Assembly (NCBI GenBank): GCA_014843695.1
Contig: CM026398.1
Location: 45,886,443-45,950,442 of the forward strand
DNA: 64,000 nt
Direction of reading: 5' to 3'
From: Archivesica marissinica
Taxonomy: Eukaryota > Mollusca > Bivalvia > Venerida > Vesicomyidae
Shown here: positions 1-64,000 of the stretch, piece by piece
Layout: every line of letters starts with the position of its first letter
How positions within the stretch are numbered: position 1 is the stretch's first letter
Notes under the pieces: model-generated
Told to the model about the DNA's origin: nothing
The model's database searches: none
What the model saw: the letters and a program-made list of their open reading frames with translations, nothing else
Made by a program: the position numbers and the translations under genes

Positions 1-537
1 TTATATGTATTAAAAAGAAATTGAATTTTCAATGCTTTTGAGTTAGTTTTAGAATTTTTTTGAATATTTACCGAAAGTACAATTGTACATAGGACCCCAT
101 TCTGTATACTCTATATTCAAATCAGTATGAGCCACCGACTATAAACTTGAGTATTCGCGCATTTCCAGACTTCAAAAAGTTGAACCTCCCTAGAACAACA
201 ACCTCTCTACAACAACCAATCTCGATGTATCCGGATGGTGTTTGCTCTAGAGAGGTCTGACTGTACTCCCTGAATGTGTTGTCCGTAAGATAGACATGGT
301 GCGCAGTACGTTAGTGACTTAATATAGGATATCCATCGTCCCCCAAAACTGAAATACCTCAACTGCCCATGAATACAATTCCACGTAAACTAAATACAGA
401 CAAGAATGAATAATTAAGCAAAATCTGATTATAGTTGTACAGATTACAAGTGCAAGGTCAGCAAGTTGGTTAGTTAACCTGGGAAGGTATGTTAGAACAC
501 TGTTGTCATAGAAACAATGACTGCATCCCCCACGTAC

Positions 538-639
538 CTGGTTGCCACCAAAGTGATGGCAGTGGCTAACACCTATTGGACCTCCACCCACAGACTGGCC
601 CATCGTGTCCCAACACATCATACCCATCTTCTGTTTAAA
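538..639 (-). CDS. GALNT7: GALNT7-like exon 10: start of ricin-type lectin domain
   Basis: 102 bp, phase 0, acceptor TTTCAG, donor CAG/GTACGT. Encodes [14 protein letters not shown] and CHHFGGNQ, the alpha repeat of a ricin B-type lectin domain. The acceptor at 640 keeps the family spacing; a second AG nine bases further in is possible. Bases 1-537 hold intron only; the next lectin exon is outside the window. Confidence 0.85.
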
Positions 640-3600
640 CTGAAATTAGAACAAAATGAGGATTCTTTATAGTCATTGTACAGTAAGTAATAATCTCAAA
701 ATCATAGATGCTGCATTTGTCAGACATTTCCCATGGTACACTGCTCAGACATTTCCCATGGTACACTGCTCAGACATTTCCCATGGTACACTGATCAGAC
801 ATTTCCCATGGTACACTGATCAGACATTTCCCATGGTACACTGCTCAGACATTTCCCATGGTACACTGATCAGACATTTCCCATGGTACACTGATCAGAC
901 ATTTCCCATGGTACACTGCTCAGACATTTCCCATGGTACGCTGATCAGACATTTCTCATGGTACACTGATCAGACATTTCCCATGGTACACTGATCAGAC
1001 ATTTCCCATGGTACACTGATCAGACATTTCCCATGGTACACTGATCAGACATTTCCCATGGTACACTGATCAGACATTTCCCATGGTGCACTGATCAGAC
1101 ATTTCCCATGGTACACTGATCAGACATTTCCCATGGTGCACTGATCAGACATTTCCCATGGTACACTGATCAGACATTTCCCATGGTACCTTATTTAGAC
1201 AAGTAACATGTTACACTAACGAGACACGCGTTATATTACACTAATGAAACATTTCCATGGTACACTAATGAAACATTTCCATGGTACACTAATGAAACAT
1301 TTCCATGGTACACTAATTAGACACAGAACATGGTATGCTAATTACACACATAATGTGGTACACTAATTACACACAGAACGTGGTACACTAATTGCACACA
1401 GAATATGGTACACTAATTACACACAGAACGTGGTACACTAATTACACACATAACGTGGTACACTAATTACACACAGAACGTGGTATGCTAATTACACACA
1501 TAACGTGGTACACTAATTACACACAGAACATGGTATGCTAATTACACACATAATGTGGTACACTAATTACACACAGAACATGGTACACTAATTACACACA
1601 GAACGTGGTACACTAATTACACACAGAACATGGTACACTAATTACACACAGAACGTGGTACACTAATTACACACATAATGTGGTACACTAATTACACACA
1701 TAATGTGGTACACTAATTACACACATAACGTGGTACACTAATTACACACAGAATGTGGTACACTAATTACACACAGAATGTGGTACGCTAATTACACACA
1801 GAATGTGGTACGCTAATTACACACATAACATGGTACACTAATTACACACAGAACGTGGTACACTAATTACACACAGAACGTGGTACACTAATTACACACA
1901 GAATGTGGTACACTAATTACACACAGAACGTGGTACACTAATTACACACAGAACATGGTACACTAATTACACACAGAACGTGGTACACTAATTATGTATG
2001 AGATCTGTCGAGATATAGTAATTTAATAATCATAAGAAGCGATAGTGGTATAAAATAGCTAGCATGTTGTGCAAAGGAAACAACTTTTAAAAAACACTTA
2101 ATAGGACCTATCTACTTTTAGAGAGTATTCAGGGGCAGTAACTGACCGATGTCTATCATTAAACATGTCCATGGTAAATTAATTACACACAGAACGTGGT
2201 ACACTAATTAGACACTTGCTATACATATGTTACACACAGAATGTGGTCCACTAATTAGACACTTGCTATACATATGTTACACACAGAACGTGGTACACTA
2301 ATTAGACACTTGCTATACATATGTTACACACAGAACGTGGTCCACTAATTAGACACTTGCTATACATATGTTACACACAGAACATGGTACACTAATTAGA
2401 CACTTGCTATACATATGTTACACAAATTACACAATGTTTCACCTACCTCTCCCCAAGCTTTGTTTGGGGGTAACAAGGGGAATTTGTCATATACTTCGTA
2501 TGCTACGTTGTCCATAAACCATTTAAAACTCTTGCATTTATTGTCATGTTTAAATTTCAATTGTTTAGTTATATCTCCTATTGGGTAGCCCCGAACGCTC
2601 GGTTCTCTCGTGTAAAAATATTCTTTGAATTCGTCATCTAACCACACTTCAACTACTCGCATATAATTCTGAAAATAGATAGAAAACATCAAATAACTGA
2701 CATGGACTGGTGCATTCAACATCAAGTAACTGACATGGACTGGTGCATTCAACATCAAGTAACTGACATGGACTGGTGCATTCAACACCAAGTAACTGAC
2801 ATGTACTGGTGCATTCAACATCAAGTAACTGACATGGACTGGTGCATTCAACATCAAGTAACTGACATGGACTGGTGCATTCAACATCAAGTAACTGACA
2901 TGGACTGGTGCATGATATTTTTAGACCAATATATTAATAAGAAAATTAAATTTGGACCAGTTCATTTATCAACATGGGTAATTTCGTCTAAAAATAGTAA
3001 TACAGTCAAACCTGTGTTAGTGGTCACCTACATTAAACAGCCAACCTGTATTAAGCAGCCAGTTTCCAGATTCCCAATATGTTGTTTTATTATATATTTG
3101 ACGTCTATTAAGCAGCCACCTGTGCTAAGCAGCCACTTTCTGTGATTCCCTTGGCTGGCTGCTTAAGACAGGTTTGACTGTATTACAAAAAGTGCAGATC
3201 CTAATGAGAGCTCGCCGCGAGCCGGCTCATCTGGATCTACAATTTTTGTAAGCCTATTTAGAGGTATGTGGTGTTGAAAGGGCAGCATTTCAGTTAACCC
3301 ATTTCATTCTGGATACATTTAAAGGCTTTTGCATACAACATAGATCCAGATCAGCTGCAGCATGCTGATCAGGATCTATGTTGTTTGCTACATAGCCAAG
3401 TGTCTTAGCAACATCATCTGAATAGCAAACAGCATAGAGCCTGATCAGACGGCATGTTCCATGGCGGTTGATCTAGCTCTATGTTCTTTGCAAATACTGT
3501 TTGAACGGTATCCAGAATCAAATGAGAGATTCTCAGAAATATAATTCCAAGGATTTATCGAAAAGTTTCTGAGCAAGTGACAAGAGAGAAATTGAAATGA

Positions 3601-6600
3601 AAGCAACCAAGATTCCATCAAAATAAACCTTAAGACAAAGTTTGAACAACATTGGGCTAAAATTAAAGTTTCTACTGCGCTTGCAAATAATTACTTCCAC
3701 TTCATCTACCTACTGGCCTCTTTGATTTTCCGGAAAATGACACATTATCAAAAAGAACCAAATTTTCATTACAATAGAGCGAGTGACCCCAGTTTGGTTA
3801 AAATCTAACCGTAAATAGATAGTTTACAAGAAAAATGTTGGTGGACAGAGATACAAAGCACACAGTGATGAGGTGTGTGTTTTACGTTTATTTATCGTCG
3901 CTACTGGTTGCCCATATGAGCGACGCCTCTTGAAGAGATTAGTCATTTTAGAGTTTTGGAGGATAGTGCAATGATACAGACAGAGACCCACTCCAGAGCC
4001 TCCTCTGGTTCTTTTACGTGCACGGTGTACAGCACCGACACGAGACCTCGGTTTAAAGTCCCATCTGAAAGACTGTTAATTTTATTATGGTCAGACGGGG
4101 GATCGAACCTACGATCCCTGAGTGATGAGGTGTGAAATCCCAAGTGTTAAATACTGGTAATGGGTGAAACTCACTGAGGTAATGAGTGAAACTCACTGAG
4201 GTAATGAGTGAAACTCACTGAGGTAATGGGTGAAACTCACTGAGGTAATGAGTGAAACTCACTGAGGTAATGGGCGAAACTCACTGAGGTGATGGGCAAA
4301 ACTCACTGAGGTGATGGGTGAAATTCACTGAGATAATGGGTGAAACTCACTGAGGTGATGGGTGAAACTCACCTGAGGTGATGGGCGAAACTTGCTGAGG
4401 TGATGGGCGAAACTCACTGAGGTGATGGGCGAAACTCGCTGAGGTGATGGGCGAAACTTGCTGAGGTGATGGGCGAAACTTGCTGAGGTGATGGGTGAAA
4501 CTCACTGAGGTGATGGGCGAAACTTGCTGAGGTGATGGGCGAAACTTGCTGAGGTGATGGGCGAAACTTGCTGAGGTGATGGGCGAAACTCGCTGAGGTG
4601 ATGGGTGAAACTCGCTGAGGTGATGGGCGAAACTTGCTGAGGTGATGGGCGAAACTTGCTGAGGTGATGGGCGAAACTTGCTGAGGTGATGGGTGAAACT
4701 CACTGAGGTGATGGGCGAAACTTACTGAGGTGATGGGCGAAACTCACTGAGGTGATGGGCGAAACTCACTGAGGTGATGGGTGAAACTTGCTGAGGTGAT
4801 GGGCGAAACTTGCTGAGGTGATGGGTGAAACTCACTGAGGTGATGGGCGAAACTTGCTGAGGTGATGGGCGAAACTTGCTGAGGTGATGGGCGAAACTTG
4901 CTGAGGTGATGGGCGAAACTCGCTGAGGTGATGGGTGAAACTCGCTGAGGTGATGGGCGAAACTTGCTGAGGTGATGGGCGAAACTCACTGAGGTGATGG
5001 GTGAAACTTGCTGAGGTGATGGGCGAAACTTGCTGAGGTGATGGGCGAAACTTGCTGAGGTGATGGGCGAAACTTGCTGAGGTGATGGGCGAAACTCACT
5101 GAGGTGATGGGCGAAACTTGCTGAGGTGATGGGCGAAACTTGCTGAGGTGATGGGTGAAACTCACTGAGGTGATGGGCGAAACTTGCTGAGGTGATGGGC
5201 GAAACTTGCTGAGGTGATGGGCAAAACTCACTGAGGTGATGGGCAAAACATAACATGGTGATGAAAATGTGATCAAAGAACTGAGGAAGGTAGTTCACTA
5301 ATTCAGTTTTACGTTAAACAGCAATTTCATTGGAATATAATACCAAAAAAAAACAATTCTTACCAATAATATAACTGGAATTTTAACATCAATCTTTCCA
5401 AACCCGTAAGGCATATGGTTTCTATAGACATGACCGACCCTGGAACACGGCACCCATTCTATGCTACCTCCACATTGCCATATCTGTAAGAGAACGACAG
5501 GACATGAACATAGCTAACATTGCCATACCATCCTGATGTTTATACCTATATATGGCAATCTGATGACTACAAAGTAAGACAGGCATGTTAGCGCAGTGGT
5601 TAGTGCACACGCTTCTCACAAATGCGACACGGGTTTGATCCTCGGACCGGGAAGTATACGAGATGGTACGGTGGTCGCCAGATCCGACAGGTGGTTTTCT
5701 CCGGGTACTCCAGTTTCCTACCACATGAATGACCACATTTACGCTTTCATTCGAGCCAACTAGAGTGATTAATATAGGTTGTTAAAGCTTGTTTCGCAAT
5801 CGTTGTAAAATAAAGTTTTTTTTAAGACAGGCATGTTTCATAAAACATTTTTACTATAAATGGCACATTAAAGACAGCATAACACAACACAACACTACCG
5901 CAATCCAAGTACAGGAATTTTCCTTACTAATGTTTCCTTACTACTAAATTGGACATCAATTCTATATTTGGTTAAAACCAATCAACAGAAAAGAATGATG
6001 ATGTCGCAGTTTCTAAAATGGCTGCAATTATCTAAAAACTTCTACATTGATTGTTCATTATTAATCATTCTTCCAGCTATATTTAGATCTAGCCAATATC
6101 TACTTAGATTCAGAATCCAATTTACCTTTAAAGCTACTGTCTCGCATATTGTCAGATAACCTTTAAAGCTACTGTCTCGCATATTGTCAGATAACTTTTA
6201 AAGCTACTGTCTCGCATATTGTCAGATAACTTTTAAAGCTACTGTCTCGCATATTGTCAGATAACCTTTAAAGCTACTGTCTCGCATATTGTCAGATAAC
6301 CTTTAAAGCTACTGTCTCACATATTGTCAGATAACTTTTAAAGCTACTGTCTCGCATATTGTCAGATAACCTTTAAAGCTACTGTCTCGCATATTGTCAG
6401 ATAACCTATAAAGCTACTGTCTCGCATATTGTCAGATAACCTTTAAAGCTACTGTCTCGCATATTGTCAGATAACCTTTAAAGCTACTTGCTCGCATATT
6501 GTCAGATAACTTTTAAAGCTACTGTCTCGCATATTGTCAGATAACCTTTAAAGCTACTGTCTCGCATATTGTCAGATAACTTTTAAAGCTACTGTCTCGC

Positions 6601-9600
6601 ATATTGTCAGATAACCTTTAAAGCTACTGTCTCGCATATTGTCAGATAACCTTTAAAGCTACTGTCTCACATATTGTCAGATAACCTTTAAAGCTACTGT
6701 CTCGCATATTGTCAGATAACCTTTAAAGCTACTGTCTCGCATATTGTCAGATAACCTTTAAAGCTACTGTCTCGCATATTGTCAGATAACCTTTAAAGCT
6801 ACTGTCTCGCATATTGTCAGATAACCTTTAAAGCTATGTCTCGCATATTGTCAGATAACCTTTAAAGCTACACCCCAACAAAACCTTTAAGCTACTGTCT
6901 CGCATATTGTCAGATAACCTTTAAAGCTACTGTCTCGCATATTGTCAGATAACTTTAAAGCTACTGTCTGCATATTGTAGATAACCTTAAGCTACTGTCT
7001 CGTCTGCATATTGTCAGATAACCTTTAAAGCTACTGTCTCGCATATTGTCAGATAACCTTAAAGCACTGTCTCGCATATTCAGATAACCTTAAAGCTACT
7101 GTCTCGCATATTGTCAGATAACTTTTAAAGCTACTGTCTCGCATATTGTCAGATAACCTTTAAAGCTACTGTCTCGCATATTGTCAGATAACCTTAAAGC
7201 CACTGTCTCGCATATTGTCAGATAACCTTTAAAGCTACTGTCTCGCATATTGTCAGATAACCTTTAAAGCTACTGTCTCGCATATTGTCAGATAACCTTT
7301 AAAGCTACTGTCTCGCATATTGTCAGATAACTTTTAAAGCTACTGTCTCGCATATTGTCAGATAACCTTTAAAGCTACTGTCTCGCATATTGTCAGATAA
7401 CCTTTAAAGCTACTGTCTCGCATATTGTCAGATAACCTTTAAAGCTACTGTCTCGCATATTGTCAGATAACCTTTAAAGCTACTGTCTCGCATATTGTCA
7501 GATAACCTTTAAAGCTACTGTCTCGCATATTGTCAGATAACCTTTAAAGCTACTGTCTCGCATATTGTCAGATAACCTTTAAAGCTACTGTCTCGCATAT
7601 TGTCAGATAACCTTTAAAGCTACTGTCTCGCATATTGTCAGATAACCTTTAAAGCTACTGTCTCGCATATTGTCAGATAACCTTTAAAGCTACTGTCTCG
7701 CATATTGTCAGATAACCTTTAAAGCTACTGTCTCGCATATTGTCAGATAACTTTTAAAGCTACTGTCTCGCATATTGTCAGATAACTTTTAAAGCTACTG
7801 TCTCGCATATTGTCAGATAACCTTTAAAGCTACTGTCTCGCATATTGTCAGATAACCTTTAAAGCTACTGTCTCACATATTGTCAGATAACCTTTAAAGC
7901 TACTGTCTCGCATATTGTCAGATAACCTTTAAAGCTACTGTCTCGCATATTGTCAGATAACCTTTAAAGCTACTGTCTCGCATATTGTCAGATAACTTTT
8001 AAAGCTACTGTCTCGCATATTGTCAGATAACCTTTAAAGCTACTGTCTCGCATATTGTCAGATAACCTTTAAAGCTACTGTCTCGCATATTGTCAGATAA
8101 CCTTTAAAGCTACTGTCTCGCATATTGTCAGATAACCTTTAAAGCTACTGTCTCGCATATTGTCAGATAACTTTTAAAGCTACTGTCTCGCATATTGTCA
8201 GATAACCTTTAAAGCTACTGTCTCGCATATTGTCAGATAACCTTTAAAGCTACTGTCTCGCATATTGTCAGATAACCTTAAAGCTACTGTCTCGCATATT
8301 GTCAGATAACTTTTAAGCTACTGTCTCGCATATTGTCAGATAACCTTTAAAGCTACTGTCTCGCATATTGTCAGATAACCTTTAAAGCTACTGTCTCGCA
8401 TATTGTCAGATAACCTTTAAAGCTACTGTCTCGCATATTGTCAGATAACCTTTAAAGCTACTGTCTCGCATATTGTCAGATAACCTTTAAAGCTACTGTC
8501 TCGCATATTGTCAGATAACCTTTAAAGCTACTGTCTCGCATATTGTCAGATAACCTTTAAAGCTACTGTCTCGCATATTGTCAGATAACCTTTAAAGCTA
8601 CTGTCTCGCATATTGTCAGATAACCTTTAAAGCTACTGTCTCGCATATTGTCAGATAACCTTTAAAGCTACTGTCTCGCATATTGTCAGATAACCTTTAA
8701 AGCTACTGTCTCGCATATTGTCAGATAACCTTTAAAGCTACTGTCTCGCATATTGTCAGATAACCTTTAAAGCTACTGTCTCGCATATTGTCAGATAACT
8801 TTTAAAGCTACTGTCTCGCATATTGTCAGATAACCTTTAAAGCTACTGTCTCGCATATTGTCAGATAACCTCTAAAGCCACTGTCTCGCATATTGTCAGA
8901 TAACCTTTAAAGCTACTGTCTCGCATATTGTCAGATAACCTTTAAAGCTACTGTCTCGCATATTGTCAGATAACCTTTAAAGCTACTGTCTCGCATATGG
9001 TCAGATAACCTTTAAAGCTCTGTCTCGCATATTGTCAGATAACCTTTAAAGCTCTGTCTCGCATATGTCAGATAACTTTAAAGCTACTGTCTCGCATATT
9101 GTCAGATAACTTTTAAAGCTACTATCTCGCATATTGTCAGTTAACCTCTAAAGCCACTGTCTCGCATATTGTCAGATAACCTTTAAAGCTACTGTCTCGC
9201 ATATTGTCAGATAACTTTTAAAGCTACTGTCTCGCATATTGTCAGATAACCTTTAAAGCTACTGTCTCGCATATTGTCAGATAACCTTTAAAGCTACTGT
9301 CTCGCATATTGTCAGATAACTTTTTATTATGAAGGATGAATCAGTAATTTATACAAATTTATTTTAGCTCGATTGCGCAACAAGTTATTTCAACTTATAT
9401 TAATCACTCTCGAGACCTCATTCCTGATGGAATCCATCGCCACGAGGGAGAGAGAAGAGGCAACATGGAATTTAAATGCCTTGCCTAAGGGCACAATCGT
9501 AACGGCTCCAGCGGGGCTCGAACTCCGGACCTTTTGCACCTGAAGCGAACGCGCATCCACTGCGCTATCACGACTTCCACAGGATGAATCAGTACAGACC

Positions 9601-12600
9601 TACTTGTATATATTGAAAGTTTAAACTTTATTTAGTGGAAGCCGTGATAGCGCAGTGGATGCGCGTTCACTTCAGGTGCAAAAGGTCCGGAGTTCGAGCC
9701 CCGCTGGAGCCGTTACGTATTGTGCCCTTAGGCAAGGCATTTAAATTCCATGTTGCCTCTTCTCTCTCCCTCGTGGCGATGGATTCCATCAGGAATGAGG
9801 TATCGAGCATGATTAATATAAGTTGTAAGAACTTGTTTCACAATCGAGCTAAAATAAATTTGTATAAATTAAATTTTATTTATTTTACAACGATTGCGAA
9901 GCAAGTTCTAACAACTTATATTAATCACTCTCGTTGGCGCGGATGAAAGTGTATATGTGGTCATTCGTTTGGGAGAAAACCGGAGAAAACCACCTGTCCG
10001 ATCTGGCGACAACCGTACCATGTGGGAGAAACACTAACCACTACACTACTCGGACAGTATGCTAGTATATATTGTGGCGAGGCTTTTTATTGAGTTTGTT
10101 TTATTAATGAATTCAATCTGATAAAATGTTTGTATAAGTCGAATGATTGATTATTCAGGGTTCATTCTAGGTCAGAATTTTTGGGAGAAGTGATACTGCG
10201 CGTGATCGCTTCCTTAAATGGTGTTCTTTAATATACTTCAAAATAGGGTTAAAATGCACAGTACAACCATTAAATACAACATTTGAATAGAAGGAGTGCT
10301 TTATAATGGGCCAGTGTATCTTACTAGACACAATTTTGTTTGAAAATCGTAAAAACCAAAAAAATAAATTTCTCCATAGAATGATCCCTGTTATTGCAAT
10401 AAATTGTACACAAACTTACTATTTTACAGTAAGATGTACAAGATCCATAACAAATGCTTCCAATGGCTTTAAACTATTATAATCAGTGAATATTTAATAA
10501 AAATCAATACTGCTTTCATATTTCCCCTGAGTTTGTATATTAATGATAAGTTGATAACATATGTGATGTGAATGCAGACATCAGGTCAGACATGCAGTGT
10601 GTGAATGGTATGTGAGTGGTACAGTCGTCCACCTGATAGGACAGTTGGGCTTTCTCTGGGGGACTGCGGTTTCCCACCCACACGAATGATCACATACATG
10701 TATACACTTTCATTTGTGTGAATGATGTGGGGGGGGGGGGCTTAAGTGTGCATTTATAAAGCAATTAATGAGACTTCTGCTTAACATTTTCAGATTATAC
10801 TTTTCAAACTCAGACTTTTGTGAAAATGCAAAAACCTCAACAAAAATTCTCTTGAGAAAAAATGTTATGTTATATTTCGGGTTTTACGCCTGCATCAGCA
10901 CCATTTTGGGCTATATCGCCGGCGGGCAGTTTACCTAACAACACCTTTCCTGGGCAGGCTCCAGCGGTTAACCAGTACTTGGGTGCACCAACCTCCGTAA
11001 GAAACTACCAACTTTTTCATATAAATGAGACATGGTCTGAGCGGGGCTCGAACCCGTGACTATCAGTGATGATAGGTTACAGTGGTATACAAGTCAGCGA
11101 CCGTAACCACTCGACCACGGAGACGGACCTTGTAAAAGAAACACCAACAAAGATAGCAAGATGCGTGGGGACAGAGACAATGTTAAAAGCAAAGTTGATG
11201 GAATGGAGTAACAATACCCATCGGGAAGCTTTGCTCTTGGGTAAGCTAACAATACCCGTCAGGAAGCTTTGCTCTTGGGTAAGCTAACAATACCCGTCAG
11301 GAAGCTTTGCTCTTGGGTAAGCTAACAATACCCATCAGGAAGCTTTGCTCTTGGGTAAGCTAACAATCCCATCAGGAAGCTTTGCTCTTGGGTAAGCTAA
11401 CAATACCCATCAGGAAGCTTTGCTCTTGGGTAAGCTAACAATACCCATCAGGAAGCTTTGCTCTTGGGTAAGCTAACAATACCCATCAGGAAGCTTTGCT
11501 CTTGGGTAAGCTAACAATACCCATCAGGAAGCTTTGCTCTTGGGTAAGCTAACAATACCCGTCAGGAAGCTTTGCTCTTGGGTAAGCTAACAATACCCGT
11601 CAGGAAGCTTTGCTCTTGGGTAAGCTAACAATACCCATCAGGAAGCTTTGCTCTTGGGTAAGCTAACAATACCCATCAGGAAGCTTTGCTCTTGGGTAAG
11701 CTAACAATACCCGTCAGGAAGCTTTGCTCTTGGGTAAGCTAACAGGATCCTGAGAGTCAGCAGAAGGCAACCGTGATGCCATTGCATTGCCATTGTTTAC
11801 AGAACAGACAATATCTAATAAATTTAATAACTCTACCTTAAATGAAAGCTCAAAGTTTTCACCACCCCAAATTTGAAGTCCTTCATCATAAGCACCCATT
11901 TCAAAGAAGTATTTACGATCTATGGCAAACAGTCCACCAGCATGGGTGGGAGCTCTGAAAAAAGGGAACATACATGGTTTGTAAGCACTAACGTACTAAT
12001 GAAATTACACATGTGCGCAAACACGCAATGACAACATACAACGTACATTCAGTTTGTACAAGAGTTTGTTAGCAAATTAAAATCCATTCCAAATACAAGA
12101 ATTTGAAGTTCTAAATGTGACCTTAGATAAGATAAATTTATTTTGAGTCGTCAAGACAGATCACAAATAACATAAGCTCTGATGAGCTTTAGAAATCGAC
12201 TACGAGTCAGGTGACCATGACTCGACATGGCTGTGTCATGATTTCTGTACATCGCTTCGATATGGTCAACATTTGTGCTAAGTGATTACAAATTATTTTT
12301 CGCACGGAGACTATTCCTCAACAAAGATTTCTTTTCTATTATAAATTAATTACAGAGCTACGAAGCGGGCAGAACAAACAGAAGACTATCTCAGTCAAAA
12401 TCAGATTATATATTTAGTTTATACAAATTTAATTTAGCTCGATTGCGAAACAAGTTCTTCTAACTTATATTAATCACTCTTGAGACCTCATTCCTGGTGG
12501 AATCCATGCCCACGATGGAGAGAAGAGGCATGTGGAATTTAAATGCCTTGCCTAAGGGCACAATCGTAACGGCTCCAGCGGGGCTCAAACTCCGAACCTT

Positions 12601-15600
12601 TCGCACCTGAAGCGAACGCGCTACGACTGCGCTATATAACGAATTCCAAGATTATATATTTTTCAAGTACATAAGCATATAGATGAAGATAAAATGTTAA
12701 GCATTGTGTGTCTACACAGGCCAACGCCCGAGATATCACAACAGCTCCTTGGACTGTCGTCACGGCGAATATACCTGTAGAAGAAAATTCAAATGAGCAA
12801 TGCTGCTGCAAATGTTCTTACGCTGTTTCCATGCCCTTGAACTAAAGACATAGTACAATATTACTCCACCAACAAAATACAGACGGATCTGTAGTCACGC
12901 TGTAACACGCTGGACTGGTAATCCAGGGATCGCAGGTTCGATCCCCCGTCTGACCCTAATAAAATTAACAGTCTTTCAGATGGGACATTAAACCGAGGTC
13001 TCGTGTCGGTGCTTTACACCGTGCACGTAAAAGAACCAGAGGAGATTCTGGAATAGGTCTCTGTCTGTATCATTGTACTATCCTCCAAAAATCTAAAATG
13101 ACTAATCTCTTCAGGAGGCGTCGCTCATATGGGTAACCGGTAGCGACGATAAATAAAAGTAAAACCACCACCACCAACAAAATAAAATTTGTCATTCACG
13201 TCCACCATCTAAATCAAATCCCATCTATCTAACATGATCTTGTAAGAATGCTTACAAACAAATATCAATTATGTTATATTTATGTTATATTTCGGGTTTT
13301 ACGCCTGCATCAGCACCATTTTGGGCTATATCGCCGGCGGGCAGTTTACCTAACAACACCTTTCCTGGGCAGGTTCCAGCGGTTTACCAGTACTTGGGTG
13401 CACCAACCTCCGTAAGAAACTGCCAACTGTTTCATATAAATGAGACACGGCCTGAGCGGGGCTCGAACCCGTGACCATCAGTGATGATAGGTTACAGTGG
13501 TATACAAGTCAGCGACCTTAACCAGTCGACCACGGAGGCGGACCAAACAAATATCAAATAAATAAAGAGCACAACCAATGGTTGCTATCACAACACTGAC
13601 AAATGTGTAACTTTGAAATCACCATGGTTACAATTTGAGTACAATGACAATGTGATGTGTTAGTGACTGCAAGCATTATGTGAGAGAAATCTGTAGTCCA
13701 GTGGTAACACGCTGGACTGGTAATCCAGGGATCGTAGGTTCGATCCCCTGTCTGACCCTAATAAAATTAATAGTCTTTCAGATGGGACGTTAAACCGAGG
13801 TCTCGTGTCGGTGCTTTACATCGTGCACGTAAAAGAACCAGAGGACACTCTGGAATGGGTCTCTGTCTGTATCATTGCACTATCCTCCAAAATCTAAAAT
13901 GACTAATCTCTTCAGGCGTCGCTCATATGGGTAACCGGTAGCGACGATAAATAAACGTAAAACACACACAAGTTATTTTACAAGATACATTGAAAAACAC
14001 CAGGGTCATGGTAGAACACAATTATGTGTAAATGTGAGGCCTAATGACTGTGTCAGTGACTGTGTATTGCGTTATGCAGCCAGACACGGGAATCACGGAA
14101 AGTGGCTGTTTAGCACATGTGGCTGCTAAATAGAGTGTATAAGGAAGTAACATATTGAAAATCTGAAAACTGGCTGCTTAATAGAGGTGGTCCTTAACAC
14201 AGGTTTGACTGTATTTATCTAAAAAACAACAACAAAAAAGCAATGTTCCTTTAAGAAACAGATCCCATGACCTAGTATAACATCCCTTATGTACACTGAT
14301 AGGTGAGGGTGGAGAATATAAGGGAGGAAAATAGACAGCTTCCTTCATCCTGAAAATGCCAAAATATGCTTAGCCGCAGCTATTCTAAAAACACAAAATG
14401 CTTTATATGGGGGGGGGGGGGGTGGCAATAATATACACTGTCCTATAAATGGAAATTACATGGAAACTTTCTGCCATACAACCATTTCCAAGAAAACCTG
14501 TAAGATTCAGCCCGGGACGTGTGCATATCGGCCTCTCTTCTAGGAATAGTGATCTCTTTGTACAGAAATCCCCAATCAAATATGCCAACCCTACGACTGC
14601 CCGAGGAAAACAGGGCAGCGTACTCAAAAGTTTCATAACCAATCACGTCCACTGTTGGAACAGCCAATATTGTCCTGTAAATATTAATAATTATATATAC
14701 ATACAAAATGTGACGATATATATATCTTACTGATAAGCCTAAAACACAGTCACACCTGTAGTTACGAGTCGCATGTTCCCCGTATTCTCTTACTCCTACA
14801 CTCGTCCAATGCAACCCGATAGCATTTACAGTGAAAGTTGATACAACCAAACACGAAATTCAATTGAAATACATGTACAGTCAAACCTGTATTAAGCAGC
14901 CAGCCAAGGGAATCACAGAAAATGGCTGCTTAGCACAGATGGCTGCTTAATAGATGTCAAATGCATACTAAAACAACATATTGGGAATCTGGAAATTGGC
15001 TGCTTAATACAGGTTGGCTGCTTAATAGAGGTGACCACTAACAAAGGTTTGACTGTATAATAGAGGTGACCACTAACACAAGTTTGACTGTATAATAGAG
15101 GTGACCACTAACACAGGTTTGACTGTATAATAGAGATGACCACTAACACAGGTTTGACTGTATAATAGAGGTGACCACTAACACAGGTTTGACTGTACAA
15201 TAGAGGTGACCACTAACACAGGTTTGACTGTATAATAGAGGTGACCACTAACACAGGTTTGACTGTATAATAGAGATGACCACTAACACAGGTTTGACTG
15301 TATAATAGAGGTGACCACTAACACAGGTTTGACTGTATAATAGAGATGACCACTAACACAGGTTTGACTGCTTAATAGAGATGACCACTAACACAGGTTT
15401 GACTATAATAGAGGTGACCACTAACACAGGTTTGACTGTATAATAGAGGTGACCACTAACACAGGTTTGACTGTATAATAGAGATGACCACTAACACAGG
15501 TTTGACTGTATAATAGAGGTGACCACTAACACAGGTTTGACTGTATAATAGAGGTGACCACTAACACAGGTTTGACTGTATATAGAGGTGACCACTAACA

Positions 15601-18600
15601 CAGGTTTGACTGTATAATAGAGGTGACCACTAACACAGGTTTGACTGTATAATAGAGGTGACCACTAACACAGGTTTGACTGTATATATAGATGACCACT
15701 AACACAGGTTTGACTGTATAATAGAGGTGACCACTAACACAGGTTTGACTGTATAATAGAGGTGACCCTAACACAGGTTTGACTGTATAATAGAGGTGAC
15801 CACTAACACAGGTTTGACTGTATAATATAGATGACCACTAACACAGGTTTGACTGTATAATAGAGGTGACCACTAACACAGGTTTGACTGTATAATAGAG
15901 GTGACCACTAACACAGGTTTGACTGTATAATAGAGGTGACCACTAACACAGGTTTGACTGTATATTGAAGTAGAATCGCTGTTTATTTTCCAATCAACAT
16001 GCGCATTGCGTTGTATCAACATTTAACAGTACATATCATTTGTTGCATTGGATTGCATAGCGCGGATATATTGTGTAAGTAATTATACATTTGACTTATG
16101 ATTCGCCACAATGTGGGTGGGACCCACTCTCCGAGCATTATCTTATTTCACAGGTTAGCGACACCGACTGTGCGAGATTGTAACCTGAATTCCGAGAACA
16201 GTCTAATAATGATCACTGCTATTTTAGCACAATAAAAGTATTACCGTATCTAGATATACACGATCTATGATTTATTTAAGTTTAAACTTTATTTATTTTA
16301 TAACGATTGCGAAGCAAGTTTTAACAACTTATATTAATCACTCTCGTTGGCGCGGATGAAAAAGCGTATATGTGGTCATACGCGTGGGAGGACACCGGAG
16401 TACTCGGAGAAAACCCACCTGTCCGATCTGGCGACCACCATACCATCTCACATACTTCCCGGTCCGAGGATCGAACCCTGGTTGCATTGTTGCATATGTT
16501 TTATTTGTTACAGTTCTTATAATAAAAACAGCAAAAATCTTGTTTGCTATCCGATTATGTACAGCACCATTTAGGTATTATTTTCGAGATACATGTAATT
16601 TGTAAAAGAACACTTATTGCAAATTTAAAATATATTATATTGTTAGCTACATATCCTGATTGCATATTTGGGTGTCCACACAAGTGAATATGGGTGTCCA
16701 CACAAGTGAATTTGGGTGTCAACACAAGTGAATTTTAAGGTTTCAATGAAAAACCGAGAAAACAAGCTGTCCTATGTGGCAAATTCTTTTTTTTAAATTT
16801 CGGTTGAGTTTAACCTTCCCAATGACAGAAAACAACAGGTGTGACTGTATTTCTTACATCAACAGCCAAATTGCCACAACTTGAGGTCAGATTTTCCGTA
16901 AATGTACATATTTAACTGTTTCATCGTAACATTTAGGAATTGTACTTGTATTCCATAGAATAAAGTCTCGACTCTCAGGTAAGTGCAATCTTGGCAACAT
17001 ACATGTGCACAACTGGCGAGATGGGTTGCATTGTAGATTAGATATTTCATTCATTAATAATTTGAACAGGTAACGAGGTATCGAAATATTCACATTCACA
17101 ATATTCCAAAATTGTTGCACCACCCTCAACAACAATTTCGATTAAATCCATTTTCATTTTGTATACAATAGATATGTACTGTACATTAAGTTATATTTCG
17201 GGTTTTACGCCTGCATCAGCACCATTTTGGGCTATATCGCCGGCGGGCAGTTTACCTAACAACACCTTTCCTGGGCAGGCTCCAGCGGTTAACCAGTACT
17301 TGGGTGCATCAACCTCCGTAAGAAACTGCCAACTTTTTTATATAAATGAGTTATGTTATGTTATATTTCGGGTTTTACACCTGCATCAGCACCATTTTCG
17401 GCTATATCGCCGGCGGGCAGTTTACCTAACAACACCTTTCCTGGGCAGGCTCCAGCGGTTAACCAGTACTTGGGTGCACCAACCTACGTAAGAAACTGCC
17501 AACTTTTTCATATAAATGAGACACGTTCTGAGCGGGGCTCGAACCCGTGACCATCAGTGATGATAGGTTACAGTGGTATTATATAAATGAGACACGGTCT
17601 GAGTGGGGCTCAAACAACTGTACATTATGAATGAATAAATATGTTTAAACCAACAACAAGGGACTTATCTACATATACAACCCATTTTCGCAGTGTGAAC
17701 AATATCTTCTCAAGTGTTTTGCATACATTTTTCGCAACTAATACCTGTACGGTTCACTGTTATGTTCTCGTCTTTTCAACTCTTTCTGAGGGACCTGACT
17801 TTCCTTGTACAGGAATCCCCACTCAAATATACCCCTGTGATGGGCTGTGGCTGCACCGTACACGGATGCATACGCATAGTTGTCCCAGTTAATCCCATCC
17901 ACGATAGGCACTGCCATTATAGTTCTGCAAATTGGTTTTGTGAGAACAAACGCAAACTTGAAATATGGCATTCAAAGAGAAACAATCGAACCATTTACAG
18001 TAAATACGGTAGTGTGCATTTGTTCAGTGTCAGAACCACTATCGGAAAAAGGGGTTGCAGTGCATATTATAGCCATTGAGATATGTGCAAACCATGAAGT
18101 CCAATATGAAAGTCACCATTAGAAGGGACATAATTCTCGAAAGTGGTTAACTTTATTAATATTGGGATAAACTGATTGAAAGTTAGTAAAGTGGACACCT
18201 TGTACCGGTAATCCTAAAATTAGCGAGAGGATCATCAAGCCAGTGTGAGAACCAAAGAACGAACTACAAAACTTGTTCAAGCCAGTCAACACATGGACAT
18301 TTTGAGTTGAAGAAAACAGCAGCCTGAAATGTGCTATTTTGTGGTGGACTGATCCATCGATTATAATCGAAAATTAATCGGAAACACCCAATAATCGGCG
18401 ATCATCGATCACACTTTCTCATTAACGAATACATTTTTACTCTACAGTATTTTCTTTCGGCCGATTGTTCCATTGGAATAAAAATGGACTCAGACATGAA
18501 ACATAAACGTGGTTGAAAACTTAAGCACAGTAGTGTTCGCGGTTGTTGACAATAAATCAAATATGAGATAATTTACATAATGAAAATGTATGCCCAGTTT

Positions 18601-21600
18601 CACACTCACTACTTCAATAAGATCACATTATGGCATTAATACTAATACATATAGTCATATATATTTACAATCCGATTATAATCAACATCTAATTATATCT
18701 ATGCTGACTTCTTACAGGTTTAAGTAAGTATAAATATATTACATATCAAAATGAATCCAACTTAATAACTGAACCAGTCAGTTAGTATAAATATATTACA
18801 TATAGAAATCAATCGAACTTAATAACTGAACCAGTCAGTTAGTATAAATATATTACATATAGAAATCAATCGAACTTAATAACTGAACCAGTCAGTTAGT
18901 ATAAATATATTACATATAGAAATCAATCGAACTTAATAACTGAACCAGTCAGTTAGTATAAATATATTACATATAGAAATCAATCCAATCCAATTCGATA
19001 GATAGATCTGTAGTCCAGTGGTAACACGCTGGACCGGTAATCCAGGGGTCGCAGGTTCGATCCCCAGTCTGACCATAATAAAATTAACAGTCGTTCAGAT
19101 GGGTGCTGTACACCGTGCATGTAAAAGAACTAGAGGAGACTCTGGAATGGGTCTATGTCTGTATCATTGCACTATCCTCCAAAAATCTAAAATGACTAAT
19201 CTCTTCAGGAGGCGTCACTCATATGGCCAACCGGTAGCGACGATAAATAAACGTAAAACACACACACAATCCAACTAATCAATGCAACCGGTCAGTAAGT
19301 ATAAATATATTACCCGACACAATCCAACTTGCTATTGGGAACCAGTTAGTATGACTGTATGAAAAGAGTGTATTACCTGTCATAGGCGATCCTACTTAAG
19401 AGTGGAACCAGCCAGTTTCTGTTACACTCGCAGTGGGCATCTAAGAATATTATTACATCTCCTATGGACAGCTCAGCTCCCCTACTTCTAGTTCTTATAA
19501 GACCTAAACGCTCTTTGTTTCTATAAACTTTCACAACATTGTTGTGCAATTTGTTGAATTCTTTAACATAATCATCCAGCTTGTCTTTTAAATGCTCTGC
19601 AATGAAAGTGGAAAATTTATAGTAAAATCATGTAGTTGTGGAGTTTGGGTTTTACACCAACAGAGATTAAGTTTAGCAGTGCCAGACAGAAATGACGAGG
19701 ATACAGTCGGTTGGACAGCGGTTCAGGACCAGGGATTATTCTAGAGGGCTATGTGGACGAAATTGTCGCCATAGGGACCCTGACTTCGCCCTCTGGGGCC
19801 CACTTCTCTTTTTTTGGTGTTTACGATTTTCAAACAAAATTTTGTCTAGTAAGATATACTGGCCCATTATAAAGCACTCCTTCTATTCAAATGTTGTATT
19901 TAATGGTTGTACTGTGCATTTTAACTCTATTTTGCAGAAGTATATTAAAGAACACCATTTAAGGAAGCGATCACACGCTTTCTCACTTCTCCCAAAAATT
20001 CTGACCTAGAATGAACCCCGAGGACATAGTTTGGGTTTTACACAAATAGAGTTTAAGTTTAGCAGTGCCAGACAGAACTGATGAGGATGCAGTCGGTTGG
20101 ACAGCGGTTCAGGACATAGTTTGGGTTTTACACCAACAGAGTTTAAGTTTAGCAGTGCCAGACAGAAATGACGAGGATACAGTCGGTTGGACAGCGGTTC
20201 AGGACATACATGTACAGTCAAACCTGTCTTAAGCAGCCAGCCAAGGGAACCACAGAAAGTGGCTGCTTAATAGAGGGACATTGTATAATAAAACAATAGA
20301 TTGGGAATCTGGAAACTGTCTGCTTAATACAGGTTGGCTGCTTAATGGAGGTGACAACTAACACAGGTTTGACTGTATATAAAGTTGACACACAAAATAT
20401 ATTAAATTACTTGACCGTACCCTCTAAGTGCAACATACGGGAGTTCTGCACGTCGTCATGGTGTGATGAACATTGACTATAAGATTCGCGACAGATTTAC
20501 AGAAAGGACAGGCTAGTAAATTGACCTGCAAGTTGACCTTGAACTTTGAACTGGTTGAAACACATGTTCTGCTGAGTGTTGATGTCATCTCAACGTGGTA
20601 ATCTTTGACCTATATTGCAGGTCGTGAAAATCCTTCAAAAGGACAGGACACAAAATATAGTCAGTTGACATTGACCTATAAGTGAGACCTTGACCCGACA
20701 TGCTTGGAACATGTGTTTTATATGCTGTGTCGATGTGGTTGAACATAATCATGATTATAGTTTCATGGAAATTCATGCAGGCCATTTCGAGTAGATATCG
20801 TACACAATGGACCACAGGCACAAGACACAAACATTTTTTTGGCCTATGGTCATATAGTAAGTAATGTTTACTAAAGGCAACCAACAGAATTGAAACATGC
20901 ATGCAGAAACATCAACGAGAAACCATGTGTCATTCTGGTGTTATTTGACAGATCTCCATGAAATAAAAAGTATTTGTTGATAGAATAAGGGCTTCAGGTC
21001 GGGACAACAAGGGCATATCAGTGATCTGGTCGTTTTTACATAGTTTCTCGTCGATGTTTCTGCATGCATGTTTCAATTCCATTGGTTGCCTTTAGTAAAC
21101 ATTACTTACTATATATGACCATAGGCCAAAAAAAGCGTGTAGCGCGAGTGAAAATATGCAAATTTTCTCTTCGAGGTGAGATATATTCCATATTCACTCA
21201 AAACAAACAAATTTTCTTTTTATTTTATGCTAATTGGTGAAAAACAAACACAAAATGAAGAAATTAAAATAGCTAGCCGCCATGTTTTTGCGCGGATGAA
21301 TACATTGACGACTATACGTCGTGAGTCGATACACAAATCTGCCACCATCTTGAATTTAAAGTTGAATCGAGGAAAAATACATGAAAACATTTATTGGATT
21401 TATTGTTACAATTTGCATTGACAAAATTCGAGACATTGTCAGTTGTATTTCGCTTTTGATTTGTTTCATAACAAAAACAATAATACAGATAAATAGTGTC
21501 ATTGAAGCCAGGTAAACGGTGAAAATTAAATGACACATGTGACACAGTGCGAGTTGGTGATAATAAAAAAAGTAGTTCGGCAAAATACAGTGAGTGATAT

Positions 21601-24600
21601 GTAGTGAGTCATATGGATTATATGTCACTGATAGAACACTGTATTTCATCAATAAGCATAAAATAAAATGACACTTCCGGGACAATAGAGTGAATACTGA
21701 ATGTCTGTTCTACTCCGTATCAGGTTCAATATTTTCCGGGAAAAAATTCACGAGGTGCCATGGTATTAAAAGCGTATATATGGTCATTCCTGTATGAGGA
21801 AACCAGAGTACATGGAGAAAACCCACCTGTCTGATCTGGCAACCATCGTACCATCTCACATACTTGTAAGCGTGATTGTATTGATATAATGTGTTTGTCG
21901 GATCTTTTGGGATTTGACAGTTTACAAGCCCTTGTCGGAATCATACCTTTATCACTGAAATCATCCACCATTACAACTTCCTGTAGAAGTTCCGGAGGCG
22001 ACATGTTCACCACGCTATGTACAGTTCTGATAAGTGTTGACCAGCCTTCATTGTGGAACACCAATATAACACTGGCTTTGGGTAACTTGCTCTTCTCTGG
22101 ATACTGCCAGTATCTGCATCTACAATGTGCAGCACCGATACTTTTATAACATTCTCATCCTAGTGTGGGTCACTATAGGAAATATATATAGCATTTCTTC
22201 CTCTGCAACTTTCTGATCCTAGTATGGTATAGGAAATATACATAGCATTTCTTCCTCATATACATAGCAGCAGACAGATCTGTAGTCCAGTGGTTAACAC
22301 ACTGGACTGATTATCCAGGGATGGCAGTTTCGATCCGCTGTCTGACCCTAATAAAATTAAAAGTCTTTCAGATGGGACATTAAACTGAAGTCTCGTGTCG
22401 GTGCTTTACACCGTGCACATAAAAGAACGAGAGGAGACTCTGGAATTGGTCTCTGTCTGTATCATTGCACTATCCTCCAAAAATCTAAAACAACTAATCT
22501 CTTCAGGAGGTGTCGCTCATATGGGCAACCGGTAGCGACGATAAATAAACGTAAAACACACACTATACCTAGCATTTCTTCCTCTGCAAGTTTCTGATCC
22601 TAGTACGGCATAGGAAATATACATACATGAAGAACTCAAAGTTGAATGAAGAACTTAAATTCTGCTATTGTATTTAGTTGTTGCCATTCAAACACAATGG
22701 TCAATATCCTTACTGATTCCATCTACGACTAGTTACAATACAGTATAAACTTACTCATCCATCCTAGTATCTGGTATAGTTCTGTCCAGAGAGATCTTGT
22801 CACTGTTAATCATGTTAAATCCAAACTGGTGGACAGATTTATCAGCAGTTGATTTCTCCTCCATCGTGGTATATACTGGCTGACCTCCTTCACCTACACA
22901 CAATGTCAATATTAACCGTTTTGTATGGGAATACAAAAATCATAGAGTATGATTATATTTCAGAACCATGCACTTCTGCACGTAGGCAGGCCCCTATGAT
23001 TTCTTCTTAATTAATCGAAATATATAAACCATAGAGTGCAATTATATTGTATATTGAGAAATTTTGGCTTATGAAAATGACATTTTACGGTGCGCGGTAT
23101 ACACCAGAACTACGTTTTCACCGATTTCCGTGCCAAAAATTGGGTGCGCAACATAGCAAATTACGGTATGTTCAGTTTTTACGACAGAAATTTCAATAAA
23201 AAGTGCTACAAGTGATCTATGTACATTCATTATTATGATTTGCTATTGATCTACGGGAAAAACCCCGAACAATTTGTTTGTTTTGGGGATTTAAGGCCAC
23301 ACTAACAACAGCTTAGGTGATACGCTGACTCTCCAGCCATTATTGGTGAAGGAACCGGGTAACATACAGCAGTAGGGTTCATTCTAGGTCAGAATTTTTG
23401 GGAGAAGTGAGAAAGCGCACGATTGCTTCCTTAAATGGTGTTATTTAATAACAACAAAATAGGGTTAAAACACAGTATGACCATTAAATACAACATTTGA
23501 ATAGAAGGAGTGCTTTATAATTACTGGCCAACATTTTATGTGAAATATTTTTAGGGAGAAGTGGGGTCCCTAGGGCGACTATTTCGCCAACATCGCCCTC
23601 TAAAATGATCCCTGCAGCAGTGAGGTGCAAGTGATTAAGACAAAGACGGTAACTACTCGGCCACCAAAAACTTTAAGCCGAACAAAAAAGCTATCCTTGT
23701 TAAAATAATATTACCCGTATACATTTTAAAAATGTACATGTACACAGGGTTCCCGCTGTCGGTCGCACATTGCGACAAAAAAACAAATATTGGCGCTAAA
23801 TATTGTCAATTGGCGAACATATTTGGCGCCATCCTTTTTGTCAAATACATGGCTTCAAATATTTATTTGTGACCTATATGGCTCTTAGCTGGCTCCAAGA
23901 TTTTTAAATTGGCTCCAGTGTTTTCAATTGACAACAGAAATGGCGCAGACAAACATTCAGACAGAGGGAACCCTGTGTACAGTAGGTTGAATTTCTTTAC
24001 GGAAACACTTTGGAAATACCGGTTTTGTAACGAGTAAAGTAGAAACCTTTTTAGAATAGTGACAATCATTTACAATAGGAGTACGATATCAATAATACTA
24101 TCAGGTTACATTAAACTTCAGTGCATATCTGTCACAGGGTTCATTCTAGGTCAGAATTTTTGGGAGAAGTGAGAAAGCGCGTGATCGCTTCCTTAAATGG
24201 TGTTCTTTAATATACTTCTCCAAAATAGGGTTAAAATGCACAGTACAACCATTAAATACAACATTTGAATAGAAAGAGTGCTTTATAATGGGCCAGTGCA
24301 TCTTACTAGACAAAATTTTGTCTAAAAATAATTAATTTTATTTTTATTTTTTAGGGAGAAGTGGGGCCCCCAGAAGGCGAAGTCAGGGTCCCTAGGGCGA
24401 CAATTTCGCCCACATCGCCATCTAGAATGATCCCTGATACTATCAGGTTACATTAAACTCCAGTGCATATCTGTCATGACCAAACAATACATAGTTCCCA
24501 CGTGTGTGTCAAAAACACTGATAAGATCTTATCTTGGCAGCCATTTTGACTGGCAAGTTTTATTAACGGCAATTTCATGATTTTACTAGTAATTCTTTAA

Positions 24601-27600
24601 TTACAATAACTTTATTCATTTTGGTTTCTTAACATAACATTTGGTATGATTTTAAAGGTATTGAAATGCACTTTTTAAATATTAATTTATTTTTTGACAA
24701 TGATGTATTTTTATAAATTATAACGTAACTTGGTTTTATTTTCACAGTTGAAATATTAATATACAGGTAAATTATTATTTATTCGTTATTGATACGAAAT
24801 TTGTGAAATGATACAAAAAATATGCCCATTGGGAGCTTTCCAACAATGTATGAACCATGGTGATGGGATAAAAAATAAATATTTTTGAAGAAAACAAAAT
24901 TATGCTACTATATAATATTATATATAATATCTGATTAACTTTGCCAATCAAAATGGCAGCCACAGTAGGAATGATGACGTCACATGGGAACTATATATTG
25001 CTTTCCTTTAACCCATTTCATTCTGGATACCGTTCAAACGGTATTTGCAAAGAACATAGAGCCAGATCAACGGCCACAGAACGTGCCATCTGATCAGGCT
25101 CTATGCTGTTTGCTATTCACATGATATTGCTAAGACACCTATGTAGCAAACAACATAGATCCTGATCAGCACGCAGCGTCACGCAAAAGCCTTTAAATGT
25201 ATCCAGAATGAAATGGGTTAAGCTACACAACATTTTTATTGTCTCCCGCATATAGCTGCAGTTATTTATTGATTATGTATTACAGTGTTGCTGATCGGCA
25301 GTATGGAGAGAAAATGAGTGTGTTCGGCTTCTCTTAATTAATTATATCCAACATTTCTTGTAACTGGCTTGCGAAACAAGCTTATACAACATTAGATTAA
25401 TCTCTCTCTAAACCTCATTCCTAAACCTACATGTAATCCGTCGTCACGAGGGGCAGAGAAAATGCGGAGGGGGAGAGGAAATCTGCGGATCAAGGGTTAA
25501 CCTTTTCAACACCACAGACCTCTAAATAGGCTTACAAAAAGTGTAGATCCAGATGAGCCGGCTCATGACAAGCCGTCTCATCAGGATCTGCACTTTTTGC
25601 CAGTGATATGACTATTTTTAGACATAATTACCCATTTTGATAAATGAACTTGTCCAAATGTGATTTTCTGATTTATTTATTGGTTTATGAATATCATGGA
25701 CCAGTCCATGTGAGTTACTTGGTGTTGAATGGGTTAAAATGCCTTGCCTAAGCACACGATCACTGTGGTTCTCTAGGAATTCTCTTAATTGCATAGGTAC
25801 AATGTTATAAGCCAGGTGCTGAACCCACATTGCCTCATAATCCTATAATTGTGTGTTTTTTACGTTTATTTATCGTCGCTACCGGTTACCCATATGAGTG
25901 ACGCCTCCTGAAGAGATCAGTCATTTTAGATTTTGGAGGATAGTGTAATGATACAGATAGAGACCCATTCCAGAATCTCCTCTGGTTCTTTTACGTGCAC
26001 GGTGTACAGCACCGACACTGGACTTCTGTTTAAAGTCCCATCTGATAGACTATTAAAAAATGGCAGGGTCAGTCAGAAAAGGGACAGGGTGCATTTTGAG
26101 CCGCGTTGAGGTGCGGTAGGGGATATTTTGGAGTTAGTCCCTAATTTTGTGGGAGGGGGTATTTTGGAGTTAGTCCCTAATTTTGTGGGAGGGGGTATTT
26201 TGGAGTTAGCCCCTAATCTTGCGGGAGGGGGTATTTTGGAGTTAGCCCCTAATTTTGCGGGAGGGGGTATTTTGGAGTTAGCCCCTAATCTTGCGGGAGG
26301 GGGTATTTTGGAGTTAGCCCTAATTTTGCGGGAGGGGGTATTTTGGAGTTAGCCCCTAATTTTGCGGGAGGGGGTATTTTGGAGTTAGCCCCTAATCTTG
26401 CGGGAGGGGGTATTTTGGAGTTAGCCCTAATTTTGCGGGAGGGGGTATTTGAGTTAGCCCCTAATCTTGCGGGAGGGGGTATTTTGGAGTTAGCCCTAAT
26501 CTTGCGGGAGGGGTATTTGAGTTAGCCCCTAATTTTGCGGGAGGGGGTATTTGGAGTTAGCCCTAATCTGCGGGAGAACCCCAACAGGGGGTATTTGGAG
26601 TTAGCCCCTAATCTTGCGGGAGGGGGTATTTTGGAGTTAGCCCCTAATTGCGGGAGGGGGTATTTTGGAGTTAGCCCCTAATTTGCGGGAGGGGTATTTT
26701 GGAGTTAGCCCCTAATTTTGCGGGAGGGGGTATTTGGAGTTAGCCCCTAATTTTGCGGGAGGGGGTATTTGGAGTTAGCCCCTAATTTGCGGGAATTTTG
26801 CGGGAGGGGGTATTTGGAGTTAGCCGCTAATTTTGCGGGAGGGGGTATTTTGGAGTTAGCCCCTAATTTTGCGGGAGGTGGTATTTTGGAGTTAGCCCCT
26901 AATTTTGCAGGAGGGGGTATTTTAGAGTTAGCCCCTAATTTTGCGGGAGGGGGTATTTTGGAGTTAGCCCCTAATTTTGCTAACTTACAGTCATTGATCA
27001 AAGAGGCAGTACATATGTGTGAAAAGGGCTAAAAACGTGTTCTACGACATATAGATCTGCCCGCCAAAGGGCAGACGTGTTCTACGACGTATAGATCTGT
27101 CCGCCCGACGGCACTCACGTGTTCTACGACGTATAGATCTGCCCGCCAAACTTGTACAGACGTGTTCTACGACGTATAGATCTGCCCGCCAAAGGGCAGA
27201 CATATAGATCTGCCCGCCAAAGGGCAGACGTGTTCTACGACGTATAGATCTGCCCGCCAAAGGGCAGACGCTACTTCTACGACGTATAGATCTGCCCGCC
27301 AGACGTGTTCTACGACGTATAGATCTGCCCGCCAGACGTGTTCTACGACGTATAGATCTGCCCGCCAAAGGGCAGACGTGTTCTACGACGTACAGATCTG
27401 CCCGCCAAAGGGCAGACGTATTCTACGACGTATAGATCTGCCCGCCAAACTGTTCAGACGTGTTCTACGACGTATAGATCTGCCCGCCAAAGGGCAGACG
27501 TATTCTACGACGTATAGATCTGCCCGCCAAAGGGCAGACGTGTTCTACGACGTATAGATCTGCCCGCCAAACTTGTTCTACGACGTATAGATCTGCCCGC

Positions 27601-30600
27601 CAAACGTATTCTACGACGTATAGATCTGCCCGTCAAACTTGTTCAGACGTATAGATCTGCCCGCCATAGGGCAGACGTATTCTACGACGTATAGATCTGC
27701 CCGCCAAAGGGCAGACGTGTTCTACGACGTATAGATCTGCCCGCCAAACTTGTTCAGACGTGTTCTACGACGTATAGATCTGCCCGCCAAACTTGTTCAG
27801 GCTTATATAAAACTTGTTTTAAAAGGCAAAAGGGTTGGACTAAAGGGCAGGACTAAAAAGAGGGGCAGGGAGCAGCGTCCTGCCATTCAAATCTAGAAAA
27901 AAACCTGCATACATGTATAATGCAGTTATAAAGTGCATACATTGTAAAACATGCATATAGCTGCAAATAACTTTTGTGCAATTTTCATATCTATTTCACA
28001 GTACGACCGAAGTCATCTGATTGGCTGGTGCAGGCAGTTGTGTAATCTTGTTAAAACTTGTGCATTATCATACTATGAATTGTATCCGTTTTTGGTTGAC
28101 GTGATTACTATTGATTTGCAAGCTAATGGCTTTTGCCCATCCTTGATTGGTTAAGACTAAGGAATGTCTGGTGGACTATTCAAAGACGTTTCGGATTGAA
28201 GTGAATTAGAAGTCAATAATGGACACAGTTGATTCAATAAAAAAAACCACCATGCATTGTTGTAGTGATATGTGAATTGGGGTCAGAGGCCTCAGAGCCA
28301 AGACACGTGTGTGTACATGCTGGTTAATGTCTGAGTGGAACATGCAAGAGTGTACATGATGCTTGTGGTTGCAGCCGATGTGCAAGGTGTGGTCAGAGGG
28401 GGGTGAGGTCATAGTTAGGCAGGGTTCATTCTAGGTCAGAGAAGTGAGAAAGCACGTGATCGCTTCCTTAAATGGTGTTCTTTAATATACTTCTCCAAAA
28501 TAGGGTTAAAATGCACAGTACAACCATTAAATACAACATTTGAATAGAAAGAGTGCTTTATAATGGGCCAGTGCATCTTACTAGACAAAATTTTGTTTTA
28601 AAATCGTAAAAACCAAACATACATTTTTTTAGAGAGAAGTTGGGCCCCCAGAAGGAAAAGTCAGGGTCCCTAGGGCGACTATTTCGCCCACATCGCCCTC
28701 TAGAATGATCGCTGTTAGGTCTACATGGGTCCTTAGTTGAGTCAGCATATTTGTCCCTATTACACCTGATACTTCTCCCTTACCACGAAGCTCTATTTCA
28801 AGCCTTAACCCTTTCAACCCCACAGGCCTCTAAATAGGCTTATGAAAAGTGTAGATCCAAATGAGCCGGCCGGCTCGTGATGAGCCGTCTCATCAGGATC
28901 TGCACTTTTTTGCCAGTACTAATTATTACTATTTTTAGATAAAATTACCCATTTTGATAAATGAACTGGTCCAAAGGTAATTTTCTTATTAATTTATTGG
29001 TCTGAAAATATCACGCACCAGTCCATGTCAGTTACTTGGGGTTGAATGGGTTAATATATGAAATCGCTTACCCAAATGGTTCGCCGGAGGCGAGGGTAAA
29101 TAAGCTAAATCATAATCATATACCTGGTCCATGCTTAATCTTGTAGTCTGGCTCATAATTTCCAAGCACACCATTTCTCAACAAGGCTTTAGGCCCATAC
29201 ACTCTGTTTACGACTGTATCATTGACAGATCTGGACTTTGGCAGTTCCAACGGATTAGCGAGGACATTCTTCTTTGGATCATTAAATGGGAGCATCTCTT
29301 TAACATCATTTGCTAACTGAAATAAATGTGAAGTATTTCACCCCCAGTATATAACCGTATTATTATTTTCCATTCGTGTCCTTGCTCAAAGACAATACAT
29401 ACATGATGTGACCGAGTATCGAACCCTGTACCCCAGGCCTCAATTCCAAATATGTCTACCAGTACTACTGTGCGCATTGGACCATGGACACTGTTTGCTA
29501 TTTTTCGATGCATTATACATGTGACACATATGGACTGTATGCTATTTTTCGATGCATCATACATGTGACACATATGGACTGTATGCTATTTTTCGATGCA
29601 TCATACATGTGACACATATGGACTGTATGCTATTTTTCGATGCATTATACATGTGACACATATGGACTGTATGCTATTTTTCGATGCATCAAACATGATG
29701 TGACACATATGGACTGTATGCTATTTTTCGATGCATCATACATGATGTGACACATATGGACTGTATGCTATTTTTCGATGCATCATACATGTGACACATA
29801 TGGACTGTATGCTATTTTTCGATGCATCATACATGTGACCATATGGATGTATGCTATTTTTCGATGCATCAACATGTGACACATATGGACTGTATGCTAT
29901 TTTTCGATGCATCATACATGATGTGACACATATGGATTGTATGCTATTTTTCGATGCATCATACATGTGACGCATATGGACTGTATGCTATTTTTCGATG
30001 CATCAAACATGTGACACATATGAACGAAGACAGATAATCTGTAACCATGCACACAGTTACAAAAATATAATGTAGCTAGGTTATCCAGAGTGAATGGTCC
30101 AGTAGAAAACAATTTCTTCTTATTCTTCTTCTGTTACTGCACAAACTAACATTCTGAGGCATCGTCGATCAAATTTGTGCATGATACAAGAAGTGGTTAC
30201 AACGACCACATATTTATATGGTTAAAAACGATTCCCTAGTTCTGTGACGAGATCGCCATCAACACCGCCATCAACACCGCCATCAACACCGCCATGACCG
30301 CCATCAACACCGCCATGACCGCCATCAACACCGCCATGACCGCCGCCATGACCGCCATCAACACCGCCATCAACACCGCCAAAAACCCCACCCACCCTGA
30401 CCGCCATCAACACCGCCATGCCATCAACACCGCCATCAACACCGCCAACACCGCCATCAACACCGCCATCAACACCGCCATCAACACCGCCATCAAACAC
30501 CGCCATCAACACCGCCATCAACACCGCCATCAACACCGCCATGACCGCCATGACACCGCCATACCCACCCCACACCGCCATCAACACCGCCATGATCGCC

Positions 30601-33151
30601 ATCAACACCGCCAACACCGCCATCAACCGCCGCCAACACCGCCATCGACCGCCATGATCGCCATCACACGCCATGACCGCCATCAAACCCGCCATGACAC
30701 CATCCACCGCCATCAACACCGCCATCAACACCGCCATCAACACCGCCATCAACACCGCCATGACCGCCATCAACACCGCCATGATCGCCATCAACACCGC
30801 CATCACACCGCCATGATCGCCATCAACACCGCCATCAACACCGCCATCAACACCGCCATCAACACCGCCATGACCGCCATCAACACCGCCATGATCGCCA
30901 TCAACACCGCCATGACCGCCATCAACACCGCCATCAACACCGCCATGACCGCCATCAACACCGCCATGACCGCCATCAACACCGCCATGACCGCCATCAA
31001 CACCGCCATGACGCCATCAACACCGCCATGATCGCCATCAACACCGCCATCAACACCGCCATGATCGCCATCAACACCGCCATGACCGCCAACACCGCCA
31101 TCAACACCGCCATGCCGCCATCAACACCGCCATGACCGCCATCAACACCGCCATGACCGCCATCAACACCGCCATCAACACCGCCATGATCGCCATCAAC
31201 ACCGCCATGATCGCCATCAACACCGCCATGACCGCCATCAACACCGCCATGACCGCCATCAACACCGCCATGATCGCCATCAACACCGCCATGACCGCCA
31301 TCAACACCGCCAACCGCCATCAACACCGCCATCAACACCGCCATCATCAACACCGCCATCAACACCGCCATGACCGCCATCAACACCGCCATGACCGCCA
31401 TCAACACCGCCATGATCGCCATCAACATCGCCATGACCGCCATCAACACCGCCATCAACACCGCCATGACCAACACCGCCATGATCGCCATCAACACCGC
31501 CATGACCGCCATCAACACCGCCATCAACACCGCCATGACCGCCATCAACACCGCCATCAACACCGCCATGACCGCCATCAACACCGCCATGATCGCCATC
31601 AACACCGCCATGACCGCCATCAACACCGCCATCAACACCGCCATGATCGCCATCAACACCGCCATCGCCATGACCGCCATCAACACCGCCATGATCGCCA
31701 TCAACACCGCCATGATCGCCATCAACACCGCCATGACCGCCATCAACACCGCCATCAACACCGCCATGATCGCCATCAACACCGCCATGACCGCCATCAA
31801 CACATCAACACCGCCATGATCGCCATCAACACCGCCATGATCGCCATCAACACCGCCATGATCGCCAATCAACACCGCCATGACCCCATCAACCGCCATC
31901 AACACCGCCATGATACCACAACACCCCAACCCACAACACCCCACCCAACACCCCACCACAACACCGCCATCAACACCGCCATGACCGCCATCAACACCGC
32001 CATGATCGCCATCAACACCGCCATGATCGCCATCAACACCGCCATGATCGCCATCAACACCGCCATGATCGCCATCAACACCGCCATGATCGCCATCAAC
32101 ACCGCCATCACCGCCATCAACACCGCCATGATCGCCATCAACACCGCCATGATCGCCATCAACACCGCCATGATCGCCATCAACACCGCCATGATCGCCA
32201 TCAACACCGCCATGATCGCCGCCATCAACACCGCCATGATCGCCATCAACACCGCCATGATCGCCATCAACACCGCCATGATCGCCGTCAACACCGCCAT
32301 GATCGCCATCAACACCGCCATGATCGCCATCAACACCGCCATGATCGCCATCAACACCGCCATGATCGCCATCAACACCGCCATGATCGCCATCAACACC
32401 GCCATGATCGCCATCAACACCGCCATGATCGCCATCAACACCGCCATGATCGCCATCAACACCGCCATGCCTTCAACTTCTAAGGTGTTGACTCAGTCTT
32501 GACTGTGATGATGAACTCTGAAAGACTGTTCTACAGTGTGATTGATGCACAAGGATAAGTGGGAGTACCGCTATATGTTAATTGGGCAAATGTGATCGTT
32601 AAATAAAATACATGTACATTATCATGTCGGTATATAACTATAATTAATGCTAATGTTTTTTGTTTGTAAAAACTCAAGACAATAATTTATAAATAAAGTT
32701 TGAATTGATAGTCGCGTCCTAGTTCTATATATAAGACCTTTACATAATTTGTTTTCTATCTGTTATTTGAAATATGCCACATTTTTCAAGTGTAAATATT
32801 TGGACTAGTGCCGTCCGTGGTCCAGTGGTAGAGATTTAGAATCGAACGGTCCCAGTTTGGTACCAGGTTAGACAACATATGTATTGTCATTGCTTAGTAC
32901 TGGTTAACCGCTTAGGTCGGCTAAGCCTGCTCAGAAAAACATGTTTAGGTCCCCGCAAGGGATTTGACATTAATGGAACATACATCATGTTATATAAATT
33001 ATAATTTTACCTTATTCCAAGACCTGTATTTGAGACTTTTTTCTTCTTCCGAGGTATCCAACTTGCTCACAAAATATGGAATTGTAAACAGCAAAACCAG
33101 AGTAATCACCCCCAATTTAATTATCAAACTTCTTCGGTAATGAACCCTCAT
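538..33151 (-). CDS. GALNT7: GALNT7-like polypeptide N-acetylgalactosaminyltransferase (multi-exon, 3' end beyond window)
   Basis: Transfers GalNAc from UDP-GalNAc to Ser/Thr of acceptor (glyco)peptides in the Golgi, an early step of mucin-type O-glycosylation; vertebrate GALNT7 prefers peptides that already carry GalNAc. Ten exon positions join with consistent phases into about 536 residues: cytoplasmic tail and signal anchor (about 1-30), stem, glycosyltransferase domain from about 165, DAH metal/UDP motif at about 268-270, GGLF at 355-358, WGGEN at 378-382, PCSRVGH at 400-406, and the first part of a ricin-type lectin domain ending GGNQ. Several stretches match GALNT7 rather than other paralogues: FGFNM before [20 protein letters not shown]...[24 protein letters not shown] and WGE before the lectin domain. 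Remaining lectin exons lie left of base 1. Introns are filled with minisatellites, SINEs and MITEs. Exon 6 is present twice. Orthology to GALNT7 is inferred from recalled family motifs, not from a search. Confidence 0.93.
721..1994. repeat. 25-bp minisatellite, about 51 units in variant blocks
   Basis: Block 1 (721-1190) repeats cagacatttcccatggtaca + ctgat; a short transitional block (1190-1320) leads to block 2 (1320-1994) repeating acacagaacgtggtacacta + attac. Same period and phase, so one array that diverged and was re-homogenised. Intron 9 of the GALNT7-like gene. Confidence 0.95.
2180..2424. repeat. 47-bp repeat, about 5 units
   Basis: Each unit joins the 25-bp element acagaacgtggtacactaat to gacacttgctatacatatgt; a composite offshoot of the preceding array. 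It ends 23 bp from the exon 9 donor. Confidence 0.92.
2447..2668 (-). CDS. GALNT7: GALNT7-like exon 9: end of catalytic domain
   Basis: 222 bp, phase 0 at both ends, acceptor TTTTCAG, donor GAG/GTAGGT. Encodes [38 protein letters not shown] and ends AWGE, the linker into the lectin domain. Matches the same segment of vertebrate GALNT7 almost without gaps. Confidence 0.95.
2689..2911. repeat. 33-bp minisatellite from a MITE end
   Basis: About 7 units containing gacatggactggtgcattca. Starts 21 bp from exon 9 acceptor. Same core as 61855-62075. Confidence 0.95.
3001..3182. mobile_element. TA MITE (Tc1/mariner-type target), nested
   Basis: 182 bp with inverted ends TACAGTCAAACCTGT and ACAGGTTTGACTGTA; TA duplicated. 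Internal subrepeats of ttaagcagccag. Inserted into a TTAA family 2 MITE. Confidence 0.92.
3294..3527. mobile_element. TTAA MITE family 1, right end decayed
   Basis: Left end TTAACCCATTTCATTCTGG; right end gtatccagaatcaaatgaga is a mutated inverted copy without TTAA. Same element as 25008-25221 in opposite orientation. Confidence 0.75.
3878..4121 (-). mobile_element. tRNA-derived SINE family A, 5'-truncated
   Basis: Family A has a tRNA-Thr-like head (ctgga stem, loop with GGT anticodon position, box B ggttcgatccc), a body ending gtagcgacgataaataaacg and a (CA)n tail. This copy lost box A. 14-bp duplication agtgatgaggtgtg at 3864-3877 and 4121-4134. Confidence 0.9.
4155..5250. repeat. 22-bp minisatellite, about 50 units
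   Basis: Units gaaacttgctgaggtgatgg + gc with alternating cttgctg/ctcactg/ctcgctg variants. Low-complexity frames across it are artefacts of the repeat. Intron 8. Confidence 0.95.
5364..5483 (-). CDS. GALNT7: GALNT7-like exon 8
   Basis: 120 bp, phase 0 at both ends, acceptor CTTACAG, donor TTG/GTAAGA. Encodes [20 protein letters not shown] and a short GALNT7-type insertion; the Cys pair and the GH are conserved. The intron to exon 7 is over 6 kb and mostly tandem repeat. Confidence 0.95.
5590..5822 (+). mobile_element. tRNA-derived SINE family C
   Basis: Head box A agcgcagtggttagtgc, box B gggtttgatcctc; body cggtggtcgccagatc; tail shared with family B. 15-bp duplication taagacaggcatgtt at 5575-5589 and 5823-5837. 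Confidence 0.92.
6112..9322. repeat. 35-bp minisatellite, about 90 units, 3.2 kb
   Basis: Units contain ctttaaagctactgtctcgc and atattgtcagataac; the main variant is CC/CT before TTAAAG. Two patches (about 6830-7200, 8990-9130) carry clustered small deletions. Intron 7 of the GALNT7-like gene. Confidence 0.97.
9347..9580 (-). mobile_element. tRNA-derived SINE family B
   Basis: Family B head has box A tagcgcagtggatgcgc, box B ggagttcgagcccc and an anticodon-loop position reading CAG; tail ends aaataaatttgtataaa. 14-bp duplication aggatgaatcagta flanks it (9333-9346, 9581-9594). Confidence 0.93.
9637..9868 (+). mobile_element. SINE family B, inverted partner
   Basis: Full length, facing the preceding copy with a 56-bp spacer; its tail runs into a family C SINE. 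Confidence 0.92.
9869..10058 (-). mobile_element. SINE family C
   Basis: Tail-to-tail with the family B copy; head decayed near 10050. Confidence 0.85.
10156..10390. mobile_element. CAGGG MITE, internally deleted
   Basis: Ends CAGGGTTCATTCTAG and TAGAATGATCCCTG; flanked by 5-bp duplication ttatt (10151-10155, 10391-10395). Lacks part of the right interior. Confidence 0.88.
10862..11128 (-). mobile_element. tRNA-derived SINE family D
   Basis: On the minus strand a tRNA-Ser/Leu-like head (tggtcgagtggtta, box B gggttcgagcccc) precedes a GC-rich body (ctatatcgccggcgggca on plus). Confidence 0.85.
11205..11743. repeat. 38-bp minisatellite, about 14 units
   Basis: Units contain aggaagctttgctcttgggt and aagctaacaataccc; A/G variation in cccatc/cccgtc. 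Confidence 0.95.
11837..11954 (-). CDS. GALNT7: GALNT7-like exon 7: GGLF and WGGEN motifs
   Basis: 118 bp, acceptor TTTTTTCAG, donor AAG/GTAGAG. Encodes [13 protein letters not shown] and [14 protein letters not shown], the best-conserved block of the family. A 38-bp minisatellite begins about 95 bp beyond the donor. Its first base completes the Arg codon of exon 6a or 6b. Confidence 0.96.
12416..12648 (-). mobile_element. SINE family B
   Basis: 13-bp duplication agattatatattt at 12403-12415 and 12649-12661. Confidence 0.93.
12880..13170 (+). mobile_element. SINE family A
   Basis: Near full length; 14-bp duplication ccaccaacaaaata at 12866-12879 and 13171-13184. Confidence 0.92.
13270..13544 (-). 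mobile_element. SINE family D
   Basis: Full-length copy, closely similar to the one at 10862. Confidence 0.87.
13688..13970 (+). mobile_element. SINE family A
   Basis: Head with tagtccagtggtaacacgct, box B ggttcgatccc and CA tail. Confidence 0.9.
14071..14213. mobile_element. TA MITE, left end decayed
   Basis: Right end acaggtttgactgta and gcagccag-like interior are clear; the left inverted end is not recognisable. Confidence 0.7.
14498..14674 (-). CDS. GALNT7: GALNT7-like exon 6b (alternative copy 2)
   Basis: 177 bp, acceptor TTTACAG, donor AG/GTTTTC. Encodes [19 protein letters not shown], then [11 protein letters not shown] and ends ESYR. By eye about 40% identical to exon 6a, with the same split Arg codons at both ends. 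Including both would duplicate a core catalytic segment, so one copy per mRNA is the reasonable reading. Confidence 0.9.
14876..15057. mobile_element. TA MITE whose right end seeds a minisatellite
   Basis: Complete 182-bp copy with both inverted ends. Immediately followed by about 26 copies of its last 35 bp. Confidence 0.92.
15058..15963. repeat. 35-bp minisatellite from a TA MITE end, about 26 units
   Basis: Units taatagaggtgaccactaac + acaggtttgactgta equal the last 35 bp of the adjoining MITE. Confidence 0.96.
16000..16279. other. No feature recognised
   Basis: Non-repetitive intronic DNA of the GALNT7-like gene; no exon-like frame. The same holds for 16490-17185, apart from a threefold cacaagtgaatttgggtgtc-like repeat at 16680-16735. 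Confidence 0.5.
16280..16485 (-). mobile_element. SINE family C, head truncated
   Basis: Tail aactttatttattttataacg through box B gatcgaaccctgg. Confidence 0.85.
17190..17580 (-). mobile_element. SINE family D, two tandem copies plus partial third
   Basis: Body 17190-17348 without head is followed by a second body with partial head (17353-17577), then a short duplicate of atataaatgagacacggtct. Confidence 0.8.
17745..17924 (-). CDS. GALNT7: GALNT7-like exon 6a (alternative copy 1)
   Basis: 180 bp, acceptor TTTGCAG, donor AG/GTATTA. Encodes [18 protein letters not shown], then [11 protein letters not shown] and ends EPYR. It enters and leaves in the same phase as exon 6b and has a length divisible by three. 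Its EPYR end resembles vertebrate GALNT7. The frame is intact and both splice sites are canonical. Confidence 0.9.
17930..18715. other. No feature recognised
   Basis: Intron between exon 5 and exon 6a; unique sequence with a short tcgattataatcgaaa palindrome near 18356. No third exon 6 copy was seen. Confidence 0.5.
18719..18990. repeat. 57-bp repeat, about 5 units
   Basis: Units contain taaatatattacatatagaa and ctgaaccagtcagttagt; degraded units continue to about 19350 beyond the inserted SINE. Confidence 0.92.
19001..19267 (+). mobile_element. SINE family A
   Basis: Head intact; short internal deletion after the ttcagatggg segment. Inserted at the edge of the 57-bp array. Confidence 0.9.
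19377..19596 (-). CDS. GALNT7: GALNT7-like exon 5: DXH motif
   Basis: 220 bp, acceptor ATTGCAG, donor AG/GTAATA. Encodes [24 protein letters not shown] and [17 protein letters not shown] is the metal and UDP-GalNAc binding DXH triad. It ends with the first two bases of an Arg codon, so either exon 6 copy can complete it. Confidence 0.95.
19630..20208. repeat. About 90-bp repeat, 3 units, split by a MITE
   Basis: Units contain tttgggttttacaccaacag and gtcggttggacagcggttca (19630-19729, 20021-20208). Confidence 0.88.
19730..20020. mobile_element. CAGGG MITE inserted in a 90-bp array
   Basis: 291 bp in reverse orientation; 5-bp flanks aggac at 19725-19729 and 20021-20025. Interrupts a three-unit tandem repeat. 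Confidence 0.9.
20213..20377. mobile_element. TA MITE
   Basis: Both inverted ends present (tacagtcaaacctgt, aggtttgactgta); slightly shorter interior. Confidence 0.9.
20813..21138. mobile_element. Foldback MITE, longer relative of the 37.9-kb palindrome
   Basis: Left arm 20813-20930 and right arm about 21040-21138 are inverted copies sharing ggcctatggtcatatagtaa and the atgcatgcagaaacatc segment. The centre (about 20930-21040) is unique. Right tip is degraded. Confidence 0.75.
21769..21869 (-). mobile_element. SINE family C, middle fragment
   Basis: Matches gtatatatggtcattc to ccatctcacatactt; lies 78 bp beyond exon 4 donor of the GALNT7-like gene. Confidence 0.75.
21947..22119 (-). CDS. 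GALNT7: GALNT7-like exon 4: start of catalytic domain
   Basis: 173 bp, acceptor TTGTAG, donor G/GTATGA. Encodes [20 protein letters not shown], then [18 protein letters not shown] and VMVDDFSDK, the first beta-strand block of the GT27 fold that begins UDP-GalNAc binding. Confidence 0.95.
22271..22563 (+). mobile_element. SINE family A inside a short tandem duplication
   Basis: Full length but diverged head. Flanked by repeated tagcatttcttcctc segments (22168-22270 and 22567-22625). Confidence 0.9.
22755..22893 (-). CDS. GALNT7: GALNT7-like exon 3
   Basis: 139 bp, acceptor GTGTAG, donor GA/GTAAGT. Encodes [17 protein letters not shown] and TIPDTRMD, the conserved lead-in to the catalytic domain. 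Phases match exons 2 and 4 exactly. Confidence 0.92.
23373..23614. mobile_element. CAGGG MITE
   Basis: Same family; left tip TAGGG, right tip CCCTG; flanks share cagcag offset by one base. Confidence 0.82.
23745..23975. mobile_element. hAT-like MITE with CAGGGTTCCCGCT ends
   Basis: 231 bp; inverted tips CAGGGTTCCCGCTGT and AGAGGGAACCCTG with tgtaca on both sides (23739-23744, 23976-23981). Confidence 0.75.
24135..24436. mobile_element. CAGGG MITE bounded by 40-bp direct repeats
   Basis: 302-bp full copy. The 40 bp immediately left (24095-24134) and right (24437-24476) are identical except one T/C difference. Confidence 0.9.
25008..25221. mobile_element. TTAA MITE family 1, intact copy
   Basis: 214 bp with perfect inverted ends CCCATTTCATTCTGGATAC between TTAA tetranucleotides. 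Internal stretches around acatagagccagatc and aacatagatcctgatc are also mutually inverted. Confidence 0.88.
25358..25475 (-). mobile_element. SINE family B, 3' part, diverged
   Basis: Matches tail and central gaatccgtcgtcacgagg-like segment; head absent. Confidence 0.7.
25497..25737. mobile_element. TTAA MITE family 2
   Basis: 241 bp, TTAA at both ends, inverted tips CCTTTTCAACACCA and TGGTGTTGAATGGG. Internal inverted segments around gagccggctc and agtgcagatcc-like sequence. Confidence 0.85.
25851..26076 (-). mobile_element. SINE family A, head lost
   Basis: Tail and body present; sequence breaks down before box B. Confidence 0.85.
26114..26985. repeat. 36-bp minisatellite, about 24 units
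   Basis: Units contain ggagggggtattttggagtt and agcccctaattttgcg. Length divisible by three keeps a meaningless [12 protein letters not shown] frame open. Indels cluster at 26400-26800, including a stray aaccccaaca. Confidence 0.95.
27025..27806. repeat. Hairpin-bearing minisatellite, about 20 units
   Basis: Core cgtgttctacgacgtataga + tctgcccgcc, followed by either aaagggcaga or aaacttgttcaga. The first form closes a perfect 7-bp stem (tctgccc/gggcaga) over a six-base loop. Confidence 0.93.
28420..28714. mobile_element. CAGGG MITE
   Basis: 295 bp; 5-bp duplication ttagg at 28415-28419 and 28715-28719. Confidence 0.9.
28805..29054. mobile_element. TTAA MITE family 2
   Basis: 250 bp, TTAA both ends, tips CCCTTTCAACCCCA and GGGGTTGAATGGG. 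Ends 70 bp from GALNT7-like exon 2. Confidence 0.85.
29124..29316 (-). CDS. GALNT7: GALNT7-like exon 2: stem region
   Basis: 193 bp, acceptor TTTCAG, donor G/GTATAT, phase 0 in and 1 out. Encodes a stem segment with [10 protein letters not shown] near its end, reminiscent of the GILGNFEP segment in the vertebrate GALNT7 stem. A further small exon hidden in the array-filled intron to exon 1 cannot be excluded. Confidence 0.85.
29393..29475 (-). mobile_element. SINE family E, head fragment
   Basis: Matches gaccgagtatcgaaccctg and attccaaat segments only. Confidence 0.6.
29492..30024. repeat. 44-bp minisatellite, about 12 units
   Basis: Units contain gtatgctatttttcgatgca and catacatgtgacacatatgg. 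Intron 1. Confidence 0.95.
30252..32468. repeat. 2.2-kb 12/9-bp composite array in intron 1
   Basis: Built from two blocks, ATCAACACCGCC and ATGACCGCC or ATGATCGCC. The right third (about 31970-32468) is an almost pure 21-bp array; the left is mixed. Because all blocks are multiples of three, frames of up to 456 codons stay open on both strands, but they encode only the repeat. Confidence 0.96.
32813..32980 (+). mobile_element. tRNA-derived SINE family E
   Basis: Head gtccgtggtccagtggtaga; body ggttaaccgcttaggtcggc; ends ttgacattaatggaaca. Lies about 30 bp beyond the exon 1 donor of the GALNT7-like gene. Confidence 0.8.
33011..33151 (-). CDS. GALNT7: GALNT7-like exon 1: N-terminus and signal anchor
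   Basis: Encodes 47 residues starting [12 protein letters not shown], followed by a hydrophobic stretch ([16 protein letters not shown]) typical of a type II Golgi signal anchor with basic cytoplasmic flank, then a charged stem. It ends AAG before GTAAAA (phase 0). The frame stays open upstream to an ATG at 33235, which would add 28 residues; the inner ATG was chosen because it puts basic residues directly before the anchor, as in the family. Confidence 0.8.
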
Positions 33152-33732
33152 TGTATTTCTTTCAAATATGTTCTCATTTGTATGAGTAACAACAAAAGTT
33201 AGCTCCCATATTGATATTAACTTGTCAAAAACCAAAACACTGCACTTGTCAACGTGGCTATTTTCTGAAGAGTTGTGACTTTAAATAGTCTTATTTTCAG
33301 AATTATGAAATACTGCACTACTGAAATGAAGATGTGTTTACATAAAAGTACTTGATTAGACAAGACAAACTATAACTATATCAAAAGGAAATTTGGAGAA
33401 TGTTTTTTTTTATCTAAGGGGTATCCTCTGTCATCGGCTGCGTATGATTTCAGAACGAGTCTGGGAAATCCCTAACCGGTGTCAAATTAAATAAATGCAT
33501 TGATAAATTATCAGAAACTCAATAGGGCTTAATTAATTGTCTTGGTTTAAAAAATATAATTTTATGACTGACCAAGCAAAATATATCAACGCCTGTTCCC
33601 AGAATAGCCGTAGACTTCAAACTCACGTGCCACTCATCGTTATAGGTTCGAGCAGGATCTATTTCTACCTAGGTTCCTTGTTCGAGTAGCGTCAGTTGTA
33701 AAGCGTCGGATTTGGTATATGTATGTATGTAT

Positions 33733-33937
33733 GTATGTTCCATTAATGTCAAACCACTTGCGGGGACCTAGACATGTTTTCCTGGGCAGGCTTAGCCGAC
33801 CTAAGTGGTTAACCAGTACTAAGCAATGCGTGTGAGGTGCCTTGCCCAATGACACTACATACGTGGCCTGACCGAGTATCGAACCTGGGACCGCTCAATT
33901 CCAAATCCGACACTCTACCACAGGGCCACGGACGTCA
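33733..33937 (-). mobile_element. SINE family E
   Basis: Inverse of 32813-32980 with better preserved head (ctctaccacagggccacgga); preceded by a short GTAT microsatellite at its tail. A second, partial head-like stretch lies at 33640-33720. Confidence 0.82.
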
Positions 33938-34579
33938 CACTATCGGTATCGTAGGGTTCCTAACTGGTTCGATACTCGGTAAGGGTACGTGTGTGTATAT
34001 ATATAATAAGTATTGTAATTATAGAATGACCGAATGTGAGTATCATTTTCTTTTTATTTGCCCTAAATTTAGAGAGTGATGGAAAACATATCTGAAACGC
34101 TAGGCCTACTATTACACGTGGCATGCCGAACAAAAGTTTATTACCTTACTTACAGAGACTAAGAGGAAAATTGTTCAAAACCTATCCAAATTTATATATT
34201 ACGCAAGTTTAACAAGAAATTAACACTTTTAGACACCACAACCATGCATATATGCTCTTCTGAAAATGTATCCATGCCTTTCCATTGTACATGTACTTTG
34301 TTTATAAATGTATTGTTTGCTATAAATATGTTATCATATTTAATGCAATAAATATATTGAATTGAATATATACATATCACATACTTATATATAATGCCCT
34401 TCATCAAGGCACCTCACATCCATTGCTCAGGACTGCTACTCTATATATGTTAACCATTTCCTTCATAGAGATTTATGTTAATATAATATTATATCTCCAT
34501 ACTTGTAAACGACAGTCATCTAGCTATCATGCAGTGGATACGTAATCACCATATATATATCCCACCTCCATAGATATTA

Positions 34580-34695
34580 CTGGGACTACATGAGATGCAG
34601 GCCTTTATTATGAACATTGGTTTGCCTACTACATTGTCAACGTATGTTGTATTGGTTATGGCGTCAAGAGATGCTTCTATGAGGGAAAGGGTTAA
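34580..34695. mobile_element. TTAA MITE family 3, one end, seeding a minisatellite
   Basis: Reverse match to 62246-62366 (ggcctttattatgaacattgg) ending tatgagggaaagggTTAA. The terminal segment is the unit of the array that follows. Confidence 0.7.
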
Positions 34696-35176
34696 TGTAT
34701 GTCGTATTGATAATGGCGTCAAGAGGTGCTTCTATGAGGGAAATGGTTAATGTATGTCGTATTGATAATGGCGTCAAGAGGTGCTTCTATGAGGGAAAGG
34801 GTTAATGTATGTCGTATTGGTAATGGCGTCAAGAGGTGCTTCTATGAGGGAAAGGGTTAATGTATGTCGTATTGGTAATGGCGTCAAGAGGTGCTTCTAT
34901 GAGGGAAAGGGTTAATGTATGTAAAAAGGTCAAGAGTGCTCTATGAGGGAAAGGGTTAATGTATGTCGTATTGTAATGGCTCAAGAGGTGCTTCTATGAG
35001 GGAAAGGGTAATGTATGTCGTATTGGTAATGGCGTCAAGAGGTGCTTCTATGAGGGAAAGGGTTAATGTATGTCGTATTGGTAATGGCGTCAAGAGGTGC
35101 TTCTATGAGGGAAAGGGTTAATGTATGTCGTATTGGTAATGGCGTCAAGAGGTGCTTCTATGAGGGAAAGGGTTAA
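34641..35176. repeat. 55-bp minisatellite from a TTAA MITE end, about 10 units
   Basis: Units contain gtatgtcgtattggtaatgg and tgcttctatgagggaaaggg + ttaat; each unit ends with the MITE's TTAA boundary. Confidence 0.95.
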
Positions 35177-36320
35177 TTCTAATAATTAAGTATGCATGCC
35201 CTATAATAGTATTCAATGTTTGGTAGTAATTCTGTTCTTAATTTGAAAAGTGTAACATTTCATGACTTATTGAAGGACACCCAAACTTATTGAAGGACTC
35301 AGCGTCGATTTGCCGATGGCATGTCTGGGTCAGAAGCCTATTTCAATAATAATGTTTGATTTAACATTTTGTTCAATATTGACCCTAATTGCGACGTCTC
35401 TCGTGCGATATTTTACACGATAAGATTCTCAACATTGTTGGTTTCAGTCATTTGTGCTTTAAATACGTGTACAATAACTGATATGCAATTGTGTTTTTAA
35501 ATCCACGAACATAAAATGTTCTCGCACATGGGTACTAAATTCACTTTCATCAAAAGACGTGGCATTGGTGTCGTATTTCTGTGAAGATGTTAGCCTCTTC
35601 GTAATTCACACAGGAATGCCGTTCTTACGTGGTTCAGAAGGTGGAAATATTATCCGAGAATTGTACTTTCTTTTTGGGGTTTTTTCTGCGATGAATATAG
35701 TATTCGGCTTACCCTTTTCTTATATTTGTCTTTATATACTGTACATGATGTCCAAGTATGCATTCCTTGCCGAAATAAATATATCTATCTATACCGATAC
35801 ATGTTAACCAGTTTTTACATGGACCTGAATCCACATATACGTGAACTCGAACCTGAGTATATAGAACCCCCCATATATATTTGGCTGACGTTCACGATTG
35901 TTATTGGTCAATATATAATGGAAATTCCAAATGGTGTACAATATGTGTCGTCCGGGGGTTGAAGTATTAGTGTATGCATACATTTGATATGAATAGGAGA
36001 TCAAATATTAACATGCTTAGCCCATTTACAAATACGTATTCAGTAACGCCAACTTCTCTATGATACTATAAGTATATCGACTTAAAAAAAGCATTTCCCG
36101 TTCATGTAGCATGAGGATATTTATGCAATAATTCATATGCAGTGGAGTTGATGATTGGCGCCACCGACATATCACGTTCCAGTAATCTGGAGAATGTTCA
36201 ACACGTGTGCGACAAGATACATGTTGTAAGTCCAATGTAGGCTCATTATTTATATTTGTCTGGATTAGTGGCCCAAAATAAAGTATCCCAGTATGTAGAT
36301 ATATAGGAAGTTATATGAGT
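35177..36320. other. No gene recognised upstream of the GALNT7-like gene
   Basis: AT-rich unique DNA. Short frames (for example 35559-35807) have no recognisable motif. 33938-34560 likewise holds nothing identified. Confidence 0.5.
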
Positions 36321-36331
36321 GGTGATTTTAT

Positions 36332-36620
36332 GACGGATATGTAATCCAGTGGTAACACGCTGGATTGGTAATCCAGGGATCGCAGGTTCGATCCCCCGTC
36401 TGACCCTAATAAAATTAACAGTCTTTCAGATGGGACGTTAAACCGAGGTCTCGTGTCGGTGCTTTACACCGTGCACGTAAAAGAACCAGAGGAGATTCTG
36501 GAATGGGTCTCTGTCTGTATCATGCACTATCCTCCAAAATCTAAAATAACTAATCTCTTCAGGAGGCGTCGCTCATATGGGCAACCGGTAGCGACGAAAA
36601 ATAAACGTAAAAACACACAC
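36332..36620 (+). mobile_element. SINE family A
   Basis: Full length; 11-bp duplication ggtgattttat at 36321-36331 and 36621-36631. Confidence 0.93.
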
Positions 36621-36776
36621 GGTGATTTTATAATAAAACGAGTTTCATAAAATATAGTATGATATCACCACGAGTGTAAGATCCTTTTTATCACATTACC
36701 CCAGTTAGTAACAATTAACAATCATAAATTTGAAGACAAAATAAGTTTCTGTTTACCAGTATATTTGTGAGCCTTA

Positions 36777-37722
36777 CCATATTAACCAACCGTATGTCGT
36801 AGTAACTATTCCATGAACAACCTCAAGCAAATAATCGTACCATATTAACCGTATGTCGTAGTAAATATTCCATGAACAACCTCAAGCAAATAATCGTACC
36901 ATATTAACCGTATGTCGTAGTAAATATTCCGTGAACAACCTCAAGCAAATAATCGTACCATATTAACCGTATGTCGTAGTAAATATTCCTGAACAACCTC
37001 AAGCAAATAATCGTACCATATTAACCGTATGTCGTAGTAAATATTCCGTGAACAACCTCAAGCAAATAATCGTACCATATTAACCGTATGTCGTAGTAAA
37101 TATTCCATGAACAACCTCAAGCAAATAATCGTACCATATTAACCGTATGTCGTAGTAAATATTCCATGAACAACCTCAAGCAAATAATCGTACCATATTA
37201 ACCGTATGTCGTAGTAACTATTCCATGAACAACCTCAAGCAAATAATCGTACCATATTAACCGTATGTCGTAGTAACTATTCCATGAACAACCTCAAGCA
37301 AATAATCGTACCATATTAACCGTATGTCGTAGTAAATATTCCATGAACAACCTCAAGCAAATAATCGTACCATATTAACCATCCGTATGTCGTAGTAAAT
37401 ATTCCATGAACAACCTCAAGCAAATAATCGTACCATATTAACCGTATGTCGTAGTAAATATTCCATGAACAACCTCAAGCAAATAATCGTACCATATTAA
37501 CCGTATGTCGTAGTAAATATTCCGTGAACAACCTCAAGCAAATAATCGTACCATATTAACCGTATGTCGTAGTAAATATTCCGTGAACAACCTCAAGCAA
37601 ATAATCGTACCATATTAACCGTATGTCGTAGTAAATATTCCGTGAACAACCTCAAGCAAATAATCGTACCATATTAACCGTATGTCGTAGTAACTATTCC
37701 ATGAACAACCTCAAGCAAATAA
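36777..37722. repeat. 59-bp minisatellite, about 16 units
   Basis: Units contain accatattaaccgtatgtcg and aacaacctcaagcaaataat. Confidence 0.95.
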
Positions 37723-37900
37723 TCGACACAATAGTTTTAATGTATTCCACTGGTGCATATTTACCATGTTATTGATCTAAGCGCTTGATTTTCAACAAAT
37801 AAGCAACATGTATATTTCGAATGTTTATTGAAAGCTGTCAATGTCATGACGTCACCAATCAGAATCATTCCAGGCGTTATTTAACGTGTGTACACGTATA

Positions 37901-38033
37901 CACAGGCACCAGACACAAACTTTTTTTATTTTTGGCCTATGGTCATATAGTAAGTAATATATAATATATTATATATTACTTACTATATGACCATAGGCCA
38001 AAAATAAAAATAAAATTGTGTCTGGTGCCTGTG
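37901..38033. mobile_element. 133-bp near-perfect palindromic MITE
   Basis: Ends CACAGGCACCAGACACAA and complement; the centre is a TA-rich self-complementary stretch. Exact 8-bp flanks cacgtata at 37893-37900 and 38034-38041. Arms match the ends of the larger element at 20813-21138, so it is a deletion derivative. Confidence 0.88.
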
Positions 38034-38150
38034 CACGTATATAAGAAATTATGAATTCAAGAAAAGTTATGTGATATTTATATATTATATACATATGATA
38101 ATTAGCTTTGTCCTCGAGAAGACAAAGAAAAAGGTTATGTGATACGTCTT

Positions 38151-38384
38151 AGTTTATACAAATTTATTTTAGCTCGATTGCGAAACAAGTTCTTTCAACT
38201 TATATAAATCGCTCTCGAGACCTCATTCCTGATGGAATCCATCGCCACGAGGGAGAGAAGAGGCAACGTGGAATTTAAATGCCTTGCCTACGGACACAAT
38301 CGTAACGGCTCCAGCGGGGTTCGAACTCCGGACCATTCGCACCTGAAGCGAACGCGCATCTACTGCGCTATCACGACTTCCACT
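38151..38384 (-). mobile_element. SINE family B
   Basis: 11-bp duplication tgatacgtctt at 38140-38150 and 38385-38395. Confidence 0.93.
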
Positions 38385-39172
38385 TGATACGTCTTCGTCC
38401 GAGATATATTCGTTGTGTATTGTATTAAGACTTGTGAGACTACATGCAGCCAGACAGGTAGGCAGCTAATTTATTAAAAGTCTCATACGTGTACGGTTAT
38501 GTGTCACGCGATTCGATTGATACATTTCCTCGATTCTTTATTGATGACAGACAGGCTGGACGTGACAGAGGGAATTAAATAAATGGAAACAATTTTCCGA
38601 ATCGTCTTTAGCTGTAGTGGCTTAACATGTGTACATATACCTGCATGCATGAATAATGATAACCCCGCCTTCTTCAAAAGTAATGATAGTGTGAAGTACG
38701 TCAGTGAGATCACCTGCCACCTATAATCCATACCATACAGTATACGCTGACATTTAAAACCATCATGTTGAATTATGTTGATAATGAAGAAGCGACAAAT
38801 CGATACTTAAAATAGATGCGTTCAGACAAGATAGCTATAGTGCATAACTATATATACCACATTACTGCAAACAGTATCGCATTGATTTATCAAATCTAAT
38901 TAGACTTGGACAAAAATGTACGCAGCGTTCAGAATAAGTGACAGCATAATTAGAAGGAGAGATGCTGTGTTACAAACTGGTACTAATTTCCACATTACAT
39001 GGCGTGATATATACCTGCTGAAACACACGCAATAGCATTTGACGTGAATATATGATAAATACGTTTTATTGTACGCCACGTGAAATGAGTGCTGGAATAA
39101 TTTAGTTTTTGTCGTATACTAGCTGATGGTATAAAAAATGGATAAAATATTAAGAAAGCAATCATTTATATA

Positions 39173-39719
39173 ATGGCTATGAAACAAGGGAGATCAACGA
39201 ATTCGACACTGTTTGAAAATAAGGACATACATAACTTGGGATCTGATGAATCAATAGACGATTATGATGGGGTCGAATCCAGGAAACCGTTGATCCCGAT
39301 CAAACGAAGGCATTCAACGGGTACGTTTGAGCAGCATACAAACGATGGAGATAACGACAATGATACAATACGTGTTAATCCTCTTAGAGAATTAAGTAGA
39401 AACTACTCCCAAGAAATCTTCATACACAATGTGGACGCGATTAATTGTAGTCGTTTTTACAACAGAAGAAATGCTTTGTGTGACCCTTTACGATTACTTA
39501 TAACGCAATGCAAGCGCGAGCAGCTAGAGCACGATGTTGAGAAGAGGAAAACATCTGTTACTCGAAAGATTTCGCAGCTTATTACAGTTTCCTTAGACTT
39601 GAATAGAGACGAAGAACTCATATAATGAACGTTTCGAAAACTTAGCAGCCGAAGAAAATGAATTTATTTTCACTCAAGTTCAAACATATATTAAAACGAC
39701 TCGACGCTTTCAGCAATGA
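39173..39719 (+). CDS. Unidentified reading frame, possibly frameshifted or a first exon
   Basis: An ATG frame of 150 codons (39173-39625) with non-repetitive, polar, protein-like composition: Asp-rich early part, a basic RRHSTGTF stretch and a Cys-containing later half. It is outside every repeat recognised here. After its stop, another frame continues at about 39609-39719 with equally protein-like sequence (NERFENLAAEENEFIFTQVQ), so the unit may be longer and interrupted by a one-base frameshift, or be spliced. I recognise no family. It could be a lineage-specific gene, an exon, or a retroelement gag remnant. Confidence 0.4.
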
Positions 39720-40140
39720 ATACATTATCTGTATATTTTATGTGTATATATTTTGGCTGTTCTCAGCTAGCGACGATTTATTCCAGGGAGTGGCGATGGG
39801 TGTGGCTGGCTGGGGAACTTTGCACGATGGGGCACTTTATTGGAGTAGCTATAATCAATTGTATTTCTTAATCCCATTTTTTGTTGGTATTGTTAGTTGT
39901 TTTGGGTTTTTTTTGGTTCTAAATTCTTGTTATCTATAGTTTGCTAATTTTCAATTTTAGTAGGTTATTTGCACAACTCATATATTCAGTCACTTTGTTT
40001 GTAGTATTTTGGGGAGGGCCGTAACTAATGTTAAAACTTGTGGCCCAACTCATTTGCTTCAACATTTATAATTATATACGTGTGTTCATTTGTTTTGTTC
40101 TGTACATTGTTCTTGTATATACATATAGAATGAATGCAAT

Positions 40141-40144
<4 letters not shown>

Positions 40145-40171
<27 letters not shown>

Positions 40172-40172
40172 C
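40145..40172. repeat. TA dinucleotide run
   Basis: Uninterrupted ta repeats; with the 40.0-40.5 kb flank nothing else is recognisable. Confidence 0.9.
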
Positions 40173-40504
40173 TAAATATAATGAACGTTTTAGAAACAAA
40201 AAACTTTGTATGTATTATATATACATGGTCTTTATTAGAACAATTATCGTTCTTAATATAATACGTACTGACTGATCAATGCGGCAGCTAGGTTACATCC
40301 TTGACAGGAATTACGAGATTACACCGCATGGACTTGCAAAGCAATGGTTGACATCAGTGTACTTGGTATAGTAGATACTGTATTCTGTTGTAGTATTGAC
40401 TCGTATGTGTGTCGATTATTTTATCTGGAACAACGAATGCAAACACGAACCAGAGATTAATTCACGAGAAGGTTCATGCGAGATCCAGAAATGACATCAA
40501 TCTT

Positions 40505-41093
40505 CGATTATATTTTTTTATTTGTTTACGAACTCGTGAATAAACCATCCCTTGATGCTTGACTTTAGAGTTATGATTTTGATTTATTTGTTTACGAACT
40601 CGTGAATAAACCATCCCTTGATGCTTGACTTTAGAGTTATGATTTTGATTTATTTGTTTACGATCGCGTGAATAAACTATCCCTTGATGCTTGACTTTAA
40701 AGTTATGATTTATTTGTTTACGAACGCGTGAATAAACCATCCCTTGATGATTGACTTTAGAGTTATGACTTTGATTTATTTGTTTACGAACGCGTGAATA
40801 AACCACCCCTTGATGCTTGACTTTAGAGTTATGACTTTGATTTATTTGTTTACGAACGCGTGAATAAACATCCCTTGATGCTTGACTTTAAAGTTATGAT
40901 TTATTTGTTTACGAACGCGTGAATAAACCATCCCTTGATGCTTGACTTTAGAGTTATGATTTTGATTTATTTGTTTACGAACGCGTGAATAAACCATCCC
41001 TTGATGCTTGACTTTAGAGTTATGATTTTGATTTATTTGTTTACGAACGCGTGAATAAACCATCCCTTGATGCTTGACTTTAGAGTTATGACT
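40505..41093. repeat. 66-bp minisatellite, about 9 units
   Basis: Units contain cgaacgcgtgaataaaccat and cccttgatgcttgactttag; some units lack the 6-bp ttttga segment. Confidence 0.94.
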
Positions 41094-41254
41094 GTGATTT
41101 GTTTGTTTTAGTGTTTTGTGTTAAAGTCGCACCAACATCAGTTTAGTTTAATCATATTTTATTGCTCGATTCGTTTTACATAATTATGCATGTGAATACA
41201 AAATATGACAAATTAAATAACGGCAACATATCATAGGTCATATGGTGTCTCTCC

Positions 41255-41455
41255 GGCTATTGTATTGGCAGATGAAACGCCGGGTGGTCCGAGCATTATT
41301 TCAGTCACGGACAGGAGTCCTAGTAGAACCACCGAGCCAGCTTCCTCACATGAAATAATATGACAAATCCAGTGGGATTCGAACCTACAGCGGTGAGGAT
41401 CAATTGATTTAAAGTAAATGATCTTAGCCGCTAGACCATGGGTGCCGAGTTCTGA
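41255..41455 (-). mobile_element. tRNA-like SINE (separate family)
   Basis: Antisense head cacccatggtctagcggcta with box B ggttcgaatccc; body contains tatttcatgtgaggaagctg, also found at 58520. Confidence 0.75.
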
Positions 41456-42540
41456 ACCTCATAGACACCTTTTTTAAATCATTGTATACGTGTGCATGTA
41501 TATGGCAAGTGCAACATATATATGAATGGAACATGTATTACATATACATTGTATACACTGGAATATACATTTACGATACTCGATAAAGCGACACACCTTC
41601 AGCAACTATATAGGCGTTATCAAACAAGGGTGTACAACAATAAATAAAGTGTCTATTAAATACATAGTAAAAAGTAAAAACATATAGTCTGTTCATTTAT
41701 ATTCCCAAACTTTCATTTCTTCTGATGCCACATCCACTGTGAAGAGGTATTCAAATCAAACTGGAAAACAGCAAAATTGTCCGAAAAGTAATGTTTGCAT
41801 AGCCTATGCTTACGTGTGAATAACGTCACTGTGTTTACACACTGTATTATTTGGCGGACACTGTATTCAGCCAATCAACTAGTCTGAGGTCTTCTCAAGT
41901 CACATAATTTCTCAAAAAACACAAAAAGTATACACTGCCTGTCATGAAAATGCATTTTTACCAAAAGACAAATGAACAATATTAGTTATTGGGACTACAT
42001 TCGATGCACTGCGGAGGCACTTATGCCTAGTTACGAATATACAACTAGCTTTTAATCGGGCCATATTGAGTTTCTGGTCATTTTTTTGGGTCATTTTGCC
42101 AGAAGTTAAAAAGTGAAAAATCGACATACTGGAACCCAGGCTAATATACAACCACAAGCGATGATAGTGTCTAAAAAATTCTGATCACGTGACTAGTGGG
42201 ATGAGCTACAGTCTCATCGGCGTCATGTTAATTGGGTCTGCTATTAGTAGCCAATTTGATAACCACGAACATTATAAGTGACATTATTATTATTATCAGA
42301 TTCTATATGCCACATGACCACGATAAAATTGTTGTATATATTTACATCATATATATTTGTATATATGTATTTGACGATGTACCATGTACAAGTCTTAATA
42401 CAATTTCTGTTCTGTTCTGTTCTATAATTATGTTTTCACTGAAAATAAGCTCACGGCAGGACTGTGCTGACCGAATAATAATACATATACACCTGGTGAA
42501 ATCACTTAAATGTGGTCACGCTTAACACGAGGAATAGTAA
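41456..42540. other. Mostly unidentified; small dispersed repeat
   Basis: A segment at about 41995-42140 (gggccatattgagtttctgg, tcattttgccagaa) recurs at 44080-44150 and, inverted, near 33505-33540. No coding signal. Confidence 0.5.
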
Positions 42541-42542
<2 letters not shown>

Positions 42543-42584
<42 letters not shown>

Positions 42585-42728
42585 CAGTAGCAGCAGCAGT
42601 AGCAGCAGTAGTAGTCGTAGCAGCAGCAGCAGTAGTAATAGTAGTAGTAGTAGTAATAGTAGTAGCAGCAGCAGTAGTAGCAGCAGCAGCAACAACAACA
42701 ACATCAGCAGTATTATTATTATTATTAA
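42543..42728. repeat. TAG/CAG/TAT trinucleotide microsatellite
   Basis: Compound run of tag, cag, aat, aac and att triplets. The poly-Ser/poly-Leu frames over it are not genes. Confidence 0.96.
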
Positions 42729-42784
42729 TAATAAAGACTTTATTTTACGAGAGAACTCATTTAACAAAAGTTAATCTACTAGGA

Positions 42785-43241
42785 GGCCCTGCCTCAACAT
42801 ATATACAAATCAAATGCAATCTCAGATGTGTGTGTGAACCTTTCCTCGATCAAAATATCCGGTACCACTGTTCAATTTTCGGTTGCTTTAATATTTCCAA
42901 ACAATCCTCTGCGGTTTTTAAGCGCAAGATCTGGAAGTTCAATGACGGGGATTACAATCTACTCAGACGCAACGTTTCTGAATTTGATTGGAGTTCGTGT
43001 TCTGATAACAATATCGAAACAAATGTTGGCCGTTTCACGTCACACCTTCTCTCAATTCTGTTCCGAGAGCATCCCCAATAAAATCATTACCGCTCGAAGG
43101 ACTGACTCTGAATGGATGCACAATGGAAGTCCGTTGTCGATGCGAAGACGAAAGAGGGCCTACGACAAAGCCAAATGTTCGAATACCATTGGCTATTGGC
43201 AGAAATACCGAATGCAGCGAAATGAACTACTACTCTCATAG
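42785..43241 (+). pseudogene. Non-LTR retrotransposon fragment (endonuclease-RT linker region)
   Basis: Two frames give consecutive pieces typical of the linker between endonuclease and RT in jockey/CR1-like elements: LDQNIRYHCSIFGCFN, FKRKIWKFNDGDYNLLRR, FDWSSCSDNNIETNVGRFT, then after a one-base shift near 43060-43085 IPNKIITARRTDSEWM and RRRKRAYDKAKCSNT. No RT catalytic motif follows. Old remnant, unrelated in sequence to the LINE at 49-51.6 kb. Confidence 0.7.
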
Positions 43242-43382
43242 CGACCCACATGCAGCCTATCATGTAAGCATGTTACTTGTATATGATGTTTACGGAGACC
43301 ATAGGCAGCCGATTGCATAGATACGCCCAATGCAGCAGCTCTGATATATATACACATGTATATGTATATCTATGCACGGTCA

Positions 43383-43520
43383 CAGACGGATATGTAGTCC
43401 AGTGGTTAACACGCTGGACTGGTAATCCAGGGATCGCAATCTAAAATGACTAATCTCTTCAGGAGGCGTCGCTCATATGGGTAACCGGTAGCGACGATAA
43501 ATAAACGTAAAACACACACT
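43383..43520 (+). mobile_element. SINE family A with large internal deletion
   Basis: Head through gggatcgca joins directly to the aatctaaaatgactaatc body; flanks ctatgcacggtca and ctatacacggtca mark a 13-bp duplication. Confidence 0.88.
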
Positions 43521-43779
43521 CTATACACGGTCAACCCGTACCCTAGTCAACTCGACGCTTGGCCCCGTCTTACGCCGTAGTACCCCTGACCGTTACATAC
43601 GTAGACGTAAGACGAGGCCGCATACATGCATATATGGCAGAGCTGCAAGGGGCGTATCTTAGCCTGGGAACAAGCTCTGTTATTTCGAAATGTATGTAAA
43701 GGTCTTATTTATAGGACTAGGAACAGACATTGATATATGGCCAGTCCTATAAATATATATCACACGGAGACCATTTAAC

Positions 43780-44071
43780 AGACGGATCTGTAGTCCAGTG
43801 GTAACACGCTGGACTGGTCATCCAGGGATCGCAGGTTAGATCCCCCGTCTGACCCTAATAAAATTAACAGTCTTTCAGGTGGGACGTTAAACCGAGGTCT
43901 CGTGTCGGTGCTTTACACCGTGCACGTAAAAGAACCAGAGGAGATTCTGGAATTGGTCTCTGTCTGTATCATGCACTATCCTCCAAAATCTAAAATAACT
44001 AATCTCTTCAGGAGGCGTCGCTCATATGGGCAACCGGTAGCGACGATAAATAAACGTAAAACACACACACA
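43780..44071 (+). mobile_element. SINE family A
   Basis: Full-length copy; accatt-containing flanks on both sides. Confidence 0.9.
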
Positions 44072-44412
44072 CCATTAATTGGGCCTTATTGAGTTTCTGA
44101 TAATGTCATTTTGCCAGAAATAAATTAGTGAAAATTAGACAGACTGGAAACGGCTCTCTTTGACGGAGACAGGTGAGTGTGTATGATGGTCAATATTGAC
44201 CAGATCAGTCTGTCTGGTGGTCGCTATATAGCGTGGTGATCTAGGCGCGTAACTGCCTATACGCAAGTACGCAGTAGCGTCCACATCATTTTCAAAACAA
44301 AACAAAATCTTTAAAAATACGGAAAACCGCGCGTACGAGCGAGCGAAATATGTTTCTACTATACAGACTAGTAGACTACCTGTGGTAATGTATATATAGT
44401 AGAACTCTGACG

Positions 44413-44720
44413 TCATCGTATTGGAAACGGGCCCTATACTACCCCTTCCTAGACCACCTGGTAACCGCGATTGAGGAGCGCCTGTTATCGGCCAATGACC
44501 GCTTCCTGGCCCAGTACCTACTCCCGAGCAGGATTCAGGCCTTTACGCCACAGCAGGAGGGCAGCGTGTTCGACGCCTACAGCACATACCTCACAGGCGA
44601 CCGTGAGAGCTTTCGTCGTGAAGTTTCACGTTGGAGGACACGGTGGCTCCTTGAGGCAGACAGGCCAGCTGATCTGAAGAGCGCCATAGACAACACGAAC
44701 AGGGCCTTGTACCCATATAT
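44413..44720 (+). pseudogene. hAT-like transposase remnant
   Basis: A GC-richer island with one open frame reading YWKRALYYPFLDHLVTAIEE, then RFLAQYLLPSRIQAF and NTNRALYPYIYI. This resembles the region before the C-terminal dimerisation segment of hAT-type and THAP/ZMYM-associated transposase-like proteins. The frame decays into low-complexity sequence after 44720. Family call is by motif memory only. Confidence 0.5.
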
Positions 44721-44789
44721 ATATATACATGCCCCATACCCCCCTACACCACGAGCACCGAAGGTGCGAGTTTGGAGTACACATTAAAA

Positions 44790-45543
44790 TTGGCTGGGTA
44801 CGCCCCTGTGAGCTTGTATGATGGCCACTATAGAATATTTCTATATCGTACCATTGGCGTATCGGTAATCGGCCATCTAAGGCTTTTCGGTGAATGTCTT
44901 CTTAGTCAGTCTCTTTATGGCAAGTGGATAATATTACTAAGTAAAATGATCTTTTCTGCATTTAATGCATTTGTCTAAACTGAGATTGCATAACAAATGT
45001 TCAAAATAAAATACACATTCACTCACTGGTGATTTCAACATGGCGTCGAAAAAACTACCTATTATCGGCCGACCGTGAAAATTCATGTAACAGAAATGTT
45101 GAGTACAGTTAAGTTCCAAAAAGCTAATTAGCATTGGGCATAGTTACTCGAAACGGAGGAATTTAACACCCAACAAATTATGTGTACTCTTCAATATGAG
45201 GTCAGTTATGACATGGAGATAAATGTTATTTAATGTGGAGAGTGGCACACCATAAATTATACTGTCTTGCTGCCGATTTTATTGGCAAACCCATGTCTCT
45301 AACAACCTGATATGCATTTGTCACTACGTTTTTCCTAATTAGTTGATAAAAGAGTGATTAATATAAGTTGTTAAAACTTGCTTCACAATCGTTGTAAAAT
45401 AAATAAAGTTTAAACAAAAAGTCATAAATACGACTTACAAAAATGTTCACTGTTATACTAGGACGGTTCCGTAGTAATCCCTCAGACGACTTTTTTACGT
45501 CATATATGCTTGATGTTACGCGTGCGCACACTCTTGACGAAAA
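44790..45543. other. Upstream region of OTUB1
   Basis: Intergenic, AT-rich; holds one family C SINE tail (45352-45416). The promoter is presumably here, but no TATA box or initiator can be assigned with confidence. Confidence 0.4.
45352..45416 (+). mobile_element. SINE family C, tail fragment
   Basis: Contains gattaatataagttgttaaa and caatcgttgtaaaataaata. Confidence 0.75.
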
Positions 45544-45571
45544 ATGGCTGAAGAGTTCGTGTTCGACCCAA
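45544..45571 (+). CDS. OTUB1: OTUB1 exon 1
   Basis: 28 bp of coding sequence, MAEEFVFDP plus the first base of a Ser codon, donor A/GTAATA. Chosen because it supplies the only nearby ATG in correct phase with exon 2 and starts MAEE-like, as OTUB1 does. This is the least certain exon. Confidence 0.72.
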
Positions 45572-48500
45572 GTAATATTTTGAGGCATTTTCAACTTGAT
45601 GTTCAATGCTTTATCGTCAATTAGACATTTGAACTATGTATATTATTGTCAATGGAGATGTACTAGAACGCACACATATATACAGTTATCATATTCTACT
45701 CTTTTTTTATAAATTATTTCGTACATGATTTAATTCGAACCATAACAACATTCGCACTAAATTGGAAAGTGAAAATAGGTCGGATTATAAATTCAAAGTT
45801 TAAAATATTTGCGATGTCCAATCATAGCCTTAAGGATGTTGATATTGAGACACTCGTATGAGTGTGTGTGGATACCTGTAGTACATTACATCAATGTCTA
45901 TAAATAACTACTTGTCCTCTAAATGTTGTGTTAGCGCGTTCTTCTGCTCTGTGTAGTGGTGAAAATCCTGCAGTTTCATCATCATCTATAGTGATTACGT
46001 CACTGTATAGATTATACTCGCAATGTACACATTTGTGCACGGCTGTAGCTGTTACAATTAGATCTATGTCCTTAAGCAAGGCACTTAATTCACATGTTCT
46101 CTTCTCTCCCTTGTGGCGATGGATTCCATCAGGAATGAGGTCTCGAGAGCGATTAATCTAATGTTGCAAAAATCTGTTTGGCAATCCAGCTACAATCATT
46201 TGTATGAACTAACCTCGTCCTCTTGGTGTGTGTGGGACGTTTTTACTTTTCAGTCACGCTGGACTGGTAATCCATGGATCGCAGGTTTGATCCCCATCTG
46301 ACCCTAATAAAATTAACTTTAAACTGAGGTCTCATGTCAGTGCTGTACACCATGCACGTAAAAGAACCAGAGGAGACTCTGGAATGGGTCACTGTCTGTA
46401 TCATTGCACTATCCTCCATAAATCTAAAATGACTAATCTCTTCAGGAGGCGTCGCTCATATGGGCAACCGGTAGCGACGATAAATAAATGTAAAACACAC
46501 ACAAGAGAGAAGTGTTTATTTCATTGTTGTCGTTCTTTAGGAATGAGGTCTCGAGAATTATTAATATAAGTTGTAATAACTTGTTTCGCAATCAAGCTAA
46601 AATAAATTTGTATAAACTAAGTTTTCCTTTTTTCAAAGAACAACTATTCGCTGGAACAATCTCCCTCCTAACATTGCCCATCTCCCTACCATAGATCAGT
46701 TCTGGAACAATCTCCCTCCTGACTTTGCCCATCTCCCTACCATATATCAGTTCTGGAATAATAAGTACCTTGATAGTAGAAGACCTATAAGCCATAGCTT
46801 TCATTTCATGTATCTAAATTTTGTGTAAAATGCATATCTTGTATATGTTGTATTGTTTGAAATAAACTATGTGTTTAAAATCGCCAGTTCTGTGTGTTAC
46901 ACAGTATAGCCTAGAACGAATGTCTTAACGTAGGGAGGCACAAAACCGCAGTAATTTGTGGTAACCATGGTTTTTGGCATGTTTTGTGCATGGGGCGAAT
47001 AGAGTAAACATAGTTTCACTATTCGAATTCAGTCAGTGAATATTGAGTAAGTTAATAAGTTAGTTAGATTTACACTATGTATAATTATATAGAAATAAAA
47101 ATTCTACATGTGGCGCTAGTTTTGAAAGTGCGTACAGAGATCGAGACCCGACATCCAATCGTAAGACAGTCGCCGTAACTCTACGTTGACAAATGGGTTG
47201 GAGGTTCCTGCATATTTTCCCTCAAATATTTAAGGAGGTTATGCCAGGTTTACTCGGTCAGTCGACCACGTCCGTAAGCGTTTTCATAACCTTGTATGAC
47301 TTTGTAAACTTCAGTAATTTTTTGAAAATGAACGACATATCACAGGAGTATCTTAGATATATTCGATTGTATCGATGTTTATCGATATTGTGTAAGTACA
47401 AAAATTTTAACGGCTCCAGTGGGGGGTTGGAACTTCTGGCTTTTTGCACCTGAAGCGATCACGCTACCTCTGCGTTATCAATCTCTTTCATATTGACTTC
47501 AATTTTATTTATCTTCCAGGCAAAAACTATGACGAGGCCACGATGGCTCAGCTACGGGACATGGAGAGAGATGTAAGTACAGAATGCTGTTTAAATGTTC
47601 ATCAATTCCATGTTGCACATGTTATTAAACAGTATTCTATGTTACACATATTAACGCTATGTTATGCTACACATCAGTGCTACATTATAATTAATCTTTC
47701 TTTATGGTAAGTTTAGTATTTCAAAGTATCATAAAGTATAAGTAACTTTCACTACAGGTATTAAACTGAGTTTAAACGGTTTAAACTGAGCTTATAAAAT
47801 ATACATTTGGCTTAGAAATGTGTAAATATTTGTCCTGTTTTCCCCCTACATATTTAATTGTAATGTAATTAATGACATTGAAAATGTGTGTGTGTAATTT
47901 AATTGAACAATTTGCAAAGTAATTGTAATTTAATTAATTACATTTTCAAGTAATTGATCCCAGGTCTGTCTAACATTTTGTGCCTTCGATCATGATGTAT
48001 TTGTATTATTATATATATTTCACTGTTATTTAGCCAACTCACGCCCAAACCCCCCACCTCCAATTAATGGCTGCGCCTCTGAAAAGGTGACATAATCCGG
48101 TTATGTAGATATCTTGATAAAATATGTACTTATCCAATTACTAGAATCCTAGTTATATCTATATATGTATACATTTTTATTTATATTTCCATATATTATT
48201 GTCATGGGTAAATGTTTAAAATTGCATCTGTAATTGTGAAGCGCAATAGAATAATTTTTAATTTTTGCGCTATACAGTCTAAACCTGTCTTAAGCAGCCA
48301 GCCAAGGGAATCACAGAAAGTGGCTGCTTAAAGCAGGTGGCTGCTTAATAGAGGTCAAATGTATAGTAAAACAACATATTGGGAATCTGGAAACTGGTTG
48401 CTTAATACAGGTTGGCTGCTTAATGGAGGTGACCACTAACACAGGTTTGACTGTATAAATGCTATGTATTTGTATTTGTTATAATGATGAAAAATTAAAG

Positions 48501-51500
48501 AAATTTATGGATATATGGCAATACCGTAGCCAGAGGCAAATTTCAACCAAGGCAATCTAGGGGGTCTGGGGGCATGTTCCCCCTTAAAATTGTTGGGGTA
48601 TAGAAGTGATTTCCTGCGTTTTTCTGATTTAATGAGTTTAGACGTATAATTATGTACTGACCATTCAGCTCTCAAGCAGTCAACATGTTATACAACAAAG
48701 GGATATTTTTTGCATTTTATTTACATATATTTAATTTTTCACTTTTTTTTTTTGGCTTTGGAAATTTTAACCGAGGCAACTTTCTCTGTGTGCCTCAGTG
48801 TGGCTACGGGCCTACATGGGATGTTATTCATGACAGTTATATATATTATGTTATAGATAGCGGACAGGCAGAAGTTAATCAGTAGCAGAATCAGCTTTGA
48901 CAACCTTAGTGAGGACTACGCAAGGGAAGATGAAATATACCGAACAAAAATACAAAAGGTTTCTTTCAATCTTAAAATTAGATCACTATCTGAAATTTAG
49001 AGTTGGTCTTTTTGTTTTTTTGTTTTCCTTTTTTTTTGTTTTTTGGAGCCACGTTTAAGGTCCGTTTATATGCCTCGTCGTAGGTAGCAAGCGGGTCGAG
49101 GCCATCCCACTTGTACCTTACAAAGAACATAGTAATGAAATTTGTACAAAACAGTTACATTTACATATGTATACAATACATTACATAATTCAATATATAA
49201 GAATGTTATGTTTAGACAAAGCATGTGAAAAAACAGAGAAAAAAATTAACACAAAAAATAGAAAAATAATAGTCTTGTCTAAATATCGCAAGAGAGAAGA
49301 AGAAAAAAAAAGAGAGATCTACTTCGGCTTGTTATATATATTGAATAAAATTACTCCAATCCTTATTGAATTTTTTTATTTCATCGTTTCGAAATGCTGT
49401 ATATTTTTCTAATTTAATTCTTGCAGTTACTTTTTGCTTAAAAATCATTATGTTAGGTAACAACTTATTCTGTTTGCAGGTATGTATAAAATATTTTGCA
49501 AATAATAAAATGTACGATACTGTTTTATTGTTAGTATGAAAATATACATCGAATTTGTCTTGATTTATATCAATATCAATATCCTCCATCCATTTAAATA
49601 ATTCATTCCAAAAACATTGCGATCTTGTGCAGTTCCAGAACAGGTGATCTATACTTTCTATTTCCATACTACAAAAATCACACAAGCTAGATTCAATTAA
49701 ATTACATTTGAATAAAAATTTGTTATTTGCTATATTTCTATGTAGGAAGTTGTACTGAAAGTTTTGAAGAATATTATCCTTGCAAATTTCAAAAGCCTTA
49801 GTATATATATCTTTCCAACTGAACTGTTTTTGCGGGAAAATCAGTTCCCATTTTATTTGTGATTTTGTCTTATCTTGTAAGTTTTTCATTTTTTGTATTT
49901 CAGTAAGTTTTTTATTTATATAGCTTGTATTTGTCTTATCTAAGATTTCATATGCATTTATCTTGTCAGTAGGAGTATCAAAGTCACCAACACTCTCCAG
50001 CTTCCTTATCCATTCTTTGAGAATTGATGCTATTAATTTATAATAATTGAGGAATTCAGTGTTAGATATTTGATATTCCGTATTTAAATCTTTTAGAGTT
50101 TTAAATGTTTTGGTATCCATGTTATAGATGTCTTTGACATAAATTATGTTTTTGTTGATCCAATGAGGGACTACCATAGTATCGTTATTATTTTTTATAT
50201 GTGAGTTATTCCAAAGTATCTGCGTTTTTATGTGTTGGGGGTCTTTGTCATAGTTGATTTTGCTCCATGCTATCAAAATTTCTTTTAAAAATGTACTTGT
50301 AATTTTTAATTTCATTATGTCTCTTGTTATATTACTTCGAAATAAAAGCCATCCGCCTATTTTTTGTAGCTGTTTATTTATTATAAATTTCCATGCACCT
50401 TTATTCGACACATTGATTATTCTTTTGATCCAACTGGATTTGATGGAGTTTAGAAATAACTTGATATCAATCATGTTTAACCCTCCATATTTAAAGTCTT
50501 GTATTACAACGTTACGTTTTACTTTATCTCTTTTTGAGTTCCATATAAATTCGTAGCTGTTTTGAGTTAACATGTTTAACGTTTCATCAGATGGGTTTGG
50601 GAGGACAGAGAATAAGTATGTTAATTTTGGTAATATTAATGATTTATACACTGAGATATTACCTATTGTAGTTAGTCTTCTAGCTTTCCATCTTTTGATA
50701 TCGGTATGGAATTGATGTATTCGTTGTTCATAGTTTGAATGAAGTATTTGTTTTGGTTTTGCATGGAAAATGATACCCAACGTTTTAGCACTTTCTGGAG
50801 TCCATTGTATTTTTTCATTCTTCTTTCTACAGTAAATAAGATCATGCTGATTCCTAATAGACCCTATTTTGAGAACTGAACATTTATCATAATTAAGTTT
50901 TAGGCCTGAAATACATGCAAAGTCATCAAACATTTGTAACATTTCTGAATAGCTCTTCTTAGAGCCATCTAAAATAATAGTGGCATCGTCTGCAAACATA
51001 CTATTTTTCACTTCTTTGTCGGACATTGATATACCTTTCACATCATTATTATTACGTATTGCAATGGATAGTAACTCGATAGCTAATATAAAAATATACG
51101 GTGATAAAGGACAACCTTGTCTAACCCCTCTTTTTATGCTAAATGACTCTGACAAAAACCGTTATATAACACACAACTTGAAGGGTTATTGTAGAAAAGT
51201 TTGATCCATTCTTTTAGGATAGGGCCAAAATTAAATATATCTAGTACCGTTTGCATAAACTTATGGTTCAGGCTGTTGAACGCTTTTTCAAAATCGGCAA
51301 AGAATAAAAGACCAGGAACATTATTGTTTTCAGTATATTCTATGACATCATACAATAACCGTATGTTTTCTCCTATATATCGGCCTTTTATAAAGCCTGT
51401 TTGGCTGTTGTCTATTAGTTTATCTAGGACTGACTTTATTCTGTTAGCAATTACTTTAGCAACTATCTTGTAATCCACGTTTAACAAGCTTATAGGTCTC

Positions 51501-54500
51501 CAATTTGAAAGAAGAAGATAAGTCTTTCCCTGGTTTAGGTAATAATGTGATTATACTTTGTGCTTGTATTGGTGACATTCCCTCTAAACTAATTGGCTAG
51601 CAAATTTGTGAAACATTTCATAGTATTGAAGATGGTTGCCTTTAACAAAACTGCCTTGCATTCACTAGCAAAGACCACTTACAATGTATACCAGATATAT
51701 GTTTAGAAGATTAGTCTGTCTTGCACATCATTATGAGGGTGATAATGTTAAAGCGACATTACAAAAAGCCGATAAATACATTTTTCACATATACAGTAAA
51801 ACTAGTACAAATTCTTAAAAGTGAAAGCATTATTTCATATAGCAGTCAGCCACGACCATGCTTTTACGTTTGTTTATTATTGGAGTCTATAATACACGTG
51901 TAATACTGTTGTTTAGAGATTAATCAGATTAGTCGAAAAATAATTATGCATATATGTGAGATATAGTAGTAAATCTGTACCATAAATATTGATATCAGGG
52001 ATACACGCGTTGTATTACTCATGGATGTTGACCGTATTTACATTATATTGTTATGTCAACAAATGTCGTATACAACGTTTTATTTATTAATTGAAATATA
52101 TAAAGATTCTGTGGCAAATATTTGGAATAAAATTATACCATATGATAGGAAATTACATTATGTAGAATATTGCATTTTCACCGATGTAATGTCGCTTTAA
52201 AGCAGCATTACATCGTATGAAATAAAAGATATTTGAAAAAATTCAAATTTTACGTATTGGTAGCAATGCTGCTACACATTCTAACATTATACTTTGTATA
52301 CTTATGTTCAATTGGTAAACAATGTTTTTTTGCGATAAAACAAACTCGAAACCGAAAGTAGGACTTTCCGAGTCGATCGGTCACGCATTTGTTTATAACC
52401 AGAACGCATCGTCGTCACTTGTTTACATTCGGAATGCATCGTCCCCATTTGTCCCACATTGTCTTTTATAATTAAATTACTTGAGATGTTGACTCATACC
52501 TCTGTTATCTAAGTCATTTAGTGACATGTCTACATCCCCGCGAGGGGTTCAACATTAGAGGAAGATAGATAGATAGTCTCATGTTCAAAATATATACGTT
52601 GTTTTCTACATCCTCTGTTGTTTCACGCATGCGTGCTGTGTGTGTGTTTACATTTCGTGTGTTGATAAAACAAATTTGCGTATACGACGGTTTATATTTA
52701 TTGGAATGTTATCGTTTCTGAGCGACTATTTCGATTTTTGTAAACACACACACATTAGTATTTATATTTTACCCAAAGCATCCTTTATTACGATGTAATG
52801 CTGCTTTAAGCTACTATAAATGTTTGATATATACGGTTTACCGGACCATACCAATACTTATAGGTCTCCTGTTCTGTCCCCATCCTGTGTATCCAGTTTT
52901 AGCACATTGTTATTTACATTGAAATGTTGATACAATGGAACAGCTGAATGTGAGATACAATGGAACACAGGCATTCGGCACGTTTGGAGGTACTAGTATA
53001 TATATTTAAGTACAGGGATTCTACTCTGTGGGATGTCAGATTTCGCATCGATCAGTAAAATGGCCCTATCTGAAACAAGTTTGTACAAAGCTGTCCAAAT
53101 ATAACGCCTATCCCGAGTCTTTATATTGTTCTTCAAATAAAACACAACTTTAAGCTGCATGCATGTATACTTTGCAAACAATTGCCACAAACATTGGCCA
53201 TAGCAGGTCACATTTCCATACTAGGACACGGGTTCTGTCAGCAACAACAAAAAATCTTCGACGGGAGAGTTTTAACTATGAATAACATTATCAATAAAAT
53301 GTGTTTCCACTAACGTGTAGGTTTATTCGGCAAAAATGTACGTCAAAAAGAGATTTCGTAGCATTTTCAATTTGTTTTGAAAATTTCGAAAGCGGCGCAA
53401 TTCGGCGTTGAAACGAGCGTTCTGATTGGATTATGATTATTCTTCATATATAAAAAAACATCTTGTTACATTCTAATAATCCAATCAGAACGCTCGTTTC
53501 AACGCGAATTGCGCCGCTTTAGAAATTTTCAAAACAAATTGAAAATGCCACGAAATCTCTTTTTGACGTACATTTTTGCCGAATAAACCTACACGTTAGT
53601 GGAAACACATTTTATTGATAATGTTATTCACAGTTAAAACTCTCCCGTCGAAGATTTGTTTTTGTTGCTGACAGAACCCGTGTCCTAGTATGGAAATGTG
53701 ACCTGCTATGGCCAATGTCTGTGGCAATTGTTTGCAAAGTATACATGCATGCAGCTTAAAGTTGTGTTTTATTTGAATAACAATATAAAGACTCGGGATA
53801 GGCGTTATATTTGGAGAGATTTGTTCAAAATTGTTTCAGATAGGGCCATTTTACTGATTGATGCGAAATCTGACATCCCACAGAGTAGAATCCCTGTACT
53901 TAAATATATATACTAGTACCCCCAAACGTGCCGAATCCCTGTGCAATGGAACAGCTGAATGTGAGATACAATGGAACAGCTGAATGTGAGATACAATGGA
54001 ACAGCTGAATGTGAGATACAATGGAACAGCTGAATGTGAGATACAATGGAACAGCTGAATGTGAGATACAATGGAACAGCTGAATGTGAGATACAATGGA
54101 ACAGCTGAATGTGAGATACAATGGAACAGCTGAATGTGAGATACAATGGAACAGCTGAATGTGAGATACAATGGAACAGCTGAATGTGAGATACAATGGA
54201 ACAGCTGAATGTGAGATACAATGGAACAGCTGAATGTGAGATACAATGGAACAGCTGAATGTGAGATACAATGGAACAGCTGAATGTGAGATACAATGGA
54301 ACAGCTGAATGTGAGATACAACGGAACAGCTGAATGTGAGATACAACGGAACAGCTGAATGTGAGATACAACGGAACAGCTGAATGTGAGATACACTGGA
54401 ACATCTGAATGTGAGATACACTGGAACAGCTGAATGTGAGATACAATGGAACAGCTGAATGTGAGATACAATGGAACAGCTGAATGTGAGATACAATGGA

Positions 54501-57500
54501 ACAGCTGAATGTGAGATGCAGTTTCAGTCAACATCACATTAAAGACATAGTAATAATTAAAGAAGTAACAGATTTTGTACATTCTGTCCGCACGTGTGAC
54601 ACATCATATCTAGTGCTTCCGTTGTGTGTGTTTTACGTTTATTTATCGTCGCTACCGGTTGCCCATATGAGCGACACCTGAAGAGATTAGTTATTTTAGA
54701 TTTTGGAGGATAGTGCATAATACAGACAGAGACCCAAATGTCCAGAATCTGCTCTGGTTCTTTTACGTGCACGGTGTAAAGCACCGACACGAGACTCGGT
54801 TTAACGTCCCATCTGAAAGACTGTTAATTTTATTAGGGTCAGACAGGGGATCGAACATGCGATCCCTGGATTACCAATCCAGCGTGTTACCACTGGATTA
54901 CAGATCCGTCTGTGTGCTTCCGTTCTGAGTACCAGAATTTACCACTTAGGCCTACAGCCTGCTTGGTTAATTCCTAGACGTCTGAACTCCAAACCATATT
55001 TCATTTGCCAATAAATAACTGAAAGACAAATAGTATATATAGATTATTTAGTTATCATATATTAGCCAGAGTTGTTTAAAAACAGTGAGCAGTTTCATTT
55101 GTATTTTATGGGAGATTGGGTGGGGTATGACGTTTTGTCTATTGAAATACATATTTGTTAAAATATTTCTTGTACGTGTTATACCCCACCCACCACAAAG
55201 TTTGGGGAAGTTACAAAGTTACTAGTTTTGGCTCTCAAAACAAAATAATAAAAGAAAAAAGAAAAAAAGAAAAAAAAAAAGAAAGACAAATAGTACTTCT
55301 TCAGTGACATTATGACATTCACCTTTTTGATTTTATAATTATGTATAAGTATTGTCATGTCAACAATATTCTCACAATCTTAAAGCGACACTACATCACA
55401 AAAAGCAAAAAAAGCATTTTGTTTTTCAAGTATAAATGCATTGCTACTATTCTTCGGAATACACTAACATTGAATCAATAAACAGTCTTTTTGTGGTCTA
55501 CAAACTTAAAAATGAAAGTAGGATTTCATATAACGGGTATCCACGCTCCTGATTTGACGTGTGTTTGTCATTATAAGCGTGATACTGTCGGTTAAGGATA
55601 ATTTAACTAAGATTAGTCTACAAATAAATATGCACAGGTACAAATGTGAGACATAACGGTAAATCTGTACCATAAATCGTGTTATTCAGGATACACGCGT
55701 TGTTTTAGGTATGGATGTCGACCTTATTTACATTATTTTGTTATGTCAACAAACTGCGTATACAGCGTTTGTTTATTAGTTGAAATACTCAGTTTTTGAG
55801 GCAAATATTTGGGGGGAAAGTATACCATATAAAATAGGAAATTACATTCTGTAGATATTTGCATTTTCACTGATCATGTATGTAGTGTCGCTTTAAGCAT
55901 GTCGTCATAATAATGTTTGATCAAATGTTATTCGTTTCTCAGGATCTGAAGAATCGTTATAAGTGTGTGCGTAAGACACGAGGAGATGGGAACTGTTTCT
56001 ATAGAGCGTTTGGATTTGCTTACTTGGAGAAGCTACTCGATGATAGATCTGATATGGACAGGTACGAGACAATATCAGATTGATCACTACAATGAAACAT
56101 ACAAAAACAATTTGTCATATATCTGTTGACTATGTGTTCACAAAATACCATATTTTACTCGCCTATAACAATCTTTATGACGGCACCCCTACATTTGTCT
56201 TATATAAGTGTTATTTTTCATATATCCCGGATATAAAAGTGTTTGTTTATGTGTGTTTTACGTTTATTTATCGTTGCTACTGGTTGCCCATATGAGCGAC
56301 GCCTCCTGAAGAGATGAGTCATTTTAGATTGTTGGAGGATAGTGCAATGATACAGACAGACCCATTCCAGAGTCTCCTCTGGTTCTTTTACGTGCACAGT
56401 GTAAAGCACTGACACAAGACCTCGGTTTAAAGTCCCATCTGAAAGTCTGTTAATTTTATTAGGGTCAGACGGTGGATCGAACCTGCGATCACTGGATTAC
56501 CAGTCCAGCGTGTTATCACAGAAATACAGATCCGTCTGTATGTTTGTTTGTTTATTATAGTGCCAGCTATATCTGAATTTTTTATGAACATCAGTACCGA
56601 ATCATATGCTTGTATGCCAGATGCCAGGCTGGACAGCAATCGGTAACCATTTAACTAGCTGGCGGCTCACCAACCGGCTATATCAGAATGAATCCCTGAC
56701 GAGATTCGAACCGTCTACCTCCCGCTCCACGGAGACGATAAAAGACGGGTTGAGAAAATAGAATCCACTCAGAAGTAAAGACCAAACAAACTGTACAGTA
56801 AAAGCACTGTAAATTATGTCAAATCATAAAAAAAGGCACTGATGCAACAGTAAATTTGATTTGCTAAGATGCTATTGACAAATTCAGTTTATAGATAGAG
56901 CTGTGAAAGTCTATGCTTTTGTTACACCCTTTCACTTATTTCAAAGGTCATCAATTATTGAGTTGGAACAAACTGATTTAAAAAAAAGTTTTGATCACTT
57001 GATCCGGGAACGTTAAGCCACTTTGAGACAATAATCTGGTGATAAAAATCCGGTCTTATAGGCAAGTAAGTACTGTATCTCAAAAATATGATATATGTGC
57101 GACTATAATGTTTTTTTTTGTCAGTTTCGGGTCACCATTTTTAATGTCCCCATGATAATCTTTTGTCACTTACAGACGGATCTGTAGTCACAATGGACTG
57201 GTAATCCAGGGATGGCAGGTTCGATACCCCGTCTGACCCTAATAAAATTAACAGTCATTCAGATGGGCCTTTAAACCGAAGTCTTGTGTCGGTGCTTTAC
57301 ACCGTGCACGTAAAAGAACCAGATGAGACTCTGGAATGGTTCTCTGTCTGTATCATTGCACTATCCTCCAAAAATCTAAATTACTAATATCTTCAGGAGG
57401 CGTTCCTCATGGGCAACCAGTAGCGACGATAAATAAACGTAAAAAAAAAATTTAGTTTATTTTAGCTCGATTGCGAAACAAGTTCTTTCAACTTATATTA

Positions 57501-60500
57501 ATCACTCTTGAGACCTCATTCCTGATGGAATCCATCGCCACGAGGGAGAGAGAAGAGGCAACGTGAAAATTAAATACCTTGCCTCAACTTTTTATTTAGG
57601 TTATAGAAATGGTAAAAATTTGTAGTTAATAAACCGACATGCTTTTCAGATTCAGAGAAGTTGCAAAACAGAGTAAAAATGAGCTGGTCTCATTAGGTTT
57701 TCCAGAATTCACCATTGAAGATTTCCATGAAACAGTATGTGGTCTACATGTATATATTGTATTATGGCTCCAGTGGTAGTTTATATCACAGCCTCACTTA
57801 GAATATGCAAATTTATTTTAGCTCAATTGCAAAACAAGTTCTTACAACTTCACACTTGATGGAATCCATCGCAATGAGGGAGAGAGGAGACAATGTGGAA
57901 TTTAAATGCCTTGCTTAAGGGCACAATCGTAACGGCTATAGCTGGGATCGAATTCCGGGTCTATCGCATCTGAAGCGTACGTGCTACCACTGCGTTATCA
58001 CGGCTTCCACAGCCATACTTGCACACAGAGTGCTTAAGACTTAAGTATTATTAGCACCCTTCGCCCGGCATCCATCTGTATGTCAGCAGTATGGTCCTGG
58101 AGCATCCATGGTGTAATGGATAACTGAGAGTTTGTGAGCTCGCTTCTCACCAATGCAACCCGGTTTCGATCCTCCGACCAGGAAGTATGTGACATGGTAC
58201 GGTGGTCGCCAGATCGGACAGGTGGGTTTCCTCCGGGTACTCCGGTTTCCTCCCACACGAATGACGACATATACACTTTCATCTGCGCCAACGAAAGTGA
58301 TTAATATAAGTTGTTAGAACTTGCTTCGCAATCGTTGTAAAATAAGTAAAGTTTAAACTACTATGTTGTAATACATATTATAATTGTACCAGTACACTGT
58401 TATAGATGAAGGTAGAGGGTGTTGTCTAACGGGACCTCTGTGGCCGAGTGGTTATGACCGTTGACTTCAAATCACTCGCCGCTCACCACTAGATCCGAAT
58501 CCCACTGGAGCTTTCGAATTATTTCATGTGAGGAGGCTATCCAGTGGTTGTACCCGAGTGCCTTTAAAAGCCCAACTACAAACAGGTTGTACCAGTATAC
58601 TATTGTAGATACCCAGTGACTTTAAAACCCCAAATACAAACATTAGGTTGTACCAGTATACTATTGTAGATACCCAGTGACTTTAAAAGCCCAAATACAA
58701 ACATTAGGTTGTACCAGTATACTATTGTAGATACCCAGTGACTTTAAAAGCCCAAATACAAACATTAGGTTGGACCAGTATACTATTGTAGATACCCAGC
58801 TGACTTTAAAACCCCAAATACAAACATTAGGTTGACCAGTATACTATTGTAGATACCCAGTGACTTTAAAAGCCCAAATACAAACATTAGGTTGTACCAG
58901 TATACTATTGTAGATACCCAGATGACTTTAAAAGCCCAAATACAAACATTAGGTTGTACCAGTATACTATTGTAGATTAAGGTAGTGGGTATGGTCCAGT
59001 AGTTGTGTATCCATGGTTATTTTGTATGGAGTTCAATATGCTCATGTATGTCTTTACTTCACAGTTCATGGAGGTTGTTGGAAAGGTGGACAGCCAGTGT
59101 TCGTTAGATGATTTACTCGACACATTTAATGACCAGGGACTTTCAGATTACATTATTGTTTACCTGAGGTAAGACTCGTACTACTCCGTAACTTTGCTTG
59201 TATTCAGTTTCATACAGCCATCACATATTTTCTTATATGTACACACGTGTAATACAACCTGGGAGGATTCTGATTGGTTGAGAGATTAATCCTTTTAATT
59301 TGTAAATTAAGCTTTAAATTATGCATGTTTCTAGGTGAATTGGTACATAACGTTAACGATAAGACAACAGCATTTTAAAGGGAGTCTTGACATAATTATT
59401 AACCTGTTTAAAACATAAATATAACGCTGCTTTGCGTAGTGACATCATGACAATTTAGTGACGTCATAACAATTGACGCTGATGCTTGGCGCCAAAATGA
59501 AAGTAGCAACTTTTATTTGTGCACAAATATTACGAGTGCTATACATGGTAATGCGATGAAAAGGATCTTACATTTTTGGTGATTTCATACCATGTTTTAT
59601 GAAGCTACCACTCGTGCAAGATCCTATATGTACAGGGGCGGATTAAGGTTGCATGGGGCCCCTGGCTGTAGCTCAAACAGGGGCCCTTTCATCAAGATAA
59701 ATACTAGTGTAAGCAAACAAGAACATTCTATTGAATACACCATTCTCACATTACACCCGCTTGGCCGAAATTCACCGAAATTACGGCTTTCCGCTATTGC
59801 AGTGGTTGGTTAGAAGGGATTTCACCTGTCGATGTGTATTGTGGGACTATTAGACTCGGGGGAACAGTGCACTAAACACAAAATCGACTAAGCACAAAAT
59901 ATTATTAAAGTCATACATCGTTGGAAAGCTCAGGATATCTTCTAAGTTCTATCTATTTATGTAGTCATTTAAAAAAATTGAGTTAACTTTTATTCAGTTA
60001 ATTACAGATTTAAAATACTAATTTGGGAGCCCCTAAATATCGGGGGGCCCCTGGCTTCAGTCCAATCAGCCCTTCCCTTAATCCGCCACTGAATATATGT
60101 ATGCACAATAACACAAGTCAATATTATGACAGAAAGAGAACAGATGTTTATTGTGTTTAGAATATTCTTTGTTTGTTTTTATGTTTATTTATCGTCGCTA
60201 CCGGTTGCCCATATGAGCGACGCCTCCTGAAGAGATTAGTCATTTTAGATTTTTGGAGGATAGTGCATGATACAGACAGAGACACATTCCAGTGTCTCAT
60301 CTGGTTCTTTTACGTGCACGGTGTACAGCACCAACACGAGACCTCGGTTTAATGTCCCATCTGAAAGACTGACCACTGTTTATTTTTATTTATTATTTCA
60401 GATTACTTGTATCTGGATATCTTCAAAAAGAATCGGACTTCTATGGTAGTTTTCTGGAAGGGGACAGAACTATGAAAGAATTCTGCAACCAGGTGTGTAA

Positions 60501-62647
60501 TGTACTCTGTTCGTGTTGATCAATAAGATACTTGTGATTCATACTAGTGGGTTATACTTGATACTTGTGATTCATACTAGTGGGTTATACTTGATACTTG
60601 TGATTCATGCTAGTGTTTATTCTTGATACTTGTGATTCATACTAGTGGGTTATACTTTATACTTGTGATTCATGCTAGTGGGTTATACTTGATACTTGTG
60701 ATTCATGCTAGTGGGTTATTCTGGATACGTGTGATTCATGCTAGTGGGTTATTCTGGATACGTGTGATTCATGCTAGTGGGTTATTCTGGATACGTGTGA
60801 TTCATGTTAGTGGGTTATTCTGGATACGTGTGATTCATGCTAGTGGGTTATTCTGGATACGTGTGATTCATGCTAGTGGGTTATTCTGGATACGTGTGAT
60901 TCATGCTAGTGGGTTATTCTGGATACGTGTGATTCATGCTAGTGGGTTATTCTGGATACGTGTGATTCATGCTAGTGGGTTATTCTGGATACTGTGATTC
61001 ATGCTAGTGGGTTATCTGGATACGTGTGATTCATGCTAGTGGGTTATTCTGGATACTTGTGATTCATGCTAGTGGTTATTCTGGATACGTGTGATTCATG
61101 CTAGTGGGTTATTCTGGATACTTGTGATTCATGCTAGTGGGTTATACTTGATACTTGTGATTCATACTAGTGGGTTATACTTGATACTTGTGATTCATAC
61201 TAGTGGGTTATACTTGATACTTGTGATTCATGCTAGTGGGTTATTCTGGATACTTGTGATTCATGCTAGTGGGTTATACTTGATACTTGTGATTCATGCT
61301 AGTGGGTTATACTTGATACTTGTGATGCATGCTAATGGAAGTCGTGATAGCTCAGTGGATGCGCATTCACTTCAGGTGCGAAAGGTCTGGAGTTCGAGTC
61401 CCGCTGGAGCCGTTGCGATTGTGCCCTTAAGCAAGGCATTTAAATTCCACGTTGTCTCTTCTCTCTCCCTCCTGGCGATGGATTCCATCAGGAATGAGAT
61501 CTCGAGAGTGATTAATATAAGTTGTATCAACTTGTTTCGCAATCGAGCAGAAAATAAATTTGTATAAAAAATAGATGTTAGATCATAGTGTGACTCTCCA
61601 GCTATTAGTAATACATGATTTTATTATCTACCAGGTGAATTATCGATCATTATTCAATCATGCAAATCTATAATCGTACAAAATCAGGAAGAGATGGTCC
61701 TATTGTTAAAATACTTGACACAAACAAAACAAAGTGGGAGGAGCAATAAGAATCGGCATCGGAATCTGCCGATTGTCTGTGTACTCTCTGAAGAATCTGT
61801 AATCGTTTCACGAGCCTGATTGATAATTGGTTAATCACTAATCTAGGTGTTTAACCCATTCAACAACAAGTAACTGACATGGACTCGTGCACCCATTCAA
61901 CACCAAGTAACTGACATTGACTGGTGCACCCATTCAACACCAAGTAACTGACATGGACTGGTGCACCCATTCAACACCAAGTAACTGACATGGACTGGTG
62001 CACCCATTCAACACCAAGTAACTGACATGGACTGGTGCACCCATTCAACACCAAGTAACTGACATGGACTGGTGCAAGAAAATACATTTGAACCTGTGCA
62101 TTTATCAAAATGGATAATTTTGTCTAAAAATAGTAATATTACTGGCAAAAAGTGCAGATCCTGATGAGACGGCTTTGTCACGAGCCAGCTCATCTGGATC
62201 TACATTTTTTTGTAAGACTATTTAAGGTATGTGGTGTTGAAAGGGTTAACCCTTTCCCTCATAGAAGCACCTCTTGATGCCATTACCAATATGACATACA
62301 TTGACAATGTAGGAGCCAAACCAATGTTCATAATAAAGGCCAGAATCCCATGTAGTCAAATAGTCCGAATTATTTCTTATTTTTCATCCAACTATGTTTC
62401 GTTACGAGTGCATCTATACTGTATGTAAGATTTGTTGTTGTACCTGCAGGAAGTAGAACCCATGGGTAAGGAGTCGGACCACATACACATCATAGCTCTA
62501 ACCTCCAGCCTCGGAGTGCCGGTCAGAGTAGAATACATGGACAGAGCCGGGACAAACACTTGTAATCAACACGACTTTCCTGAACAGTCTTCGCCACTAA
62601 TAACACTGCTGTATCGACCAGGACATTATGATATACTTTATTCTTGA
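45544..62647 (+). CDS. OTUB1: OTUB1 ubiquitin thioesterase, complete (8 exons, 259 aa)
   Basis: OTU-family cysteine protease of the cytosol and nucleus that preferentially cleaves Lys48-linked ubiquitin chains and, in vertebrates, also restrains E2 enzymes such as UBC13 without catalysis. Eight exons join in phase to 780 bp. Visible landmarks: YDEATMAQ near the start, RKTRGDGNCFYRAFGF with Asp76 and Cys79, FTIEDFH, SGYLQKESDFY, KESDHIHIIAL, VEYMDR and RPGHYDILY with His253. All three catalytic residues sit 12 positions before their human counterparts (88, 91, 265), so the protein is colinear with a shorter N-terminus. Intron 3 carries an antisense LINE; introns 6-7 and the 3' UTR carry SINEs, a hAT-like element and minisatellites. 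The stop codon is inside a minisatellite unit. No promoter was identified. Confidence 0.95.
46072..46210 (+). mobile_element. SINE family B, 3' part
   Basis: From ttaagcaaggca to the tail; head missing. Confidence 0.8.
46253..46503 (+). mobile_element. SINE family A, 5'-truncated
   Basis: Starts at the anticodon-arm region (cacgctggactggtaatcca); box B altered. Confidence 0.88.
46533..46622 (+). mobile_element. SINE family B, tail fragment
   Basis: From aggaatgaggtctcgaga to ttgtataaac. Confidence 0.8.
46630..47400. other. OTUB1 intron 1, largely unidentified
   Basis: A 54-bp segment (tggaacaatctccctcctaa) is duplicated at 46647-46755; otherwise unique. Intron 2 flank 47573-48270 is also featureless. 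Confidence 0.5.
47405..47485 (-). mobile_element. SINE family B, head fragment
   Basis: Contains aacggctccag and ttgcacctgaagcgatc in antisense; ends 35 bp before OTUB1 exon 2. Confidence 0.7.
47520..47572 (+). CDS. OTUB1: OTUB1 exon 2
   Basis: 53 bp, acceptor CTTCCAG, donor GAT/GTAAGT. Encodes KNYDEATMAQLRDMERD, matching the YDEAIMAQ segment of OTUB1. Confidence 0.9.
48273..48455. mobile_element. TA MITE in OTUB1 intron 2
   Basis: Full-length copy, ends tacagtctaaacctgt and acaggtttgactgta, TA on both flanks. Confidence 0.9.
48857..48958 (+). CDS. OTUB1: OTUB1 exon 3
   Basis: 102 bp, phase 0, acceptor GTTATAG, donor AAG/GTTTCT. Encodes IADRQKLISSRISF and EDYAREDEIYRTKIQK, the N-terminal helical region that in OTUB1 contributes to ubiquitin and E2 contacts. 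Confidence 0.92.
49011..51660 (-). mobile_element. 5'-truncated L1/Tx1-like LINE in OTUB1 intron 3
   Basis: Antisense to OTUB1. Carries the 3' two-thirds of an ORF2 and an A-rich tail (T-rich on the plus strand at about 49011-49043). No endonuclease domain is visible; the 5' end fades near 51660. Frameshifts show it is dead. Clade assignment rests on the style of the RT and C-terminal zinc knuckle and is tentative. Confidence 0.85.
49332..51600 (-). pseudogene. LINE reverse transcriptase (ORF2 fragment, frameshifted)
   Basis: RT motifs occur in order: QSIITLLPKPGKD (about 51540), TGFIKGRYIGENIRLL, catalytic FFADFEKAFNSL (motif A), GVRQGCPLSPYIF (motif B), MFADDATIIL (motif C, F-A-D-D) and GLKLNYDKC. 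A C-terminal zinc knuckle reads CDFC...HLFWNC at about 49640-49690. Reading shifts by one base near 51150 and again near 51500-51600, so no intact protein is made. The 607-codon stretch 49332-51155 is otherwise open, implying a fairly recent insertion. Confidence 0.88.
51748..52200. mobile_element. TTAA-flanked MITE, family 4, copy 1
   Basis: 453 bp bounded by TTAA; inverted ends AGCGACATTAC and GTAATGTCGCT. Its right TTAA is shared with the next element. TTAA targets suggest piggyBac- or Kolobok-type mobilisation. Confidence 0.85.
52197..52809. mobile_element. TTAA-flanked MITE, family 4, copy 2 (adjacent)
   Basis: 613 bp, ends AGCAGCATTACATCG and complement, bounded by TTAA at 52197 and 52806. 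Interior has a possible SINE tail fragment near 52525-52565 (ccccgcgaggggttcaacat). Confidence 0.8.
52926..54520. repeat. 25-bp minisatellite interrupted by the foldback element
   Basis: Units begin atggaacagctgaatgtgag. About 1.5 units lie left of the foldback element (52926-52965) and about 23 right of it (53944-54516), nearly all identical except for a few C/T variants at 54320-54420. The array existed before the insertion, since the element's target duplication is array sequence. Confidence 0.95.
52966..53943. mobile_element. 978-bp foldback element with 8-bp target duplication
   Basis: Two arms of about 470 bp (52966-53437 and 53477-53943) are near-identical inverted copies around a loop of about 39 bp. 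Ends read CACAGGCATTCGGCACG and its near complement. The 8-bp sequence caatggaa flanks both sides (52958-52965, 53944-53951), typical of hAT-type insertion. Each arm contains the same 72-codon frame facing outward-in (QLKVVFYL, RDRRYIW, SDRAILLIDAKSDI), which may be arm coding relic or chance. Confidence 0.85.
54624..54913 (-). mobile_element. SINE family A
   Basis: 11-bp duplication gtgcttccgtt at 54613-54623 and 54914-54924. Confidence 0.93.
55380..55896. mobile_element. TTAA-flanked MITE, family 4, copy 3
   Basis: 517 bp with ends AGCGACACTACAT and complement between TTAA at 55380-55383 and 55893-55896. Interior matches the 51.7-kb copy (ggatacacgcgttg, ttatgtcaacaaa). It ends about 46 bp before the OTUB1 exon 4 acceptor side of intron 3. 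Confidence 0.88.
55943..56061 (+). CDS. OTUB1: OTUB1 exon 4: catalytic Asp and Cys
   Basis: 119 bp, acceptor TTTCTCAG, donor AG/GTACGA. Encodes YKCVRKTRGDGNCFYRAFGF; the DGNC motif holds the oxyanion Asp and nucleophilic Cys of the OTU fold. Confidence 0.97.
56251..56545 (-). mobile_element. SINE family A in OTUB1 intron 4
   Basis: Duplication gtttgtttat at 56241-56250 and 56546-56555. Confidence 0.92.
57173..57450 (+). mobile_element. SINE family A in OTUB1 intron 4
   Basis: Box A shortened; A-rich rather than CA tail; abuts a truncated family B SINE. Confidence 0.88.
57451..57584 (-). mobile_element. SINE family B, 5'-truncated, in OTUB1 intron 4
   Basis: Tail and middle only, adjoining a family A SINE. 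Confidence 0.85.
57650..57734 (+). CDS. OTUB1: OTUB1 exon 5
   Basis: 85 bp, acceptor TTTTCAG, donor ACA/GTATGT. Encodes RFREVAKQSKNELVSLGF and EFTIEDFHET, matching the human SQGFTEFTIEDFH stretch. Confidence 0.96.
57804..58010 (-). mobile_element. SINE family B, diverged
   Basis: Whole length with deletions in the middle; head ends cggcttccac. Confidence 0.85.
58100..58358 (+). mobile_element. SINE family C in OTUB1 intron 5
   Basis: Full length; head atccatggtgtaatggataa, tail ending taaagtttaaac. Confidence 0.88.
58432..58572 (+). mobile_element. tRNA-like SINE, same body as 41255
   Basis: Head ctgtggccgagtggttatga and tatttcatgtgaggaggcta; inserted next to the 61-bp array. Confidence 0.75.
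58583..58976. repeat. 61-bp minisatellite, about 6.5 units, OTUB1 intron 5
   Basis: Units contain accagtatactattgtagat and tttaaaagcccaaatacaaa. A degraded unit also lies at 58380-58420, left of the inserted SINE. Confidence 0.94.
59065..59168 (+). CDS. OTUB1: OTUB1 exon 6
   Basis: 104 bp, acceptor TTCACAG, donor AG/GTAAGA. Encodes FMEVVGKVDSQCSLDDLLDT and LSDYIIVYL. Confidence 0.96.
59633..60093. mobile_element. hAT-like non-autonomous element in OTUB1 intron 6
   Basis: 461 bp; ends CAGGGGCGGATTAAGG and CCTTAATCCGCCACTG(AA). 8-bp flanks tatatgta at 59625-59632 and 60094-60101. Interior near both ends is rich in ggggcccc. Confidence 0.85.
60180..60371 (-). mobile_element. SINE family A, 5'-truncated, next to OTUB1 exon 7
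   Basis: Body only. Flanks tgtttgtttttat (about 60169-60181) and tgtttatttttat (about 60377-60389) look like a diverged target duplication. Confidence 0.88.
60402..60492 (+). CDS. OTUB1: OTUB1 exon 7
   Basis: 91 bp, acceptor TTATTTCAG, donor CAG/GTGTGT. Encodes LLVSGYLQKESDFYGSFLEG and TMKEFCNQ. A SINE ends about 30 bp upstream of the acceptor. Confidence 0.96.
60522..61334. repeat. 33-bp minisatellite in OTUB1 intron 7, about 25 units
   Basis: Units contain gtgattcatgctagtgggtt; outer units have tacttgatact, the inner block is homogenised to attctggatacg. Confidence 0.96.
61336..61568 (+). mobile_element. SINE family B at the end of the intron 7 array
   Basis: Full length, beginning directly after the last 33-bp unit. 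Confidence 0.9.
61851..62249. mobile_element. TTAA MITE family 2 with amplified end
   Basis: TTAA at 61851 and 62246. The left tip is amplified into a 37-bp array (61855-62075). Its right TTAA is directly shared with a family 3 end. Confidence 0.85.
62246..62366. mobile_element. TTAA MITE family 3, one end only
   Basis: Starts TTAACCCTTTCCCTCATAGA; about 120 bp are collinear, in reverse, with 34580-34695. It stops about 85 bp before OTUB1 exon 8. Confidence 0.7.
62450..62647 (+). CDS. OTUB1: OTUB1 exon 8: catalytic His and stop
   Basis: 198 bp including TGA at 62645-62647, acceptor CCTGCAG. Encodes EVEPMGKESDHIHIIALTSS, VRVEYMDRAGTNT and RPGHYDILYS. The last codons and stop coincide with the beginning of the 33-bp minisatellite; Ser replaces the usual final Lys. 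Confidence 0.97.
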   Translation, partial: EVEPMGKESDHIHIIALTSSLGVPVRVEYMDRAGTNTCNQHDFPEQSSPLITLLYRPGHYDILYS

Positions 62648-63563
62648 TACTTGTGATTCATACTAGTGGGTTATACTTGATACTTGTGATTCATACTAGT
62701 GGGTTATACTTGATACTTGTGATTCATGCTAGTGGGTTATTCTGGATACTTGTGATTCATGCTAGTGGGTTATACTTGATACTTGTGATTCATACTAGTG
62801 GGTTATACTTGATACTTGTGATTCATGCTAGTGGGTTATTCTGGATACGTGTGATTCATACTAGTGGGTTATACTTGATACTTGTGATTCATGCTAGTGG
62901 GTTATTCTGGATACGTGTGATTCATGCTAGTGGGTTATACTTGATACTTGTGATTCATACTAGTGGGTTATACTTGATACTTGTGATTCATACTAATGGG
63001 TTATACTTGTGATTCATGCTAGCGGGTTATACTTGATACTTGTGATTCATGCTAGTGTTTATTCTGGATACGTGTGATTCATGCTAGTGGGTTATACTTG
63101 ATACTTGTGATTCATACTAGTGGGTTATACTTGATACTTGTGATTCATACTAGTGGGTTATACTTGTGATTCATACTAGTCGGTTATACTTGATACTTGT
63201 GATTCATACTAGCGGGTTATAATTGATACTTGTGATTCATGCTAGTGGGTTATACTTGATACTTGTGATTCATACTAGTGGGTTATACTTGATACTTGTG
63301 ATTCATGCTAGTGTTTATTCTGGATACTTGTGATTCATACTAGCGGGTTATACTTTATACTTGTGATTCATACTAGTGGGTTATACTTTATACTTGTGAT
63401 TCATGCTAGTGTTTATTCTGGATACTTGTGATTCATACTAGCGGGTTATACTGGATACTTGTGATTCATACTAGCGGGTTATTCTTGATACTTGTGATTC
63501 ATACTAGCGGGTTATACTTTATACTTGTGATTCATACTAGCGGGTTATTCTGGATACTTGTGT
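62640..63563. repeat. 33-bp minisatellite at the OTUB1 stop codon and 3' UTR, about 28 units
   Basis: Same family as the intron 7 array (tacttgtgattcatactagt). First unit overlaps the last coding bases (tttattcttgatac). Confidence 0.96.
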
Positions 63564-63622
63564 TATTTATTGTCAAGAGTTACAAGAACACTATGAACAA
63601 ATGTCATGTTAACCAAATATAA

Positions 63623-63650
63623 AATAAATAGAACTAGTGATTTCAATAAA
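63623..63650 (+). promoter_or_regulatory. Candidate poly(A) signals of OTUB1
   Basis: Two AATAAA hexamers (63623-63628 and 63645-63650) are the first clear ones after the 3' minisatellite. If used, the 3' UTR is about 1 kb and consists almost wholly of 33-bp repeats. Confidence 0.5.
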
Positions 63651-63978
63651 GTTTCTCTATGAATAGGCAAGTTATGAGCGGTTTAATACTTAACGTTGAA
63701 TGGTGTCGGTCATCTTGTGTTAACCATGTTGTGTTACATAGAAATAGACATTTATGTGTTTCTGAGGCCCCAAGTCCCTCTCCTCCAGGCTAAGATTCCT
63801 CCCAGCAGTACAACAGTCCTGCTATCTGTGGATTGGGGGTGATTCAACGTCAAGTCTGTCGCACTATCCCTTTATTAATAACACTATATTCAAAAAGACT
63901 ATCTTAGTCAGAATAAGATTCTATATTTTTCAACAATGTTCAAAGTACATTAAGAATTTTTTGGGTTTTATTTGTTTA

Positions 63979-64000
63979 TACAAATTTATTTTAGCTCGAT
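63979..64000 (-). mobile_element. SINE family B, cut by window edge
   Basis: Only the tail (tacaaatttattttagctcg) is inside. Confidence 0.75.

Follow-up and report, generated by a model that had tools for sequence, protein, structure and literature searches.

Archivesica marissinica, a vesicomyid clam, carries within a 64,000-nt stretch of DNA (the window) a GALNT7-like gene for which two versions of one catalytic exon had been predicted. This raises the question of whether the pair is genuine and whether taking one exon or the other would change what the enzyme modifies. We found that the exon-6 duplicate is real and that it is probably a convergent instance of an already known type of switch.

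The gene is a complete GALNT7 orthologue of 12 exons on the minus strand, the first ten of which lie within the window (Table 1), and its nearest relative is a venerid-clam protein. The isoform with exon 6a has 624 residues and that with exon 6b 623, both open to one final stop, and GT2 and ricin-lectin domains (PF00535, PF02709, PF00652) scored above the Pfam cut-offs in both. The best solved structure was GALNT7 (6iwq, 466.5 bits versus 411.3 for GALNT10; 434-residue model). By hand count, 41 of the 120 database rows listed bear the name GALNT7, the rest having general names or none and one being called 'GalNAc-T2'. Judged by these comparisons, the gene belongs with GALNT7 and not with GALNT10 or others. 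GALNT7 prefers acceptors that are already glycosylated. An exon 11 candidate at 358-389 was dropped, the true exons 11 and 12 lying outside the window; this mistaken exon sat in the queries of the 120-row homologue listing, the whole-isoform genome search, the solved-structure search and the 6b database search.

Table 1 Exons of the clam GALNT7 gene and repeats flanking exon 6b (positions in the window unless a locus is named)
Feature	Position	Strand	Remarks
Exon 1	33011..33151	-	Initiator Met; hydrophobic stretch judged a membrane anchor by eye only
Exon 2	29124..29316	-	Stem
Exon 3	22755..22893	-	
Exon 4	21947..22119	-	VFHNE, VDDFS
Exon 5	19377..19596	-	DAHCE motif; split Arg codon at end
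Exon 6a	17745..17924	-	180 nt, canonical copy
Intron 6a-6b	14675..17744	-	3,070 nt
Exon 6b	14498..14674	-	177 nt, divergent copy
Exon 7	11837..11954	-	GGLF, WGGEN; start completes split Arg codon
Exon 8	5364..5483	-	
Exon 9	2447..2668	-	
Exon 10	538..639	-	Lectin domain begins here
Exons 11, 12	L040:4247-4372, L041:9843-9983		Past low end of window
Inverted-repeat element	14870..15964	.	One end is a 35-bp tandem array; upstream of 6b in transcript
Terminal-repeat copy	14193..14213	.	Downstream of 6b in transcript

Both copies of exon 6 are preceded by AG and followed by GT, and neither contains a stop. Exon 5 ends in AG, which is completed by the A of 6a (AGA) or the G of 6b (AGG); both copies in turn end in AG, and an A from exon 7 completes AGA. 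The original prediction of split arginine codons, which these codon pieces bear out, was thus exact at both borders, as were the coordinates, strand and lengths it gave for the two exons. Its description of them as intact multiples of three in a GALNT7 orthologue also held, the splice dinucleotides being in place and the frames open. The homology, put at roughly 40% by eye, was confirmed by 25 identical residues among 59 aligned, with an alignment score of 135 against a maximum of 43 among 2000 shuffles. At the nucleotide level, 113 of 171 bases are identical in a free alignment, and 79 of 174 differ in a codon alignment. The 6a segment is 95% identical to that of Ruditapes. When 11 exon-6 sequences were run against the window by tblastn, no third copy came up, and the hits were short, none being better than E 0.24. 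Adjacent, homologous, of similar length and in the same phases, the two exons have several of the features by which tandem duplicated exon substitutions are recognised.

Divergent as it is, 6b has not changed at random. Our reference was the set of 119 database rows, P0002-P0120, that have a single exon-6 segment. At the 20 columns conserved in at least 95% of them, 6b keeps the consensus residue 15 times; at the other 39 columns it equals 6a only 11 times (Fisher p 0.0009). This preferential keeping of conserved residues argues that 6b evolved as coding sequence. Between the copies, dN is about 0.52 and dS about 3.2, the latter saturated. In GALNT2 numbering, the five conserved residues altered in 6b include Arg271, here Val, and Pro300, here Ser. 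Against solved GALNT7 the fragment with 6b scored slightly lower than that with 6a (169.9 versus 175.7 bits), and against GALNT2 clearly lower (128.5 versus 140.9). By these measures, both copies appear to be coding and constrained.

We wondered where the differences fall relative to the acceptor groove, for which we used the GALNT2 residues given in the part of PMC4432651 available to us, with numbering checked here. The exon-6 segment holds five of the groove residues listed there. The GIF-x-W motif, previously equated with the groove F-x-W, turned out to be in the wrong register: it aligns with F274/W276, whereas F280 and W282, which belong to the groove, correspond to Y and E in 6a and 6b alike. 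The position of Val255 is Gly in 6a (codon 17894-17896) and Val in 6b (14644-14646; codons counted by hand), and that of Tyr284 is Q in 6a and T in 6b. Position 270 depends on the alignment, with a gap in 6a in one alignment and H/R by hand count. On sequence grounds, the telling change between the copies is the one at Val255 (G/V), which also separates the vertebrate copies.

Vertebrate GALNT7 proteins in the database exist as two variants whose difference lies precisely in the exon-6 segment, the part of this gene that has two versions in the clam. Isoforms of the bowfin Amia (P0182/P0186) are identical at 593 of 593 residues outside it and 47 of 64 inside; those of the paddlefish Polyodon (P0168/P0205) at 587 of 587 and 48 of 64. 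Among the 120 vertebrate models listed, 11 have both copies in line, 108 have one copy, and P0135 has one copy and one partial copy. In the 11 two-copy models the repeat unit starts and ends at the clam exon borders, as far as borders can be inferred from proteins. The vertebrate copies are more alike (44-50 of 62 residues identical, against 25 of 59 in the clam) and carry W-K-R where both clam copies carry Y-K-E; at GALNT2 positions 280-282, Y-K-E is found in 6b and in 119/119 single-segment rows, but in 0/130 vertebrate rows. The Val255 position is Y in 29/29 copies of one vertebrate type and S, V or A in 101/101 of the other. It is one of three columns that fully separate the vertebrate copies, and 6a and 6b differ at all three. 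Such agreement is unsurprising by itself, given that 34 of all 59 columns differ between 6a and 6b. Conservation in relatives is limited to two of the three, column 22 (Y in 119/119; F in 6b) and column 255 (G in 108/119; V in 6b). A GALNT7-like protein of the rotifer Brachionus calyciflorus (P0001), known as a protein model, resembles the clam gene in its exon-6-like segment, present in three tandem copies in the one predicted protein. It differs in having G, K and G at position 255, with the first segment truncated in the model, and in that its three segments group together (99/89; two are long branches, with a tool warning).

Isoform switching of this kind had been thought undescribed in GALNT7. 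That view fell with the vertebrate isoforms, which differ in the same segment, and with a 2026 paper that, in the part seen, describes altered inclusion of exon 6 in human GALNT7 (PMC13039441). Besides lectin-domain switching in a fly PGANT, the precedent originally proposed, there is one in the catalytic domain: the consulted portion of PMC12776162 describes a splice switch within the catalytic domain of Drosophila PGANT5 that alters acceptor specificity by changing a few residues. PGANT5A/5B resemble the clam pair in this and in having tissue-biased isoforms, but they are products of a GALNT1 orthologue, and the segment concerned, residues 398-457, comprises the gating loop and helix I-turn-helix II (PMC12776162, same portion). 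Unlike that segment, the clam exon 6 precedes GGLF and WGGEN. Drosophila PGANT9A/9B also use alternative exons (8A/8B) to tune the specificity of a GalNAc-transferase, but these lie in the lectin domain and cover about 30 residues, according to the sections consulted of PMC6115407. The clam pair is of the same general class as the tandem duplicated exon substitutions of PMC9741552, whose sections covered here name GALNT13, Pgant5 and gly-5 among the families in which substitutions of this kind occur (vertebrates, flies and nematodes); in its main text GALNT occurs once, as GALNT13, GALNT7 is unnamed, and no mollusc appears in those sections. We found no functional study of the segment choice in vertebrate GALNT7 in the literature searched.

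Our preferred reading, to which we give a probability of roughly 0.64, is that an exon-6 duplicate born within protostomes, separately from that of vertebrates, is used as 6a/6b alternatives that tune acceptor choice. Each mature mRNA would carry either 6a or 6b. The resulting two Golgi enzymes would differ at 34 of 59 aligned residues within one segment of the catalytic domain, among them the groove positions equivalent to Val255 and Tyr284, and the choice would tune which peptides or glycopeptides are modified. Exon 6a would be the default form, since its sequence is the conserved one, and 6b a minor or tissue-restricted form turned on by a regulator.

The sequence most probably reflects alternative use, against which other fates of 6b have to be set. 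Neither frame nor intron length enforces strict mutual exclusivity: with exon lengths divisible by three, the frame blocks neither double inclusion nor double skipping, and the intron between them is too long for steric hindrance to keep the two from being spliced together. Inclusion of both in one mRNA would double the segment, adding some 60 residues; the reading frame stays open with both, and the two-copy vertebrate models, P0135 and the three-copy Brachionus model look like precedents. We nevertheless consider this improbable, because so many extra residues would have to fit between DAH and WGGEN in a compact fold, and because most vertebrate models have a single copy, with clean substitution in Amia and Polyodon. 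A more serious rival, though still an unlikely one, holds that 6b is a once-used alternative exon falling out of use, or rare splicing noise. Its 5' splice site (CAG/GTTTTC) is weak, with a donor score of -3.5 under an approximate matrix, a score reached by 40% of the 4324 GTs on the minus strand of the window. The 6a donor scored 0.25, and eight other exon ends 0.7 to 6.2, one of them the guess dropped later, in a scoring that left out exons 1, 2 and the true exon 11. No U12-type site was recognised by eye among the scored splice sites. The branch of 6b is also long, and a protein-database search with its segment gave eight candidates, none at E 0.001, although clustering at 90% could hide an isoform behind its sister. 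Against decay stand the absence of a stop, the intact AG and GT and the preferential keeping of conserved residues; regulated exons, too, commonly have weak splice sites.

That 6b came from elsewhere, or from a misjoined haplotype, is hardly credible: it differs from 6a at 34% of aligned bases, its phases fit, and it sits in a 73-Mb contig and was matched only once at 100% in the 1.54-Gb assembly (C13:45900939-45901118; 6 candidates scored). The next match was 6a at 43%, followed by exons of paralogues, none better than E 0.003; this, together with the Y-K-E signature, indicates that 6b comes from the GALNT7 gene itself. A whole-isoform search of the assembly (87 candidates scored) found no second near-identical gene copy, and neither these matches nor those of 6b included a retrocopy as a trace of a transcript. 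One ancient duplication common to clam and vertebrates would account for the same segment, the same two-copy design and, as far as proteins show, the same borders. In the exon-6 tree, however, the 17 vertebrate copies form one clade (98/91), and common origin was rejected under the tree model used, with p-AU 0.004 for 6b with the vertebrate YI copies and 0.005 with the DV copies; the Y-K-E of 6b, absent from vertebrate rows, also speaks against it. Placement of 6b with the 6a segments of clam, Ruditapes and P0009 had p-AU 0.44, with Brachionus segments 0.38 and with paralogue exons 0.29, none of these groupings being either rejected or positively supported. Because the tree has 63 columns, a bootstrap that had not settled and a very long 6b branch (2.11), this evidence is not final and the exact place of 6b is beyond its reach, limits also visible in the joining of Brachionus with Aplysia. 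A shared ancient duplication seems very improbable to us. The tree suggests that the clam and vertebrate duplications were separate, and we infer that the clam's arose within protostomes.

If alternative use of 6a and 6b is accepted, the device may not be a one-off, since vertebrates have it, apparently separately, in the same gene region. It is conceivable, though we would rather bet against it, that exon 6 is a repeatedly invented switch, duplicated independently in vertebrates, rotifer and clam, each time with a change at the Val255-equivalent groove contact. In that case a single follow-up GalNAc-transferase could, through splicing, read two acceptor codes in animals as far apart as clams and bony vertebrates. 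An independent clam duplication would be a natural experiment on the groove-forming segment of the vertebrate GALNT7 isoforms, and the residues changed in parallel, above all at GALNT2 position 255, would be candidates for setting acceptor choice. Protein databases clustered at 90% and annotation with one model per gene can conceal such isoforms.

The surroundings of 6b contain one candidate for RNA pairing, a mobile-element-like inverted repeat. A 21-nt stretch (14876-14896) of the element on the other side of 6b is complementary at 95% to the terminal-repeat copy, and this pair would loop out the exon; since the repeat recurs within the window, we keep such a duplex only as an idea. The tandem array of the element spans 15005-15964 (27.6 copies). 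Predicted duplex energies were -48.3 kcal/mol across 6b, -50.0 when the partner was the far longer upstream array, and -39.6 with the nearest part of the array, compared with a best value of -41.6 among 200 random 151-nt windows.

On its minus strand, the window contains exons 1–10 of a gene for a polypeptide GalNAc-transferase; the last two, 11 and 12, are located outside it, about 15.6 and 20 kb past its low end. Spliced together, the exons encode 624 residues in a single open frame when exon 6a is used and 623 when its homologue 6b takes its place, and the GT2 and ricin-lectin domains exceed the Pfam cut-offs in both isoforms. Among solved structures, a 434-residue model matches GALNT7 best (6iwq; 466.5 bits, against 411.3 for GALNT10), and 380 of the 434 residues are identical in a GALNT7-like protein of Ruditapes philippinarum (P0002) and likewise in a second database protein, P0009, which makes a venerid-like clam the probable host.

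Both copies of exon 6 were as the original prediction described them: flanked by AG and GT, completing split Arg codons at both ends, and stop-free. They share 25 of 59 residues, with a local alignment score of 135 against a maximum of 43 in 2000 shuffles. No third copy was found within the window. In a search of the assembly (1.54 Gb, 2808 contigs), 6b had one match, followed by 6a as the next-best (E 5.6e-10) and the next paralogue exon (E 0.003).

Is 6b more than a relic? Judged by its sequence, its residues obey the constraints of the family. Using 119 listed proteins with one exon-6 segment (P0002–P0120, the named ones being protostomes), we found that 6b keeps 15 of the 20 columns that are at least 95% conserved and equals 6a in 11 of 39 others (Fisher p 0.0009). 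Its Y-K-E triplet occurs in 119/119 one-segment proteins and 0/130 vertebrate segments among the matches listed. Between 6a and 6b, dN is ~0.52 and dS is saturated. Two features count against 6b: its branch is very long on the exon-6 tree, and its 5' splice site (CAG/GTTTTC) is the weakest of ten scored, with 40% of GTs on the same strand reaching its score on an approximate matrix. Compared with a 6a fragment, a fragment with 6b scored lower against solved GALNT7, 10, 2 and the 6s22 enzyme and higher against GALNT1, 4, 9 and 12, which suggests a slightly more generic character for 6b within the family. None of 8 candidates for a 6b-like protein reached E 0.001 in a database clustered at 90%, where either isoform would hide the other because they would differ over less than 6% of their length.

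The same segment varies in other animals. Switching here in GALNT7 had been thought undescribed, but annotated vertebrate isoforms differ in precisely the exon-6 segment. Two Amia isoforms are identical at 593/593 positions outside it and 47/64 inside, and two from Polyodon at 587/587 and 48/64; these protein models indicate that the segment is a real alternative pair in vertebrate annotation. Among the best 120 of 4390 matches, which were vertebrate GALNT7 proteins, 18 models carry the YI type of segment, 90 the DV/DS/DA type and 11 both in line (P0135, which has one copy plus part of another, was excluded). In two-copy models the repeat unit, with borders read from the proteins alone, runs from ..DR/T to ..PYR/, the same as the clam exon. 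When residues 150–290 of the 6b isoform were the query, 119 proteins among the best 120 of 1431 matches had one 6a-type segment; the sole exception, from the rotifer Brachionus calyciflorus, had three in tandem, the first truncated.

GALNT7-like pairs also occur in five gastropods and a nemertean (P0024/P0051, P0029/P0042, P0032/P0048, P0036/P0045, P0037/P0044, P0041/P0120), the two members of each pair being on equally long contigs that are probably one chromosome. They differ over their full length (53–76% identical outside exon 6) and were rejected as exon switches in favor of gene duplicates.

Among published accounts, inclusion of human GALNT7 exon 6 is lowered in endometriosis, as exon skipping, and the available text mentions no homologous partner exon (PMC13039441). 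Among the open-licence papers listed for GALNT7 splicing, supplements aside, no account of homologous alternative exons turned up, and a term search of PMC4465641, PMC7954323 and PMC5740500, covering their main texts, gave no occurrence of GALNT.

We read the clam and vertebrate duplications as separate. Built on 49 exon-6 segments and 63 columns, a tree whose bootstrap had not settled places the 17 vertebrate copies in a single clade (98/91) and the three rotifer segments in another (99/89; two of these carry a long-branch warning), with 6b positioned among protostome sequences (forks 88/91 and 85/93). Constraining 6b to join either vertebrate type was rejected (p-AU 0.004 for the YI copies, 0.005 for the DV copies); placing it with the clam 6a group (0.44), the paralogues (0.29) or the rotifer segments (0.38) was not. 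A T-F-E-Y motif common to 6b and arthropod proteins (e.g. Aedes, Schistocerca), where clam 6a has N-Y-A-Y, hints that the duplication may predate the clam's own family.

Peptide-groove residues of GALNT2 include Val255, Leu270, Phe280, Trp282 and Tyr284 (PMC4432651), all of which fall in the exon-6 equivalent (numbering verified on a solved chain). The GIF-x-W motif, conserved in both exons, had been equated with the groove F-x-W; it aligns instead with F274/W276, six residues before the groove pair. At the groove positions 6a and 6b have G/V (255), Y/Y (280), E/E (282) and Q/T (284), and position 270 depends on the alignment. Column 255 is Gly in 108/119 one-segment proteins among the matches listed, which makes the Val of 6b a real departure; GALNT1, 2 and 10 also have Val, and GALNT4 has Thr. 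It is also one of three columns that separate the vertebrate copies, with Y in 29/29 and S/V/A in 101/101 among the matches listed, single copies having been typed without it. A few spliced residues are reported to set specificity in PGANT5A/B (PMC12776162) and, within the lectin domain, PGANT9A/B (PMC6115407).

Since both exons are multiples of three, the frame cannot guard against their joint use. The 3,070-nt intron between them far exceeds the range of steric exclusion, and no U12-type site was recognised by eye. Competing repeat pairings around 6b could be a device for exclusive choice. Upstream, one end of an inverted-repeat element has been amplified into 27.6 tandem copies of 35 bp; downstream lies a complementary copy of its other end (21 nt, 95%). 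The duplex that would span 6b (-48.3) has a rival in the one formed with the longer upstream array (-50.0). In this single-genome sequence the arrangement resembles the competing-structure model of PMC6071210, though the terminal repeat recurs in the window. The introns are also rich in minisatellites.

Exons, repeat copies and minisatellites by position in the window
Feature	Position	Remark
Exon 6a	17745-17924	minus strand
Exon 6b	14498-14674	minus strand
Inverted-repeat element, terminal repeat CAGTCAAACCTGTRTTA	14870-15964	intron before 6b (upstream)
Other terminal repeat copies	3003-3180, 14195, 20215-20375, 48437	
Minisatellite	6124-9324	35 bp x 92
Minisatellite	4156-5249	22 bp x 50
Minisatellite	11209-11744	38 bp x 14
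Minisatellite	1306-1994	25 bp x 28
Minisatellite	720-1323	25 bp x 24

Elsewhere in the assembly, four GalNAc-transferase-like matches in long single frames, L009 (C2:14088599), L010 (C17:35422567), L012 (C13:30445338; one TAA inside the match) and L013 (C13:6702432), have open frames of 617, 630, 415 and 325 aa, are 33–37% identical to clam GALNT7, and are perhaps intronless members or retrogenes. Mirror-image pairs of GALNT-like exon matches with equal scores lie within ~81 kb at C14:20071007-20077236 (-) and C14:20145707-20151944 (+), and would represent either an inverted duplication of recent date or a palindrome created by the assembly.
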